From an uncultured Acetatifactor sp. (GTDB lineage: Bacteria > Bacillota > Clostridia > Lachnospirales > Lachnospiraceae), in assembly GCA_947624245.1 (NCBI GenBank), contig CANQJL010000012.1:1-64000 (forward strand): a stretch of DNA of 64,000 nucleotides, written 5' to 3'. The notes under the pieces are model-generated. The model searched no databases. It saw only the letters and a program-made list of their open reading frames with translations, and was not told the DNA's origin. Below, one piece after another: positions 1 through 64,000 of this stretch (its first letter is position 1; every line of letters starts with the position of its first letter). Both the position numbers and the translations under genes were made by a program.

Positions 1-562
1 CGGAAGAAAAAGTATTAAAACTTTCGGATGGGTATATTGCAAAAACGGAAGCACCTATGTTAGAATTAACAGTAAAGATGGTCAATATCAATCTCCCGAC
101 AGGTCACAGGCTGCTGCAGGAATGTCTGCCGTTGTACGAGTATTCCTGGTTCATAGAACGGATACGGACCTACCTGCAGAGCGGCGACATGGACCGCGAC
201 ACGGCGGTGACCCTTGCGGTGCAGGACAGTGTCAGAGAAGGGATCTTTGCGGACTTTGTACGGGAGCACGGGACGGAGGTGCAGAATATGCTGTACACAC
301 AGTTCAACATGGACGACGCGCTGGAAGTGAGGTATGAGGAGGGCGTGGAGGATGGCATGGAACGTGGCATAAGACAGGGCATGGAGCGTGGTTACGCCGT
401 CTTCTGGTCCGTCAGGTATGCGGCAAGCTGCAGAAGGGCGAAGCGCCGGAGAAGATCGCGGCGGACCTATTGACGGATCGGGAGGAGATCGACCGGATCT
501 GCAGGGCTTATGAGGAGTGCGGACCGGAGGAATCGGCCGTCCTTGCCAGGCTGGAAGAGTAG
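1..562 (+). pseudogene. Rpn family PD-(D/E)XK nuclease/putative transposase, 3' part, frameshifted
   Basis: The reading frame is already open at the window edge, so the N-terminal nuclease core lies outside. The visible part (LELTVKMVNIN, then PLYEYSWFIERIR) resembles the middle and C-terminal region of Rpn/YhgA-like recombination-promoting nucleases, followed by a Gly/Glu/Arg-rich stretch (EEGVEDGMERGIRQGMERG). Between about 390 and 407 the frame is lost: the original frame ends at 473 with a low-complexity Arg-rich tail. The frame two bases over continues with a sensible C-terminus (VRQVCGKLQKGEAPEKIA) to a TAG at 560-562. I read this as one gene broken by a single indel. A sequencing error or, less likely, programmed frameshifting could give the same picture. 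A differently built intact family member lies at 57610-58491. Confidence 0.7.
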
Positions 563-609
563 GACGGATTGCACATACGCACAAGAAAGAATAGATTGTG
601 ATGCAGGGA

Positions 610-640
610 ATGCCCCGGCCTTTTAGGTCGGGGCATTTTA
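610..640 (+). terminator. Rho-independent terminator after the Rpn remnant
   Basis: ATGCCCCGGCC and GGTCGGGGCAT form an 11-bp stem (one G-T pair) around a TTTTA loop, followed by TTTTA. It lies 48 bases after the pseudogene's frame-corrected stop and before the divergent-looking regulatory region of the BlaI-like gene. Confidence 0.8.
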
Positions 641-710
641 GGGTTGATAGGACGCGCCGATTATTGATATCTACACAGGGAGCTTCATTCCGTCGGAAAT
701 ATTTTAACGA

Positions 711-758
711 TTGACAAATGAGTTATACGGCCGCATAATGAATTATACGATTGTATAA
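711..758 (+). promoter_or_regulatory. Promoter with two tandem operator dyads for the BlaI-like repressor
   Basis: TTGACA (711-716) and CATAAT (734-739) are separated by 17 bases. Two dyads of the same form overlap it: TTATAC-ggcc-GCATAA at 723-738 (one mismatch) and TTATAC-gatt-GTATAA at 743-758 (perfect). They are spaced 20 bp centre to centre, about two helical turns. The first covers the spacer and -10 box, the second the start of transcription. The ribosome site AAGGAGG follows at 758-764. This is the expected arrangement for autorepression by a dimeric BlaI/MecI repressor. Confidence 0.75.
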
Positions 759-774
759 AAGGAGGCTTTGATAC

Positions 775-1158
775 ATGGACAAGATCATGAAAAAGTTAGG
801 GGAGGCAGAACTGGAAATCATGCAGGTAATTTGGAGAGCAGATGCTCCTGTCACTTCCGGTTTCGTCTTAAAAGAATTACAGGGACACAGAAAGTGGCAG
901 CTTTCTACGCTTATGACTTCGTTATCACGTTTAGTGGACAAGGGCTTCCTTAGCTGTGACCGTGTTACCGGAAACAATTTATATTCCCCAATCATTTCTG
1001 AGAATGATTTTAAAGCAAAGGAAAGCAAAAATTTTTTAGAAAAGCTATATAATAATTCTTTACAGAATATGGTGGCTACCCTTTACAGCAATAAAGCGAT
1101 CAAGGATTCTGACGTAAATGAATTGAGAAAATTTTTAGATGATCTGGAGGGAAAATGA
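775..1158 (+). CDS. BlaI/MecI/CopY family transcriptional repressor
   Basis: This 127-residue winged-helix protein matches the length and opening of the BlaI/MecI family (LGEAELEIMQVIWRADAPVT, then TLMTSLSRLVDKGFL for the recognition helix and wing). The C-terminal half (KNFLEKLYNNSLQNMVATLYS) is the expected dimerisation helix region. The gene sits directly in front of an M56-family sensor protease, overlapping it by four bases (ATGA), which is the classic repressor-sensor pairing. Family members dimerise on TACA/TGTA-like dyads and are inactivated by proteolysis when the partner receives a signal. The start at 775 is preferred because AAGGAGG lies 10 bases upstream. The target genes besides this operon are unknown; no beta-lactamase gene is visible nearby. 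Confidence 0.88.
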   Translation: MDKIMKKLGEAELEIMQVIWRADAPVTSGFVLKELQGHRKWQLSTLMTSLSRLVDKGFLSCDRVTGNNLYSPIISENDFKAKESKNFLEKLYNNSLQNMVATLYSNKAIKDSDVNELRKFLDDLEGK

Positions 1159-2933
1159 TAACGAATTTATTTTTAAATGTAATTGCGATTTCCGTATCAA
1201 CAAGCCTTATTATATTTTTTCTGCTCATTTTCTCCTCGTTCCTAAATAAGAGATATGCAATAAAATGGAAATATCTTATGTGGGTGGTGATTGCGGTCCG
1301 TCTGATACTGCCGTTTCACATAGACATTCCGTTTCCGCAGATGGTAATTGCTGTTCCCGCACAGATTGCGGTTCCCATTGACACAAATAGTGAAAAGGCC
1401 GCTCCGACAATGTTGCCGACAGAACCAAAACCGCTGGAGGGCAATACGGAAAGTACTGTTCAAGAACTGCCTCAAACTGCACAAAAATCCTTAAACCCCA
1501 CTCTGTTGGATATTACTGCATACCTATGGCTGGCGGGCTGTCTGCTTTTCCTGTCGGTGCATATATTCAGCTTCCTGCAATATAAAAGGGAAATTGCCCG
1601 AAAAGGTATGGCTGTGAAAGAGAGGGCCGTTTTGCGGCAGGCCCGTAAAATATCGGAAAAACTGCGGATCAGGTCCGATATTGGAATCCTGAGATATGAG
1701 GGCGCAGACAGTCCCATGGTGATTGGTTTTCTGAAACCAAGGGTAGTACTGCCGGATTGTGATTACAGTGAAGAAGAACTGTTTTTTATCTTACAACATG
1801 AACTGACGCATATAAAGCGCCATGATATTTATTTTAAACTGCTTTTTGTAATTGCAAATGCCATGCATTGGTTCAACCCCTTTATATACATTATGCAAAG
1901 AGAAGCGGTTGTCGATATGGAGTTATCCTGTGATGAAAGAGTGCTTCGGCAAACTCCGTATGCTGTCCGAAAGGCATATACGGAAGCCCTGCTTTCTGCC
2001 TTCAGCAAACAGCATAAAATAGAGACTTTTTTGACGACACAATTTTATGGAGGAAAGAGAATCATGAAAAAACGGTTCAAAAATATACTGACCGGATATC
2101 CCAAGAAAAACGGTCTGTTCGTTTGTATGTGTACAATTTGTGTCACCTTAATTTCTGGAATGCTGATTGGGTGTTCGGCAATAAAAAGTGATTCGGAGAA
2201 GGAGCCGATGCAGACGGAGCTGGAAACGATGAATCCGAATATAGAGGATATTTTAGACACACAAGCAGAGAATGACAGTGTGCAGGCAGACACGGCAGAT
2301 GACGGCAGTATAGATATTTCCGATAATACACAAGACGGAAATGCTGCGAATCCGGCAGAACAGCAATTCACATCAGATGTAAATAATTACAGATCGGTAC
2401 TTTTGGGGAAGAGCAATTTTATATGTACGGATCTGGAAAATAAAAGTCTGAATATCAGTGAAATAGGGCAGGCCATTACAGCCGATGACAGCGCTGCCGT
2501 AAGTGTCGTAAAATTTGCGGTCATAGATTTGGATGATGACGGAGAGGACGAAACCGTTCTCTGGCTCCAAAACGGTATGTATGACTGCGGCTTTGAAATA
2601 CTGCATGAACAGAACGGAGAAATCTATGGATATACGCTGTGGTATAGGGCATTTATGGAGTTAAAGGCAGACGGCACATTTATGTTTTCGAGCGGCGCTG
2701 CAGATTCCGGAATAGGAAAAATGAGTTTTTCTGAAACCGGATACAGCATAAACAGTCAAGCCGATAGTCAATCCGGATATAACTCAGAAAATGAATTGAC
2801 GGTAGAATATTTTATCAATAATGAACCCTGTTCGGAAGATGAATTTTATGACAGGATAAGCGCCCAGGAACAAAAGGCAAATGCAGAGTGGTATGACTTG
2901 TCCGAAGACAACGTAAATGCTGTTTTGGAATAG
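1155..2933 (+). CDS. BlaR1/MecR1-like M56 family membrane metallopeptidase sensor
   Basis: The 592-residue protein has hydrophobic segments at about 4-30, 38-54 and 118-141, a zinc protease motif HELTH at 215-219 with a downstream Glu in VVDMELSCDE (about 256), and a fourth membrane segment near 322-340. This is the BlaR1/M56 topology, with the protease facing the cytoplasm. The C-terminal extracellular part (about 345-592) is not a penicillin-binding domain: no SxxK-type sensor motif stands out. Instead it is acidic, with a calcium-loop-like DLDDDGEDE stretch. The ligand is therefore probably not a beta-lactam. By family logic, signal sensing activates the protease, which leads to cleavage of the repressor encoded just upstream. 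Translation is coupled to the repressor gene through the ATGA overlap. Confidence 0.85.
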   Translation: MITNLFLNVIAISVSTSLIIFFLLIFSSFLNKRYAIKWKYLMWVVIAVRLILPFHIDIPFPQMVIAVPAQIAVPIDTNSEKAAPTMLPTEPKPLEGNTESTVQELPQTAQKSLNPTLLDITAYLWLAGCLLFLSVHIFSFLQYKREIARKGMAVKERAVLRQARKISEKLRIRSDIGILRYEGADSPMVIGFLKPRVVLPDCDYSEEELFFILQHELTHIKRHDIYFKLLFVIANAMHWFNPFIYIMQREAVVDMELSCDERVLRQTPYAVRKAYTEALLSAFSKQHKIETFLTTQFYGGKRIMKKRFKNILTGYPKKNGLFVCMCTICVTLISGMLIGCSAIKSDSEKEPMQTELETMNPNIEDILDTQAENDSVQADTADDGSIDISDNTQDGNAANPAEQQFTSDVNNYRSVLLGKSNFICTDLENKSLNISEIGQAITADDSAAVSVVKFAVIDLDDDGEDETVLWLQNGMYDCGFEILHEQNGEIYGYTLWYRAFMELKADGTFMFSSGAADSGIGKMSFSETGYSINSQADSQSGYNSENELTVEYFINNEPCSEDEFYDRISAQEQKANAEWYDLSEDNVNAVLE

Positions 2934-2980
2934 GCTGTTTTAAATTTCAGTGCGGCAACGGGCTCTTATGGGGCAAAACA

Positions 2981-3013
2981 AACCACCGGCCAAGCCGGTG
3001 GTTATGTTTTTTA
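2981..3013. terminator. Bidirectional terminator between the BlaR1-like gene and mecA
   Basis: AACCACCGGC-caa-GCCGGTGGTT is a perfect 10-bp stem at 2981-3003. A T-rich run follows on the plus strand (3007-3012), and the opposite strand has TTTGTTTT after the stem, so it can end both converging genes. The distal T-run overlaps the mecA stop codon. Confidence 0.8.
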
Positions 3014-3757
3014 TATTCTGCCCAATGTCTGTACGGCGTTGTCGCGGATCAAAGCTTCGTAGTGTTCTGCCAGAAAGGTTCCGCCGGCAGACAGGGAACG
3101 CTGCAGGGTGCCGTACTCGGAGACGATGTTGCAGGCTCTGTCAAAGCTCTCTCTCGTCTCGCTGCCCTGTGTCATCTGCAGCAGATACTTCTCTGTGGCA
3201 GGGTCTTTGTAAAGGGTGCTTAAGCCGCGGTAATGAGAGGCGATCACGGAGGCGACCTCCATTGTCTGCTGAAGGGAAGCAAGCTGAAAGATGCGGGTCC
3301 TTAAGTGCCCGTCATCATCGGCGCCGTCCTGAACGTTCCCTTTTTCCTGACTCCGGCGCTGCGCAGCTTCCTGCTCGGGCTGCATTCTGCGGAACAGATC
3401 CATCACCTCATCGGAAGCGTTCTCGCTGAATTCCTCCACGTCCTCGTCGTAATCCTGATCTTCGGTCACGGAAGGGGCAAATCTTGAAAAACGGGTATCC
3501 AGTTCCTCCGGGTCTTCCACCTTGGTGATGATCAGCACGATGCACTCGGCGTTCAGAGGAATGGCTTCTATCATAAGAGGAATATCCTCCGCCTCAAAGC
3601 CAAATTCAAAATTAGCCTGCCGCATCATGTCGCGGAACAGGTTTTTGGCCTTTTCGGTGCCGTAAGCCAGTTCACTGATCTTCAGCTCGCGGCTTATCAA
3701 GTCTTCTTTGGTCAGGGTGCAGCGAATTTGGTTCTCGTTTACTTTTTCTATTTTCAT
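3011..3757 (-). CDS. mecA: Adaptor protein MecA
   Basis: This 248-residue protein begins with the typical MecA N-terminal domain (MKIEKVNENQIRCTLTKEDL, then NFEFGFEAEDIPLMIEAIPL), has an acidic, low-complexity linker at about 100-150, and a C-terminal domain (TRIFQLASLQQTMEVASVI) like that which docks on ClpC. In Bacillota, MecA presents substrates such as competence factors to ClpCP for unfolding and degradation. The length is typical. The ATG at 3757 is preceded on its strand by AAGGAAGG. The gene is monocistronic here, ending at the shared terminator. Which substrates it delivers in this organism cannot be read from the sequence. Confidence 0.88.
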   Translation of the reverse strand: MKIEKVNENQIRCTLTKEDLISRELKISELAYGTEKAKNLFRDMMRQANFEFGFEAEDIPLMIEAIPLNAECIVLIITKVEDPEELDTRFSRFAPSVTEDQDYDEDVEEFSENASDEVMDLFRRMQPEQEAAQRRSQEKGNVQDGADDDGHLRTRIFQLASLQQTMEVASVIASHYRGLSTLYKDPATEKYLLQMTQGSETRESFDRACNIVSEYGTLQRSLSAGGTFLAEHYEALIRDNAVQTLGRI

Positions 3758-4375
3758 GCGGCAGACCTTCCTTTCTGCATTGCAGGAATGCGAGTGTTGT
3801 TCTTAAAATAACTAATTGTATCTTAATACTCTTGCATTCTTGAAGTCAATAGCAGGATATAAGTTTTGATTTTTTTAATATTTTTAATAATTTATACATT
3901 ATTTTTGAAATATTTAACTTGCAAAAATAATATGATTAAGCTATAATCATTTTTGTAAATGCTTCCGGTACTCTGTACGGGAAGGGAGGCAGTTATCTAC
4001 AGTACGATCAAGTTGATTTTGCTTATTAAGGAACAATCGTTCCGCTTCATCCTTTATTGCGTGTATAGTATATACCACATTATATGACAGATTTCAGAAT
4101 CTGACATATGTTCTGAGGATGTCTTACAAGTTAGGTGTCGGGATTCGTCCGTTCATCTTTCTGGTCATAGTATTTCAACTAGTATTCACAATATTAATTC
4201 AGTTTATATTTACCAAACAATGGAAATATTTCCGATGGGAGTATTTCTATGGGAAATATTTCAATGTATGTACTGCCGGAGGCATTTACACTGTCGGGAT
4301 AAGTTAGTATGGACACTCAAAGTCATATTCATCACGGTCCTTTTGGGAAGGGTGTCCGAAGATTGGAGGAATGTT
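3758..4375 (+). other. AT-rich non-coding stretch with a promoter and several dyads
   Basis: No convincing gene lies in these 618 bases. On the plus strand TTGCAA (3919-3924) and TATAAT (3942-3947) are 17 bases apart, a good vegetative promoter pointing right. The region it would transcribe has small hairpins (GGAAC-aatc-GTTCC near 4030), a dyad ATATGACAGATT-tcag-AATCTGACATAT at 4082-4109 (one mismatch), and two palindromes GGAAATATTTC(C/A) at 4222-4233 and 4252-4263, exactly 30 bp apart. The region could hold a long regulated leader for the small ORF at 4376 or an unrecognised small RNA. A hydrophobic open frame at 4119-4307 has no ribosome site and is not called. Confidence 0.45.
3919..3947 (+). 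promoter_or_regulatory. Predicted vegetative promoter
   Basis: TTGCAA and TATAAT with a 17-base spacer. The first downstream candidate gene begins 430 bases later at 4376, so the transcript would have a long leader or be a non-coding RNA. Confidence 0.5.
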
Positions 4376-4612
4376 TTGAATGACAAATGTGTAAATGCTG
4401 TTGGACTGGAATCCCAGAGAAAGAAATTCTCGGCACAACTGGAGCTGCTTCAAAGAAAAGGCGTTGCGCTGTTTGTGGACGGCGCTGCGGCGCTTCCCGA
4501 TGAGGCGGCGGCCAAGGCGGTGCAGGAGGACAGTCCCTATATGGCAGACTATGTGCTGGGAACTGCGGGCAATATCGAACAGATACGTTTCGATAGGGTC
4601 ACTGACAGGTAA
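4376..4612 (+). CDS. Small conserved-looking hypothetical protein (78 residues)
   Basis: Reading from the TTG at 4376, five bases after GGAGGA (4365-4370), gives a 78-residue soluble acidic protein. Its residues include RKKFSAQLELLQRKGVALFV and VQEDSPYMADYVLG. The open frame extends further upstream, but only the TTG has a ribosome site. Codon use in this stretch is GC-rich, like genuine genes in the window, and contrasts with the AT-rich DNA before it, which supports coding. No signal peptide, membrane segment or known motif is visible, and I do not recognise the family. It is followed by the GH18 gene on the same strand after 236 bases. Confidence 0.55.
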   Translation: MNDKCVNAVGLESQRKKFSAQLELLQRKGVALFVDGAAALPDEAAAKAVQEDSPYMADYVLGTAGNIEQIRFDRVTDR

Positions 4613-4848
4613 GCCGCAGTCTCTGAATCAAACTTAGTTATAAAAAATTAAGAATTGCAGACAGCGCCGTCGGATGCGGAGTTCGGGCTGCCTCCCGTGC
4701 TGACAGGGGCGGCGCTGAAAAAATGGTAATGACGCAAAAGAATTAGTGTGGTATGATGTAACTGGCCGCTTTGATCGGCGGCCGTTACATTCATATCCCC
4801 GAGTACGGGGCTGATGTGCTGGCAAAAGACGGAAGGGATGCGTTAAAG

Positions 4849-6573
4849 ATGAAACGGATAATACCTGTGATCGTTGCACTGTTGTTGATCGTGATTATCG
4901 GCGGTATTTATTTTGGCGGAAAGCTGTGGGATAAATATTCTTACGGAAAAGAACTTGCGGATATGGACGAGTATTTCGGCGTGACGGACGACGACAAGCT
5001 TGCCATTATCCTGCAGGACGAAATGCTGGAAGGGCGGCAGGCCGTGGTGAAAGACGGCGCTGTCTACTTCGACCTTGACATGGTACATGAGTATTTTAAC
5101 GAGGGATTTTATGCGGACACTGCGGAGCAGAAGCTGCTCTATACGACGGCTGTGGACACGGTGACTGCAATCTTTGGCGAGAAGGGTTACAGCGATGAGA
5201 ACGGCGGCGGGCAGACGGAGTATACGATCTGCTATATGGACGGCGACACATTGTATGTGGCGGCAGATTATGTGAAGCTTTTTACGAACTATGAATACCG
5301 GCGCTTCGACCGGCATCTGCAGGTCTACACGGAATGGGGCGTGAAGGAGACCATGACCGTGGCAAAGGATACGCAGATCCGCACTCTGGGCGGCATCAAG
5401 AGCCCGATCCTCAGGCAGGTGGAGAAGGGTGAAGTCGTGGAGCTGCTGGATAAGATGGAAAAATGGAGTAAGGTAAAGACGTCCGATTCGCTCATCGGCT
5501 ATATCGAGAATAAAAGATTGTCAGATTTAAATACAGAGACAGAGACGCCGGTGACGGATTACAATGCTCCGGAATATACCGGCGTGGCTATGGAGAACAA
5601 GGTCAGTTTGGGCTGGCATTCCATCGGCGGGCCGAGCGGGGGAAGCTCTACCTTGGATGCTATGATAACGGAAGTAAAGGCTTCTGACGGGAAACTGGGG
5701 ATTAATGTGATTGCGCCCACATGGTTCAGCCTTTCCGATAACTCCGGAGGCTTCCAGTCGTTTGCGGAAGCTTCCTATGTTGAGCGGGCGCACGGATACG
5801 GGCTGCAGGTATGGGGCGTATGGGACAATTTTAATTATGCCAACAATACAGGGACGGCGGTGAGCAGTTATGAGGTGCTCTCCTCCACCACTGTCAGGCA
5901 GCAGTTGGTCCGAAACATTGTAGATACTTCGCTGGGGCTGGGGCTGGACGGCGTCAATATTGATTTTGAAGGTCTCACGGAGGACTGCGGACGGCATTAT
6001 GTGCAGTTTTTGAGAGAGCTTTCGGTGCTGTGCAGGAAGAACGGCTTGGTGCTGTCTGTTGACAACTATGTGCCTTTTCATTTTAATAACTTTTATCGGC
6101 TGGATATTCAGGGGCAGATTGCCGACTATGTGATCATCATGGGATATGATGAGCATTGGCACGGAAGTCAGGACCCCGGAAGCGTTGCCAGTATCGACTA
6201 CGTTTCAAACGGTCTGTCCAGAACGCTGGAGCAGGTGCCGGCGCAGAAGGTGGTCAACGCGCTTCCTTTTTACACGATACTGTGGCGGACCGAGGGAGAC
6301 ACCGTGACGGACGAATTCGTCACGATCGCCAATGAAGCTTCGTTCCTGCAGCAGACAGGGGCGCAGCCGGAGTGGGACGAGGAGACCTGCCAGAATTACG
6401 CGCAGTGGCAGGAGGAATCCGCGACTTATCAAATCTGGCTGGAAGATGAGGAGAGCCTCAATGTGAAGCTGAACGTGATGGCGGCACAGAACATCGGCGG
6501 AGTTGCGGTGTGGAGAATCGGATACGGAACGGAAGCGTCCTGGAAATTGGTGCGCAGCTTTGCCGGTCTATAG
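4849..6573 (+). CDS. Membrane-anchored glycoside hydrolase family 18 protein with SH3-like domain
   Basis: From the ATG at 4849 (GGAAGGG upstream) the protein has 574 residues. An N-terminal signal anchor (residues 5-24, hydrophobic) leads to a stalk domain resembling the copper-amine-oxidase-like repeat used by wall proteins. Next comes an SH3b-like segment (about 165-225, with TQIRTLGGIKSPILRQVEKG), then a GH18 barrel. The GH18 signature appears as LDGVNIDFEGL with the catalytic Glu at about 374. Relatives such as YaaH/YdhD-like proteins act on peptidoglycan, often in spores. The enzyme would sit outside the cell on peptidoglycan or a related N-acetylhexosamine polymer. A longer frame from the TTG at 4771 lacks a ribosome site and would put 26 polar residues before the membrane anchor. 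Confidence 0.85.
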   Translation: MKRIIPVIVALLLIVIIGGIYFGGKLWDKYSYGKELADMDEYFGVTDDDKLAIILQDEMLEGRQAVVKDGAVYFDLDMVHEYFNEGFYADTAEQKLLYTTAVDTVTAIFGEKGYSDENGGGQTEYTICYMDGDTLYVAADYVKLFTNYEYRRFDRHLQVYTEWGVKETMTVAKDTQIRTLGGIKSPILRQVEKGEVVELLDKMEKWSKVKTSDSLIGYIENKRLSDLNTETETPVTDYNAPEYTGVAMENKVSLGWHSIGGPSGGSSTLDAMITEVKASDGKLGINVIAPTWFSLSDNSGGFQSFAEASYVERAHGYGLQVWGVWDNFNYANNTGTAVSSYEVLSSTTVRQQLVRNIVDTSLGLGLDGVNIDFEGLTEDCGRHYVQFLRELSVLCRKNGLVLSVDNYVPFHFNNFYRLDIQGQIADYVIIMGYDEHWHGSQDPGSVASIDYVSNGLSRTLEQVPAQKVVNALPFYTILWRTEGDTVTDEFVTIANEASFLQQTGAQPEWDEETCQNYAQWQEESATYQIWLEDEESLNVKLNVMAAQNIGGVAVWRIGYGTEASWKLVRSFAGL

Positions 6574-6593
6574 AAATGAATTTATGAAAAAAC

Positions 6594-6625
6594 AAGCTCC
6601 GGTGTCTTGCCGGAGCTTATTTTTT
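6594..6625. terminator. Bidirectional terminator between GH18 and VPKTG genes
   Basis: AAGCTCCGG-tgtcttg-CCGGAGCTT (6594-6618) followed by ATTTTTTC. The other strand has TTGTTTTTTC after the stem, so both converging genes can end here. Confidence 0.85.
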
Positions 6626-6660
6626 CAACTTAGTTTTGCAGCTGTTTCCTGATTGCCTCT

Positions 6661-7467
6661 TTATTTTTCCGTTGCTTTTAGAATGCGGCCGCCTGCAAAG
6701 CATACAGCGGCGGCGCCGAGGAACCACAGATACAGGTTATTCTGTCCGGTCTTGGGGACATCGTCATATTCGCTGTCGCTGCTTTCCAGGGCCTGCGCTT
6801 CGGGTTCGGCTTCCCCCTCGGGAAGGGAAGCGAGATGCTCCTCGTAGGTCTTGTAGGCGACTCTGGTGGGCGTGAATACTCCGTCCCTGAAAGCAAGAAT
6901 GCCGGCCTCAAAATCGTAATAGTCAAAGATCGAGTTGCCGTCTGCCTTGGTAACTTTCAGATGGCCCACCGTTCCTGCGGCACCCACGGAGGATTTGACG
7001 GAATCTCCCGCATGAATAAACAGCTCGCCTACATTTTTGTTGAAATTAAAAACGGATGTATCGTACACATGAGCGGTCTTCACATCGCAGTTGATCGTAC
7101 CTGTGCTGCCGGCATTGACAAAGCATTCATCGACGCCGCCCGCATAGACTATGGTGAATGTAGTGGCGGCGTAAGTCAGATTGCCGAGGCGCGCGCTGCC
7201 CAAGTCCAGATTGTCTGACTTTTCGGCAGTATTGTAGATTACCACGGTATCGCCGTCCTTGAGCTGTTCCCGCAGATAATAAATTTCGCGGTAGGATCCC
7301 TTATCGTCAAACACGGAAGTATTTGCCTCAAAGCACCATTTGTTATCCAAATACTTTACCGCGTAGGTGACGGGCTCTGCAGCTTCGGCAGTGATTGCAT
7401 CGGCGCACGGCAGTATCACCATCATGGCGGCTGCCAGTACAGTCATCAGACGTTTGATCAGTTTCAT
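6661..7467 (-). CDS. Sortase-anchored surface protein (VPKTG sorting signal)
   Basis: The 268-residue precursor has an N-terminal signal peptide (MKLIKRLMTVLAAAMMVILP, cleavage near AEA-AEP). A beta-rich exported domain follows, with repeated strands such as GDTVVIYNTAEKS and TINCDVKTAHVYD that suggest a beta-helix-like or carbohydrate-binding fold. An acidic Ser/Glu-rich stalk comes next, then the sorting signal: VPKTG at 237-241, a hydrophobic segment and a short charged tail (GGRILKATEK). It lies 63 bases downstream of a class B sortase on the same strand, so it is probably that enzyme's dedicated substrate. AAGGAGGAA precedes the ATG at 7467. The exported domain's ligand is unknown. Confidence 0.8.
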   Translation of the reverse strand: MKLIKRLMTVLAAAMMVILPCADAITAEAAEPVTYAVKYLDNKWCFEANTSVFDDKGSYREIYYLREQLKDGDTVVIYNTAEKSDNLDLGSARLGNLTYAATTFTIVYAGGVDECFVNAGSTGTINCDVKTAHVYDTSVFNFNKNVGELFIHAGDSVKSSVGAAGTVGHLKVTKADGNSIFDYYDFEAGILAFRDGVFTPTRVAYKTYEEHLASLPEGEAEPEAQALESSDSEYDDVPKTGQNNLYLWFLGAAAVCFAGGRILKATEK

Positions 7468-7530
7468 AGTTCTTCCTCCTTTAGGTTGCGGGATATCCTC
7501 TTTTATCCCTTCTTGTTTTATAATCTATTA

Positions 7531-8394
7531 TCACTCCTTGAAAGGCAGGTAGCTCTCTCCGCTTTCCACCTCCTTGGCGACGACCACAAAACGCCCGCGG
7601 TCCACATGGTAGGAGCAGGTGGACAGTGTCAGAAAATGGTCGCCGAACTGAGCTGTGACACCTGTGTCATAAATGGACATCGCCATAATATTATCATAAA
7701 AATCGTCAAATTCCTCCTGCGAGTCAGCCTGAAAGAATTTGTAGAACTTAAATACATTGTCGGACTTTTTGAAGACCTGGGAACGGAACACGGCGATCAC
7801 TTCATAATTCCGCCGGAGACTCTCCGTGTAAAGTATGATGCTCTTGTGCTCCTGACAGTATTCTTCGCTCTCGTATTCGGACAGGTCGCCGAACATTGCG
7901 CCGGATTTCATGTTGTGGCCGTGAATGATCAGGTTCGTGGTCAGCGGCTCCAGAGAACTGTCGGTGTCCAAGATCAGACAGCCATTTTGGTTGCTCTTGC
8001 CGTCAAAACCTCTTTTCAGGTAATAGTTTTCGTCTCCGGGCGTCCACATGACGGGATAGTCTATAACGGTGCCGGGTACCTGCAGCCACGCAGCCATGTC
8101 GCTGTTGGCAAGAAAGCTGTCGCGGTACGGATTTTCCGTAGGCTGGGGCGAAGGGGCAGCCGTAGGCGTGGGCTTGGGCGAAGCGGTGGGCTCCGGCACG
8201 GGCGTCGGCGCGGCCGTTGATTCGGTCAATGTATCTTCCCTGCGGCTTTCTGCCATAGACTGAAGATCGCCTGCGGTCTGCCGGCTGCGCGCGTCATCTA
8301 CAAAGCGCAGGACGATCAGAATGACGGCCACGAGCAGAAAAGATACAGCTATGCTTGTCAGCACCAAAGAAAGAACGGTTTTGGAATTCTTCAT
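7531..8394 (-). CDS. Class B sortase
   Basis: From the ATG at 8394 the protein has 287 residues. It has one N-terminal membrane anchor (about 7-30), a long Pro/Thr-rich linker (62-88, PTPVPEPTASPKPTPT-like) and a sortase B catalytic domain. The catalytic residues are visible as His in IIHGHNM (about 160), Cys in LTLSTCSY (260) and Arg in DRGRF (266 or 268). Sortases cleave between Thr and Gly of a sorting motif and join the protein to the wall cross-bridge. The neighbouring VPKTG protein is the likely client. The upstream frame extends to 8565, but that part has no ribosome site and would precede the membrane anchor. The gene is divergent from cwlD. Confidence 0.88.
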   Translation of the reverse strand: MKNSKTVLSLVLTSIAVSFLLVAVILIVLRFVDDARSRQTAGDLQSMAESRREDTLTESTAAPTPVPEPTASPKPTPTAAPSPQPTENPYRDSFLANSDMAAWLQVPGTVIDYPVMWTPGDENYYLKRGFDGKSNQNGCLILDTDSSLEPLTTNLIIHGHNMKSGAMFGDLSEYESEEYCQEHKSIILYTESLRRNYEVIAVFRSQVFKKSDNVFKFYKFFQADSQEEFDDFYDNIMAMSIYDTGVTAQFGDHFLTLSTCSYHVDRGRFVVVAKEVESGESYLPFKE

Positions 8395-8534
8395 AATTAA
8401 TTGCCGATATGCTCCCTTCTGATGCCTTCTATTATAAAATATCATAACAGGTGTTTGCAACTGTTTTAGCGGTTTTAAACAAAAATTAAGAAGAATATAT
8501 TGTTTCAAAGCAACAATGCGGGAAAACGTAAAAG

Positions 8535-9236
8535 ATGAGCAAACATCAAAACAGGCTGTTGTCACTGGTCACGGGTGCGCTGCTGTTGGTCTCCATGGCC
8601 TTTGTGGGGCGTGAGGCGGCCTTTTATGCCACGGGGGAAAGCGTCAGTGTGAACGGGGGAGAAAAATGTGTCGTGATCGATGCCGGACACGGCGGTGTCG
8701 ATCCCGGGAAAGTGGGAATCAACGGCTCGCTGGAGAAGGATATCAATCTGCAGATTGCGGAGCGGGTGAAACGGTATCTTGAGGCGGCGGACGTCCGTGT
8801 GGTGATGACGAGGGAGGGCGATGCAGGGCTCAACGATCCCGATGTCTCCAATAAAAAGGTACAGGATATGAAGCGGAGAATCGCGCTGATCGACGAGACG
8901 GCGCCCGCCGTCACGGTGAGTATTCATCAAAACAGTTATCCGGAGGAGTATGTGCACGGCGCGCAGGTCTTCTACTATAACGGAAGCGAACGGGGAAAAC
9001 TGTTGGCAGAGCGGATACAGGCGCAGCTGACGGAAAAGGCCGATCCCTCCAATCAGAGAAAAGTAAAGGCGAACGACAGCTATTATCTGTTGAAAAAGAC
9101 CGATATCCCGATCGTGATCGTAGAGTGCGGATTTCTCTCCAACAGCCTGGAGGCGGAAAAGCTCTGCTCGCCGGAGTATCAGGACAGAATCGCCTGGGCG
9201 ATACATATGGGAATCCTGCAGACTCTGAACGAGTAG
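8535..9236 (+). CDS. cwlD: N-acetylmuramoyl-L-alanine amidase CwlD
   Basis: This 233-residue amidase_3 enzyme has a signal anchor at residues 8-25. Zinc ligands are visible in DAGHGG (His 52), LEKDIN (Glu 67) and VSIHQNS (His 131), with the catalytic Glu in IVECGFLSN (197). In spore formers CwlD removes peptide side chains from muramic acid as the first step of muramic-delta-lactam formation in the spore cortex, needed for germination-specific lytic enzymes. The size and short anchor fit CwlD better than vegetative autolysins, which usually carry extra wall-binding repeats. It is followed 41 bases later by the Sua5-type gene. Confidence 0.85.
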   Translation: MSKHQNRLLSLVTGALLLVSMAFVGREAAFYATGESVSVNGGEKCVVIDAGHGGVDPGKVGINGSLEKDINLQIAERVKRYLEAADVRVVMTREGDAGLNDPDVSNKKVQDMKRRIALIDETAPAVTVSIHQNSYPEEYVHGAQVFYYNGSERGKLLAERIQAQLTEKADPSNQRKVKANDSYYLLKKTDIPIVIVECGFLSNSLEAEKLCSPEYQDRIAWAIHMGILQTLNE

Positions 9237-9277
9237 GTCTTTGACTTTTCGCAAAAGTATGATATACTTTTCATGCT

Positions 9278-10342
9278 ATGAAAACGGATATCGTAAAACT
9301 TGAGCAAAACGCGGGAGCTTTCTCCGAAAAGGAGGAGGAGTATCTGCGCCGCGCGGGAAAGATCATAAGAGAGGGCGGACTGGTGGCGTTTCCCACGGAG
9401 ACGGTGTACGGTCTGGGCGGCGACGCTCTGAACAGAGAGTCCTCCCGAAAGATCTACGAGGCGAAAGGACGGCCTTCGGACAATCCTCTGATCGTGCATA
9501 TCTGCCGCTTGGAAGATATCAACGGGATCGTTTCCGAGCTTCCGGAGTCGGCAGTGCGGATCGCAGAGGCCTTCTGGCCCGGCCCGCTCACAATGATACT
9601 GCCGAAGTCTGACAGGGTGCCCTTCGAGACGACGGGGGGACTTGACACGGTGGCGGTGCGTTTTCCCTCCCATCCGGCCGCCCAGCGGCTGATCGCATAC
9701 GGCGGAGGCTACATCGCGGCGCCCAGCGCCAATCTGTCCGGCCGCCCCAGCCCCACAACGGCGGAATATGTGATTCAGGATATGGAGGGGCGGATAGACA
9801 TGATCCTGGACGGCGGAGAAGTGGGGATTGGTCTGGAGTCCACCATTGTGGATCTGACGGTGGAACCGCCGCAGATCCTGCGCCCCGGCTATGTGACGCA
9901 GGAAATGCTGTGCAGAGTTCTGGGAGAAGTTGACACAGATGTCACTATTCTCCGCGATGACAGCGGACATGCTCCCAAGGCGCCGGGAATGAAATACCGT
10001 CACTATGCGCCGAAGGGCGAGCTGGTCATCGTCGAGGGCGCTCCCGACCGTGTGGCCGCTTATATCAACAGTCGGACGGCAGAGGACGGTCTGCGGGGAG
10101 AGAGAACGGGTGTGATCGGCACGGAGGAATCGATGGAACGGTATCACGCCCATGTGGTGAAATGCCTCGGCTCCAGAGGAGACCGCGACAGCATAGCAAG
10201 AAATCTCTATCTGGTCCTGCGCCAGATGGACGACGAGAAGGTGACAAAGATCTATTCGGAAGGCTTTGCGGCGGACGGCTTCGGCCAGGCGATCATGAAC
10301 CGGCTTTTGAAGGCGGCGGGACACAGGGTGGTAAAGGTTTAA
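9278..10342 (+). CDS. L-threonylcarbamoyladenylate synthase (Sua5 type)
   Basis: The 354-residue protein has the YrdC-like core (FPTETVYGLGGDA near 38-50, then YEAKGRPSDNPLIVHI and SANLSGRPSPTT) plus the C-terminal Sua5 domain (about 240-354), which distinguishes it from the short TsaC form. It condenses threonine, bicarbonate and ATP to threonylcarbamoyl-AMP, the donor for t6A37 on tRNAs that read ANN codons. The linker between domains contains the typical PGMKYRHYAPKG motif. The gene lies between cwlD and rpiB on the same strand. The ATG has no strong ribosome site, so it may be translated at a modest level. Confidence 0.92.
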   Translation: MKTDIVKLEQNAGAFSEKEEEYLRRAGKIIREGGLVAFPTETVYGLGGDALNRESSRKIYEAKGRPSDNPLIVHICRLEDINGIVSELPESAVRIAEAFWPGPLTMILPKSDRVPFETTGGLDTVAVRFPSHPAAQRLIAYGGGYIAAPSANLSGRPSPTTAEYVIQDMEGRIDMILDGGEVGIGLESTIVDLTVEPPQILRPGYVTQEMLCRVLGEVDTDVTILRDDSGHAPKAPGMKYRHYAPKGELVIVEGAPDRVAAYINSRTAEDGLRGERTGVIGTEESMERYHAHVVKCLGSRGDRDSIARNLYLVLRQMDDEKVTKIYSEGFAADGFGQAIMNRLLKAAGHRVVKV

Positions 10343-10443
10343 CACACGGTAAAAGTATAGAAGCAGTGTAAAAATTATAGAAACAAAGAGCAAAATGAAA
10401 CAAATCGGATAAAAGTCAGTCTTATAATAGGAGGTAGATTTAC

Positions 10444-10875
10444 ATGATAGCGATTGGAAGCGACCACGGCGGATATGATCTGAAGCAGAGCGTTATTCGG
10501 CATCTGGAGGAGAAAGGCATACCTTTTGAAGATATGGGTTGCCATGAAAAGAAGAGCTGCGATTATCCTGTATTCGGACGAGCCGTTGCGGAGGCGGTGG
10601 CAGAGGGCCGCTGCGAAAAGGGCATCGTTATCTGCACGACGGGTATCGGGATCAGCATGGTGGCGAACAAGGTCAGGGGAGTGCGCTGCGCGCTCTGTGC
10701 AGACACCTTTTCGGCAAAGATGACAAGACTGCACAACGATGCAAACGTACTCGCCATGGGCGGCGGGATCATCGGAGAGAATCTGGCGCTGGAGATCGTG
10801 GATACTTTTCTGAACACCCCCTTTTCCGGGGAGGAAAAGCACTGCCGCAGGATCGCCGGAATAGAGAAGGACTGA
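10444..10875 (+). CDS. rpiB: Ribose-5-phosphate isomerase B
   Basis: This 143-residue RpiB/LacAB family protein opens with the phosphate/sugar-binding motif MIAIGSDHGGYDLK. It contains the catalytic-cysteine loop CTTGIGISMVANK (Cys near 64) and the HNDANVLAMGG motif. It interconverts ribose 5-phosphate and ribulose 5-phosphate in the pentose phosphate pathway. The length is typical. A strong AGGAGG lies nine bases before the ATG. The CTTGIG loop and the lack of a lacA/lacB pair make a galactose-6-phosphate isomerase subunit unlikely. Confidence 0.9.
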   Translation: MIAIGSDHGGYDLKQSVIRHLEEKGIPFEDMGCHEKKSCDYPVFGRAVAEAVAEGRCEKGIVICTTGIGISMVANKVRGVRCALCADTFSAKMTRLHNDANVLAMGGGIIGENLALEIVDTFLNTPFSGEEKHCRRIAGIEKD

Positions 10876-10924
10876 TCGCTGCGGGCGGGTATGTCTGCAG
10901 ACGCAGCGATACGGAGGAAAAGCT

Positions 10925-11410
10925 ATGGGTGGAAAGAGATCTGATTATATCAGCTGGGACGAGTATTTTATGGGCGTTGCGCAGCTGTCGGGAATGCGGT
11001 CCAAGGATCCCAATACTCAGGTGGGGGCGTGTATTGTCAGCAATGACAACAAAATACTTTCCATGGGCTACAACGGATTTCCCAGCGGATGCTCCGACGA
11101 GGATTTTCCCTGGGAAAGAGAGGGAGAGGAGCTGGATACCAAGTATCCCTTTGTGACCCACAGCGAACTGAACGCCATTTTGAACTATCGCGGAGGGTCT
11201 CTGGAGGGGACAAAGATATATGTGTCTCTGTTCCCCTGCAACGAGTGCGCAAAGGCCATCATTCAGTCCGGCATCAGGACGGTGGTGTATGACAGCGACA
11301 AATATGTGGGGACTCCGGCGAATCGGGCGTCCAAGCGGATGTTTGACGCGGCCGGCGTGGCCTATGTCCCCTACTCCAGAACGGGGCGGCATATCCATAT
11401 TGAGGTCTGA
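10925..11410 (+). CDS. dCMP deaminase (ComEB-like)
   Basis: The 161-residue zinc deaminase has the cytidine/deoxycytidylate deaminase signature: HSELNAI (His and catalytic Glu, near 79-81) and FPCNECAKAI (two Cys zinc ligands). An extra N-terminal loop CIVSNDNKILSMGYNGFPSG is typical of dCMP deaminases. It converts dCMP to dUMP, supplying thymidylate synthesis. The short intergenic spacing to rpiB (49 bases) and to the downstream wall hydrolase (45 bases) suggests one transcript. The symbol comEB is used in Bacillus, but no competence genes are visible here. Confidence 0.88.
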   Translation: MGGKRSDYISWDEYFMGVAQLSGMRSKDPNTQVGACIVSNDNKILSMGYNGFPSGCSDEDFPWEREGEELDTKYPFVTHSELNAILNYRGGSLEGTKIYVSLFPCNECAKAIIQSGIRTVVYDSDKYVGTPANRASKRMFDAAGVAYVPYSRTGRHIHIEV

Positions 11411-11455
11411 CAGGCAGATGACATGCGATGACACGGAAAGGTGAGGCTGGGATAA

Positions 11456-12643
11456 TTGAGACACTGGCTTAGGAAAAAACATAAGAGAATAGCGTTCCTG
11501 CTGACACTGGCGCTTCTGGCCGGTGCGATTCCCGCCGCGTCCGGTCCTGCCCGCGTCTGGGCGGCTCCCAGCAGTACACAGCAGCAGATTACGGAGGAGG
11601 AGCGGAACAAGGCAGACCTAGAGAACCAGCAGGAACAGAATCAGAACGAATTGGCGGGCCTGCGCGGCGTTCAGACCGATCTGAAGGAGAATCTGGAGGA
11701 TCTCAACGCCCGAATGAATGAAGTGGTGCAGAATATTGAAAATCTGGAGCAGCAGATCCGTGACAAGGAGGAGGAGATCGCCGAGACCCAGGTGGCGTTG
11801 GAGGAGGCTCATGCTGCGGAGAACGAACAGTACGCCAATATGGTGATGTGGGCCAGGACCATGTACGAGTATGAGGCGGGAAATCAGCTCAGCGGACTGC
11901 TGGGCGAGGCAGACTTTGCCGGTATGCTGAACTCCGCGGATTATATTGAGAGAGTAGCGGCCAGCGGCCAGAAAATGATGGACGATTTCAAGGCGAACCG
12001 TATGCTGATCGAGGAGCACGAGGCGAGGCTGCAGGGCGAAAAAGAAGATCTGGGAAATCTGAAATTAGCAGCGGAGGAAGAACGGGACAAGGTCTCCGGC
12101 CTGATCGACAATACGTCGAGCCATATCGTCGCTACGTCGGAGCAGATAGCGGACGCGGAGCGGAAGGCACTGGAATATGAGGAAGAGATCAAGAAAGCGG
12201 AGGAGAATCTCGAGTATCTGAAGCAGAAGCTGGCGGAGGAACTTGCGCTTTCCCAGGCCGCGGCAAATGCTGCCTGGCGCGATATCTCGGAGGTGACGTT
12301 TGCGGAGGGAGACAGAAAGCTGCTGGCGAACCTCATCTACTGTGAGGCCGGCGGAGAGCCTTACGCAGGGCAGGTGGCAGTGGGAGCCGTAGTGATTAAC
12401 CGAGTCTTGAGCTCCAAGTTTCCGGATACCGTGGTGGGCGTTATTTACCAGAGCAAACAGTTCTCGCCGGTGGGCAGCGGAAGGTTGGAAATTGCGCTGA
12501 CGGCGGATCTGGCAACGCCGAAATGTTATCAGGCTGCCGATGAGGCCATGTCCGGCGCCACCAATGTAGGCACCTGTCTGTTCTTCCGGACGCCGATACC
12601 GGGTCTGACGGGAATCAATATCGGAGGCCATGTGTTCTATTAG
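11456..12643 (+). CDS. Secreted coiled-coil protein with SleB-like cell wall hydrolase domain
   Basis: Starting at the TTG at 11456 (ribosome site AAAGGTGAGG ends nine bases before it), the protein has 395 residues. It has a signal peptide (about 10-36, cleavage near VWA-APS), a long coiled coil (about 45-270) like the N-terminal region of PcsB/CwlO proteins, and a C-terminal Hydrolase_2/SleB-like domain (about 286-395). The latter contains LIYCEAGGEPYAGQVAVGAV with the probable catalytic Glu near 297. SleB-type domains are lytic transglycosylases acting on peptidoglycan. In PcsB/CwlO proteins the coiled coil couples hydrolase activity to FtsEX. That link is inference, since no ftsEX genes are in the window. 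It converges on the DUF402 gene with one base between stops. Confidence 0.82.
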   Translation: MRHWLRKKHKRIAFLLTLALLAGAIPAASGPARVWAAPSSTQQQITEEERNKADLENQQEQNQNELAGLRGVQTDLKENLEDLNARMNEVVQNIENLEQQIRDKEEEIAETQVALEEAHAAENEQYANMVMWARTMYEYEAGNQLSGLLGEADFAGMLNSADYIERVAASGQKMMDDFKANRMLIEEHEARLQGEKEDLGNLKLAAEEERDKVSGLIDNTSSHIVATSEQIADAERKALEYEEEIKKAEENLEYLKQKLAEELALSQAAANAAWRDISEVTFAEGDRKLLANLIYCEAGGEPYAGQVAVGAVVINRVLSSKFPDTVVGVIYQSKQFSPVGSGRLEIALTADLATPKCYQAADEAMSGATNVGTCLFFRTPIPGLTGINIGGHVFY

Positions 12644-12644
12644 T

Positions 12645-13124
12645 CTATAGACCGAGGCCGTCCAGACAGGACTGAAGACGGTCAAATTTGTCGCGGTAGA
12701 CAAGAGTGAGCAGATGATTCAGACTGCGCAGGCAGGAGGACATCTGCTCTTTTGTTATCAGTCCCTTTTCCAGCGCTTCTGCCAGCTCGTCCAGATCGAC
12801 CACCTTCATACGCCCTTCGGGAGAGATGATCACGTCTGCCAGCAGGTCTGTGACGGTGAGGGATTCGTCGGATTCGTCATAGGAAAAATCCACAATATCG
12901 CAGTACCAATGCAGCAGAGTATTGTCCGGACGGTACATCTTGCTGACCTTGATGCCCTCCTTCAAAAAATAGCAGGAGCAGCCGTGGGAGAATTCCGCCT
13001 TGTGATGAAGGGTCTTCCATGTAGTGACGATGACTTCGTCATTCTGCATGACGATGACGTCGTCCTTGAGGAGAATGCACTCGGCAGGGATCAGTCTCTT
13101 GCGATAAAGTGTGGAAATTTTCAT
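12645..13124 (-). CDS. DUF402 domain protein
   Basis: The 159-residue protein shows the DUF402 core (PDNTLLHWYCDIVDFSYD, then LTVTDLLADVIISPEGRMKV and VVDLDELAEAL) with clustered acidic residues that bind metal in characterised relatives (Ntdp-type nucleoside phosphatases, FomD). This suggests a metal-dependent phosphate-ester hydrolase, but the substrate cannot be told. The ATG at 13124 is preceded on its strand by AAGAAAGGAGAT. It is convergent with the wall hydrolase and divergent from the ATP synthase operon. Confidence 0.78.
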   Translation of the reverse strand: MKISTLYRKRLIPAECILLKDDVIVMQNDEVIVTTWKTLHHKAEFSHGCSCYFLKEGIKVSKMYRPDNTLLHWYCDIVDFSYDESDESLTVTDLLADVIISPEGRMKVVDLDELAEALEKGLITKEQMSSCLRSLNHLLTLVYRDKFDRLQSCLDGLGL

Positions 13125-13206
13125 AGGTATCTCCTTTCTTCTTTTCCTATAAAAATACTACCGCCGGAACAGAATGAAGTCAATTACTATTTCCCTCATG
13201 ACGCAC

Positions 13207-13235
13207 TAGACAATTTCGGTAAATTTAGGTATAAT
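13207..13235 (+). promoter_or_regulatory. Predicted promoter of the ATP synthase operon
   Basis: TAGACA (13207-13212), 17-base spacer, TATAAT (13230-13235). The -10 box ends only five bases before the first ATG of the open frame (13241), so transcription would begin at about that ATG. This argues for the downstream ATG at 13274 as the atpZ start, unless the message is leaderless. Confidence 0.65.
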
Positions 13236-13273
13236 GTACCATGTCGGAAAAAACTGTAAGGTTGCGTTATGAT

Positions 13274-13558
13274 ATGAAACGTCGCGGGAACGACAACAGA
13301 AAGACATTCCAAACTCTGGCCCTGATCAGTCAGATCGGACTGACTATGATAGCGTCCATTGGTCTGACCTGTGCGCTGGGCATCTGGCTTGACAGACGCC
13401 TCGGTACTTCGTGGATCACCATCGTCATGTTTGTGGCAGGGGCGGCGGCGGGATGTCAGGGCGTCTACAGCCTGATCCGAAAGATCGACAGAGATGACGA
13501 AAAGGATAAGGAGAACGATTCGACCGGTGAAGATCATCGAAGGGTTAAAAAGGACTGA
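13274..13558 (+). CDS. atpZ: AtpZ/AtpI family protein
   Basis: From the ATG at 13274 this is a 94-residue protein with two membrane helices (about 13-35 and 41-60, LALISQIGLTMIASIGLTCA then WITIVMFVAGAAAG). A WLDRRLGTSW loop between them is diagnostic of the AtpZ/AtpI family, and the tail is charged. Family members assist c-ring assembly or magnesium/calcium supply for the ATP synthase. The frame also opens at an ATG at 13241, but that lies essentially at the predicted transcription start and has no ribosome site. AAGG at 13258-13261 is a weak site for 13274. It is the first gene of the operon. Confidence 0.78.
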   Translation: MKRRGNDNRKTFQTLALISQIGLTMIASIGLTCALGIWLDRRLGTSWITIVMFVAGAAAGCQGVYSLIRKIDRDDEKDKENDSTGEDHRRVKKD

Positions 13559-13931
13559 CAGAACGCTTTTGGAAATGTATCTGGGACAGTTGTTGTTCGG
13601 CATCGTCTGCCAGTTGGCGGGCTTCTTTCTGGCAAAGGAACAGGGGCGTTACGCCGCAAGCCTCTGGCTGGGAGTCCTCTTTGCTCTTGTGGCCGGCAAG
13701 CATATGGCCGACACTTTGGACCGCGCCCTGCAGCAGGGGGAGAATGCGGCGAAGATCGTCACCCGCGGATATATATTCCGATATGCTGTGATACTGCTGG
13801 TCCTGGTGATATCGGCTCTGACGGAGGCACTGAATCCGCTGGTGGTGTTCCTGGGATATATGAGCCTGAAAGTAACGGCGTACCTTCAGCCGCTTACCCA
13901 TAAATTATTGCTTAAAGTGTTTCACGAATAA
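13494..13931 (+). CDS. atpI: ATP synthase subunit I
   Basis: The protein has up to 145 residues with four hydrophobic segments (LGQLLFGIVCQLAGFFLA, SLWLGVLFALVAGKHMA, AVILLVLVISALTEALN, LVVFLGYMSLKVTAYL). This matches the I subunit encoded at the head of atp operons, which aids c-ring assembly. It overlaps atpZ. The ATG at 13494 has a poor ribosome site. A GTG at 13527 with AAGGAG 14 bases upstream is an equally good start and would remove an Arg-rich N-terminus, so the true start is uncertain. Confidence 0.75.
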   Translation: MTKRIRRTIRPVKIIEGLKRTDRTLLEMYLGQLLFGIVCQLAGFFLAKEQGRYAASLWLGVLFALVAGKHMADTLDRALQQGENAAKIVTRGYIFRYAVILLVLVISALTEALNPLVVFLGYMSLKVTAYLQPLTHKLLLKVFHE

Positions 13932-13955
13932 AGGTGCAGAGAAGGAGGTGAAAGT

Positions 13956-14693
13956 ATGGAACAGGGAATTCTCTTGACCGGCTCAGATGTGGATTTTATG
14001 ATTCATGGTCTGTTTCAATATTCCTTTTTTGGGCATCAGGTGTGGATCACCACGTCCCATGTGTGTATCCTGATCGTCATGCTGATCCTGGCGGGATTCG
14101 CAATAGCGGCGAACAGGGCCATTGTGAAAGGCTCCGAGGTGCCGGGCGGCTTTCAGAATCTGGTGGAACTCATCGTCGAGAAGCTGGACGGGATAGTAGA
14201 CAGCTCCATGGGGCATGCGGCCCCCGGATATTATAACTATATAGGCACTGTCTTTATCTTTATTCTGTTCAGCAATATTTCGGGCCTTCTGGGACTGAGG
14301 CCGCCAACGGCCGATTACGGCGTGACGCTTCCTCTGGCGCTGATCACGTTCGCAATGATACGCTTCAGCAAGTGGAAATATCAGAAGCCCATGACCATCT
14401 GGGAAGACTATTGCTCGCCGCTTCCGAAGTGGCTGCCGATCTGGATGCCAATCAATGTGATCAGCAATCTGGCGGTGCCGATATCGCTGTCGCTGCGTCT
14501 GTTCGCCAACGTGCTCTCGGGTACGGCGATGATGGCATTGATATACGGCCTTCTCGGCAAGTTCGCCACTGCTTGGCCGGCGGCGCTGCATGTGTACTTT
14601 GATTTGTTCTCGGGAGCGATCCAGACGTATGTATTCTGTATGCTGACCATGACTTACGTTTCCAACGAGATCGGAGACGGAGTGCGGCGTTAA
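13956..14693 (+). CDS. atpB: F0F1 ATP synthase subunit a
   Basis: The 245-residue polytopic protein forms the ion half-channels against the c-ring. The essential Arg lies in ISLSLRLFANVLSG, preceded by the NVISNLAVPISLSLRLFAN signature. Other typical stretches are GLLGLRPPTADYG and the C-terminal helix DLFSGAIQTYVFCMLTMTYV. About five membrane segments are visible. GAAGGAGGTGAAAG precedes the ATG. Length and motifs are those of bacterial AtpB. Confidence 0.95.
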   Translation: MEQGILLTGSDVDFMIHGLFQYSFFGHQVWITTSHVCILIVMLILAGFAIAANRAIVKGSEVPGGFQNLVELIVEKLDGIVDSSMGHAAPGYYNYIGTVFIFILFSNISGLLGLRPPTADYGVTLPLALITFAMIRFSKWKYQKPMTIWEDYCSPLPKWLPIWMPINVISNLAVPISLSLRLFANVLSGTAMMALIYGLLGKFATAWPAALHVYFDLFSGAIQTYVFCMLTMTYVSNEIGDGVRR

Positions 14694-14721
14694 TTTCAGT
14701 AAGTTCTGCAGGATAAAATAA

Positions 14722-15006
<285 letters not shown>

Positions 15007-15058
15007 CGGAAGATTCAATGAATGACTTCGTTTTTTTGAGGCAGAAAGGAGACAAAGA

Positions 15059-15588
15059 ATGATACTTTTAACAGAAGGACAGACCATGTCCAGGCTGTTC
15101 GATCTGGATTGGCAGATGGTGGCCGATTCCAGTCTGATGATTATTGCCATCTTTGTCCTGTTCCTTTTCATGAGTTACTTCCTGTTCAATCCCGCCAGAA
15201 AGCTGATGAACGGCCGCAAGGAGAAGATCCGCGGCGAGCTGGAGACGGCAAGACAGGATATGGAAGAAGCCGGGCGCCTGAAGGAGGAATATCAGGCGAA
15301 GCTGAAAGAGATCGACAAGGAAGCGGAAGAAATACTCGGCGAGGCTCGCAGAAAGGCTTTGAGCAATGAGAGTCAGATCGTTGCCGAAGCCAAGGAAGAG
15401 GCTGCGCGCATTCTCGAGAGAGCCCGAGTGGAGGCCGAACTTGAGAAGCAGAAGGTGTCCGATGAAGTAAAGCGTGAGATCGTTGCCGTTGCCTCGCTGA
15501 TGGCAGGCAAGTTCGTGGCAGCTTCCATCGACACGTCGGTGCAGAACCGGCTGCTTGACGAGACCTTAAAGGAAATGGGTGATAAGAC

Positions 15589-15601
<13 letters not shown>
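15059..15601 (+). CDS. atpF: F0F1 ATP synthase subunit b
   Basis: The 180-residue protein has one N-terminal membrane helix (about 20-42, SLMIIAIFVLFLFMSYFLF), the NPARK motif and a long charged helix (about 50-150) that forms the peripheral stalk dimer. The start at 15059 is backed by AAAGGAGA; a second ATG nine codons in lacks such a site. Its 3' end overlaps atpH by 13 bases, implying translational coupling. Confidence 0.93.
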
Positions 15602-17680
<2,079 letters not shown>

Positions 17681-17716
17681 AGGCCGAATCGGTCATGAGA
17701 GAAATGAGGACAGAAT

Positions 17717-18580
17717 ATGGCATCAATGCGTGATATAAAGCGCCGCAGAAGCAGTATTCAGGGCACCCAGCAGATCACGAAGGCGATGAAACTGGTGTCT
17801 ACCGTTAAGCTGCAGCGCGCCAGAGCTAACGCAGAGCGCACCAAAGATTATTTTACGTGCATGTATGACACGGTAAACAGTATCTTAAGGCGTGTGGGGC
17901 ATATTGAACACAGGTATCTGACTCCCGGGAAATCCCCCAAAAAGGCCGTGATCGTCATTACCTCGAACAGAGGGCTGGCAGGAGGCTACAACTCCAATGT
18001 AGTAAAGCTGGTCACCAGAAACGCCGAGTGGAATAAGGACGATGTGGTGGTCTATACCGTGGGAAACAAGGGTCGGGAGGCCTTTGCCAGATACGGCTAC
18101 GAAGTGAGAGCCTGCAACAATGACATTGTGGAGAGTCCGGTCTATGCGGACGCGATGAAGCTGTCGGAAGAGCTGCTGAAATCGTTTGCCGCAGGCGAGG
18201 TGGGTGAGATCTATCTGGCATACACCGCATTTAAGAACACGGTGAGCCATGTGCCTACTCTGCTGAAATTATTGCCGGTAGAGCGGAACGATGCGCCCAG
18301 GGAGGTCTCCGATAAAGCGGAGGCGATCATGAATTTCGAGCCCGAAGAGACAGAGGCTCTGGAGCTGATCATTCCGAAGTACATGTCCAGTCTGATCTAC
18401 GGAGCGCTGACGGAATCCGTCGCAAGTGAGAACGGTGCGCGTATGCAGGCTATGGACAGCGCTACCAGCAATGCGGAGGAAATGATAGAGGATCTGACCC
18501 TGAAGTACAACAGGGCCCGTCAGGGCACCATTACGCAGGAGCTGACGGAGATCATTGCCGGTGCGGAGGCGCTGGGTTAG
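17717..18580 (+). CDS. atpG: F0F1 ATP synthase subunit gamma
   Basis: The 287-residue central rotor subunit has the conserved N-terminal helix (MRDIKRRRSSIQGTQQITKA, MKLVSTVKLQRA), the ITSNRGLAGGYN motif, and the C-terminal helix ending ATSNAEEMIEDLTLKYNRAR with RQGTITQELTEIIAGAEAL. The two terminal helices form the coiled-coil shaft inside the hexamer. The position between alpha and beta is standard. Confidence 0.96.
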   Translation: MASMRDIKRRRSSIQGTQQITKAMKLVSTVKLQRARANAERTKDYFTCMYDTVNSILRRVGHIEHRYLTPGKSPKKAVIVITSNRGLAGGYNSNVVKLVTRNAEWNKDDVVVYTVGNKGREAFARYGYEVRACNNDIVESPVYADAMKLSEELLKSFAAGEVGEIYLAYTAFKNTVSHVPTLLKLLPVERNDAPREVSDKAEAIMNFEPEETEALELIIPKYMSSLIYGALTESVASENGARMQAMDSATSNAEEMIEDLTLKYNRARQGTITQELTEIIAGAEALG

Positions 18581-18585
18581 TGTGA

Positions 18586-20046
<1,461 letters not shown>

Positions 20047-20059
20047 GGAGGTATAGCTT

Positions 20060-20464
20060 ATGGCAGATAAGAATACCTTTCTTCTGCGCATCATCACACC
20101 TGAGAGATTATTTTACGAGGGTCAGATAGAGATGGTGGAGTTTAACACCACGGAGGGCGAAGTGGGCATACTGCCCGGCCATATTCCTCTCACAGTGATC
20201 CTCAAACCGGGGATCCTGAACATCTACGAGCCGGAGGGCGAAAAGAACGCGGCTCTGCACGCAGGCTTTGCGGAGATACTGCAGGACCGCGTGACCATTC
20301 TTGCGGAGATCATAGAGTGGCCGCAGGAAATTGATGTGAGCCGTGCGGAGGCGGCGAAAGCCAGAGCCCAGGAGAGACTGCAGAGCAGGACTGCGGAGAC
20401 GGATATTGCGCGGGCAGAGACTGCGCTGCAGAGAGCAATCGCGCGGATAGAAGTAATAAAGTAA
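20060..20464 (+). CDS. atpC: F0F1 ATP synthase subunit epsilon
   Basis: The 134-residue protein has the N-terminal beta-sandwich (LLRIITPERLFYEGQIEMVE, TTEGEVGILPGHIPLTVIL) and the C-terminal two-helix regulatory hairpin (DVSRAEAAKARAQERLQ). Epsilon couples gamma to the c-ring and restrains ATP hydrolysis. It closes the atp operon. Only a short palindrome without a T-run (GCCTTAAGGC) follows, so read-through into the next three genes is possible. Confidence 0.95.
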   Translation: MADKNTFLLRIITPERLFYEGQIEMVEFNTTEGEVGILPGHIPLTVILKPGILNIYEPEGEKNAALHAGFAEILQDRVTILAEIIEWPQEIDVSRAEAAKARAQERLQSRTAETDIARAETALQRAIARIEVIK

Positions 20465-20541
20465 TTTGTTCCGGCCTTAAGGCGTGTAACGATTAGAGGA
20501 AAATGCGCATATGTTGTATAAATGAATTGCAAGGTGCGCAT

Positions 20542-20940
20542 ATGGAATTTTACTCTAAATCGACACAGCCGCTGCCGGACGGTAAGGTAAGGGGCTGGAA
20601 CGGGCCCCTTCCTTTTTATATGGCCTACCCGGGTATTCTGAATCCAAGGCAGGAGGCGGAAATGCTCCGCGATCTGGAGTATCTGCAGCAGCTGTATCCG
20701 GGTGATATAAAACGCTGTCAGCGGAGAATTGCCGAGATATTGGATAAGGCGGATTATGAGGGAAGTATGATCTACGACGAGTATCCCGATAAATTCAGTC
20801 TGCGGCATCTGGCGGGAACGATCTGCAGCATACTGGAAAATGAGGAGGAGAATGCGCCGGGAGAGGACATGGTGCAGGTGCTCCTGTTCAACGAGATATA
20901 TAAGCGCAGACACGGCGGTCAGCGGGCGAATATCTTATGA
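20542..20940 (+). CDS. Hypothetical protein, 132 residues
   Basis: From the ATG at 20542 (AAGGTG five bases upstream) the protein has 132 residues. It is soluble and mostly helical in character (EAEMLRDLEYLQQLYPGDIK, CQRRIAEILDKADYEGS), with conserved-looking aromatic and acidic residues (MIYDEYPDKFSLRHLAG). No signal peptide, membrane helix or known motif is visible, and I do not recognise a named family. A longer in-frame start at 20503 has its purine-rich site too close to the ATG. A 10-bp direct repeat, TGCGCATATG, occurs at 20504-20513 and again across this start at 20535-20544. The gene lies 18-21 bases before the methyltransferase gene. Confidence 0.7.
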   Translation: MEFYSKSTQPLPDGKVRGWNGPLPFYMAYPGILNPRQEAEMLRDLEYLQQLYPGDIKRCQRRIAEILDKADYEGSMIYDEYPDKFSLRHLAGTICSILENEEENAPGEDMVQVLLFNEIYKRRHGGQRANIL

Positions 20941-20961
20941 TGATTTGCGGGTAAAAGAGTG

Positions 20962-22110
20962 ATGGAAGAATTACGGGAACTGTTCCGGCAGGTGATGAAC
21001 GACAATTTGATACAGATCACCCTCAGCGGATCGACGGATCAAAACAGTGCGGAAAAGGCAAAGGTCCGCCCTGTTTTGATTGGGGACAAGCTGCTCTTCC
21101 AGGAGACGCTCTATCGGGGAACGCAGGTCTTCCACACGAATCTGGGCGGGGAGGACATGGCCGACCGGCTTGCGGGGTACATGGAAAAACTGTTCCGCCA
21201 GGCGCAGGCAAGGTGCGCCGGAGAAGACGTTACCGTGCTGGTCAGCAGGAAGGGGAAAGTGACCGTGAAGCGGAGGAAACAGAATGCTTCCGGTACGGCG
21301 GGCGCGGCAAATACCGCCCTTTCCCACGACCGCTCCAAACAATACATTTTGAAAGAGGGGGAACCCGTGGATTTTTTGGTGGACCTGGGCGTGCAGACTC
21401 CGGACGGCCGCGTCGTCAAGGCGCGGTACGATAAGTTCCGCCAGATCAACCGATATCTGGAATTTATCGAGGATATTTTGGATAAACTTCCGGAGAACAG
21501 GACGATCCGCATCATTGATTTCGGCTGCGGCAAATCCTATCTGACTTTTGCGATGTACTATTATCTCAAGATCATGCAGGGGCGTGATATTGCGGTGACG
21601 GGTCTGGACCTGAAGGAAGATGTGATCCGGCGATGCAATGCGCTGGCAGAGAAGCTGGGGTATGAGCGCCTGCATTTTGAGCAGGGAGATATCAGCAGCT
21701 TTCAGGGGGAGGAAAAGGTGGACATGGTAGTGTCCCTTCACGCCTGTGACAAAGCCACGGACTATGCCTTGGAAAAGGCTGTAAAATGGGGAGCGGAGGT
21801 CATTCTGGCGGTGCCCTGCTGTCAGCATGAGCTGAACGGCCAGATTCACTGCGATATCCTGCAGCCCGTCTTGAAGTACGGAGTGATCAGGGAGCGTATG
21901 GCCGCTCTGATCACGGACGCGCTGCGCGCCGACCTGCTGGAGGAGCACGGCTACAGCGTGCAGATACTGGAGTTCATTGACATGGAGCACACCCCCAAGA
22001 ACCTGATGATACGGGCGGTAAAGAGAAAAGGAATGCGTCCTAAGACATCTTCTGTCGAAACGGTGACGGAATTTCTGCAGGTCAATCCTGTGCTGAAGGA
22101 GCTGCTATGA
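20962..22110 (+). CDS. Class I SAM-dependent methyltransferase (Methyltransf_32-like)
   Basis: The 382-residue protein has an N-terminal accessory domain (about 1-130) and a Rossmann methyltransferase domain. Motif I appears as RIIDFGCGKSYLTFAMYYYL (about 175-195), motif II as VTGLDLKEDVI, and the later VVSLHACDKATDYALEKA and AVPCCQHELNGQI resemble PF13679-type enzymes. The substrate (RNA or protein) is unknown. A GTG at 20959 adjoins the ATG at 20962, and either may be used. Its stop overlaps the next gene's ATG by four bases, implying coupled expression with the 841-residue exported protein. Confidence 0.82.
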   Translation: MEELRELFRQVMNDNLIQITLSGSTDQNSAEKAKVRPVLIGDKLLFQETLYRGTQVFHTNLGGEDMADRLAGYMEKLFRQAQARCAGEDVTVLVSRKGKVTVKRRKQNASGTAGAANTALSHDRSKQYILKEGEPVDFLVDLGVQTPDGRVVKARYDKFRQINRYLEFIEDILDKLPENRTIRIIDFGCGKSYLTFAMYYYLKIMQGRDIAVTGLDLKEDVIRRCNALAEKLGYERLHFEQGDISSFQGEEKVDMVVSLHACDKATDYALEKAVKWGAEVILAVPCCQHELNGQIHCDILQPVLKYGVIRERMAALITDALRADLLEEHGYSVQILEFIDMEHTPKNLMIRAVKRKGMRPKTSSVETVTEFLQVNPVLKELL

Positions 22111-24632
22111 AAAAGAGCATAATAAAACTGCTGGTCTTTGCAGCCACCTTTCTGCTGGCGTTGATCGTGATCGGCAAAGTGATGAATCAGGGACATGACA
22201 ATCTGACCATGGAGATGTCGGAAGCCACCTTTCCGTTGGTGACCATGGAGATGGGCGGCATCGAGTATAATCAGCTCCACGGCTACAAGAATCCCATGGA
22301 GGAGGCCTTTCAGCGCGACACGGTGACGGTTCTGGGCGCCGGACGCGACACAGGATTTGTGGTGGATACCTTCGGCCGAAATGTGACGGGGATATCCATT
22401 CAGGTGCGAAGCGTTGACGGTTCGCGTCTTATCGAGGATACGCAGATCACGGACTACAGTACTGCGGGGGACCGCATACACGGCAATATCGAGCTGAAGG
22501 ATCTGATCGAGAAGGATACGGATTATTCTCTGGCCATTGTGCTGGAGCTGAACGGCAGCAGTCATATCTACTATTATACCAAGGTCGTCTGGAGCGAAGA
22601 GCTGAATCAGGAGGAAAAGCTGAACTTTGTGATGGATTTTCACCAGCGGCTCTATGACAGGGAAGCGGCCAAAGAGCTTGCCAAATATCTTGAGACGGAT
22701 TCCAAGCTGGAAGACAACAGCTCCTTTCACAAAGTGAATATTCACAGCAGCTTTCGCCAGATTACATGGGGCGACCTGAATGTGAAGGAGGAGGAGACGC
22801 CGGTGGTGCGGCTGACGGAGATCGCCAGTCAGACGGCCTCCGTACTGGTAGACTATGTGGTCTCTACCTCCGATCAGAACAGAAAGGTCTATTATAAGGT
22901 GCAGGAGCATTTTCGGGTCAGGTATACGCCGGACAGAATGTATCTGCTGAACTACGAGCGCACTATGACCCAGATTCCCGATACCGGGGAAATGTACGCC
23001 AACGACAAGATCCTCCTGGGGATCACCCAGTCCGAGATACCGATGATGGAGAGCGAGGACGGCAATACGGTCGTGTTCGTGGTGGCAAATCAATTGCTGA
23101 GCTATAACGCCACCTTCAACAAGCTTACCGTGATTTTCAGCTTCAGCGACGAACGGAACAGGGATTGGCGAACAATGTACGACCAGCATGCCATCAAGAT
23201 ATTGGATACGGACGAGGGCGGCAATGTACAGTTCGCCGTGTACGGCTATATGAACAGAGGGCGCCATGAGGGAGAAGTGGGAATCCAGCTGTATACCTAT
23301 AACAGTTCTCTGAATACAATAGAGGAATTGTTATATATTCCGAGCGATAAGACGTTTGCGGTGCTGGCGGCAGAGATGAACCGGCTCCTGTATCTGAGCA
23401 GGGACCGGAAGCTCTATCTGGAGATGGACAACACGGTCTACGAGATAGATCTGGCGCAGAGAGTGTGTGCGCCTCTGATAGAAAACGTTCAGGATGAGAG
23501 TATGCAGGTATCGGCCGCCCATAAGATCGTGGTATGGCCGGAGGGCAGCGATGTCTACCACAGCAGGGCGATGAACATTATGAATTTAAGTACAGGCACT
23601 CAGAATCTTGTGCGCGCCGGAAGTGATGAGGCCATCAAGCCTCTCGGATTTATGGAGGAAGACGTTATCTACGGGGTGGCAAAGCAGGAGGATATCCGTC
23701 AGGAGAACTCCGGCAGAATGTTCTTCCCCATGTACAAGGTGTGCATCTGCAATTCCGAGGGGGAGCTTTTGAAAGAGTACCGGCAGGATAACGTATATGT
23801 GACGGACTGCAGCGTGGAAGAGAACCAGATCACCCTGCAGCGTCTTGGCCGTGGGGAGACCGGTGAATTCACGGATATAGAAGAAGATCAGATCATGAAC
23901 AACACAGAGTCGTCCGTGGGGAAAAATGTGGTGGTGACAGCGGATATCGACGTGTATGAGCGATATGTACAGATTCAGACAAGGAGCGCCATTGACAGTA
24001 AAAATATTATGATCCTGAATCCCAAGGAAGTGGTTTTTGAGGGAGGCAGAGAGCTCCGGCTGCCTCAGAAGGAAGGCGGAGGACGCTATTATGTCTATGG
24101 TCCTTACGGAGTGGACGGAATTTACACTTCCCCTGCCATGGCAGTGAACACCGCTTATGATATAGCGGGGGTAGTGGTAGACGACCGCGGCGAATGCATT
24201 TGGCTGCGGGGCAACAGAGCAGCCAGAAGACAGATCGGTTCCATCAGAGAAACGACGGCCCAGGAGGGAGAGAGCGGTCTGGCGATCTGTCTGGATACCA
24301 TATTTACTTACGAAGGTATGGTGAGAAATTCGGAATATCTTCTCGAGCAGGGCCAGTCGGTCCTGGAGATTCTGGAGGATAATCTGGAGGACGCACAGGT
24401 TCTGGATCTGACAGGGTGCAGTATGGACGCCGTGCTGTATTATGTCGATAAAAATGTTCCCGTTCTGGTATTGACACAGGATTCGGGAGCCGTGCTGCTC
24501 GTGGGATTTGACGAGTACAATGCCATAATATTTGATCCGATCTCGGGACAGATCTATAAAAAGGGATTGAACGACTCGGGACAATGGTTCGCGGAGAACG
24601 GAAACATTTTTATCACCTATGTAAAGCAATAG
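22107..24632 (+). CDS. Large exported protein of unknown function with C39-peptidase-like C-terminus
   Basis: The 841-residue protein has a membrane anchor or signal (residues 5-25, IIKLLVFAATFLLALIVIG). A beta-rich N-terminal region follows, then a central part (about 330-700) with repeated strand patterns suggesting a beta-propeller. The last 110 residues resemble a papain-like C39 fold: GCSMDAVLYYVDKNVPVLVL, then GAVLLVGFDEYNAIIFDP. A Cys sits at 771, but the usual catalytic His before the VGF strand is absent (SGAVLLVGF), so this domain is probably inactive or a binding module. I do not recognise a named family. The gene is translationally coupled to the methyltransferase and converges on queT with nine bases between stops. 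Confidence 0.7.
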   Translation: MKKSIIKLLVFAATFLLALIVIGKVMNQGHDNLTMEMSEATFPLVTMEMGGIEYNQLHGYKNPMEEAFQRDTVTVLGAGRDTGFVVDTFGRNVTGISIQVRSVDGSRLIEDTQITDYSTAGDRIHGNIELKDLIEKDTDYSLAIVLELNGSSHIYYYTKVVWSEELNQEEKLNFVMDFHQRLYDREAAKELAKYLETDSKLEDNSSFHKVNIHSSFRQITWGDLNVKEEETPVVRLTEIASQTASVLVDYVVSTSDQNRKVYYKVQEHFRVRYTPDRMYLLNYERTMTQIPDTGEMYANDKILLGITQSEIPMMESEDGNTVVFVVANQLLSYNATFNKLTVIFSFSDERNRDWRTMYDQHAIKILDTDEGGNVQFAVYGYMNRGRHEGEVGIQLYTYNSSLNTIEELLYIPSDKTFAVLAAEMNRLLYLSRDRKLYLEMDNTVYEIDLAQRVCAPLIENVQDESMQVSAAHKIVVWPEGSDVYHSRAMNIMNLSTGTQNLVRAGSDEAIKPLGFMEEDVIYGVAKQEDIRQENSGRMFFPMYKVCICNSEGELLKEYRQDNVYVTDCSVEENQITLQRLGRGETGEFTDIEEDQIMNNTESSVGKNVVVTADIDVYERYVQIQTRSAIDSKNIMILNPKEVVFEGGRELRLPQKEGGGRYYVYGPYGVDGIYTSPAMAVNTAYDIAGVVVDDRGECIWLRGNRAARRQIGSIRETTAQEGESGLAICLDTIFTYEGMVRNSEYLLEQGQSVLEILEDNLEDAQVLDLTGCSMDAVLYYVDKNVPVLVLTQDSGAVLLVGFDEYNAIIFDPISGQIYKKGLNDSGQWFAENGNIFITYVKQ

Positions 24633-24641
24633 GGCGCAGTT

Positions 24642-25181
24642 TTACGATGGCTGATTTGGGAAAATATGGCGGCGATACCGCATCAGTACCTGTAAAAGCA
24701 GCAGTCCCAATATACCGCAGGAAATGACTTCGCCGATTCCGACCGTCAGCATGAAGTAAGGAATCGTCCCTTCCAGCTGATAGACATAGGCAAGCACAAA
24801 GGGAACGATCAATGTGTTGGCCGCGATGGGAGGAAGGGGTGCCAGCCATTTCTGCCAGGGCTTTATGTGCTTTTCGGTTCCGTCTCCGCCTTTTGCGGGA
24901 CGGCTGAGAAGATAAGTGCCGACTGCTCCCAGCAGAGTGGCAAGACTGCCGAACAATATATCCCAGGGAGCGCAGCCGGTCAATAAATTGGCGAGAAAAC
25001 AGCCCACAAAGAGACCGGGTATGGCAGCAGGGGTGAAAAAGGGAAGGATCGTGAGCGCTTCCGAGAAACGCACCTGAATGGGAGAACTGGCCAGCCCAAG
25101 AGAGGCCGCCACCCAGGTAAGAACAACATAAAGAGCAGCGATGACCGCTGCATGGGCGAGGTAACGTACTTTTTGATTCAT
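24642..25181 (-). CDS. queT: QueT family transporter (queuosine precursor ECF substrate-binding subunit)
   Basis: The 179-residue protein has about five membrane segments and the QueT hallmark stretches RFSEALTILPFFTPAAIPGL, FVGCFLANLLTG and WDILFGSLATLLGAVGTYLL. QueT is the S component of an energy-coupling-factor transporter thought to import preQ1 or a related queuosine precursor. The ATG at 25181 is preferred to the TTG at 25187 because AAAGGAG lies eight bases before the ATG. A preQ1-like riboswitch directly overlaps this ribosome site, which supports the assignment. The ECF energising genes are not in the window. Confidence 0.87.
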   Translation of the reverse strand: MNQKVRYLAHAAVIAALYVVLTWVAASLGLASSPIQVRFSEALTILPFFTPAAIPGLFVGCFLANLLTGCAPWDILFGSLATLLGAVGTYLLSRPAKGGDGTEKHIKPWQKWLAPLPPIAANTLIVPFVLAYVYQLEGTIPYFMLTVGIGEVISCGILGLLLLQVLMRYRRHIFPNQPS

Positions 25182-25189
25182 ATTCAATT

Positions 25190-25249
25190 CTCCTTTAGTT
25201 TTGTTTTAGGTGAGGAAGGTCTCGAACTCACCGTTCCGGCTTCCGGAAC
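25190..25249 (-). promoter_or_regulatory. Candidate preQ1 riboswitch (class I-like pseudoknot) in the queT leader
   Basis: On the minus strand the leader reads: hairpin GTTCCGG-aag-CCGGAAC (25249 to 25233), then a stem GGTGAG/CTCACC (25232-25227 with 25214-25209). A 12-base loop contains CCTTC, and an A-rich tail (TAAAACAAAACTA) leads into the ribosome site AAAGGAG. The loop CCTT can pair with AAGG of the ribosome site (25195-25192), giving an H-type pseudoknot with an A-rich third loop. This is the preQ1-I topology, with the Shine-Dalgarno sequence inside helix 2. The downstream gene is queT. The class is uncertain, and the extra 5' hairpin is not part of the minimal class I aptamer. Confidence 0.6.
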
Positions 25250-25260
25250 ATAGCCCCATC

Positions 25261-25289
25261 AGTGTAACATACAAAATATAAAATTGCAA
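25261..25289 (-). promoter_or_regulatory. Predicted queT promoter
   Basis: On the minus strand TTGCAA (25289-25284), 17-base spacer, TACACT (25266-25261). Transcription would begin near 25254, a few bases before the hairpin and riboswitch candidate. Confidence 0.55.
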
Positions 25290-25295
25290 GGGAAA

Positions 25296-25321
25296 GGCTG
25301 CCGTGGAACACCACGGCAGCC
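25296..25321 (-). terminator. Hairpin terminator after the PRPP synthetase gene
   Basis: GGCTGCCGTGG and CCACGGCAGCC form a perfect 11-bp stem with a four-base loop, 15 bases after the stop. On the minus strand it is followed by TTTCCCTT, a weak T-run that overlaps the queT -35 region. Confidence 0.65.
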
Positions 25322-25336
25322 CGAAGTCAATAGGTC

Positions 25337-26521
25337 CTACAATTCACCCTTTTTATATTTGGCTACGATACTCTGTATCCTCTCATTGGGGTTCAGCAGG
25401 TCGCTGATGGAGGAATCGTGGTTCAGGGTATCGATAATGTAGGCAATGTATTTGCTCATGTCACAGTTGATGTACCACTCCCGTTCCAGAAGCTCAGGTG
25501 GCTGATAGATCAGGTTCGTGGTCAGGACTCTGTCGATAATGCCGTTGGAATAGGCCTTGTCGAACTTGTCCAATCCGTTGGTGAAGAGCCCGAAGGTGGA
25601 GAAAGCAAAGACCCGATTGGCCTTGCGTTCCTTCAGCAATGCGGCGACCTCCAGCATACTTTCTCCGGAAGAGATCATATCGTCTATGATGATCATGTCC
25701 TTTCCTTCCACGCTGGTACCCAAAAATTCATGAGCGACAATGGGATTGCGGCCGTTTTCGATCCGCGTATAGTCGCGCCGCTTGTAGAACATGCCCATAT
25801 CCAGTCCCAGGACATTGGCAATGTAAATGGCACGGCTCATGCCGCCTTCGTCGGGGCTGATCACCATCATATGATTCGAGTCGATCTGAAGATCGCTTAC
25901 GTTCTGCAGCAGCCCCTTGATGAACTGGTAGGCAGGCTGCACCGTCTCGAAGCCGTGCAGGGGAATCGCATTCTGCACACGCGGGTCGTGCGCATCGAAA
26001 GTGATGATATTGTCTACGCCCATCTGTACCAGCTCCTGCAGTGCAATGGCACAGTCCAGAGACTCGCGGGCCGTTCTCTTATGCTGCCTGCTCTCGTAGA
26101 GGTATGGCATGATGACGGTAATGCGGCGGGCCTTTCCGCCCAGAGCCGAAATAATGCGCTTGAGATCCTGATAGTGGTCGTCCGGAGACATGTGGTTCTC
26201 ATGTCCGCAGAGGGAATAGGTCATGGAATAGTTGCAGACGTCCACCAGCAGATATAAGTCGTTGCCACGGACGGATTCCGTGACCATTCCCTTTGCCTCA
26301 CCGGAACCGAAGCGGGGAACCTGTGCGCTGATAAGATAAGAGTCGCGCTGGTAGCCTGAAAAGGCCAGAGAGTCCTTGTGCTCGCTCTCGCGCTCGGCGC
26401 GCCATTTTACCAGATACTTGTCAACTTTTTCGCCGAGGGCCTGACAGCCCTTCAGCGGTATGATGCCCAGAGAACCCACGGGAATGGTCTCAAGATTTCT
26501 CTTTTCTTCGCGGTTGCCCAT
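25337..26521 (-). CDS. Ribose-phosphate pyrophosphokinase (divergent long form)
   Basis: The 394-residue PRPP synthetase-like protein contains the flexible catalytic loop region (ITVIMPYLYESRQHKRTARE), ITFDAHDPRVQN for the metal/ATP site, and the phosphoribosyltransferase PRPP motif MIIIDDMISSGESM. It makes PRPP from ribose 5-phosphate and ATP. It is longer than the usual ~315-residue enzyme and has an N-terminal extension of about 60 residues, as in a clostridial subgroup. HKRTARE has a Lys and Arg at the expected catalytic positions, so it is probably active. It is the last gene of a dnaD-dnaI-prs group before the terminator. Confidence 0.82.
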   Translation of the reverse strand: MGNREEKRNLETIPVGSLGIIPLKGCQALGEKVDKYLVKWRAERESEHKDSLAFSGYQRDSYLISAQVPRFGSGEAKGMVTESVRGNDLYLLVDVCNYSMTYSLCGHENHMSPDDHYQDLKRIISALGGKARRITVIMPYLYESRQHKRTARESLDCAIALQELVQMGVDNIITFDAHDPRVQNAIPLHGFETVQPAYQFIKGLLQNVSDLQIDSNHMMVISPDEGGMSRAIYIANVLGLDMGMFYKRRDYTRIENGRNPIVAHEFLGTSVEGKDMIIIDDMISSGESMLEVAALLKERKANRVFAFSTFGLFTNGLDKFDKAYSNGIIDRVLTTNLIYQPPELLEREWYINCDMSKYIAYIIDTLNHDSSISDLLNPNERIQSIVAKYKKGEL

Positions 26522-26539
26522 TCAAATACATTTCCTTTC

Positions 26540-27553
26540 CTATATACTGCTGTGTTGATGCTGCTGTGCGGCGGTATTGGACATACGCTTTTTGAGAATG
26601 CGTATATCCGGACCGGTCAGCTTACACAGACTGAAATTGCTGGTGATCCTTGAAAAAATTCTGTCGGAATAGCGGTCTCTCAGCTCTTCTAGGCTCAAAT
26701 TGGTAGAGATGACAGTGGACTTTTTGCGCAGTCCCCGTTCATTCAGGCAGGAAAACAACTGTGAAGTCACAAAGCTGTTGGTGAGCTCCGTGCCCAGGTC
26801 GTCGATAATGAGCAGGTCGCAGCCATACAGGTCCTCGTAAAAATCCCGAAGCGCTTCCTTTGCACCGGAGTCAAAGGAGTAACCGGCCAGCCGCTCAAAC
26901 ATTCCGGAAGCGCTGAAATAGATCACGGAATAGCCGGCCTGCAGCAGCTCCTGCGCGATGCAGCCGGACAAAAAGCTCTTGCCGGTTCCCACGGTGCCGT
27001 AAAAAAAGAGATTGTCGCCGCTTTCCTTGAAATTTTGTACAAATTCTCTGCTAAGCGCCACGGCAGCCTTGAAGTGCTGCAGATCCTCTCCCTGATAATA
27101 ATCGTAGGAGAGAGTGGAAAAGTTCTCCTTCAGGATCATATCCTGAATGTTCGACTGCGCATAGCGGACGGAAAGCTCCTGCTTGCGGAAACAGCGGCAT
27201 TTCTCCTTCAGGCCTTCGGCGTTCGTGATGTAGCCGGTATCCTGACAGTGCTCACAGGTGTAGATCGGTTCCAGGTAGTCTGCCGGAAAACCGTTTGCCG
27301 CCAAAAGATCGCTGCGCTGCCGGGCAATGTCGGCTAATTCGCGCTTGAGCCGTTCCGAAGCGGTATCGTCCCCTGAAAGCATCAGCTTTGCCGCCGATAC
27401 GGAGAGGCCGCTCACGGACTCGTCCAATTCCCGATAGCCGGGAATCGTGTCGTAAATCTGCTTCGTGCGGGCCTCCAGAATGTGACGGTTGTAATCTCTG
27501 GTCCTCTCATATCCCTTTATAATTGACTCGAACTGGGAGCTGCTCAATGCCAC
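26540..27553 (-). CDS. DnaI/DnaC-type helicase loader ATPase
   Basis: The 337-residue protein starts at a GTG (27553) with AAAGGAG seven bases upstream. It has a helical N-terminal region, a zinc-binding cluster CEHCQDTGYI...CRC (about 98-119) and an AAA+ domain. The AAA+ domain shows Walker A GTVGTGKSFLSG (about 187-198), Walker B DLLIIDDLGTE (about 247-257) and sensor STNLSLEEL. DnaI loads the replicative helicase at origins and restart forks. It lies 22 bases downstream of a DnaD-domain gene, its functional partner in Gram-positive primosomes. Confidence 0.88.
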   Translation of the reverse strand: MALSSSQFESIIKGYERTRDYNRHILEARTKQIYDTIPGYRELDESVSGLSVSAAKLMLSGDDTASERLKRELADIARQRSDLLAANGFPADYLEPIYTCEHCQDTGYITNAEGLKEKCRCFRKQELSVRYAQSNIQDMILKENFSTLSYDYYQGEDLQHFKAAVALSREFVQNFKESGDNLFFYGTVGTGKSFLSGCIAQELLQAGYSVIYFSASGMFERLAGYSFDSGAKEALRDFYEDLYGCDLLIIDDLGTELTNSFVTSQLFSCLNERGLRKKSTVISTNLSLEELRDRYSDRIFSRITSNFSLCKLTGPDIRILKKRMSNTAAQQHQHSSI

Positions 27554-27575
27554 GCCGCTTCTCCTTTAAGATTTA

Positions 27576-28682
27576 TTAGTTGCTCCGAAGCTCCTGCTCC
27601 AGAGCGTTGAAGTCATATTTGTTCTGTGTGAACTGATTGAAACGGTTGCCGGAGACCTTGGAAGCAGTTCCGGCCGATGCTTTTCTGTGCTGCTGGTACA
27701 GCTCGTCAATCTTGCGAATATCGGATTTATGCCGAACATTCTGCTCGCTCCAGCTGCGGAGGATTCCCTCGGCGTACTCGAAACGATGTCTGTCGGTAGC
27801 CATTACCGTGCGCTGGCAGGCCTCGAAAATAATATCCACAGTAAAGCCGTATTCCTTCAGCCAGCGGTTGATATACTCCAATTCCTTGGCGGTGGGCGAT
27901 CCGCTCTTGCCCAGCTCGTTCATAATGGCGTATACGTTCTTGTCGTAGCGGGAGGCCGCACGCTGTGCCTGCTTGGGCGTGGTAATACCTTCTTCGGCCC
28001 AGTTCACGGCAACTCTCTCTATGTATTTGAAATCTTTTTTGCCTCGATCCACACAGTATTGCAGCAGATAATCGATCAGGTCGTCGGAAAAATGCAGCAC
28101 ATCTGTAAAGTATAGGATCGTCTTCATCTCGGAAGGCGTCAAGGGCTTTCCGATGTAGGACTCCGCGATGAAAAGAAGCTGCGCGGTGTCCTGCCGATTC
28201 TTAAATTCCCGAAGCTGGTCGGCCGAGTAGATCGGCTTTTCAAAGGAGACGGCGCTGTCCTCCGGTACTGCAGCGGGCAGAGCGGTAATGGAGGCGTTGA
28301 CGGGCTTCTCATACATTTGTATCGGCTCTGCCGATGCGGGCAGAGGAACAAAAGAAGTGACCGAACCTGCGCTGCCGCGTCCCGTGCTGTCGGGATCGCG
28401 CATATGAATGCCCACCAGACTCTTGTTCTCGTCAAAATCCAGATCTAACAGCCGGTGCTTTTCCCAATATTTTAAAGCGCGAATAATATCCTTCTCCGTG
28501 TGATTGAACTTGTCGGCAATATCTGACACACTGGTAGCCTGATGCGCGTTCATCATGCGGAGCAGATAAAGGTAGACTTTAAGCTGCGCATCGTTGGCTT
28601 CCTTCATATATTCATCAATAAAGAGATTGGGGACAACGGTGGAATCTACGGATTCGTCCGTATAGATCGTCAAACGTGCCAT
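27576..28682 (-). CDS. DnaD domain primosome protein
   Basis: The 368-residue protein begins with a winged-helix DnaD N-terminal domain (NLFIDEYMKEANDAQLKVYL, NHTEKDIIRALKYWEKHRLL). It then contains two DnaD/DnaB-type C-terminal repeats (about 160-235 with KPLTPSEMKTILYFTDVLHF; about 250-320 with KELEYINRWLKEYGFTVDII). Such proteins remodel origin or fork DNA and recruit the DnaI-helicase complex. The adjacent helicase loader and the DnaA-box-like cluster just upstream fit a replication-initiation role. The ATG at 28682 follows AGAGGGAAG. Confidence 0.85.
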   Translation of the reverse strand: MARLTIYTDESVDSTVVPNLFIDEYMKEANDAQLKVYLYLLRMMNAHQATSVSDIADKFNHTEKDIIRALKYWEKHRLLDLDFDENKSLVGIHMRDPDSTGRGSAGSVTSFVPLPASAEPIQMYEKPVNASITALPAAVPEDSAVSFEKPIYSADQLREFKNRQDTAQLLFIAESYIGKPLTPSEMKTILYFTDVLHFSDDLIDYLLQYCVDRGKKDFKYIERVAVNWAEEGITTPKQAQRAASRYDKNVYAIMNELGKSGSPTAKELEYINRWLKEYGFTVDIIFEACQRTVMATDRHRFEYAEGILRSWSEQNVRHKSDIRKIDELYQQHRKASAGTASKVSGNRFNQFTQNKYDFNALEQELRSN

Positions 28683-28807
28683 TGGCTACACTTCCCTCTT
28701 CATAATCTGCAAGCGGAACTCACAGTAGTCAAAGTATAGCATAAGGGTTTTGAAAAGGAAATAGTCAAATTTCCCAAAGCCTGCAGCCTCCTCAAAATCC
28801 GGAAAAA

Positions 28808-28976
28808 TGTGGAAAATGTGGAAAATGTGGACAATCCGTCAGCGCCAAAAGGGAAGACTGTTAAATCCATACTGTGACCCCATTCCTTTTCTATTAAATA
28901 TCCACAGTTATAAAATAAAATATCCACAGGCGAAAAGCGAAGAATCCTGCAGGTCGCTTGTGGATAATGTGGACAA
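28808..28976. repeat. Cluster of seven DnaA-box-like 9-mers
   Basis: Between murC and the DnaD gene: TGTGGAAAA (28808-28816), TGTGGAAAA (28817-28825) and TGTGGACAA (28826-28834) in direct 9-bp tandem; ATATCCACA at 28898-28906 and 28920-28928 in the opposite orientation; and TGTGGATAA (28959-28967), the exact complement of the consensus DnaA box TTATCCACA, directly followed by TGTGGACAA (28968-28976), which abuts the murC stop. The other six differ from the consensus by one base. The intervening DNA is AT-rich. Confidence 0.75.
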
Positions 28977-30368
28977 TTAATTTCCCAAAAGGTTTTCGCC
29001 GATTTTAAGCACGTCACCCGCACCCATAGTTATCAACAGATCGCCTTTTATGCAATTTTCCAAAAGAAAATTTTCAATCTCATCAAATGTGGGAAAATAG
29101 TAGCACTCATGTCCCAACGCCTCGATCTCCCGCTGCAGCACCTCGGAGCTGATCCCCAGAGAAGCCCCTAAGGAGGCGGGTTCTCTGGCGGCATAGATGT
29201 CTGCCAGGACTATCTTGTCAGCCAATGTCAACGCTTCCGCAAATTCATGGAGGAACGCCTTTGTTCGGGTGTAGGTGTGGGGCTGAAACACACACCACAG
29301 CGTCTTGTGGGGATAGTTGGCGGCCGCCTTTAACGTGGCGGATATTTCCGTGGGGTGATGGGCGTAATCGTCAATGACGGTGACGCCGCCGACAGTGCCC
29401 TTATACTCGAACCTGCGGTCCGTGCCGGTAAAGCCGTGCAGCGCCTCTCGGACAGTTTCACAGGGAATACCCAGCAGGTCCGCCAGAGCGATAGACGCCG
29501 CGGCATTGCCCACATTGTGTTCTCCTGGTACCTGCAGGGAGAATTGCACGGGTTCCTGCCCCTGACGGTGCAGCAGAAAAGAAGGACGCCCCTGCTCGTC
29601 ATAGGTGATCCGGTCAAAGAAATAATTGGCGTCGGGACTGTCTCCGTAGGTAATGATGCGGCAGGAAAGACCTGCCGTGATATCTTCCAAGCGGGGAATC
29701 GAACTGTTGATGATCAGGCAGCCGTCCGCCGGCAGAAGCTGCGCAAATTTCCGAAAGGAGCTGCGTATGTCTTCCAGATCCTTAAAAAAGTCCATATGGT
29801 CTTCTTCTATATTTAATATAATACCGATCTTGGGAAAGAAGCTTAAGAAGCTGTTAGTGTACTCGCAGGCCTCCGTCACGAAATATTCGGTGGAGCCCAC
29901 CCGAATGTTGCCGCCGATGGTCTTCAGCATTCCTCCTATGGAGAGGGTGGGGTCCGCGTCCGCCTTCAGCAGGATCTCGCTGATCATAGAAGTGGTGGTG
30001 GTCTTGCCGTGGGTGCCGCTGATGGCTATGGGAGTGTCGTAGTTTTTCATGATCTGCCCCAGCAGCTCGGCTCTGGTAAGGCTGGGAATGTTCTTCTCCC
30101 GCACTGCAATGTACTCGGGATTGTCCTTTCGGATCGCGCTGGTAAATACCGCGCAGTCTATGTCGTCAGTAATATTTTCGGCTCTTTGTCCATACAATAC
30201 GGTGATACCTTTTTCCTCCAGACGGTGTGTCAGCGCGCTCTCGGCACTGTCGGAGCCGGATACCTTAAAGCCGGCGTCGGCAAGAATTTCGGCAAGGCCG
30301 CTCATGCTGATGCCGCCGATGCCTACAAAGTAGACCGAGACGGGCTGGTTAAAGTCTATCTTGTACAT
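28977..30368 (-). CDS. murC: UDP-N-acetylmuramate-L-alanine ligase
   Basis: The 463-residue Mur ligase has the N-terminal UDP-binding glycine motif (VYFVGIGGISMSGLAEIL), the ATP P-loop ISGTHGKTTTTSM (about 117-128), the EDHMDFF metal region and the C-terminal DDYAHHPTEI motif. It adds L-alanine to UDP-MurNAc, the first amino acid of the peptidoglycan stem. The ATG at 30368 has AAGGAAG upstream; the frame continues further but without another site. The gene is divergent from glgC, and its stop codon abuts the last DnaA-box-like 9-mer. Confidence 0.95.
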   Translation of the reverse strand: MYKIDFNQPVSVYFVGIGGISMSGLAEILADAGFKVSGSDSAESALTHRLEEKGITVLYGQRAENITDDIDCAVFTSAIRKDNPEYIAVREKNIPSLTRAELLGQIMKNYDTPIAISGTHGKTTTTSMISEILLKADADPTLSIGGMLKTIGGNIRVGSTEYFVTEACEYTNSFLSFFPKIGIILNIEEDHMDFFKDLEDIRSSFRKFAQLLPADGCLIINSSIPRLEDITAGLSCRIITYGDSPDANYFFDRITYDEQGRPSFLLHRQGQEPVQFSLQVPGEHNVGNAAASIALADLLGIPCETVREALHGFTGTDRRFEYKGTVGGVTVIDDYAHHPTEISATLKAAANYPHKTLWCVFQPHTYTRTKAFLHEFAEALTLADKIVLADIYAAREPASLGASLGISSEVLQREIEALGHECYYFPTFDEIENFLLENCIKGDLLITMGAGDVLKIGENLLGN

Positions 30369-30661
30369 TGTCCGCACTTCCTTAAATGATTTCTTCTGAT
30401 ATGTTATATTATATACGTATGGGGAACAAAAAACAAATAAAAAAATAAATGGGAATAATGACCATGGAAAATGTGCCGGAACACGCAAATTGTTGGAATA
30501 ATACACAAAAAATATGCAGATAACTCAAAAAATATGTTAATTATCAATAGAAAAAATGAAAAAAAGTATAATTTTTTTATCAATTAATATTCACTTTACA
30601 CTTTTGATATGATATAATTTTGATACCAGTAAATGGCAAAAAGCTAGACAGAGGTGATGAC
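30369..30661. promoter_or_regulatory. AT-rich divergent promoter region between murC and glgC
   Basis: The 293 bases hold no gene. They contain long A- and T-tracts (a GAAAAAAAGTATAATTTTTTT stretch near 30558-30578) that may bend DNA. On the plus strand TTCACT (30590-30595) and TATAAT (30613-30618) are 17 bases apart and would start a glgC leader of about 40 bases ending at GAGGTGA. No clear murC promoter is singled out among many AT-rich hexamers. Confidence 0.5.
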
Positions 30662-31930
30662 ATGATTAAAAAAGAAATGATTGCCATGTTGTTGGCAGGT
30701 GGACAGGGAAGCCGTCTGGGAGTCCTGACTTCCAAGGTGGCGAAGCCGGCGGTAGCGTTTGGCGGGAAATACCGGATTATTGATTTCCCTTTATCGAACT
30801 GTATCAATTCCGGCGTGGATACGGTAGGCGTCCTGACGCAGTACCAGCCGCTCAGACTGAATACGCATATCGGCATCGGTATTCCCTGGGATCTGGACCG
30901 TAATATCGGAGGCGTTACGGTGCTGCCTCCTTATGAGAAGAGCTCCAACAGTGAATGGTATACCGGTACCGCCAACGCCATTTATCAGAATCTGGAGTAT
31001 ATGGAGAGCTTCAATCCCGAATATGTGCTGATCCTCTCGGGCGACCATATTTATAAGATGGATTACGAGGTCATGCTGGATTTCCATAAGGCAAACAATG
31101 CGGAAGTGACTATCGCGGTCATGCCTGTTCCCATAGAGGAGGCAAGCCGTTTCGGTATTATGATCACCAACGAGAACAGACGCATTGTGGAGTTTGAGGA
31201 GAAGCCCGAGCATCCCAGAAGCAACCTTGCAAGCATGGGTATTTACATTTTCAACTGGAAGATTCTGCGGGAGGCGTTGATCGCCATGGCAGACCAGCCG
31301 GCGCTGGACTTCGGCAAGCACGTGATTCCGTACTGCCATGAGAAGAAGGCTCCTCTGTATGCCTATGAGTTCACGGGCTATTGGAAGGACGTAGGAACCC
31401 TGTCTTCCTATTGGGAGGCAAATATGGAGCTGATCGACATTGTTCCCGAGTTCAACCTGTACGAAGAGTATTGGAAGATCTATACGAGGAGCGAGATACA
31501 GCCTCCTCAGTACCTGTGTGCGGACAGCGTCATGGAGCGAAGCATCGTGGGCGAGGGTACCGATATTTACGGCGAGGTCTACAATTCCGTGATCGGCTGC
31601 GGCGTCACCATCGGCAAGGGAACGGTGGTGAGAGACTCCATCATCATGAACCATACTCATATCGGCGAAGGCTGCGAGCTGAATAAGGCCATTGTGGCGG
31701 AAGACGTTGAAATCGGCAACAATGTGCGGCTGGGTATCGGCGATGAGGCGGAGAATGACACGGCGCCCCATATTTACAATCACGGACTGGTCACAATAGG
31801 GGAAAAGAGTATCATACCGGACGGCATTACCGTCGGAAAGAACACGGTGATATTCGGTGTGACCGGCGAGGAAGACTATGAAAATTCCCAGCTCGCAAGC
31901 GGCAAATCTTTGATTAAGGCAGGTGAATAG
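30662..31930 (+). CDS. glgC: Glucose-1-phosphate adenylyltransferase, catalytic subunit
   Basis: The 422-residue protein has the nucleotidyltransferase motif [23 protein letters not shown] at its start, the catalytic Asp region [17 protein letters not shown], the substrate site VEFEEKP, and a C-terminal left-handed beta-helix ([19 protein letters not shown]). It makes ADP-glucose for glycogen synthesis. The ATG at 30662 follows GAGGTGA. Only two bases separate it from glgD, so the subunits are co-translated. The family is allosterically regulated by glycolytic intermediates. Confidence 0.93.
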
Positions 31931-31932
31931 TA

Positions 31933-33054
31933 GTGAGAGCGATCGGAATCGTTTTAGCAGGCGGAAACAATCACAGAATGCGGGAACTGTCACAGAAGCG
32001 GGCCATCTGTGCCATGCCTATTGCCGGCAGCTACCGCAGCATAGATTTTACTTTGAGCAACATGTCCAATTCCCACATTCAGAAGGTGGCGGTATTTACT
32101 CAGTACAATGCCAAGAGCCTGAACGAGCATTTGAGCTCCTCCAAGTGGTGGGATTTCGGACGTAAGCAGGGCGGACTGTTCGTGCTGACTCCTGCAGTGA
32201 CGGCGGAGAACAGCAACTGGTACAGGGGCACGGCAGATGCCATTTACCAGAATCTGGCTTACCTGAAGAGCAGTCATGAGCCCTATGTGGTGATCGCATC
32301 AGGCGACGGTGTGTATAAGATGGACTATAACAAGGTCCTGGAGTATCACATAGAGAAAAAGGCGGATATCACGGTGGTGTGCCGTGACATGGAGCCCGGT
32401 ACCAACGTGGAGCGTTTCGGCACGATCCGTATGAATGAGGACTGCCGCATCGAGGAGTTCGAGGAAAAGCCTCTGCAGGCCAAGACCAACACGATCTCCT
32501 GCGGTATCTATGTGCTCCGCCGTCGTCAGTTGATCGAGATGATCGAGAAATGCGCCGAGGAAGACAGATATGACTTTGTCAGGGATATCCTGATCCGCTA
32601 CAAGGACATCAAGCGCATCTATGGGTACAAGATGAAGGATTACTGGCGCAATATCGCTTCCGTGGAGGATTACTTCAGCACCAACATGGATTTCCTGCAG
32701 GCGGACGTGAGAAATTATTTCTTCAAGCAGTATCCCGATATCTATTCCAAGGTGGACGATCTGCCGCCCGCAAAGTACAATGTGGGAGCCAGCGTGAAGA
32801 ACAGTCTGATCTCCAGCGGCTGTATCGTCAACGGTGTTGTGGAGGATTCAGTAGTATTTAAGAAGAGTTATATCGGAAATAACTGTGTGATCAAGAATTC
32901 CATTATCCTGAACGATGTGTATATCGGCGACAATTCTTATATCGAGAATTGTATTGTGGAAAGCCACAGCACGATCAGAGCAAATTCCAACTATACGGGT
33001 GAGAGCGGCGGAATCAGGATCGTAGTGGAAAGGAACGAGAGATATACCATGTAG
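31933..33054 (+). CDS. glgD: Glucose-1-phosphate adenylyltransferase, GlgD subunit
   Basis: The 373-residue GlgC paralogue starts with GTG two bases after glgC. The phosphate-binding GGxGxRL loop is degenerate ([20 protein letters not shown]), whereas the rest of the fold, [17 protein letters not shown] and the C-terminal beta-helix ([18 protein letters not shown]), is retained. This matches the GlgD regulatory partner found in Bacillota, which has little activity alone but boosts GlgC in the heteromer. The glgA synthase is not in the window; glgP lies at 48381. Confidence 0.9.
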
Positions 33055-33121
33055 TACGTTAGCTGAAAAAATGAGGGGCCGCTTACATCGGATGTGGACT
33101 TTAGGAAAGGGGGAAGCGTCA

Positions 33122-33415
33122 ATGCAGATTACAGATGTACGCGTTCGCAAAGTTACCAAAGAAGGTAAGATGAAGGCCATAGTATCTATCACGCTGGACG
33201 ACGAATTTGTGGTTCACGATATCAAGGTCATTGAAGGTGAAAAGGGACCTTTTATCGCGATGCCCAGTAAAAAAGCGGCAGATGGAGAGTTCCGTGACAT
33301 CGCGCACCCCATTAATTCTGCTACCAGAGAACATATTCAGAATATTATCCTTGAGAAATATGCAAAGGTCTTGGAGGAGGAAAGCTCGAAGGAAGACTTC
33401 CCGATCTTTCCCTGA
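33122..33415 (+). CDS. spoVG: Septation/sporulation regulator SpoVG
   Basis: The 97-residue protein begins [20 protein letters not shown] and contains the SpoVG core [20 protein letters not shown] and [12 protein letters not shown]. SpoVG is a small nucleic-acid-binding regulator affecting septation, sporulation and exopolysaccharide or virulence genes in Bacillota. The ATG at 33122 is preceded by AGGAAAGGGGG. The length is typical. It is followed by its own terminator, so it is probably monocistronic. Confidence 0.93.
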
Positions 33416-33487
33416 TGGGAGCTGAGCGCGTAAGGGTATAGCGGCGGCAGAATCAGGCTAAAAATTACATCATATCAAAAACGGTAG

Positions 33488-33530
33488 GGAGACTGTCGGA
33501 CACGGCAGTCTCCTTTCAAAATTTTTCCTT
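33488..33530 (+). terminator. Terminator after spoVG
   Basis: GGAGACTG (33488-33495) and CAGTCTCC (33506-33513) form a stem around a ten-base loop, followed by TTTC and then ATTTTTCC. Confidence 0.75.
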
Positions 33531-33611
33531 GTTTTTTTATGGGAAAAATGAGAAAATAGTAAACGAATTTACCAATCTAAAATGGCGTTTCGGCGCGGAA
33601 CGGACAATACT

Positions 33612-34181
33612 ATGTATATTATCGCAGGCTTGGGGAACCCCGGCAGGGAATATGAGAATACGAGACACAATATCGGATTTGACGTTGTGGAGAGATTGGC
33701 TGAGCAGGAACACATTTCCGTGCTTGAGAAAAAGCACGGAGCGCTCATAGGAAAGGGCCTTGTGGAAGGGCAGAAATGCATTCTGGCCAGACCGCAGACC
33801 TTCATGAATCTGAGCGGCGAGAGCGTGCGAATGCTGACGGATTATTACAAAATCGACGAGACGTCGGAGCTGATCGTTATATCCGACGATGTAAGCCTTG
33901 GAATGGGGCAGCTGCGGATCCGGAAAGAGGGAAGCGCCGGAGGCCATAACGGCCTGAAGAATATCATTGCGCACCTGGGACACGACAGGTTTATCCGCGT
34001 GAGAATGGGCGTGGGCGAAAAGCCGGAAGGCTATGATCTGGCGGCCTATGTCCTGGGACATTTCAACGCACAGGAGCGCAAGGTGATGGACGAGGCGGCG
34101 GAGCGTGCTGCGGACGCCGTCCGCGTGATCCTCTCCAAGGGTCCGGACGCAGCGATGAACCAATTTAACCGAAAAGGGTAG
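33612..34181 (+). CDS. pth: Peptidyl-tRNA hydrolase
   Basis: The 189-residue enzyme has all Pth signatures: MYIIAGLGNPGREYENTRHN (with Asn and catalytic His), RPQTFMNLSGESV, VISDDVSLGMGQLRIR and GSAGGHNGLKNIIAHLG. It hydrolyses peptidyl-tRNA released from stalled ribosomes. The ATG at 33612 is chosen because the family begins here; the frame extends 10 codons upstream, and neither start has a strong ribosome site. pth followed by mfd is a conserved Bacillota order. Confidence 0.95.
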   Translation: MYIIAGLGNPGREYENTRHNIGFDVVERLAEQEHISVLEKKHGALIGKGLVEGQKCILARPQTFMNLSGESVRMLTDYYKIDETSELIVISDDVSLGMGQLRIRKEGSAGGHNGLKNIIAHLGHDRFIRVRMGVGEKPEGYDLAAYVLGHFNAQERKVMDEAAERAADAVRVILSKGPDAAMNQFNRKG

Positions 34182-34189
34182 GGGAAGGT

Positions 34190-37100
34190 ATGCAGGCATT
34201 ATTGGCGCCGCTTTTGGAGCTGGCGGAATATCAATCTATATGTGAGCAGCTTCTGAAAGGCAGCACGCCTGTCTCCCTGATAGGCTGTGTGGACTCCCAG
34301 AAGCTGCATATGATATATGGGCTTGGCGAGAATTTCCGCATCAAGGTCATTGTGACGTACAATGATTTAAAGGCTAGGGAGATGTATGAGGAGTACAAGT
34401 TTTATGACAGGAATGTCATGCTGTACCCTGCCAAGGATCTGATCTTCTTTCAGGCCGATATCCACGGCAACCAGCTGGTAAAGGAGCGTGTGAAGACCCT
34501 GCGCAGGCTTATGGAGCGCAAGCCGGTGACGATCGTTACCACATATGCCGCGCTGATGACGCCCCAGGTCATGTGGGACAGAGAAAAAGATGTGATAGAT
34601 GTGTGCAGGGGCGGTTCTCTGCAGGAATCCGACATTGCGGAGAGACTGGTTTCTTTCGGTTATGAGAAGAATTATCAGGTGGAGAGTCCGGGACAGTTTT
34701 CTGTCCGCGGCGGTATTATTGATATTTTTGATCTGACGGAGGAGAACCCTTACCGCATTGAACTGTGGGGAGACGAGGTGGAATCTATCCGAAGCTTTGA
34801 TATCTTGAGCCAGCGTTCCATCGAGAAGCTGGAGAGCATATCCGTATTTCCGGCGACCGAGTTCGTGCTGGACGACACGCGTGTCAGAAATGGGATAAAG
34901 AAGCTGGAGAGAGAAAGCGCCGAGAGGGAAGCTTATTTTCGGGAAAATCATCAGCCGGAGGAAGCCCATAGGATCGCCGTTCAGGTAAAGGAGCTGAAGG
35001 AACAGCTGTTGGAATTTAAGAGCAAGGTGAACCTGGAGGGCTATATCCGCTATTTCTATGAGGACACCGTGACGTTGCCGGAGCTTTTGGCGCATATGGC
35101 CGGGCAGGACGGCGGACCGAAGCCGGTCTTTTTTCTGGACGAACCTGCCAGACTGAAGGAGCAGGCAGATGCGGTGGAGCTGGAGTTTCGGGAGAGCATG
35201 GCGAACCGCGCACAGAAGGGCTATGTACTGCCGGGACAGATGAACATTCTCTACGGCGGAGAGCAGGTGGCGGCTAAGCTGCTGCAGGGCAGCGTGGCCA
35301 CGTTGTCCACCATGGACGGCCGCAGCGGCTGGTTTCGGACCGACCGGAAAATAGATGTGGCAGCCAGAAATGTGGCGCCCTACAACAACAGTTTCGAGAC
35401 GCTGGTAAAGGATCTGAAGCAGTTTAGAAAGAATGGGTACAGGGTGCTCCTGCTTTCCGGCTCCCGCACCAGAGCTAAGAGGCTGGCGGAGGACCTGCGG
35501 GATCAGGATCTGACTGCCGTGTATACCGAAGACCCCGAGAGACAGGTGCAGGCAGGGGAAGTAGTTACCTATTACGGCCATGTGGCCAGGGGGTTCGAGT
35601 ATCCGCTGCTTAAATTTGTGGTGCTGTCCGAGACGGACATCTTCGGAGCCGAAAAGAAAAAGAAAAAGTCGAAGAAATTGTATCAGGGCCAGAAGATCAA
35701 GGACTTTAACGACCTGAAGGTGGGAGATTACGTGGTCCATGTCAGCCATGGCCTCGGTATCTATCGCGGAATTGAGAAAGTGGAGATGGAGAATGTAGTC
35801 AAGGACTACATTAAGATAGAGTACAGGGACGGAGGAATCCTGTATGTGCTGGCCACGGGTCTGGACGTGATTCAGAAATATGCGTCCTCCGAAGCTAAGA
35901 AACCGAAGCTGAACAAGCTGGGCGGCAAGGAATGGGAACGAACCAAGACAAAGGTGCGCAGCGCCGTCGGCGAAGTGGCAAAGGATCTGGTGGAGCTGTA
36001 TGCTGTGCGGCAGCAGAGCCATGGTTACCAATACGGACAGGATACCGTATGGCAGCGGGAGTTTGAGGAGATGTTTCCCTTTGAGGAGACGGAGGACCAG
36101 CTGGCGGCCATTGCAGACACCAAGGCGGATATGGAGAGCCCGAAGATCATGGACCGCCTGATCTGCGGAGATGTAGGATACGGCAAGACCGAGATCGCCA
36201 TCAGGGCCGCGTTCAAGGCGGTACAAGAGGGAAAACAGGTGGTATATTTGGTGCCGACCACCATTCTGGCCCAGCAGCACTACACTACGTTCGTTCAGAG
36301 AATGAAAGACTTCCCCGTGCGGATAGAGCTGATGAGTCGCTTCCGTTCCCCGAGAGAGATCAAGAGGACCATTAAGGATTTGGAAAAGGGAATGGTGGAC
36401 ATTGTCATCGGCACGCACAGGGTGCTGTCGGACGATGTGAAATTCAAGGATCTTGGCCTGTTGGTCATCGATGAGGAGCAGCGTTTCGGAGTGGCTCACA
36501 AGGAAAAGATCAAGAAGATGAAGGAAAACGTAGATGTTCTGACGCTGACGGCTACGCCCATTCCGCGAACGCTTCATATGAGCCTGGTGGGAATCCGCGA
36601 TATGAGCGTTCTGGAGGAAGCGCCGGAGGACCGTCTGCCCATTCAGACATTTGTGTGCGAGTACAACGAGGAGATGGTCCGAGAGGCCATTACCCGCGAA
36701 CTGGCCAGAGGCGGACAGGTGTATTATGTCTATAACCGCGTCAACAACATTGCAGATGTGACGGCGAGGATACAGGCGCTGGTTCCCGAGGCGGTGGTGG
36801 CATTTGCCCACGGCCAGATGAAGGAGAGGGAGCTGGAGAAGATCATGTTCGACTTTATCGGCGGCGAGATCGACGTGCTGGTAGCCACCACGATCATCGA
36901 GACTGGTCTGGATATCTCCAATGTGAACACCATGATCATTCATGACTCCGACAATATGGGTCTTGCCCAGCTCTATCAGCTTCGAGGGCGGGTGGGGCGT
37001 TCCAACCGCACCGCCTATGCGTTCCTGATGTATCGGCGGGATAAGATGCTGAAGGAAGTGGCGGAGAAGCGTCTGGAGGCGATCCGCGAGTTCACGGATT

Positions 37101-37738
37101 TGGGAAGCGGTTTTAAGATCGCCATGCGCGATCTGGAGATACGGGGCGCCGGCAATCTGCTGGGCGTCAGGCAGCACGGGCACATGGAGGCCGTAGGCTA
37201 TGACCTTTACTGTAAAATGCTCAACGAGGCCGTGCAGACACTGAAGGGAGTGACGGTGGAGGAGGATTTCGCCACGGTGATCGATCTGGACGTGGACGCC
37301 TTTATCCCGCCCTCTTACATTGTCAACGAGATACAGAAATTGGATATCTACAAACGGATCGCAGGGATAGAGAATGTGAAGGAGCGGGACGACATGCTGG
37401 ACGAACTGCTGGACCGCTTCGGGGAGATACCGAAATCCGTGGACAATCTGCTGCGCATCGCCTTGATTCGGGTAGCGGCGCACAGGCTCTATATGACCGA
37501 GATCAAGGGAAAGAACGAGCGCATTACGTTTACGTTCCGGCCAAACGCCTCGGTGGATCCGGCGGGTATTCCCAAGATTTTGGAAAAGCATGCCGAGGAG
37601 CTTTCCTTCAGCGCTTACGGGACGCCGATATTTACCTGCAGATACAGAAAGACGGGTCTGGTGGAGACGGATGCGGAGCTTCTGCTTCATAAGACGGAAG
37701 AACTCCTGGAAGAAATGCAGATATTGAGGCCGGTCTGA
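34190..37738 (+). CDS. mfd: Transcription-repair coupling factor
   Basis: The 1182-residue SF2 translocase has a UvrB-like N-terminal region (ENFRIKVIVTYNDLK, GQFSVRGGIIDIFDL), an RNA polymerase-interacting domain (about 500-580, FNDLKVGDYVVHVSHGLGIY) and a RecG-like motor. The motor has Walker A GDVGYGKTEIA (Lys near 666), VIDEEQRFGV, the TRG-type region FVCEYNEEM and DNMGLAQLYQLRGRVGR. A C-terminal autoinhibitory domain follows. Mfd removes stalled polymerase and recruits UvrA. Length and domain order are standard. It lies eight bases after pth. Confidence 0.96.
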   Translation: MQALLAPLLELAEYQSICEQLLKGSTPVSLIGCVDSQKLHMIYGLGENFRIKVIVTYNDLKAREMYEEYKFYDRNVMLYPAKDLIFFQADIHGNQLVKERVKTLRRLMERKPVTIVTTYAALMTPQVMWDREKDVIDVCRGGSLQESDIAERLVSFGYEKNYQVESPGQFSVRGGIIDIFDLTEENPYRIELWGDEVESIRSFDILSQRSIEKLESISVFPATEFVLDDTRVRNGIKKLERESAEREAYFRENHQPEEAHRIAVQVKELKEQLLEFKSKVNLEGYIRYFYEDTVTLPELLAHMAGQDGGPKPVFFLDEPARLKEQADAVELEFRESMANRAQKGYVLPGQMNILYGGEQVAAKLLQGSVATLSTMDGRSGWFRTDRKIDVAARNVAPYNNSFETLVKDLKQFRKNGYRVLLLSGSRTRAKRLAEDLRDQDLTAVYTEDPERQVQAGEVVTYYGHVARGFEYPLLKFVVLSETDIFGAEKKKKKSKKLYQGQKIKDFNDLKVGDYVVHVSHGLGIYRGIEKVEMENVVKDYIKIEYRDGGILYVLATGLDVIQKYASSEAKKPKLNKLGGKEWERTKTKVRSAVGEVAKDLVELYAVRQQSHGYQYGQDTVWQREFEEMFPFEETEDQLAAIADTKADMESPKIMDRLICGDVGYGKTEIAIRAAFKAVQEGKQVVYLVPTTILAQQHYTTFVQRMKDFPVRIELMSRFRSPREIKRTIKDLEKGMVDIVIGTHRVLSDDVKFKDLGLLVIDEEQRFGVAHKEKIKKMKENVDVLTLTATPIPRTLHMSLVGIRDMSVLEEAPEDRLPIQTFVCEYNEEMVREAITRELARGGQVYYVYNRVNNIADVTARIQALVPEAVVAFAHGQMKERELEKIMFDFIGGEIDVLVATTIIETGLDISNVNTMIIHDSDNMGLAQLYQLRGRVGRSNRTAYAFLMYRRDKMLKEVAEKRLEAIREFTDLGSGFKIAMRDLEIRGAGNLLGVRQHGHMEAVGYDLYCKMLNEAVQTLKGVTVEEDFATVIDLDVDAFIPPSYIVNEIQKLDIYKRIAGIENVKERDDMLDELLDRFGEIPKSVDNLLRIALIRVAAHRLYMTEIKGKNERITFTFRPNASVDPAGIPKILEKHAEELSFSAYGTPIFTCRYRKTGLVETDAELLLHKTEELLEEMQILRPV

Positions 37739-37838
37739 AAGGCCGTCCTGAAATATTTGAGAGAGTTTTATGACCCTCAAAAAATGTTACCTTCTATTCG
37801 GAACAACAAAACAGCTTTCGAACAGGAGGTAATTTATT

Positions 37839-37940
37839 ATGAAGGGTTACAACACAGCGGACGGTTTCATGGGCTTCGTGGACGGCAGATATATGCTGTT
37901 CGCCAGCGAGGAAGACTACAGGGAGTATGTGGAAATGTGA
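37839..37940 (+). CDS. Small protein, 33 residues, between mfd and the membrane genes
   Basis: A 34-codon frame begins at an ATG seven bases after a strong AGGAGGT (37824-37830) and ends at TGA. The peptide is acidic and aromatic-rich: MKGYNTADGFMGFVDGRYML at the start and an EEDYREYVEM-like end, with repeated Gly-aromatic turns (GYN, GFM, GFVDGRY). Codon use is GC-rich, unlike the bases just before it. It has no membrane segment or signal. It is too short for most gene callers. I have the impression that similar tiny Gly/Tyr proteins exist in related Clostridia, but cannot verify this. The function is unknown. Confidence 0.65.
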   Translation: MKGYNTADGFMGFVDGRYMLFASEEDYREYVEM

Positions 37941-37960
37941 GGACACATGAAGCACACAGA

Positions 37961-39559
37961 CTATCTTGGTATAGCCAGATACCAGGAATAGAATTGGGTC
38001 AGTTCAAAATCAGTATATTTCTCCGTGGCGCCTTCATATAAGATGTAAATACAATTATCCTGCGGTTCGGTATCCGGAATGCCCATGTGGAAGGTGACGC
38101 CGTCTTTGGTGAACTGCGCCGGAGCAGGAAGATTTTCACTGTATACAACGCTGTCAAGATACTCCTTGGCAGTTGTCTCGGTATAAAGTAAAATATTAGG
38201 ATATTTCAACCAGGAGTCAATATAAATGTCCTTCTGTTGATTTTCCTTTGCGTAAGTGAGAGCGGTTCTGACAGCTTCAAGAGAGCCTTTTTGAAAATGA
38301 GCTGTAGTAACTTCTTTATAATCGGTATAATATGCATGTTCAAATCCTGCAAAATACAACAGGTAAACTGCAAGCAGTCCGATCTGAATCGCCCGGCAGA
38401 GCAGGACCTTCCGTTTGCCGACAGCGGACAGAATCGCACAGATGCCTATCGCCTCACACATAATCAGCGGGATATAGGCACAGTTAATCTGCGTTATGTT
38501 TACCGTGACGAGCATTCCGACAATCCCTGCACCGATCAGCTGCACGAGCAGAAAGAAGGGGGCGTGAAACTGCCTGCGGCGTATAGAAGCTGCAGTTTTA
38601 AAGAGCAGGACGATTATACCGATGATGATAAAAAGACGACCGATATCATAGAAAAATCCATAGGGCATGATCACGTCAAAAGGACGGCCTACATCCTGAT
38701 GATAGAAAAGATACATCACATTTCGAATATTTTTAAGAACTTCTTTTAAGGAATGGGCAAGCTCATTGCTGCGAAAATAGGACATTTTATATATGGAAAA
38801 GGGACCTAGCTGAATATTGGGAAGAAAATTTTGGTTGACGAGCAGAAACAGCATTAATGGAGCTGCCAGCACAAAGACGATGCAGGTGGATAGAACGGTC
38901 CAGCGGTTAAGAGACAGCTTTTTGTGAGCAAAGCCGTATATGCCCTGTAAAAGAAGTATCACAGGGACAACGGGCCATATGACCGCGTAGCAGTACAGGG
39001 AAAGTCCATAGCATAACGCGGACAGAGGTAAAAGCTTTGGCCGGTCGAGACCATACAGGAAAAAGGCGAGGCCGAGAATCAAAAAGCCGGGGGCAAGATT
39101 TGCTTCGAGTCCCCACCGTGACATCATCACATGCCAAGGATTTATAGCCAGCAGAAACAATGTCCAGCAAGCGGCCTGAGGGGTAAACAGCTTGCGCATA
39201 ATACTATAAGATGCAGCCAGAGTCGCGGCAGAGAGGACAATCTGCGGCAGTCGAATAATAAGTAGATTGACATGACCGCCTGCAAGAGCGATCAGAGGAA
39301 GCATCAGATAGGAATTCAGTGCACTCTGACCGTGTCCCCATGCCTCAAAATAGACAGGATAGCTGTAGCCTGCGGAGTCGATTCCGCAATGATATAAGGA
39401 GAAAGCATTCCAAGCGCTGTAGGTTTCGTCCATTTGATATCCGCCGGGTACGACACCGAGATAAATTATGCGGGTGCACAGCCCGAGGAGAAAAAGAAAG
39501 AAAAAAACGAAATATTCCGATTTTAAGTTTGAGTCTTTGTCTGTAAAAATTTTCTTCAT
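37961..39559 (-). CDS. Polytopic membrane glycosyltransferase, family 39/PMT-like
   Basis: The 532-residue protein has about eleven membrane segments. An acidic motif lies in the first extracytoplasmic loop (GGYQMDETYSAWNA, with the catalytic-type Asp-Glu), as in GT-C/PMT-type transferases that use polyprenyl-phosphate sugars. INPWHVMMSRWGLEANLAPG resembles the loop after helix 4 in this group. A soluble C-terminal domain follows. It probably glycosylates a lipid, wall polymer or protein outside the membrane. Together with the next gene it sits between mfd and spoVT, which are usually close neighbours in Bacillota. Confidence 0.75.
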   Translation of the reverse strand: MKKIFTDKDSNLKSEYFVFFFLFLLGLCTRIIYLGVVPGGYQMDETYSAWNAFSLYHCGIDSAGYSYPVYFEAWGHGQSALNSYLMLPLIALAGGHVNLLIIRLPQIVLSAATLAASYSIMRKLFTPQAACWTLFLLAINPWHVMMSRWGLEANLAPGFLILGLAFFLYGLDRPKLLPLSALCYGLSLYCYAVIWPVVPVILLLQGIYGFAHKKLSLNRWTVLSTCIVFVLAAPLMLFLLVNQNFLPNIQLGPFSIYKMSYFRSNELAHSLKEVLKNIRNVMYLFYHQDVGRPFDVIMPYGFFYDIGRLFIIIGIIVLLFKTAASIRRRQFHAPFFLLVQLIGAGIVGMLVTVNITQINCAYIPLIMCEAIGICAILSAVGKRKVLLCRAIQIGLLAVYLLYFAGFEHAYYTDYKEVTTAHFQKGSLEAVRTALTYAKENQQKDIYIDSWLKYPNILLYTETTAKEYLDSVVYSENLPAPAQFTKDGVTFHMGIPDTEPQDNCIYILYEGATEKYTDFELTQFYSWYLAIPR

Positions 39560-39612
39560 TCACATGTTCTCCCTGATGCTCTCTTTAGAACGCGGCTGCG
39601 TGGCGGCAGGAA

Positions 39613-41058
39613 TCAGTATGCAACGCATATGGAATCTTTGCCGAAATATCCGGCGATGATCTTCGCACCGGGCTCCTGCGCATTTCCCGAGAAATCACCG
39701 ACATAAAGCATATCGGGTTGATGCTCATAAGGCTGAAACACAACGTTCTCTATGGCAGCATCATTCAATGTGATCAGCCGTTCCTGATATTCCTGTTCAT
39801 ATTTTGCTGCCTCCCTGCTCAGCAGCAGTTGCGCCGCTTTGCCGGTGGTGGTTTCTGACAATTTCCCGCCAAAGAGCTGTGCCGCAAGGATCAGAATACA
39901 TACGATTCCACCGCAGTATTTCAAGAAAGAGACTGCCTTTTTGTCCACATGATATTTTTCGCTTGCTGCACGCTGCAGCCAACCGATAAAATAAATATAG
40001 CATATCAGTACCGCCAGCAAAAATCCGTAGTATACAATGGCGACTGCTCTTGCCGGACCGGTGGAATTCATGGTGTAGAAAGTCGGGCAGGACATGGAAC
40101 AAAAAATACCGTAGACAAATGCCGCCACTAACAAAGGATACCGGAATCGAAAAGAGATTTCGGAGCAGGCTCTCCACAGAAAAGGTGTCATGATCAATAA
40201 GGCAAGTATCAGCCATGGGCCAATCCATGCGGTGGTATAATGTATGCCTTGCCGCAGGGATTTCAACACTGCTTTCCAGGCGGGTATCTTCCACATGTCA
40301 CTTTGTCTTACGGCATTTCCGGGAGCCATAGCGCTGATCAAAAGTCCTATTGCGGCAGTGAGGGCGGTACACCCCACCCAAAGCGCAGTCTTCTTTTTGC
40401 GGCAGATTAAAAGCGTTGTCAGGCAGATCAGCAATAACAGCGCTGGGAGCAGAGATACATAGTTGCCTCCGGCAACAAAGCAGGCCAGACCAAGCATTCC
40501 GGGAATATGCCGACGTTTTGCGTCTGTTACATAGCGGCATACGATTCCGAACAAAAACAGAGTTGCCGCATAAAAGCCGGTATAATACATGCTGCCGTTA
40601 TACCAGAAAAAGGATTCGCCCTGTGAGGGGACGGTCTGCACACATAACAGCGCGAGCAACGAAGAAAGTATGATCCACAGAGCGGTAGAACCTTTTAACA
40701 TATTGCAGACAAGGGGCTTCAGCAGATAGAAAATACTCCCTGTAAGCAGCAAAAGCAATATACTTGTAGTTGCGCGATATGCCGTATCGCCAAATATATT
40801 TGGCGGCAGATGCATCAGCAGCATGGCAGAGTAGGTTCCCTGCCACTTGACATACTGTTCAGCCACTCCTCTGCCGGCTTCAGCGATGGTCATCGGAAGA
40901 CTTCCGGTCTGCTCCCACACTTTTTTTGTGTTGGCTGCGTAATAGTAATCATCTCCGGTGGGATGATTGTATCTTCCCAGATACATTACGGGAAGCAGAC
41001 ATGCGATCAGCAGGGAAAGGAGGAGACAGGCAGTGATATTCCGGGCTCTGTAGTTCAT
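39613..41058 (-). CDS. Polytopic membrane protein, DUF6056-like
   Basis: The 481-residue protein has about eleven hydrophobic segments. A short extracytoplasmic loop after helix 1 contains YNHPTGDDYYYAANTKKVWE. The GDDY-type acidic motif and the downstream QGESFFWYNGSMYYTG are features I associate with DUF6056 membrane proteins, a likely GT-C-like group. The C-terminal 100 residues are soluble. It precedes the family 39-like gene by 53 bases on the same strand, so the two are probably one operon making or transferring a surface glycan. The family assignment is moderately sure, the function unknown. Confidence 0.6.
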   Translation of the reverse strand: MNYRARNITACLLLSLLIACLLPVMYLGRYNHPTGDDYYYAANTKKVWEQTGSLPMTIAEAGRGVAEQYVKWQGTYSAMLLMHLPPNIFGDTAYRATTSILLLLLTGSIFYLLKPLVCNMLKGSTALWIILSSLLALLCVQTVPSQGESFFWYNGSMYYTGFYAATLFLFGIVCRYVTDAKRRHIPGMLGLACFVAGGNYVSLLPALLLLICLTTLLICRKKKTALWVGCTALTAAIGLLISAMAPGNAVRQSDMWKIPAWKAVLKSLRQGIHYTTAWIGPWLILALLIMTPFLWRACSEISFRFRYPLLVAAFVYGIFCSMSCPTFYTMNSTGPARAVAIVYYGFLLAVLICYIYFIGWLQRAASEKYHVDKKAVSFLKYCGGIVCILILAAQLFGGKLSETTTGKAAQLLLSREAAKYEQEYQERLITLNDAAIENVVFQPYEHQPDMLYVGDFSGNAQEPGAKIIAGYFGKDSICVAY

Positions 41059-41208
41059 AAAGTATTCCTTTCGCGGTCAAATCTTATTATATTTTATCAC
41101 AGACCCGTCTGTTATAAAAGACGGAATAGTGAAAATGTATAATAATCCTCCATTTACAGATACTAGAAAAGCGCTGAAAGTGATATGTTACGAAATGGAG
41201 GAAAAAGC

Positions 41209-41754
41209 ATGAAAGCGACAGGAATTGTCAGAAGAATAGATGATCTGGGAAGAATCGTCATTCCCAAGGAGATTCGCAGGACCCTGCATATCAGGGAGTC
41301 GGATCCGCTGGAGATCTTCACGGACAGGGAGGGCCAGATCATTCTGAAAAAATATTCACCCATCGGTGAAATGAGTACCTTTGCAAAGCAATACGCGGAA
41401 AGTCTGGCACAGGTGTCCGGTCACGCGGCGCTGATCGCCGACCGCGATCAGTTCATTGCCGCCGCCGGCGGCTACAAGCAGCTGGTGAACAAATCCATCA
41501 GCAGGCAGTTGGACGAGAAGGTTCACAATCGCGAGACCCTGATGGCCACCCGAGGAGACCGGAGCTTTATCAATATCTGCGACGAGGGGAGCGAGGACTA
41601 TCAGCATGAAGCGATCGCCCCCATTCTCTGCGAGGGTGACATCATCGGCAGTGTAGTACTGCTGCAGAATGACAACAAGGTTCACATGGGGGAAGTGGAA
41701 CAGAAGCTGCTGCAGTCGGCAGCCGGCTTCCTGGGAAGGCAGATGGAGCAGTAG
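41209..41754 (+). CDS. spoVT: Stage V sporulation protein T
   Basis: The 181-residue protein begins with an AbrB-type swapped-hairpin DNA-binding domain (MKATGIVRRIDDLGRIVIPK, EIRRTLHIRESDPLEIF) and has a C-terminal GAF-like domain (about 60-181, HAALIADRDQFIAAAGG, ILCEGDIIGSVVLLQND). This two-domain plan and length are those of SpoVT, which tunes sigma-G dependent genes in the forespore; AbrB itself lacks the second domain. The ATG at 41209 has GGAGG upstream. It lies close to mfd and pth, as in other spore formers, and converges on pncB with ten bases between stops. Confidence 0.93.
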   Translation: MKATGIVRRIDDLGRIVIPKEIRRTLHIRESDPLEIFTDREGQIILKKYSPIGEMSTFAKQYAESLAQVSGHAALIADRDQFIAAAGGYKQLVNKSISRQLDEKVHNRETLMATRGDRSFINICDEGSEDYQHEAIAPILCEGDIIGSVVLLQNDNKVHMGEVEQKLLQSAAGFLGRQMEQ

Positions 41755-41764
41755 GCCTTCGTCC

Positions 41765-43219
41765 CTATTTCTCGCTCACCTCTTCTAGAAGATCGATCTT
41801 GATATCGTACAGTCTCTGGGACAGATCCACGTACACCTCGTGAGGATTTACCAGACGTTTGGTCTCGTCCCAGAGGGTATCCAGCTCTTTCTGACAGTAG
41901 GCCCTGATGTCCATCACCTTGGGAGAGGTGTAGCAGCACTGACCCTTCTCGAATATTTTTTCCATGATAGGGCGCAGGGTGTATGTATTGCCCTTCAGCT
42001 TGGTCTTCTTCCAGGGCTCCAAGGGATCAAAGAGCAGCAGGTCCTCGCTCTCCCGATACTCCTCGTCCACCAGACAGATCAGATCCGCCTTGATCTTGCC
42101 GGTATCTTTATCGTAGATGCGGTAGATCTTCTTATTGCCGGGGTTGGTGACTTTTTCGGTATTCTCGGACAGCTTTATCTTGGGAACAAAGCGCCCGTCC
42201 TTATCCATGATGGCCGCAAGCTTATACACGCCGCCGAAAGCGGGATTGTCCTTGGAGGTGATCAGGTTGGTGCCTACGCCCCAGGAGGTGATCGCGGCGC
42301 CCTGGGTCTTCAGGCTGTCGATCAGATATTCGTCGAGATCGTTGGAGGCGGAGATCACCGCGTCCGTAAATCCGGCATCGTCCAACATCTTGCGGGCCTT
42401 CTTGGACAGATAGGCCAGATCCCCGCTGTCCAAACGGATGCCGTAGAAGGTCAGCGGGATTCCCGCGCTGCGCATTTCGGTGAATACCCTGATAGCGTTG
42501 GGAACTCCGGATTTCAGAGTGTCGTAGGTGTCCACCAGCAGAATGCAGGCGTTGGGGTACATATCCGCATAGGTCTTGAAGGCGGTATATTCGTCCGGAA
42601 AGCTCATGATCCAGCTGTGGGCGTGGGTGCCCTTTACGGGCACGTCGAAGAGCTGTCCGCAGAGGACGTTGCTGGTGCCGATGCAGCCGCCGATCATAGC
42701 CGCCCTTGCGCCGTAGATACCGGCGTCAGGACCCTGAGCACGGCGCAGGCCGAACTCCATGATGCCGTCGCCCTTGGCCGCATAGCACACCCGCGCGGCC
42801 TTTGTGGCGATCAGGCTCTGGTGGTTGATGATATTCAAGATCGCCGTTTCCACAAGCTGCGCCTCCATGATGGGGGCAATCACCTTTACGATAGGCTCTC
42901 TGGGGAATATAACGGTTCCCTCCGGAATGGCGTAGATATCTCCGGAAAAACGAAAATCCTTTAAGTAATCCAGAAAATCGGGCTCAAATATTCCGAGAGA
43001 AGAAAGATACGCAATATCTTCTTCGGAAAAATGCAATTCCTTGATGTACTGTATGACCTGTTCCAATCCCGCGGAAATGGCGTAGCCTCCCCCGCAGGGA
43101 TTGTTGCGGTAAAAAGCGTCAAAAATAACGGTCTCGTTCTGCGCTTTGTTCTTAAAATATCCCTGCATCATAGTCAGTTCATACAGGTCGGTCAACAGAG
43201 TCAGATTCTGTCTGTCCAT
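41765..43219 (-). CDS. pncB: Nicotinate phosphoribosyltransferase
   Basis: The 484-residue enzyme starts with LLTDLYELTMMQGYFKN, diagnostic of the family. It contains FGLRRAQGPDAGIYGARAAM, the KGTHAHSWIMSFPDE loop with the phosphorylatable His, and the LDSGDLAYLSKKAR and SNDLDEYLI motifs. It joins nicotinate and PRPP to nicotinate mononucleotide in NAD salvage, using ATP. Length matches the long Bacillota form. It lies 52 bases downstream of the diguanylate cyclase gene on the same strand, possibly co-transcribed. Confidence 0.95.
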   Translation of the reverse strand: MDRQNLTLLTDLYELTMMQGYFKNKAQNETVIFDAFYRNNPCGGGYAISAGLEQVIQYIKELHFSEEDIAYLSSLGIFEPDFLDYLKDFRFSGDIYAIPEGTVIFPREPIVKVIAPIMEAQLVETAILNIINHQSLIATKAARVCYAAKGDGIMEFGLRRAQGPDAGIYGARAAMIGGCIGTSNVLCGQLFDVPVKGTHAHSWIMSFPDEYTAFKTYADMYPNACILLVDTYDTLKSGVPNAIRVFTEMRSAGIPLTFYGIRLDSGDLAYLSKKARKMLDDAGFTDAVISASNDLDEYLIDSLKTQGAAITSWGVGTNLITSKDNPAFGGVYKLAAIMDKDGRFVPKIKLSENTEKVTNPGNKKIYRIYDKDTGKIKADLICLVDEEYRESEDLLLFDPLEPWKKTKLKGNTYTLRPIMEKIFEKGQCCYTSPKVMDIRAYCQKELDTLWDETKRLVNPHEVYVDLSQRLYDIKIDLLEEVSEK

Positions 43220-43271
43220 AATTACCTCTTTCTGCCCTCTTGCGGCGCTTTCTCATAGCGGCATGAACGGC

Positions 43272-44549
43272 CTACTTTACCACGCAGTCCCTGCCGCTGC
43301 TCTTGCCCTCGTACAGCTTTTCATCAGCGTTGCGAAGGAGCTCTTTGATGTCATGGCTGTTGCCCGGAGTGACACCGAAGGTCATAGTGACACGAATGTC
43401 AGCTTCGTTATAATGCACCCGCTTTTTACGAATCTCCTCCAGCAGCTTGTTCAACAAATCATAAGACGTATCCAGATCGATATGGGAAAATACCAGCAAA
43501 AACTCCTCCCCGCCCCATCTGGCCACAAAGCCTTTCTGGCGCATATGCTGGCGCAGCAGTGCGGATATCTCTTTCAGCACCTGATCGCCGCACTCATGTC
43601 CGTAAGTATCGTTCACCTTCTTGAAGAAATCAATGTCGCCGATGGCCACACAGAAAGGAGCGTTCTGGGCGGAGCATTCCTCTATGACCTTGCGCAGCCG
43701 AATGTCGCCGGAGCGGCGGTTAGACAGAGAGGTCAAAGCGTCCCTGTCTACCAGAGTGCGCAGGGAGCGCTGCATATTCAGGGCGGATACGGCAATCTCG
43801 CCCAGCTCGTCCGGCCGCTTCAGTATCTTGTCATCCAGAGAGGCGTTCATATTGCCGGTGGAGACTTCCCGCAGAAATTCGTGTATCTGCAGGAGGCAGG
43901 AGACGAATTTTCTCGTGTAAATAAAAGTAAACAGCGAAACGATCGCTATCAGAATGATGTCGGTATAGATCAGCGGATAGACGGAAGAACGGACGGCGGC
44001 CTCCACGTTTGCGCTGGGCTTTCCCACAAAAAGGATTCCCACCACGGAACCGTCCCGATTGTAAAGGGGCGTATAGTAAGAGAAATAGCTGACCCCATAG
44101 ATGACGGTATTGGTGTAGAACCGCGATTCTCCTCCCTCCAGCACGTCCTTGATCACCGTTTCGGGAGCGCCGGAGCCTACGATGCGCTGGCCTTCGTTGT
44201 CCTTGATCGTAGTGAGGACGCGGGTATCCTGATAGAAAAGGGTGATATCGAGACCCGTATTTTCCTTAATGCGGTCTATCAGAGCATAGCGGCCGGTCAG
44301 ATCGTCCTCGCCCTTGTAGAGACGGTACGCAACGTCGCCCACCAGCTTAAAGTCTCCGGGGTGAAGAGCGTCCAGCATGTTGGAAAGGCTGGCGGATACA
44401 TTGCGAAGGTCCTGTTCTACCTCCGAGTGCATGGCCCTTGTGAACCAGTGCGTCCCCAAGAGCAGGATCAGAATTCCGAAAGCGATCAGCGGAATAATGT
44501 TAATGGCCTGAAGTATATATCCGATTTTTCCCTTGCCCCGTGTCCTCAT
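43272..44549 (-). CDS. Membrane diguanylate cyclase with single Cache sensor
   Basis: From the ATG at 44549 the protein has 425 residues. Two membrane helices (about 11-34 and 193-212) flank an extracellular sCache-type sensor domain (FYTNTVIYGVSYFSYYTPLY, GSVVGILFVGKP). A HAMP-like linker (about 213-265) and a GGDEF domain follow. The active-site motif is intact (RWGGEEF, 346-350), so it should make cyclic di-GMP from GTP. No RxxD inhibition site is seen five residues upstream, which suggests no classic product feedback. The longer frame starts at a TTG (44585) without a good ribosome site; GAGGG precedes the chosen ATG. Confidence 0.87.
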   Translation of the reverse strand: MRTRGKGKIGYILQAINIIPLIAFGILILLLGTHWFTRAMHSEVEQDLRNVSASLSNMLDALHPGDFKLVGDVAYRLYKGEDDLTGRYALIDRIKENTGLDITLFYQDTRVLTTIKDNEGQRIVGSGAPETVIKDVLEGGESRFYTNTVIYGVSYFSYYTPLYNRDGSVVGILFVGKPSANVEAAVRSSVYPLIYTDIILIAIVSLFTFIYTRKFVSCLLQIHEFLREVSTGNMNASLDDKILKRPDELGEIAVSALNMQRSLRTLVDRDALTSLSNRRSGDIRLRKVIEECSAQNAPFCVAIGDIDFFKKVNDTYGHECGDQVLKEISALLRQHMRQKGFVARWGGEEFLLVFSHIDLDTSYDLLNKLLEEIRKKRVHYNEADIRVTMTFGVTPGNSHDIKELLRNADEKLYEGKSSGRDCVVK

Positions 44550-44680
44550 AAAGCCCTCGCATTCCTGCGGCAGAAACAACTGCAATGCGCCTGCCGCTTA
44601 TCGTACCGAATCGTATAAGACTAGTATAAGACTATAAGAACAGTATACTCACTTCGACCCGAGAAAGCAACAAGAAAAGC

Positions 44681-44710
44681 TTGACAAGTAAAAAAGACAG
44701 GGGCTATAAT
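44681..44710 (+). promoter_or_regulatory. Promoter of the T-box-ileS transcript
   Basis: TTGACA (44681-44686), 18-base spacer, TATAAT (44705-44710), both perfect consensus. Transcription would start near 44717, about 25 bases before the T-box stem I. Confidence 0.8.
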
Positions 44711-44741
44711 GAGGCAAATATAATAAGAAGCATAAAATGCA

Positions 44742-45000
44742 GTGACGGAGAGAGTAATTGTCCGCGGAAAGCCTCAGCGAGCCGGAGAGGGTGCGAGTCC
44801 GGTGCAAGTATGAGGACAATGAAGATCACTCCCGAGCAGTCAGGACCAAAGGAGGGGAGAGCCCATTTCCCGGTAGTTCTGGACGCAGTTCCCCCGTTAA
44901 GGGAAAACATATCACTCCGACAGCTTGCGCTGTTCGGACGTATGCTGTAACAGGTGGTCAAGAGAAGAACAGTCTCGTCCTATTACGGACGGGATTTTTT
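44742..45000 (+). promoter_or_regulatory. T-box leader of ileS (isoleucine specifier) with terminator
   Basis: Stem I opens with GTGACGGAGAGAGTAA. TTGTCC and GGACAA pair, placing GAAGATCACT in the specifier loop, where ATC (44825-44827) is an isoleucine codon. Distal stem I bulges (AGAGGGTGCGAG) follow the usual plan. The T-box element appears as AGGTGGTCA (44952-44960), whose TGGT can pair with an uncharged tRNA ending ACCA. The terminator is TCTCGTCC-tattac-GGACGGGA (44973-44994) followed by six Ts. Uncharged isoleucine tRNA should favour the antiterminator and raise ileS expression. Confidence 0.88.
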
Positions 45001-45074
45001 ATTTCTTGGTGGGACCTGTTAGAGTCGTGATATTTCATTAAGGAAAACATTTTATAAAGGAAAGGAAAAGGCAC

Positions 45075-48000
45075 ATGTACAACAAAGTATCCAAGGAACT
45101 GAATTTTGTGGAGAGAGAAAAAAATGTGGAAAAATTCTGGCGGGAGAACGATATTTTCCGAAAAAGTATCGAGATCAGAAAGCAGGGTCCCGTGTACACC
45201 TTTTACGACGGACCGCCTACCGCGAACGGCAAGCCCCATATCGGCCATGTGCTGACCAGGGTCATCAAGGATATGATTCCCAGATACCGCACCATGAAGG
45301 GGTATATGGTGCCCAGAAAAGCGGGCTGGGATACCCACGGTCTGCCTGTGGAGATCGAGGTGGAGAAGCTCCTGGGCTTAAACGGCAAGGAGCAGATCGA
45401 GGAGTACGGTCTGGAGCCTTTTATCGATAAATGTAAAGAGAGCGTCTGGAAATACAAGGGCATGTGGGAGGATTTCTCCAGCACCGTCGGTTTCTGGGCC
45501 GACATGGACGACCCCTACGTGACCTATCACGACGACTATATCGAGTCGGAATGGTGGGCCTTAAAGACCATCTGGGACAAGGGCCTTTTGTACAAGGGCT
45601 TTAAGATCGTGCCCTACTGCCCCCGCTGCGGGACCCCTCTCTCCACGGCGGAAGTGGCCCAGGGCTATAAGGATATCAAGGAGCGTTCCGCCGTCGCCCG
45701 CTTTAAGGTAAAGGGAGAAGACGCATACATTCTGGCATGGACCACCACCCCCTGGACCCTGCCGTCCAATGTGGCGCTGTGCGTGAACCCCAATGAGACC
45801 TATGCCAAGGTGAAGGCCGCGGACGGCTATACCTATTATATGGCCGAGGCGCTGCTTGACACTGTGCTGGGGAAGCTGGCAGATGCCGGGGAGGGCAAGG
45901 CGGCCTACGAGGTGCTTGAGACTTATATCGGAAAGGATCTGGAATATAAAGAATACGAGCCGCTCTTTGACTGTGCGGTAGACATTTGCAAAAAGCAGAA
46001 CAAGAAGGCTTACTATGTGGTTTGCGACACATATGTCACTTTGACGGACGGCACCGGCGTGGTGCACATTGCGCCTGCCTTCGGTGAGGACGATGCAAAG
46101 GTGGGCCGCGCTTATGACCTGCCCTTTGTACAGCTGGTGGACAGCAAGGGCGAGATGACGGCGGAGACTCCCTATGCGGGCGTGTTCGTGAAAAAGGCGG
46201 ATCCCCTTGTGCTGACCGATCTGGATAAGAAAGGCCTGCTCTTTGATGCACCCAAGTTCGAACACAGCTATCCCCACTGCTGGCGCTGCGACACCCCGCT
46301 GATCTACTATGCGAGAGAGTCCTGGTACATTAAGGAGACGGCCGTAAGAGACGATCTGATCCGCAACAACAACACAGTGAACTGGATCCCCGAGTCCATC
46401 GGCAAGGGGCGTTTCGGCAACTGGCTGGAAAATATTCAGGATTGGGCGATCTCGCGGAACCGTTACTGGGGCACTCCCCTGAACATCTGGGAATGCGAGT
46501 GCGGCTGCCAGAAATGCGTGGGAAGCAGGCAGGAGCTGGCGGATCTAAGCGGCGATCCCAAGAGCGCCCAGGTGGAGCTGCACAGGCCCTATATCGACGA
46601 GGTGACCTTCCCCTGCCCTGAGTGCGGCAAGACCATGCACAGAGTGCCGGAGGTCATCGACTGCTGGTTCGATTCCGGTGCAATGCCTTTTGCACAGCAT
46701 CATTATCCCTTTGAAAATAAAGAGCTGTTCGAGCAGCAGTTCCCGGCGCAGTTCATCTCCGAGGCGGTGGATCAGACCAGAGGCTGGTTCCATTCCCTGA
46801 TGGCGGAATCCACGCTGCTCTTTAACAGGGCGCCCTACGAGAACGTGATCGTGCTGGGCCATGTGCAGGACGAGAACGGCCAGAAGATGAGCAAGTCCAA
46901 GGGAAATGCCGTGGATCCCTTTGAGGCCCTTGAGACCTACGGCGCCGATGCGATCCGCTGGTATTTCTATACGAACTCGGCTCCCTGGCTGCCCAACCGT
47001 TTCCACGGCAAGGCGGTGATGGAGGGCCAGAAAAAGCTCATGGGCACCCTGTGGAATACCTATGCTTTCTTTGTGCTGTACGCCAACATTGACGATTTTG
47101 ACGCCACGAAATATCAGCTGGAGTATGATAAACTGTCCGTTATGGACAAATGGATCCTGTCAAGACTGAACACCGTGGTAGGCCAGATAGATGAGAATCT
47201 GGATCAATACCGGATCCCCGAGGCGGGCAAGGCTCTGGACGACTTTGTGGACGAGCTGAGCAACTGGTATGTGCGCCGCAGCAGGGAACGCTTCTGGGCG
47301 AAGGGCATGGAGCAGGACAAGATCAACGCCTATATGACCCTGTACACCGCACTGGTGACCATCAGCAAGGCAGCGGCGCCCATGATTCCCTTCATGACGG
47401 AGGAAATCTACCGCAACCTTGTCTGCAGCATCGACAAGGACGCGCCGGAGAGCGTGCATCTTTGCGATTTTCCTGTGGTGGAGGAGCGCTTCATCGACAG
47501 AAAGCTGGAACAGAACATGCAGGAGGTATTGAACGTGAAGGCCATGGCGCTGGCGTGCAGGAACGATGCGGCCATCAAGATCCGCCAGCCCTTAAATACC
47601 CTGTATGTAAAATCCGACTGTGTGCTGGAGCAGTTCTACACAGATATCATCAAGGACGAGCTGAATGTAAAGGAGATCGTCTACACAGACGATGTGAGAG
47701 ACTTTACCTCGTATACCTTCAAGCCTCAGCTGCGCACAGTGGGGCCCAAGTACGGCAAGCTGCTGGGAGGTATCCAGAAGACGTTAGCTTCTCTGGACGG
47801 CAGCGCGGCCATGGACGAACTGAATGAGAAGGGCAAGCTGGTCTTTGACATTGACGGCACCGCCGTGGAGCTGACCAGGGACGACCTGCTGATCGATACG
47901 GCACAGAAGAACGGATATGTCTCTCAGGAGGACAGCCGTATGACTGTGGTGCTGGACACCAATCTGACGGAGGAGCTGATCGAGGAGGGCTTTGTGTACG

Positions 48001-48236
48001 AGCTGATCAGCAAGATTCAGACCATGCGGAAGGACGCCGATTTCGAGGTGACGGATCACATCAGGGTATCCGTGAACGGCAACGATAAGCTGGCGGAGCT
48101 GGCGGAGCGCAACAAAGAGACGATCTCCGATAAGGTGCTGGCCGACGAGCTCACCAGGAATGCTTTATTCGCCGTGACGAAGGAATGGGACAATGTCAAC
48201 GGAGAGACCGTGACTATATCTGTGGAGAGGGTATGA
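45075..48236 (+). CDS. ileS: Isoleucine-tRNA ligase, eukaryote-like type
   Basis: The 1053-residue class I synthetase has HIGH at 55-58, an editing domain with TTTPWTLPSN, tRNA/zinc-type Cys motifs, KMSKS at 604-608 and a long C-terminal anticodon domain. Features such as GWDTHGLPVEIEVEKLLGLN and the length above 1000 mark the second (eukaryote-like) IleS type. It lacks the roughly 930-residue E. coli-type architecture. Enzymes of this type are typically poorly inhibited by pseudomonic acid (mupirocin). It is controlled by the T-box leader just upstream. Confidence 0.95.
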   Translation: MYNKVSKELNFVEREKNVEKFWRENDIFRKSIEIRKQGPVYTFYDGPPTANGKPHIGHVLTRVIKDMIPRYRTMKGYMVPRKAGWDTHGLPVEIEVEKLLGLNGKEQIEEYGLEPFIDKCKESVWKYKGMWEDFSSTVGFWADMDDPYVTYHDDYIESEWWALKTIWDKGLLYKGFKIVPYCPRCGTPLSTAEVAQGYKDIKERSAVARFKVKGEDAYILAWTTTPWTLPSNVALCVNPNETYAKVKAADGYTYYMAEALLDTVLGKLADAGEGKAAYEVLETYIGKDLEYKEYEPLFDCAVDICKKQNKKAYYVVCDTYVTLTDGTGVVHIAPAFGEDDAKVGRAYDLPFVQLVDSKGEMTAETPYAGVFVKKADPLVLTDLDKKGLLFDAPKFEHSYPHCWRCDTPLIYYARESWYIKETAVRDDLIRNNNTVNWIPESIGKGRFGNWLENIQDWAISRNRYWGTPLNIWECECGCQKCVGSRQELADLSGDPKSAQVELHRPYIDEVTFPCPECGKTMHRVPEVIDCWFDSGAMPFAQHHYPFENKELFEQQFPAQFISEAVDQTRGWFHSLMAESTLLFNRAPYENVIVLGHVQDENGQKMSKSKGNAVDPFEALETYGADAIRWYFYTNSAPWLPNRFHGKAVMEGQKKLMGTLWNTYAFFVLYANIDDFDATKYQLEYDKLSVMDKWILSRLNTVVGQIDENLDQYRIPEAGKALDDFVDELSNWYVRRSRERFWAKGMEQDKINAYMTLYTALVTISKAAAPMIPFMTEEIYRNLVCSIDKDAPESVHLCDFPVVEERFIDRKLEQNMQEVLNVKAMALACRNDAAIKIRQPLNTLYVKSDCVLEQFYTDIIKDELNVKEIVYTDDVRDFTSYTFKPQLRTVGPKYGKLLGGIQKTLASLDGSAAMDELNEKGKLVFDIDGTAVELTRDDLLIDTAQKNGYVSQEDSRMTVVLDTNLTEELIEEGFVYELISKIQTMRKDADFEVTDHIRVSVNGNDKLAELAERNKETISDKVLADELTRNALFAVTKEWDNVNGETVTISVERV

Positions 48237-48289
48237 AATTCCGCAGGTATTTGCGGAGGACCAAAAGGCAGCGGTTTGTAAAAAAGCAG

Positions 48290-48317
48290 TTGAATCGCAT
48301 GTAAAATTTGGTATAAT
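48290..48317 (+). promoter_or_regulatory. Predicted glgP promoter
   Basis: TTGAAT (48290-48295), 16-base spacer, TATAAT (48312-48317). It lies in the 144-base gap after ileS, 64 bases before the glgP ATG. Confidence 0.55.
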
Positions 48318-48380
48318 AATCCTATTGCGACTTGTAAATCAGACGGTGTAACAGAAACGAAACGTTAAAGGAGACAGTAT

Positions 48381-50873
48381 ATGAAGAATGCAGCACCAAA
48401 GAAGCCGGAAAAGATAAAGTTCGACAAGGAGCTTTTTAAGAGGAGCGTCCTCTATAACGTGAGGACCCAGTACCGCAAGGAGCTGGAGGAGGCCACGCCC
48501 CAGCAGATCTTTCAGGCGGCTTCCCTTGCCATCAAGGATCAGATCATAGGAAATTGGATGGACACCCAGAAGGCGTATGAGAAGGAAGACCCCAAGATGG
48601 TCTACTACATGTCCATGGAGTTTCTGATGGGCCGTGCCATGGGCAACAACCTGATCAACATGCAGGCGTATCAGCCTGTAAAGGAAGCGCTGGAGGAGCT
48701 GGGACTGGACCTGAATCTGGTGGAGGATCAGGAGCCCGACGCGGCGCTGGGAAACGGCGGACTGGGACGTCTTGCAGCCTGCTTTCTGGATTCCCTGGCA
48801 ACACTTGGGTATCCGGCATACGGCTGCGGTATCCGTTACAGATACGGCATGTTCAAGCAGGAGATCCGGGACGGATATCAGGTGGAGGTGCCCGACAACT
48901 GGCTGGCGGACGGCAACCCCTTTGAACTGCGCCGCCCCGAGTACGCCAAGACCGTAAAATTCGGCGGCTATGTGTCCATGCGCACCGACGAGAACGGACA
49001 GGGCCACTTTGTTCAGGAAGGCTATCAGGCCGTGCGGGCCGTTCCCTTCGATCTGCCTATTGTGGGCTACGGCAACGGCATCGTGAATACCCTGCGCATC
49101 TGGGACGCGGAGCCCATGGAGGTATTCCAGCTGGATTCCTTTGACCAGGGCGACTACCGCAAGGCCGTGGAGCAGGAGAACCTTGCCAGGAACCTTGTGG
49201 AGGTGCTGTACCCCAACGATAACCACTACGCCGGCAAGGAGCTGCGCTTAAAGCAGCAGTATTTCTTTATCTCCGCGTCCGTGCAGGCGGCCGTGGCAAA
49301 ATACATGAAAAAGCACGACGACATTCGTAAGTTCCATGAGAAGGTAACGTTTCAGCTGAACGACACGCACCCCACCGTGGCCGTGCCGGAGCTGATGCGT
49401 ATCCTGCTGGACGACTATAATCTGTCCTGGGACGATGCGTGGTATATCACCACCCATACCTGCGCCTATACCAACCACACCATTATGGCGGAGGCGCTGG
49501 AAAAATGGCCTATCGACCTGTTCTCCAGACTGCTCCCCAGAATCTATCAGATCGTGGAGGAGATCAACCGCAGGTTCGTGCTGGAGATCGAGCAGAAATA
49601 CTCCAATATCTACGGCGTGGACGTACAGGAGAAGATCCGCAAGATGGCGATCCTCTATGACGGACAGGTGAAGATGGCCCACATGGCCATCGTGGCCGGC
49701 TATTCCGTGAACGGTGTGGCAAAGCTGCACACGGAGATTCTGAAGAATCAGGAGCTGAAGGATTTCTACGAAATGTTTCCGGAGCGGTTCAACAACAAGA
49801 CAAACGGCATCACCCAGAGACGTTTCCTGCTGCACGGCAATCCGCTGCTGGCAGAATGGGTGACCTCCAAGGCGGGCGACGGCTGGATCACCGACCTTCC
49901 CCAGATCGCTAAGCTGAAGGATCTGGCGGGCAACAGCAAGGCGCAGAAGGAATTCATGGATATCAAATACAAGAATAAGCTGCGTCTGGCCAAATATATT
50001 CTGGAACACAACGGCATTGAGGTGGACCCCAAATCCATCTTCGATGTGCAGGTAAAGCGTCTCCACGAGTACAAGAGACAGCTTCTGAATATTCTGCATG
50101 TGATGTATCTCTACAACGAGCTGAAGGCAGATCCGCAGAAGGAGTTCTTCCCCAGAACGTTCATCTTCGGCGCAAAGGCTGCCGCAGGCTATCGGAACGC
50201 AAAGCTGACCATCAAGCTGATCAATTCCGTGGCGGACGTGGTCAACAACGATCCTGCCATCGGCGGTAAGATCAAGGTAGTGTTCATTGAGAATTACAAT
50301 GTCTCCAACGCGGAGATTATTTTCGCGGCGGCCGACGTCTCCGAACAGATCTCCACTGCCAGCAAGGAGGCTTCCGGTACCGGCAATATGAAATTCATGC
50401 TGAACGGCGCGCTGACGCTGGGAACCATGGACGGCGCCAATGTGGAGATCGTGGAGGAAGTGGGCGAGGAGAATGCATTTATCTTCGGCCTCAGCTCCGA
50501 CGAGGTCATCGGCTACGAGCAGAACGGCGGCTACGATCCCATGGATATCTACAACAGCGACGAGGATATCAGAAGGGTGCTGAATCAGCTGGTGGACGGA
50601 ACCTATGCCGCAGACACGGAGCTGTTCAGACCGCTGTACAATTCCCTGCTGAACACGCTCTCCACGTCCAAGGCGGATACCTACTTTATCCTGAAGGACT
50701 TCCGCTCCTATGCGGAAGCGCAGAAGAAGGTGGAAGAGGCGTACAGAGACAAGGCAGGCTGGGCAAAGAGCGCTATTCTCAACGTGGCAGGCTCCGGCAA
50801 GTTCACCTCCGACAGAACCATTCAGGAGTATGTGGACGAGATCTGGCATCTGGATAAGGTGGAGCTGAAGTAA
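48381..50873 (+). CDS. glgP: Glycogen/maltodextrin phosphorylase
   Basis: The 830-residue PLP enzyme has the family signatures YYMSMEFLMGRAMGNNL, ALGNGGLGRLAACFLDS, FQLNDTHPTVAVPEL and EASGTGNMKFMLNGALTLG, in which Lys near 671 holds the cofactor. It releases glucose 1-phosphate from glycogen or maltodextrins. The length is standard. AAAGGAGA lies nine bases before the ATG. The gene is separate from glgC/glgD in this window, so synthesis and breakdown are under different promoters. Confidence 0.95.
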   Translation: MKNAAPKKPEKIKFDKELFKRSVLYNVRTQYRKELEEATPQQIFQAASLAIKDQIIGNWMDTQKAYEKEDPKMVYYMSMEFLMGRAMGNNLINMQAYQPVKEALEELGLDLNLVEDQEPDAALGNGGLGRLAACFLDSLATLGYPAYGCGIRYRYGMFKQEIRDGYQVEVPDNWLADGNPFELRRPEYAKTVKFGGYVSMRTDENGQGHFVQEGYQAVRAVPFDLPIVGYGNGIVNTLRIWDAEPMEVFQLDSFDQGDYRKAVEQENLARNLVEVLYPNDNHYAGKELRLKQQYFFISASVQAAVAKYMKKHDDIRKFHEKVTFQLNDTHPTVAVPELMRILLDDYNLSWDDAWYITTHTCAYTNHTIMAEALEKWPIDLFSRLLPRIYQIVEEINRRFVLEIEQKYSNIYGVDVQEKIRKMAILYDGQVKMAHMAIVAGYSVNGVAKLHTEILKNQELKDFYEMFPERFNNKTNGITQRRFLLHGNPLLAEWVTSKAGDGWITDLPQIAKLKDLAGNSKAQKEFMDIKYKNKLRLAKYILEHNGIEVDPKSIFDVQVKRLHEYKRQLLNILHVMYLYNELKADPQKEFFPRTFIFGAKAAAGYRNAKLTIKLINSVADVVNNDPAIGGKIKVVFIENYNVSNAEIIFAAADVSEQISTASKEASGTGNMKFMLNGALTLGTMDGANVEIVEEVGEENAFIFGLSSDEVIGYEQNGGYDPMDIYNSDEDIRRVLNQLVDGTYAADTELFRPLYNSLLNTLSTSKADTYFILKDFRSYAEAQKKVEEAYRDKAGWAKSAILNVAGSGKFTSDRTIQEYVDEIWHLDKVELK

Positions 50874-50959
50874 ATTGCCTTGCGGCCTCTGTGATCGACC
50901 GGAGCAGTAAAACGGCGTAATAGACGTAATCAGTCATAATCAATAAGAAGAATCAAAAT

Positions 50960-51005
50960 TTTAGTCAAGTATGATTGCCGAATCATACTTGACTAAATTA
51001 TTTTT
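50960..51005. terminator. Long AT-rich perfect hairpin between glgP and the recombinase gene
   Basis: TTTAGTCAAGTATGATT (50960-50976), loop GCCG and its exact complement (50981-50997) make a 17-bp stem, followed by TTATTTTTAT on the plus strand. A-rich DNA on the other side gives T-rich RNA from the opposite strand. It probably ends glgP transcription. The stem is unusually long and AT-rich for a terminator, and it lies 77 bases before a serine recombinase gene, so it could also be that protein's binding site. Confidence 0.65.
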
Positions 51006-51074
51006 ATAAGCTTTTTCTTTTTGACGAATTTCATAGAAAGATGCGATCGATAACATTATGCAGGAGGGGTCATT

Positions 51075-51662
51075 ATGACAGTATACGGATATGCGAGAGT
51101 GAGCAGCAGAACACAGAATGAGGACAGGCAGATCATTGCGCTCTGCGAAGCGCAGGTGCCAAAGCGCAACATTTTTATCGACAAACAGTCGGGCAAGGAT
51201 TTCGACAGGCCGATGTACAAGAAAATGATCTGTAAAGTAAAGGCGGACGACGTGATCTATATTCAGAGCATCGACCGTCTCGGCAGAAATTACGAGGAGA
51301 TCATGCAGCAGTGGAAGCTGCTCACCAAAGAGAAGGGCGCCGATATCGTCGTGATCGACATGCCGCTTCTGGATACCCGCAGAGGCAAGGATCTGATGGG
51401 TACGTTCCTGTCGGACATTGTGCTTGCGCTGCTCAGCTACGTGGCCGAGAACGAGCGCACGAACATAAAGAGAAGACAGGCGGAGGGCATTGCGGCCGCA
51501 AAGGCAAAAGGAGTTCAATTCGGAAGGAGGCCGCTGCCTCTGCCGGACAATTTTCCGGATGTGTGCGATCTTTGGAAAAGGAAGGAAATTTCGCTGCCGG
51601 AAGCGGCAGAACGGTGCGGAATGCCGAGATCTACGTTTTACGAAAAGGCAAAGAAAATCTGA
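51075..51662 (+). CDS. Serine recombinase (resolvase/invertase family)
   Basis: The 195-residue protein begins TVYGYARVSSRTQNEDRQ, with the nucleophilic serine at position 10. It contains the catalytic-core stretches DDVIYIQSIDRLGRNYEEI and LSYVAENERTNIKRRQAEGI, and ends with a short helix-turn-helix (SLPEAAERCGMPRSTFYEKA). This is the size of a resolvase or invertase, not of a large phage serine integrase. No invertible segment or paired crossover site is obvious, apart from the long dyad at 50960-50997. It lies 198 AT-rich bases upstream of the FHA gene and marks the left edge of an accessory-looking segment. Confidence 0.88.
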   Translation: MTVYGYARVSSRTQNEDRQIIALCEAQVPKRNIFIDKQSGKDFDRPMYKKMICKVKADDVIYIQSIDRLGRNYEEIMQQWKLLTKEKGADIVVIDMPLLDTRRGKDLMGTFLSDIVLALLSYVAENERTNIKRRQAEGIAAAKAKGVQFGRRPLPLPDNFPDVCDLWKRKEISLPEAAERCGMPRSTFYEKAKKI

Positions 51663-51860
51663 AAAAGTATACTTTGCCGAATTGCACATCACTTCTACAT
51701 GTTACTACAGTTTGTTTCCAAAGTCTACAATTTTTTTCAAAAAATCGGCAAAATATCAGCAAAAAAAGGAATTCGATAAAGTATAGATTTTTAGATACGA
51801 TCCAAATACCGATATGCCTATTTTTGGAGAATAAGAGGAGTAATACGAGGAGGAGATAAC

Positions 51861-52457
51861 ATGGCGATACGGGAATGTGCAAACGGACATCTTTATGACA
51901 CGGATCAGCATGCGAGCTGTCCGTACTGTCAGGGAAACGCGGCAAGGATCAACTTTGAAGGCCCGTCGGTGGGGCGGACGGTAGGGATTGCGCCCGAAGC
52001 GGAGGTGGGCGCGACAATGGCGCCCGTGGGCTACACGAGGCAGCAGGACAGGAGCGATACGGGCAAGACGGTCGGCGCTTTTCAGAAGAAGCTGAGCTTC
52101 GAGCCGGTCGTAGGGTGGCTGGTGTGCTTTGACGGTCCGGAAAAAGGCAAGGATTTCAGGATTTACGGGAGGAACAACACCGTCGGCAGAAGCGAGAAAA
52201 TGGATATCTGCATCAAGGGCGATCCCACCATATCCAGAGAGAATCACGCGAGGCTTGCCTATGACGAGAAGCACAACGCTTTTCATCTGGTTCCTGCGGA
52301 GAGCACCAATACAATCTATCTGAACGAGGAGCCGGTCTATGTGCCCACCAAGCTGAGCGAATATGATGTGATCGAATTCGGCGACTGCAAACTGGTATTC
52401 GTTCCTTTCTGCAACGAACGGTTCACATGGCAGACAGGCTTCAAGCAGGAACAATGA
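51861..52457 (+). CDS. Zinc-ribbon plus FHA domain protein
   Basis: The 198-residue cytoplasmic protein starts with a zinc-ribbon-like knuckle (Cys 6, His 10, Cys 20, Cys 23 in ECANGHLYD...CPYC). A Thr-containing linker (about 36-75) follows, with SVGRTVG, VGATMAP and GKTVGAF motifs that look like phospho-acceptor sites. The C-terminal FHA domain (about 85-195) retains the phospho-threonine-binding Arg and Ser (VGRSEKMDICI, TISRENHARL). It could be both substrate and reader in the adjacent kinase cassette. GAGGAGAT precedes the ATG. Its TGA is one base before the ATG of the PP2C gene, so the two are translationally coupled. Confidence 0.85.
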   Translation: MAIRECANGHLYDTDQHASCPYCQGNAARINFEGPSVGRTVGIAPEAEVGATMAPVGYTRQQDRSDTGKTVGAFQKKLSFEPVVGWLVCFDGPEKGKDFRIYGRNNTVGRSEKMDICIKGDPTISRENHARLAYDEKHNAFHLVPAESTNTIYLNEEPVYVPTKLSEYDVIEFGDCKLVFVPFCNERFTWQTGFKQEQ

Positions 52458-52458
52458 T

Positions 52459-53277
52459 ATGGCATGGTTTAAGAGAAAATCAAAACGGAATAACAAAGCG
52501 GAAGCGCCGGCAGACTTGGAACAGGCGGGCCGCCCGCCTTACCGGCTCGAGAACATACAGGGGGTAGGAGCGCGGGCAAGGCAGGAAGATTCCTTCACTT
52601 TTATGAATGCGCTTGACGAACAGCTTTACCGTGACCGTGGAATGATGTTTGCGGTCTGCGACGGCATGGGCGGGATGAAGGACGGAAAGGCAGCCAGCGA
52701 GACGGCGATCAGCAGCTTCCGGCGGTTCTTTGAAGAACTGGACAGAGATGCGGATATCGCAGGACAGCTGCGGGAGAGCGTTTTTGCCGCTTCGGCAGAG
52801 ATAGAGGACATCTTGGAGGGCGACGGCGGAAGTACGGTCGTGATCGGGGTGATTTTTCAGGAACAGCTCTACTATGCCAGCGTAGGCGACAGCTATTTCT
52901 ACCTCAAGAGAGACGGCGGCCTGTACCGACTGAACACGGAGCAGAATATCTGCCATCTCAGATATCTGGAAAACATAAGAGACGGCGGTTTTGACCCGCA
53001 GGAGTGCCGGAACGATCCGGAGGCTGCGGCGCTGACGCAGTTCCTCGGCATGACCGGACTTTCGCAAGTAGACTGTTCCGTGCGGCCTCTGCGTCTGCAG
53101 TCCGGAGATCTGCTGCTTGCGTGTTCCGACGGCGTGGGCGGCGTGGTGGACGAGCGGGAGCTTTTGGAGATTCTCGACGGCTCGGAAGGAATGTGCCGGC
53201 GGATCGAGCAGTGCATCGCAGAACATGCGAGGCAGAATCAGGATAACTATACGGCATTGATTATACAATGCCTGTAA
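52459..53277 (+). CDS. PP2C-family Ser/Thr protein phosphatase (first of two)
   Basis: The 272-residue protein has a basic N-terminus (AWFKRKSKRNNKAEA) and a PP2C domain. The metal-binding motifs are all present: GARARQEDSF, AVCDGMGGMKDG, SVGDSYFYL, ACSDGVGG and NQDNYTALII. It should remove phosphate from Ser/Thr in the cytoplasm. A second, different PP2C gene lies three genes on, which suggests distinct targets. No membrane helix is visible. It overlaps the end of the FHA gene region and precedes the protease gene by 18 bases. Confidence 0.88.
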   Translation: MAWFKRKSKRNNKAEAPADLEQAGRPPYRLENIQGVGARARQEDSFTFMNALDEQLYRDRGMMFAVCDGMGGMKDGKAASETAISSFRRFFEELDRDADIAGQLRESVFAASAEIEDILEGDGGSTVVIGVIFQEQLYYASVGDSYFYLKRDGGLYRLNTEQNICHLRYLENIRDGGFDPQECRNDPEAAALTQFLGMTGLSQVDCSVRPLRLQSGDLLLACSDGVGGVVDERELLEILDGSEGMCRRIEQCIAEHARQNQDNYTALIIQCL

Positions 53278-53295
53278 AAAAGAGAGGACAAGAAT

Positions 53296-54660
53296 ATGAG
53301 AGAAAAATTACTACAGCGTATGCGCATAGCCATTCTGTCGGTCTGTGCGTTACTGGCAGCGGGCTGTATGGGCAGCAGGGCCTATGCGTTTGAGGGAAGC
53401 GCCCAAGACGGAACGGTGGCCATAGTATTCTACCTGAAGGGCGCTTTTACATTTATCACGGACGGGCAGCAAATGGCGACACTGCAGGAATTCGGAGATG
53501 TGCAATATAGCAGCGGCTCGGGCTTCTTTATCGGGGCTTCCGGAGAGGATCCGCAGTATATCGTTACCAACTGCCATGTGGTCGAGAGCTATCTTGAGGC
53601 GGACGAGGGCGGTACATTTATCACTCCTTTGGAACAGGAGTATCAGGGATATCCCGTGTATCTCGGAGCGACAAGCTGTGAGCTGCGGGTCTACTATGAC
53701 GATGATGACTATGATATTGCCTATGTGGAAGCCTACGGCGATGTGAACAAGGTCGATCTGGCGGTGCTCCGAATCAAAAATGCGACCGACAAGCGCCGTG
53801 CCCTTCAGTTTCTGATTCCTACGGAGGACATGAAGGGTGATACGGTCTATACGATCGGCTATCCCGGAAATGCCGACAATGATTTTTCGAGCGCAAGTCA
53901 TTACGGTGTTGAGGACTCTACCATGCATCGTGGCGTTATCAACCGCTTTGTCATGAACGATATGGGCGTGGAGAGAATCGCAATCGATGCGACGATCCAG
54001 CACGGCAATTCCGGCGGACCGCTGGTCACGGAGGACGGTTATGTGATCGGCGTCAATACCAATGTGCATTCTACCCGCCCCTATGAGGATCAGGTCGAAA
54101 TGGATTATTATGCCATCAACGCCTCGGAGGTGACGCATTTTCTGGATCAGAACAACATCGACTATGAAATGGCGGGCAAAGGCGGTTCCGGCCTCGGCAT
54201 CGTGCTGATCCTCGTCGGCGTCGTGGCTGTTGTGGCTGTCGTGGCCGTAGCGGTTGTGATCGTCGTTCTGGTCCTGAAGAAGAGTAAGAAGGGAGCAGGG
54301 GCGAAGGAGCCGAAGCCTGTCCAAAAAGTCGGCGTGAAGGCGGTCGTCAGATCTATGGCTTCACAGCACGGCGGCAGGGAGTTCCCTGTCGGCAGTTCCC
54401 CCATCATTATCGGGCGGAATCCGGCAGAGTGTACGATTGTGTTCCAGGAGGGGACAAGAGGCGTCAGCGGCAGGCATTGTTCGGTATATTATAATGCCGG
54501 CGCCAATGTCTTTACCCTGACGGACCTAGGCTCTACCTACGGAACCTTCCTGGGCAGCGGTATGCGGCTGACGGCCAATTCGCCGATCAACTTAAAGCCG
54601 GGGGATATCTTCTATATCGGAGAGAAGACCAATGTATTGAAAGTTGAAACGAGGCAGTAG
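53296..54660 (+). CDS. Secreted trypsin-like protease, membrane anchored, with cytoplasmic FHA domain
   Basis: The 454-residue protein has a signal peptide (cleavage near SRAYA-FEG; LLAAGC is a possible but non-canonical lipobox). An extracellular chymotrypsin-fold protease domain follows, with His 94 (TNCHVVE), Asp 154 (VDLAVLRI) and Ser 239 (HGNSGGPLV). A strongly hydrophobic membrane helix (about 299-327), a basic linker and a C-terminal FHA domain (about 360-452; IIIGRNPAEC, VSGRHCSV, LGSTYGTFLG) complete it. No PDZ domain is present, unlike HtrA. The topology puts the protease outside and the phospho-threonine reader inside, so inside-out control of proteolysis is plausible. Confidence 0.87.
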   Translation: MREKLLQRMRIAILSVCALLAAGCMGSRAYAFEGSAQDGTVAIVFYLKGAFTFITDGQQMATLQEFGDVQYSSGSGFFIGASGEDPQYIVTNCHVVESYLEADEGGTFITPLEQEYQGYPVYLGATSCELRVYYDDDDYDIAYVEAYGDVNKVDLAVLRIKNATDKRRALQFLIPTEDMKGDTVYTIGYPGNADNDFSSASHYGVEDSTMHRGVINRFVMNDMGVERIAIDATIQHGNSGGPLVTEDGYVIGVNTNVHSTRPYEDQVEMDYYAINASEVTHFLDQNNIDYEMAGKGGSGLGIVLILVGVVAVVAVVAVAVVIVVLVLKKSKKGAGAKEPKPVQKVGVKAVVRSMASQHGGREFPVGSSPIIIGRNPAECTIVFQEGTRGVSGRHCSVYYNAGANVFTLTDLGSTYGTFLGSGMRLTANSPINLKPGDIFYIGEKTNVLKVETRQ

Positions 54661-54663
54661 ATC

Positions 54664-55392
54664 ATGTTTGATGTTTATTCATATACCGGCCGTGGAGGCC
54701 GCGGTTATAATGAAGACTCGGTCGGCAGCAGCTATGACAATGACGATGGCAGCGGAATCTTTGTCGTGGCGGACGGTCTGGGAGGCCATGTGCTCGGTGA
54801 GGAGGCTTCCGCGGCGGCTGTGGATACCATCGTTTCCGGCTGGGGCGATTTCGTAGAAGATATCGCATCGCAGCTTCGGGAGAAGATAGCGCAGGCCAAT
54901 CAAAATATCCTGCAGATCCAGCAGGAGAAGAACGCCGTCATCAAAACAACGGTCGCGGCGCTTGCGGTAAACGGCGATCGGGCGGCATGGGCCAACGTGG
55001 GGGATTCCAGAGTGTATTTTATCCACGATGACAGACTGCACGCCTACACGAAAGATCACTCCGTAGCCTATATGAAATACAGAGCGGGAGAGATCACCAG
55101 AGAGCAGATCGCAACGGACGAGGACCAGTCGAGACTTTTGCGCAGCCTCGGAAGCGAGGAGCGAAATGAACCGGAAATTTATGAGGCGGATGTGATGCTT
55201 GTGCCGGGCGATGCTTTTTTCCTCTGCTCGGACGGAGCGTGGGAGTATCTTAGGGACGAGGAGATTCTGATCGATTATCTGAAATCCGAGACGGCCGAGC
55301 ATTGGGCGGAACTGCTGCTCCTTCGTATCATGGAAAGGGTCGATGGTGAAAACGATAATCTGTCCCTGCTGACCGTGATGCTTACCAATTGA
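54664..55392 (+). CDS. PP2C-family Ser/Thr protein phosphatase (second)
   Basis: This 242-residue PP2C protein carries the canonical motifs GRGGRGYNEDSV, VVADGLGGHVLGE, ANVGDSRVYFI, LCSDGAWEYL and ENDNLSLL. It is closer to the compact bacterial PstP/PrpC form than the first phosphatase. It starts three bases after the protease-FHA stop. It probably reverses phosphorylation by the kinase encoded next. A gap of 76 AT-rich bases separates it from the kinase gene. Confidence 0.88.
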   Translation: MFDVYSYTGRGGRGYNEDSVGSSYDNDDGSGIFVVADGLGGHVLGEEASAAAVDTIVSGWGDFVEDIASQLREKIAQANQNILQIQQEKNAVIKTTVAALAVNGDRAAWANVGDSRVYFIHDDRLHAYTKDHSVAYMKYRAGEITREQIATDEDQSRLLRSLGSEERNEPEIYEADVMLVPGDAFFLCSDGAWEYLRDEEILIDYLKSETAEHWAELLLLRIMERVDGENDNLSLLTVMLTN

Positions 55393-55468
55393 TACACAAA
55401 TATCTGTCTGCAAAGTAATTATTAATTATATCAGAAAATGCCGTTTGGCGGAAAGGAACACAGAAGAC

Positions 55469-57304
55469 ATGGACGAAAAATTTCCTCTGGCGCTGCCCGA
55501 AGGCACCATATTAGCGGGCCAGTATATGATTGAAAAGGCTCTGGGTCAGGGAGGATTCGGCATCACCTACAGGGCGGTCGATCATAAGACCGGCCAGAAA
55601 GTCGCGGTGAAGGAATTCTTTCCGGACACGCTGGCATACAGGGAAACGACGACCGTTATCTCATACCCTGGAGAACGCACCGAGAACTACGAATACGGCA
55701 AGGAGAGCTTCCTGCAGGAAGCGCAGACTCTGGCGGAGTTCATCGGGAACGAGAATATCGTGCGTATCCACAGCTATTTCGAGGAGAACGGGACGGCGTA
55801 TTTTGTCATGGACTATATCGAGGGCAAGAGCTTCGATGAGTACCTCAAAGAAAAGGGCGGCAGGATCGGCATAGAGGAAACCGAACGCATACTGCTTCCC
55901 ATCATGGACGCACTGAATGCGGTGCACAGCAAGGGGATCGTCCACCGTGATGTGACGCCTGACAACATATATCTCACTAACGACGGCAAGGTGAAGCTGC
56001 TGGACTTCGGAGCGGCGAGATACAGCCTCGGAGACAAGAGCCGCAGCCTTGACGTTATCCTGAAGCACGGCTTTGCGCCGAAGGAACAGTACACGAGGCG
56101 GGGCAAGCAAGGACCCTTCACAGATGTATACAGTCTGGGCGCCACCTTTTATTTCGCGCTGACGGGGAAGCGGCCGCCGGATTCCGTGGAGAGGCTTGAC
56201 GAGGACGATCTGATTCCGCCCAGCAGTCTGGGAGTGGAGATTCCGAAACAGAAGGAGGATGCCATTTTAAAGGCGCTGAGCGTTCAGCCCCAGGATCGGT
56301 TCCAATCCATGGGCGAATTCAAGAATGCGATGCTGGCCGGTACCGCTGCACGGGCTCCGCAATCTGCCGGCGCGACCAACCGGATGGTATTCACGGCGCC
56401 GGTTCAGCCGGTACAACCACAGCAACAGCCCATGCCGCAGCAGCAGGTCCGGCCTATGCAGCAACAGCCCATGCCGCAACCCATGCCGCAACAGGTCCGG
56501 CCCATGCAGCCGCAGCCCATGTCTCCGCAGCAGGCGGCTGCGGTTCCGAAGAAGAAAAATGCGCCTGCCATGGCGGCAGTGATCGGCGGCAGCATTGCCG
56601 GCGGCGTGTTCCTGATCGCTGTCATTGCGGTCGTCATGGTTCTGTTTTTGAACGGCCGCGTAAAGGAGGTCAGCGACGTGAAGTACACTATGGCCGGTGG
56701 TGTGACGGGTGTATATACAGGCAGCTGGCAGCACGACGCGCCGCAAGGAGAAGGCAGGATGGTATACCCAAGCGGTGATGTATATGAAGGCGAATATGCT
56801 GATGGTAGCCCGAACGGTCAGGGCACATATACCTATGCCAACGGCAGTGTATATAAAGGCGAGTGGAAAGATGGTAAGTATAACGGTCAGGGCACGTTAA
56901 CCTTTTTCAACGGCGATGTATATGAAGGTGAATGGAAAGATAGCCAGTATAACGGCCAAGGCACATATACCTGGGCCGATGGTCGCGTGTATGAAGGCGA
57001 ATGGAAAGATGACAAAAAAAGCGGCCAGGGAACGATAACCTATGCCGATGGCAGTGTATATGAAGGCGAATGGGAAGATGACAAAAAAAGCGGCCAGGGC
57101 ACGATGACCTATGCCAACGGCGATGTATATGAAGGCGAATGGAAAGATGGCGAAAAAAGCGGCCAGGGCACGATGACCTATGCCAACGGGAATGTATATG
57201 AAGGCGAATGGGCCAACGGCGAGCCCAACGGTTATGGAGTTGGCACTTGGGCTAACGGTAAGCGGCTAGAGGGGACATGGGTAGATGGTGTGTGGCAGGG
57301 CTGA
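55469..57304 (+). CDS. Transmembrane Ser/Thr kinase with extracellular MORN repeats
   Basis: From the ATG at 55469 (AAAGGA upstream) the protein has 611 residues. The kinase domain (about 18-290) has the glycine loop GQGGFG (26-31), Lys 48 in VAVKEFFP, HRD at 159-161 and DFG at 179-181, so it should be active. A Pro/Gln/Met-rich linker (311-360) leads to one membrane helix (about 367-394). The outside part is eight 23-residue MORN repeats plus a partial one (414-611; units of the type VYEGEWKDG...GQGTMTYANG). Known bacterial kinases usually sense through PASTA or other domains, so a MORN ectodomain is unusual. A TTG at 55445 extends the frame without a ribosome site. Confidence 0.88.
   Translation: MDEKFPLALPEGTILAGQYMIEKALGQGGFGITYRAVDHKTGQKVAVKEFFPDTLAYRETTTVISYPGERTENYEYGKESFLQEAQTLAEFIGNENIVRIHSYFEENGTAYFVMDYIEGKSFDEYLKEKGGRIGIEETERILLPIMDALNAVHSKGIVHRDVTPDNIYLTNDGKVKLLDFGAARYSLGDKSRSLDVILKHGFAPKEQYTRRGKQGPFTDVYSLGATFYFALTGKRPPDSVERLDEDDLIPPSSLGVEIPKQKEDAILKALSVQPQDRFQSMGEFKNAMLAGTAARAPQSAGATNRMVFTAPVQPVQPQQQPMPQQQVRPMQQQPMPQPMPQQVRPMQPQPMSPQQAAAVPKKKNAPAMAAVIGGSIAGGVFLIAVIAVVMVLFLNGRVKEVSDVKYTMAGGVTGVYTGSWQHDAPQGEGRMVYPSGDVYEGEYADGSPNGQGTYTYANGSVYKGEWKDGKYNGQGTLTFFNGDVYEGEWKDSQYNGQGTYTWADGRVYEGEWKDDKKSGQGTITYADGSVYEGEWEDDKKSGQGTMTYANGDVYEGEWKDGEKSGQGTMTYANGNVYEGEWANGEPNGYGVGTWANGKRLEGTWVDGVWQG
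56708..57301 (+). repeat. 69-bp coding tandem repeats (MORN units)
   Basis: Eight in-frame 69-bp units (starting at 56708, 56777, 56846, 56915, 56984, 57053, 57122 and 57191) and a partial ninth encode the MORN repeats. Units 5 to 7 are nearly identical at the DNA level, sharing runs such as TATGAAGGCGAATGG and AAAAGCGGCCAGGG, which implies recent duplication and possible copy-number change between strains. Confidence 0.88.
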
Positions 57305-57351
57305 CCGAGACTTTCAGTGAAAAACAAATTTAATAAAGCATTACTCACATG

Positions 57352-57396
57352 CAGCCGCAGACGGTCAGTCCTATTTCCTGTCTGCGGCTGTTTATT
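57352..57396 (+). terminator. Terminator of the kinase cassette
   Basis: CAGCCGCAGAC (57352-57362) and GTCTGCGGCTG (57380-57390) form a perfect 11-bp stem followed by TTTATTTG, 47 bases after the kinase stop. Confidence 0.8.
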
Positions 57397-57609
57397 TGAA
57401 TTTTTGGGGGAATTTTCAGGAGGATTATTCGGGAAATTTTTCTTGTAATCCTCTCCGGATTCTGTTATAGTATGGTTGTCGGCGGTAATGAAACTGCCAA
57501 AAATCTTTATGCACATGGATATATCTCATCTTCAGAGCAAATATCCCAATAAAAGAAGCAGACAACAGCATAACGGAGCGTGGGAGCAGATACAGCAGAG
57601 TATTTTTTG

Positions 57610-58491
57610 ATGTCAGGAAAAACCATTGTAAAAGCATCAAAAGTATCCTATAATAAGAGCAAGCAGAAAAAGGAAGCTTTGAAATCCCTTGAGAGTTTGA
57701 CCCTTGCTGACCGATTTCTCTTTTTTAAGGTGATGCAGGATGGGGAGTTGTGCCAACGGCTCCTGGAGATCATCTTGGGAGTGGAGATTGAGCGCATCGA
57801 ATACCTTGAGGGAGAGAAGACCATTGAGGTTTTTCGGGGTGCCAAGGGGATACGGCTGGATATCTATGTGAAGGACGGAAGATCGACCGTCTACAACGTG
57901 GAGATGCAGGCGGTGCATGCGTCGAACCTGCCCCAGAGAAGCCGGTACTATCAGAACCTGATCGATGCGAACCTGCTGGATCGGGGAGAGGATTACCGCC
58001 TGCTCAACAGAAGCTATGTGATCTTTATCTGCATGGAGGACATCTTCCATAAGGGCAGGCACATTTATACTTTTGAGAATCGCTGCAGGGAAGAATTGGG
58101 GCTTGCTCTTAGCGACGGGACCGTGAAGATCTTTTTAAATCCGTATTCGGAGATGGAGGATGTCACCCCTGAGCTTGGGAACTTCTTAAAGTACCTGGCG
58201 GAGGGAGTGGCAGTGGACGAGTATACAGAAAGGCTGGTGGAAGCAGTGGAGACGGCAAAGAAGGATCCAAGGCTGATGGTGGAATATATGTCCTATTATG
58301 CGGAGCAGGCGGACCGCCGCGCCGAGAGGGAGGAGAGCCGTGCCGCCGGACTGGAGGAGGGACTGGTTCGCGGAGTCATCCAGACCATAAAAGCCGTTCA
58401 GGGGACAAAAGAGCAGGCAGCACAGCAGCTGATGATTCAGTGCGGCATGAGCGAGGAGGAAGCCTTTACCGCTGTAGAAAAGTGCTGGTGA
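57610..58491 (+). CDS. Rpn family PD-(D/E)XK nuclease/putative transposase
   Basis: The roughly 293-residue protein has the N-terminal LADRFLFFKVMQDGELCQRL helix, the PD-(D/E)XK core (GIRLDIYVKDG then VYNVEMQAV, giving Asp and Glu-x-Gln), and YYQNLIDANLLDRGEDYRLL plus SYVIFICMEDIF. A C-terminal Arg/Glu-rich coil follows. Rpn proteins promote RecA-independent recombination and often vary in copy number. All catalytic-type residues are present, unlike the broken relative at the window start. The ATG at 57610 is chosen; a GTG at 57580 with GGAG two bases upstream would add ten residues. A 12-bp hairpin lies 97 bases downstream. Confidence 0.82.
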   Translation: MSGKTIVKASKVSYNKSKQKKEALKSLESLTLADRFLFFKVMQDGELCQRLLEIILGVEIERIEYLEGEKTIEVFRGAKGIRLDIYVKDGRSTVYNVEMQAVHASNLPQRSRYYQNLIDANLLDRGEDYRLLNRSYVIFICMEDIFHKGRHIYTFENRCREELGLALSDGTVKIFLNPYSEMEDVTPELGNFLKYLAEGVAVDEYTERLVEAVETAKKDPRLMVEYMSYYAEQADRRAEREESRAAGLEEGLVRGVIQTIKAVQGTKEQAAQQLMIQCGMSEEEAFTAVEKCW

Positions 58492-58895
58492 ATCAAAACA
58501 CGGGTGAGGCAAATTTGTGTAAAAGTGCATATCTGTCGATTGGGGTCGAAACTGATTGACTATGTGTTATGGAGAATGTGCAATTTATTTGAGGTCGCAA
58601 ACTGCGACCTCAAACACAGAAACAGAAAATGGTGCATCTCTTAAGGATGCGGGTAAGAAGTGTTTTGGAATATCCGGATAGAGCTGCCGATATGATTGCG
58701 ACAGAAATAGTATTTGTAATTATTTTTTTCTTGATTTTTTTCAAGAAAATATGTTATCTTACCTATGTAAATATGTAAATAAATATGCGCATAATGACAC
58801 ATGTGGTGCTTGGCACGTAAATCTGATTACAGAGTATGTTTACGTAAGTGAAGCGCTATGTGTGTTTTTTTGCGCCCAAACGGAGGAAATTCATT
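58492..58895. other. Non-coding AT-rich gap with hairpins
   Basis: These 404 bases contain no supported gene. TTTGAGGTCGCA-aac-TGCGACCTCAAA (58588-58614) is a perfect 12-bp hairpin without a T-run, possibly ending the Rpn transcript or marking an element end. TTTTCTTGA-tttttt-TCAAGAAAA (58726-58749) is a second, AT-rich dyad. The direct repeat TATGTAAA (58765-58782 region) lies in the likely promoter area of the next gene. I could not single out a confident promoter. Confidence 0.5.
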
Positions 58896-59597
58896 ATGCC
58901 GAGAAATCAATTTCAAAGAATGGTGTTCGCTTTTATTACTGTGGTGATTACCGTACACGCCTATGTATTTTACAGCCTCTATGTAATTAACGGCGATACC
59001 TTGATGGAGCTCAATCAGACAACCGGCGTCATCGCGGCGCTGAACAAACAGGGCGGGATCTATATGTTTGGAACATATCTGCCCATTTGGGCCTGTGTGC
59101 TGGTCGAATTCTGCTTTGCGTACCTGTTGGAAAATATGGTTGGCAGCCCGGCCTCTTTCAAACTGGCCTGCCGTGTGTTCAATCCGGCCAAAAATCATCC
59201 CATGATTTTTGAAACGGCCATCATTTGTGCCACGGTGGGTATTATGTGTCCGGCCATGAGTCTTATTGCAGCCTTTCTTTATTACCCTTATTATATGGGA
59301 TTTCATATCGTCACATTATTGGCAAATTGGCTGAAGCTGATCTGCCTGAACCTTCCTTTTGCTTATTTCTCCCAGCTTTTCTTTATTCAGCCGGCAGTGC
59401 GTGTAATCTTTAAAGCGATTTTCCGGCGGGATATCAAACGCAGAGAACAGGAAAAGATTCATGCGCAGCCGGAGAGTGAGCAGGATGTGATTCTCAGTAT
59501 ATTTCAGCGCATTGATGAAATACAGGAGGAGATTGCGCATGAACACCGCCGCAGGAAAGCATTGGAAGAAGATGTACATAAAATGTCTGCAAGGTGA
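58896..59597 (+). CDS. Membrane protein with two DUF2798-like units
   Basis: From the ATG at 58896 (GGAGG nine bases upstream) the protein has 233 residues. It shows four membrane helices in two similar pairs: QRMVFAFITVVITVHAYVFY with LPIWACVLVEFCFAYLLE, and ETAIICATVGIMCPAMSLIA with LLANWLKLICLNLPFAYF. The pairing resembles DUF2798, a small two-helix family of unknown function. The C-terminal 45 residues form a charged coiled coil (IFQRIDEIQEEIAHEHRRRK). The long frame upstream of this start lacks a ribosome site. The function is unknown. No genetic link to its neighbours is evident. Confidence 0.75.
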   Translation: MPRNQFQRMVFAFITVVITVHAYVFYSLYVINGDTLMELNQTTGVIAALNKQGGIYMFGTYLPIWACVLVEFCFAYLLENMVGSPASFKLACRVFNPAKNHPMIFETAIICATVGIMCPAMSLIAAFLYYPYYMGFHIVTLLANWLKLICLNLPFAYFSQLFFIQPAVRVIFKAIFRRDIKRREQEKIHAQPESEQDVILSIFQRIDEIQEEIAHEHRRRKALEEDVHKMSAR

Positions 59598-59747
59598 TGC
59601 TTGGCAAAAAGCGATGAGTCCTGCCAAACAATCAAGTATCGCCACAGTGCGAAGTCGAATATAGTAAGAGCCTCCAGGATACAAAAACGAAACAATGCCG
59701 CCCTATCATTGTCGGATAGAATACCGAAAAACGAGGGAGGCATGAAT

Positions 59748-62026
59748 ATGAATTTCAGAATCGGACAAAGCGTCGGACTCTTGCTGACACTGTGCACTGT
59801 GCTCTTTTTGACGGCGTGCGGCCAGGGAGCGTCTGCGGGGGAGAATGGCGCGGACAAAGACGCGCAGGCAGGGGAAGGCCCTGCTTTTTCCGACACATCT
59901 CGGCGGGAGTGGGTCTATGTGCCGGAAGTGTTTACTGTGGAGGATGAACGTGCGGATTATGGACGGATGCAGCCGGTGGGCGACACCCTCTGCTATGTGT
60001 CACTGGGAGAGGAGGCTGTCAACAGTGTAAGGAATATCTGCCGGTATTCTCTGACCGATCGGGAGCTGAAGAGCGTCCCTGTCAATTGGCCGGAGGGAGG
60101 AAATGATTGGGATGTGGGTTACCGGTTCTTTACAAAAGATCAGAGCCTGTATATGACCGCAAATGTCTATCCGGCATCCGGTTCCATGAAACGCTTTTTG
60201 TGCAGGTTTGATTGGGAAGGGAACTGCCTGTTTTCCGAGGATATTACAGAAAAGGCAGGGAGCAATGTTTCTATTCACGGACTGACCGTGGACAGTCAGG
60301 GGAGACTCTATATTTTTCTTGATAACGGGGAGCTGCTGCTGTATACCGGTGACGGGGCTTATCATGGCTCTGTCAGTTACGGTTCACCGGAGAACCGGAT
60401 GACTGTCCGGATAGAGGGAGCCTGCGAAGGGGCTGACGGCAAATTGTATGTCTGCATCAGTCAGGAAAGGATGAATGTTGCCGGAGAAAATACGGAAGAG
60501 ACGGACAGCGTCCTTTGTACTCTGGCGGAAATAGATTTTGAGAATGCCCGGCTGCTGAAGATCGCGGAGAACCTTCCCGATATCAGAGGTCTCTGCGCGG
60601 GAAGCCGACCGGACATAGATTCGGCCGCGCGGGTGACGGTTCGGGCGACCGATATGATCTTTTGCTGTATGATGACACGGCGGTCTACGGATACCGCTTC
60701 GATGCGGGGGAAAGCGATTCGGGGTCCGTGGGAGAAGAACTTTTTACATGGCTGGACAGTGATATTAATGGGTACTGTGTCACAAATCTGTATCTGTTGG
60801 AGGACGGCAGGCTGTGCGCCACGGTGGAAGATTGGATAAACGATGACAGGGCCATTGTGACGCTGCAAAGGACCAGGGCGGAAGAAGCGCCCCGGCGGGA
60901 AGAACTGGTGCTGGCCACTGTGAACGGCGGAAGCGATCTGGCGGCAATGGCGGTAAAGTTCAACAGGGGAAACGGCCGCTGTCATCTCACCGTGAAAAAC
61001 TATGAATCCCTGACGGATCTGTACAATTCCATACTGGTAAAGGATCCCGTGGATCTGATCGACCTGTCGGGGCTGAATGTAAGGGAACTGGCAAAAAGAG
61101 GGTTCTTTGAAGATCTGACGCCCTATGTGGCGCAGTCAGAGCTGCTCTCCCCCTCGGATTTTGTAGACGGAATATTGGACGCCTATACCTTCGGTGGAAC
61201 GCTGGCAGGTATCCCGTCGGAAATTTCGATCCGGACGGTAGTGGGAAATCCGGCAGAGCTTCAGAACAAAGAGGGGCTTTCCCTTGAGGAACTGCTGGCG
61301 GCCGAAAGCCGCTATCCGCAGACGAAGACCTTTGACGGGGTCACCAACGAAGAGATGATGCAGTATCTCATGATGTTCAATGAGGATACCTTTATCGATC
61401 GGGACACCGGTACATGCCATTTTGATTCGGAAGAATTTAAGGCGTTGCTTGAGTATGTGGACCAATTTCCGGATAAACCGGCAAACAGTGGGGAGGAAGC
61501 CTTGAAGACAGGGCTTTCGAACGGAGAAATACGGTTCGCCGTTGCGGATCTGTATCCGGGAGCCCTTCGGGATTATCAGAAAATCTTCGGAGAAAATATC
61601 GCCTGTATCGGGTTCCCCACTGCGGACGGCAGTGGAGGACACCTTGTTTTCGGCAGCGGCGCCTACGCCATTGCCGCTGTGTCAGAGAACAAGGAGAGTG
61701 CATGGAGTTTTCTTGAGGAATCTCTTTTGCAGGAGAAAAGTGACCTTTATGCAAGCATTTTTATCAATTATCCCACGTTAAAAAAGGAGCTGGATAAGAA
61801 GGCGGATATTGCCATAGAGAGAAATGAAGTGACTCCGGAGGAGATTCGTGCTGTCATGGAGCTGCTTCCGGACGCGACGCCTTTCTTCTCGGGGGAAAGC
61901 GATGAGATTCTGCAGATCATCAACGAGGAAGCGCCGGCCTATTACAGAGGGCAAAAGGGGGCAGATGACGTGGTAAGCGTGATACAGAACCGTGCTCAGC
62001 TCTACATGGACGAGAGCGGCCGGTAG
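59748..62026 (+). pseudogene. Extracellular solute-binding lipoprotein, frameshifted
   Basis: The 5' part, from the ATG at 59748 (GGGAGG seven bases upstream), encodes a lipoprotein signal (LLLTLCTVLFLTACGQG, lipobox LTAC) and a beta-propeller-like region (GLTVDSQGRLYIFLDNGELL). Between about 60600 and 60645 the reading frame must shift by one base: the original frame ends at 60839, while the other frame resumes with GDRYDLLLYDDTAVYGYRFD. That frame continues through a solute-binding protein domain (VNGGSDLAAMAVKFNRGNG, FGSGAYAIAAVSENKESAW) to 62026. Together they would make a protein of about 760 residues. The lesion is a single indel, a recent inactivation or a sequencing error. No ABC permease genes adjoin it. 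Confidence 0.8.
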
Positions 62027-62036
62027 ATATTTTTCA

Positions 62037-62065
62037 TTGCAACGCCTCCCGTTTTCCTATATAAT
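62037..62065 (+). promoter_or_regulatory. Predicted promoter of the hydratase gene
   Basis: TTGCAA (62037-62042), 17-base spacer, TATAAT (62060-62065). Transcription would start near 62072, giving a leader of about 46 bases with GAGGAGG at 62103-62109. Confidence 0.65.
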
Positions 62066-62117
62066 ATCTTCTGTACGGTGTATTCTGAAAGAGAACATGT
62101 CAGAGGAGGATTTCGGT

Positions 62118-64000
62118 ATGATAACATTACTGCAGGGCGGCGCCTATCTGGTGAACGGCACACAGATCGTGCCTGAGGGACCGGAGGCGGCCGCGGCGTT
62201 AAAGGCAAAGCTCGGAAGAGAGGTCTCAAAGGAGGAAGCGGCTAAGAACACCATCGCCTACGGCATTCTGGAGAGCCACAACATCTCCGGCAATATGGAA
62301 AAGCTGAAGATCCGTTTCGACAAGCTCACCAGCCATGATATCACCTTTGTGGGAATCATTCAGACCGCAAGGGCGTCGGGACTGCAGAAGTTCCCCATGC
62401 CCTATGTGCTCACCAACTGCCACAATTCCCTGTGCGCGGTGGGCGGCACCATCAATGAAGATGACCACATGTTCGGACTGACCTGCGCCAAGAGATACGG
62501 CGGAGTGTATGTGCCCCCTCATCAGGCGGTGATCCATCAGTACGCAAGGGAGATGCTTGCGGGCGGCGGCAGAATGATCCTTGGCTCCGATTCCCATACC
62601 CGCTACGGCGCTCTCGGCACCATGGCCATGGGAGAGGGCGGTCCCGAGCTGGTGAAGCAGCTCCTGAACCAGACCTATGACATTAACATGCCCGGTGTGG
62701 TCGGGGTCTATCTCACCGGCGCTCCCGTAAAGGGCGTAGGTCCGCAGGACGTGGCGCTGGCAATCATCGGCGCGGTGTTTAAGAACGGTTATGTGAAAAA
62801 TAAGGTCATGGAGTTCGTAGGTCCCGGCGTAGCTTCCTTAAGCGCCGATTTCCGAATCGGCATCGACGTGATGACCACGGAGACCACCTGCCTGTCCTCC
62901 ATCTGGAAGACAGATGCGCAGATCGAGGAATTTTACGAGATTCACGGCAGAAAAGAAGAGTATAAGGAATTGGCCCCCGGGGAAGTGGCTTACTATGACG
63001 GTCTGATAGAGGTGGATCTGTCCAAGGTGCGTCCCATGATCGCCATGCCGTTCCACCCCAGCAACACCTACACCATCGAGGAGCTGAACGCGAACCTGTC
63101 GGATATTCTGGACGAGACCGAAAAGCGCGCTCAGGTAAGCTTGGACGGTGCGGTGGAATTCCGTTTAAAGGATAAGGTAAAGAACGGAAAGCTCATGGTG
63201 GATCAGGGCATCATTGCAGGCTGCGCAGGCGGCGGCTTTGAGAATATCTGCGCCGCTGCGGATATCCTAAAGGGCAGATACATAGGCTCCGACGGATTTA
63301 CCTTGAGCGTATATCCCGCCTCCATGCCCATATACATGGAGCTGATCAGAAACGGCTGCGCCGCTTCGATCTTAGAGACCGGCGCGGTGATGAAGACCGC
63401 TTTCTGCGGTCCCTGCTTCGGCGCGGGGGATACGCCGGCCAACAACGCGTTCAGTATCCGCCACTCCACCAGAAATTTCCCCAACAGAGAGGGAAGCAAG
63501 CTCCAGAACGGTCAGATTTCTTCCGTGGCGCTGATGGACGCCCGTTCCATTGCGGCCACGGCGGCAAATAAGGGCGTGCTGACGCCTGCGACGGATTTCG
63601 ACGGAGAGATCGGAAAATATAAATATCACTTTGACAGCAAGATTTATGCGAACCGTGTATTTGATTCCCACGGCGTGGCGGATCCCAGCGTGGAGATTCA
63701 GTTCGGCCCTAACATCAAGGACTGGCCGGCGATGGGCGAGCTGCCGGAGAATCTGGTTCTGCAGGTGGTCAGCGAGATCCACGATCCCGTCACCACCACC
63801 GACGAGCTGATTCCTTCCGGAGAGACCTCCTCCTACCGTTCCAACCCTCTGGGGCTGGCGGAGTTTACCTTGAGCCGCAAGGATCCGGCTTATGTGGGAC
63901 GGGCCAAGGAGATTCAGAAGGCGGAGAAGGAGCGCATGAACGGCGGACATCCCTGTCAGGTGCTTCCCGTGTTGAAGGAGATCATGGGCGCGGTCAAGAC
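62118..64000 (+). CDS. Aconitase-family hydratase (3' end beyond the window)
   Basis: The ATG at 62118 follows GAGGAGG by eight bases, and the frame stays open for 627 codons to the window end. It shows aconitase superfamily motifs: [20 protein letters not shown], the cluster-cysteine region TETTCLSS, and [19 protein letters not shown] with two further Cys suited to a 4Fe-4S cluster. It belongs to the larger clostridial "hydratase" branch and is not typical AcnA or Leu[19 protein letters not shown] near the N-terminus is characteristic. It may act as an aconitate hydratase or a related dehydratase. The substrate is not certain from sequence. Confidence 0.85.

Follow-up and report, generated by a model that had tools for sequence, protein, structure and literature searches.

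Five adjacent genes (G1–G5, Table 1) in a 64,000-nucleotide stretch of DNA from an uncultured Acetatifactor sp., referred to here as the window, are proposed to encode a self-contained inside-out phospho-threonine circuit, a reading to which we assign a probability of roughly 0.5. In this circuit the kinase G5 would act on the linker of G1, the modified linker would dock G3, and PP2C phosphatases would erase the signal. Such a circuit had been put forward in a preliminary description of the same DNA, and, taken as a gene set, the enzymes, the FHA proteins and the recurring gene company are all consistent with it. The source genome (2.53 Mb, 99.34% complete) holds few other genes of these kinds: in a profile search the cassette accounted for two of three FHA places, two of three PP2C_2 places and one of three Pkinase places, a scarcity that favours the circuit reading.

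An ORF check of the window placed all five genes on the forward strand, as had been described. The listed ORF of G5 opens at TTG 55445 and an alternative ATG is found at 55469; the ATG, which matches the 76-base gap reported beforehand, is preferred, and with this start the intergenic gaps of 1, 18, 3 and 76 bases were reproduced. The enzymes and topology attributed to the genes agreed with the ORFs, Pfam domains and TM segments, and the catalytic residues claimed for every enzyme could be located. A terminator had also been placed after G5, and it corresponds to the hairpin listed in Table 1, which a simple terminator scan did not report because its 13-nt loop exceeds the limit of that scan.

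Table 1. Features of the cassette, with positions counted from the first nucleotide of the window
Feature	Positions	Strand	Basis
G1, 198 aa: zinc-ribbon-like N-terminus, Thr-rich linker, FHA (adaptor/hub)	51861..52457	+	Pfam, alignment, nearest solved chains
G1 linker, a predicted phospho-threonine array (GRTVGIA, GATMAPV, GKTVGAF)	51936..52103 (limits approximate)	+	Thr +1/+3 hydrophobic enrichment over relatives
G2: PP2C phosphatase, "upstream" clade	52459..53277	+	Pfam, tree, motifs
G3: signal/TM start, trypsin-like ectodomain, TM, cytoplasmic FHA	53296..54660	+	Pfam, triad, TM
G4: PP2C phosphatase, "downstream" clade	54664..55392	+	Pfam, tree, motifs
G5: Hanks-type kinase, TM, MORN-repeat ectodomain	55469..57304	+	Pfam, TM
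Terminator-like hairpin 3' of G5, T-rich tail	57351..57391	+	Fold -26.2 kcal/mol, z -5.99

Seventeen full-length trypsin-TM-FHA proteins were found in 15 of 391 genomes of the class. A PP2C gene lies next door to all 17 and a zinc-ribbon-FHA gene (G1) near 16 of them, with G1 occurring in all 15 genomes; rare co-occurrence of the genes, which had been named in advance as one refuting outcome, was not seen. The cassette was found again in distant Clostridia with its sensor part swapped. Its steady core consists of PP2C, protease-TM-FHA and PP2C together with the zinc-ribbon-FHA gene, the kinase coming first or last, so the core of the proposed order (FHA, PP2C, S1 protease-TM-FHA, PP2C, kinase-MORN) recurs while the exact five-gene order of the window is just one of several. 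Sequence distances were correlated for most pairs of cassette genes, including the two PP2Cs (rho 0.66) and G1 with the kinase (rho 0.62), neither value being reached in any of 2000 permutations; loci L005, L054, L062 and L063 were left out of these comparisons and only the first kinase of each locus was used. Protease and kinase distances showed no correlation (rho -0.13), which counts against the circuit. A single-protein search of the genome contigs returned two loci. Carriage on plasmids or phages was rejected, as G1 matched 18 plasmid records that were all below 60% identity, none covering 80%, and G3 had no match among phages. Phase variation by the adjacent serine recombinase (51075-51662) was likewise rejected since nothing resembling an invertible promoter was present; the two pairs of inverted repeats in 50850-57650 are a hairpin (50955-51002) and a chance-like 16-nt pair.

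The start of G1 is zinc-ribbon-like (CxxGH...CPYC) and its FHA domain scored 47.3 bits against a Pfam gathering cut-off of 20.7, with the Cys/His and GR residues invariant in a six-row alignment. The linkers of G1 proteins carry threonine arrays with a hydrophobic residue one and three positions after the threonine (+1 and +3), as counted at 21 loci (26 less the near-copies L005, L054, L058, L062 and L063). Hydrophobic residues were seen 61 times at Thr+3 (25.6 ± 4.4 in shuffles), 55 times at Thr+1 (26.2 ± 4.5) and just 7 times at Thr+2 (25.9), with no excess at Ser+3 (20 against 20.2) and a slight one at Ser+1 (28 against 20.5; 29 of 1000 shuffles), these shuffle counts not being readable as probabilities because the pattern was noticed before testing and the sequences are related. 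The +3 enrichment was absent from the kinase, trypsin-FHA and vWA-FHA linkers, power being low for the protease linkers because they contain just 23 threonines in total, and a docking array on any of these linkers was rejected. The suggestion that linker peptides serve as FHA ligands thus survives for G1 and is dropped for the kinase and protease, and the threonine array of the G1 linker is the likely ligand. Against the circuit, the window's own G1 linker contains only one strict T-x-x-[LIV] site. Across loci, the number of such sites was not correlated with that of other FHA domains (rho 0.28, p 0.16), and the idea that array size tracks the count of FHA partners was rejected.

GarA and OdhI, FHA proteins that act as phospho-threonine switches, are the nearest solved chains to G1, and the matched profile region, residues 65-179 of the query, takes in part of the linker. 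It is conceivable, though unlikely, that G1 alone is a switch of this type, its phosphorylated linker folding onto its own FHA domain and freeing or blocking a cytosolic partner, with G3 answering some other phospho-ligand. In-cis switching is also suggested for T7SS-linked protease-FHA proteins because TTVL-like motifs directly precede their own FHA domains. The gene company of G1, however, ties it to membrane FHA proteins, and its scores lie far under the NCBIfam cut-offs for OdhI (34 against 200 bits) and FhaB (30.7 against 125 bits). Like GarA, OdhI and FhaB, G1 is a small soluble FHA protein with N-terminal threonine motif(s), but it differs from them in its zinc-ribbon start, its several threonine motifs and its adjacent protease gene.

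G3 has a hydrophobic signal-like start, a TM segment near residue 294, and Trypsin_2 and FHA domains scoring 78.6 and 53.5 bits against Pfam gathering cut-offs of 27.6 and 20.7, respectively. Its FHA residues G373, R374, S391 and H394 were kept in all 21 aligned rows, but its motif reads STYGT, with Tyr in place of the Asn of the usual consensus STNGT, a departure that counts against the circuit. HtrA proteins were the nearest solved chains; G3 shares with the HtrA/DegP family a trypsin-like domain with His-Asp-Ser but has a TM segment and an FHA domain, no PDZ domain being reported by Pfam, and it scored 61.8 bits against the 416.2-bit cut-off of the NCBIfam Do family model. An AlphaFold model of G3 built from three sequences had a mean pLDDT of 34 and was set aside.

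The catalytic triad of G3 is intact (His94, Asp154, Ser239). Protease activity as the output of the cassette is compatible with these residues and with the 19 of 22 cassette trypsin domains, window included, that keep all three; the triad is lost in the other three (L026, L055 and L073), and proteolysis therefore cannot, to judge from these residues, be the function of every member. The losses, with the FHA domain kept throughout, would suit a trypsin-fold ectodomain that serves chiefly as a module for binding or sensing, proteolysis being secondary or lineage-specific. So would the membrane-FHA proteins found at the same place in L006, L066 and L067, with ectodomains that are, at a guess, degenerate forms of the trypsin fold, though no trypsin domain is recognised in them, and the six T7SS-type relatives in which the Ser was missing on inspection by eye. 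Retention of the triad in the 19 members, and in L106 as well, speaks against such a module, which we consider improbable.

The kinase domain of G5 scored 124.1 bits against a Pfam gathering cut-off of 31.7, and the kinase catalytic motifs VAVK, HRD and DFG were identified by eye; domain and residues together place G5 among the Hanks-type Ser/Thr kinases. It does not belong with the PASTA kinases (PrkC/Stk1), as it scored 170.1 against 450 bits with the NCBIfam model and has MORN repeats (182.8 against 22.5 bits, eight stretches) in the ectodomain place, beyond a TM segment near residue 367. Across cassettes the kinase ectodomain varies between MORN, WG, DUF5050, LRR, F5/8C and NTF2-like types, and MORN is present in only 2 of the 26 kinase ectodomains of this cassette group; one ectodomain comparison took 33 of 39 ectodomains, leaving out six cut by contig ends. 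The kinase-MORN element proposed earlier therefore holds as a kinase with an ectodomain, and on sequence grounds MORN itself is an exchangeable sensor and not a defining part of the cassette. Both G2 (37.9 bits) and G4 (65.2 bits) exceed the Pfam gathering cut-off of 24 for PP2C_2 and contain the DGxGG, SDG and DN motifs. In a tree, the 20 PP2Cs encoded ahead of the protease and the 19 encoded behind it formed two separate clades with support of 100/100.

In the phospho-threonine circuit that we infer, G5 would sense a cue outside the cell or in the envelope through its exchangeable ectodomain and phosphorylate threonines of the G1 linker. The FHA domain of membrane-anchored G3, and possibly that of G1 itself, would bind the phosphorylated sites; by virtue of this proposed binding G1 would gather or hold the protease at the membrane, changing local proteolysis outside. 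In relatives, G1 may also gather vWA-FHA, PrsW-FHA or FHA-ABC proteins there. The two different PP2Cs would remove the phosphates. If true, phosphorylation on the cytosolic side would let the cell control extracellular proteolysis, and the G1 linker threonines are offered as a precise prediction of phosphorylation and docking sites. These results suggest that some Clostridia may steer an extracellular protease from inside by phospho-threonine docking, with sensors swapped like cartridges. The chance falls somewhat short of even that the cassette represents a Clostridia-wide modular platform for inside-out signalling, with a zinc-ribbon-FHA hub bearing a multi-threonine docking array, a position-fixed PP2C pair, a single type of kinase whose sensors are freely swapped, and interchangeable membrane outputs tethered by FHA domains (a protease or pseudo-protease, a vWA protein, a PrsW protease or an ABC transporter).

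No description of such a cassette was found in the literature searched, and it would appear to be a variant, itself new, of threonine-phosphorylation pathways. A role in defence had been thought possible; PADLOC matched no complete anti-phage system to G1–G5, giving nothing for G1 and G2, RT-Protease (56 bits) and LmuA (47 bits) for G3, PDC-M21C (41 bits) for G4 and mostly generic PD-T4-6 kinase models for G5, and with matches this generic or weak a known defence system was rejected.

The available text of PMC11217815 describes kinases, PPM phosphatases and FHA components (TscD/TseD, TscF/TseF, TseJ) in the T7SSc–T7SSj variants, which resemble the cassette in occurring in Clostridia and in clustering N-terminal kinase-TM-ectodomain, PP2C and FHA proteins. 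An accessory role for the cassette in regulating a T7SS-like secretion system, with its protease processing secreted substrates, is nevertheless very improbable and is disfavoured for the source genome: in L109 and L111 related trypsin-FHA genes do sit beside genes for FtsK/EssC-like ATPases, but the window cassette is without detected EssC or WXG100, no EssC/EccC-type FtsK ATPase was found in the source genome, whose sole FtsK_SpoIIIE place over the cut-off lies in a 906-aa frame that is not EssC-sized, and no FHA place lies in a frame of EssC size. Of 20 cassette genomes, one had a WXG100 hit, and the source genome had none. The model used can overlook divergent WXG100 proteins; a 99-aa protein in L109, for example, reached 19.9 with a cut-off of 27.3. 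The secretion role raised earlier is hence not upheld as a T7SS. The word "trypsin" is absent from the main text of PMC11217815 as available, and our comparison hints that the kinase/PP2C/FHA sets discussed there with T7SS variants are part of a wider FHA-tethered membrane-output family.

In Actinobacteria, gene sets beside GAP1-N2 GTPase systems combine PP2C and vWA genes with a gene for a kinase that has a zinc ribbon or a TM segment, a grouping that resembles the cassette, and no GTPase or protease-FHA link is described in the available text of PMC7159879. In T6SS, according to the portions available of PMC3953482 and PMC5995506, the membrane kinase PpkA, the PP2C PppA and an Fha protein control envelope activity via phospho-threonine binding. 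The cassette likewise has a kinase, a PP2C and an FHA protein in one cluster; no T6SS structural genes were present among the nearby ORFs scanned, and it differs from the pathway so described in having a TM-anchored protease as its FHA-bearing output, two PP2Cs and a zinc-ribbon-FHA hub. If the platform proposed above is real, it would be a Gram-positive, secretion-system-independent counterpart of the T6SS threonine phosphorylation pathway.

The preliminary description had reported five same-strand open reading frames with particular domains and spacing, and ORF analysis and domain models found all of these as described. The 76-base gap before the kinase gene G5 was reproduced with its preferred start, ATG 55469, and a hairpin was found after G5, where a terminator had been proposed. 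Catalytic residues were present in the protease G3 and in both PP2Cs, G2 and G4, those of the kinase being judged by eye. The window's own genome (GCA_947624245.1) contains three places each for FHA, PP2C_2 and Pkinase, of which two, two and one, respectively, lie in the cassette formed by G1-G5. Because most of the FHA and PP2C_2 places and one Pkinase of the genome sit there, the gene set is largely self-contained. The only FHA protein of the genome outside the cassette is a DUF6382-FHA protein (L012), an architecture named TseJ/TsfJ in type VII secretion system (T7SS) variants and found here without the ATPase EssC.

With G3 as a single-protein query (E 1e-20 or better), matches were obtained in four of 392 genomes of the order, the window's own genome included. 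A G1 profile built from six loci matched 49 of the 392 order genomes and 31 of 391 class genomes. ORFs in 78 stretches around G1 profile matches, plus earlier loci, were labelled with models from the cassette proteins, and a trypsin-FHA gene was present at 22 loci (the window, L005 and 20 others). As most of these loci were found via G1, the presence of G1 at them is weak evidence; a fairer test of company was provided by a G3 profile searched on the 391 class genomes, with E 1e-100 or better taken as full-length. This yielded 17 full-length matches in 15 genomes, all 15 also in the class-level G1 profile list, with G1 near 16 of the 17 places and a PP2C gene as direct neighbour at every one. 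The 17th place, L106, reads PP2C, kinase, PP2C, protease-FHA, kinase, G1 being undetected there by the cassette-derived models. Since the G3 profile was itself made from cassette members, more distant proteins would score lower.

Among the 22 loci, PP2C genes stood on both sides of the protease gene at 17, only before it at three and only after it at two. A kinase gene lay within 9 kb of the protease gene at 17, each of the other five (L007, L026, L058, L060, L073) reaching a contig end within 4 kb, and a vWA-TM-FHA gene was present at nine. The order first described, with FHA protein first and kinase last, was found in L008, L009, L013, L053 and L054 when extra genes were allowed. Other orders occur elsewhere: the kinase comes first in L005 and L007, and in L061-L063 it comes first with G1 after the second PP2C. 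The steady core is therefore PP2C, protease-TM-FHA, PP2C, and G1 and the kinase are movable partners. Distances correlate for most pairs of cassette genes; no correlation was seen between protease and kinase (rho -0.13), and that between downstream PP2C and kinase was weak (69 of 2000 permutations as high). The original observation is confirmed, and its interpretation, in which kinase signalling controls an external protease through FHA domains, is partly supported and sharpened.

In a tree of 20 PP2Cs encoded before and 19 after the protease, the two positions were fully separated (support 100/100; about 13 changes with shuffled position labels). The former carry RxxQQ/ED with DGMGG, the latter mostly NED with DGLGG. 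G2 and G4 are thus an ancient pair that has held its positions and did not arise by recent duplication in the window. The second PP2C of L008, L053 and L054 is a remnant-like ORF of 107-108 aa, in two families.

The kinase ectodomains are varied. Pfam scoring of 26 from the trypsin-FHA loci plus L006 and L066 gave WG in 3, DUF5050 in 3, MORN, LRR_5, F5/8-type and TcaA NTF2-like in 2 each and RDD in 1. G1-like loci that lack a trypsin-FHA gene supplied another 33, in which PASTA (12), solute-binding (10) and Listeria-Bacteroides repeats (5), among others, were recognised. The nearest relative, L005 (G1 97% and G3 84% identical), encodes a tandem kinase pair whose kinase domains agree at 290/290 residues and share 90% identity with that of the window. 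The ectodomains align at 24-30%, near the 22-28% of five shuffles made for one of the pairs. The tandem looks like the outcome of a duplication or conversion of recent date in which the sensor was exchanged. The MORN array of the window is thus one exchangeable cartridge among many. Its coding DNA is a near-repeat with a 69-bp period (5.8 copies, 81% matches), so array length may vary between strains.

The His, Asp, Ser triad is kept in 19 of 22 cassette trypsin domains, and catalysis by G3 is likely intact; L026 has lost His and Asp, and L055 and L073 all three. The FHA residues G373, R374, S391 and H394 of G3 are invariant in 21 aligned rows, degenerate-triad members included, so FHA tethering outlasts catalysis.

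FHA domains read threonine, not serine, with a preference at +3. The G1 linker, between zinc ribbon and FHA, carries recurrent motifs such as GRTVGIA and GKTVGAF. Linkers of 21 loci (22 trypsin-FHA loci plus L006, L056, L066 and L067, minus five near-copies) were compared with 1000 shuffles. Among their 124 Thr, a hydrophobic residue (LIVMF) follows at +1 in 55 (26.2 expected, sd 4.5). The count at +3 is 61 (25.6 expected, sd 4.4); neither value was reached in any shuffle, and such residues are avoided at +2 (7 versus 25.9). For Ser, the +3 count is at expectation (20 versus 20.2) and +1 slightly high (28 versus 20.5). The Thr pattern is weaker at other G1-like loci (71 versus 39.3 at +3, 52 linkers), and the +3 excess is absent from linkers of 29 kinases, 22 trypsin-FHA and 11 vWA-FHA proteins. 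The number of linker sites showed no matching trend with the number of FHA partners. The Thr array is likely an FHA ligand, the Thr-specific pattern being strong but not decisive evidence because it was noticed before testing, in related sequences.

A glycogen phosphorylase (GlgP) gene like that upstream of the cassette was found in 41/41 genomes of the genus search. Of 15 such places fetched, 13 have d801, the gene right of the cassette in the window, 0.05 to 8.4 kb further on; of the other two, one has no d801 in reach and one reaches a contig end. G1-G5 are in none of the 15. In the window this interval is about 11 kb. G250 (L007), which belongs to the same genus, carries the cassette and shares the window's right flank, its left side being cut by a contig end, and L005 is flanked by other genes. 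On these grounds the cassette is an accessory island set in a variable interval. GC content is 54-57% in the five genes, 55% in the adjacent GlgP gene and 51.8% over the window. Next to the cassette lie genes for a serine recombinase and for a PDDEXK_2 transposase-like protein.

Coordinates of the cassette and related features
Locus	Position	Feature
Window	50874-62000	GlgP-d801 interval
Window	51861-52457	G1, zinc ribbon-like, FHA
Window	52459-53277	G2, PP2C
Window	53296-54660	G3, trypsin-like, TM, FHA
Window	54664-55392	G4, PP2C
Window	55469-57304	G5, kinase, TM, MORN
Window	56813-57212	MORN near-repeat
L005	4430-8517	tandem kinases
L006	3645-5054	PrsW-type membrane protease-FHA (confirmed by Pfam)
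L066	5278-6708	PrsW-type membrane protease-FHA
L067	5342-6772	PrsW-type membrane protease-FHA
L008	10108-10434	remnant-like second PP2C
L012 (own genome, contig 35)	8558-9712	DUF6382-FHA
L032	4000-15068	different FHA/PP2C locus
L055	11820-14135	FHA-FHA-ABC transporter
L110 (G461)	8412-10583	trypsin domain, TM, kinase-model region, second TM
L107	5781-7328; 10462-12039	second trypsin-TM-FHA group; trypsin part matched by G3 profile
L108	8489-9970	second trypsin-TM-FHA group; trypsin part matched by G3 profile
L109	8622-10118	second trypsin-TM-FHA group; trypsin part matched by G3 profile
L111	8120-9787	second trypsin-TM-FHA group; trypsin part matched by G3 profile
L112	7415-8974	second trypsin-TM-FHA group; trypsin part matched by G3 profile

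Other FHA-linked proteins were also encountered. The single protein of L110 would link protease and kinase, its middle region being matched by the cassette kinase model and giving no kinase by Pfam. The PrsW-FHA fusion genes, of which Pfam confirmed that of L006 only, adjoin genes for membrane-FHA proteins with unrecognised ectodomains. The FHA-FHA-ABC transporter gene inside the L055 cassette, with similar ORFs in L056, L085 and L086, is another FHA-bearing membrane output. L032 and some 25 loci resembling it (among them L033-L042, L068, L070 and L071) encode TM-FHA, FHA, PP2C and vWA proteins, proteins of 722 and 826 aa matching no Pfam family, and a 550-750 aa protein with a TM near 250 that is matched by the cassette PP2C model and for which Pfam gives TPR only.

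WXG100 was detected in 1 of 20 cassette genomes and not in the window's own, where the only FtsK-type place over cut-off is not EssC-sized; on these grounds the cassette was rejected as part of a T7SS in this genome. In six further trypsin-FHA proteins (L107-L109, L111, L112) the G3 profile matched the trypsin part only. TTVL-like motifs precede their FHA domains, and none has Ser at the GNSGG position (by eye). Their neighbours include PP2C and kinase genes in L107 and L108 and large FtsK/EssC-like ATPase genes in L109 and L111. This second group is possibly an unlisted pseudo-protease component of T7SS variants, whose named components include kinases, phosphatases and FHA proteins (PMC11217815); the word "trypsin" is absent from the main text of that paper. 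The literature searched, in which subscription papers were thinly covered, yielded no account of a cassette that joins trypsin-TM-FHA, PP2C and kinase genes. Among known systems, the nearest solved relatives of G3 are HtrA proteins, from which it differs in having no PDZ domain by Pfam, and those of G1 are GarA and OdhI.
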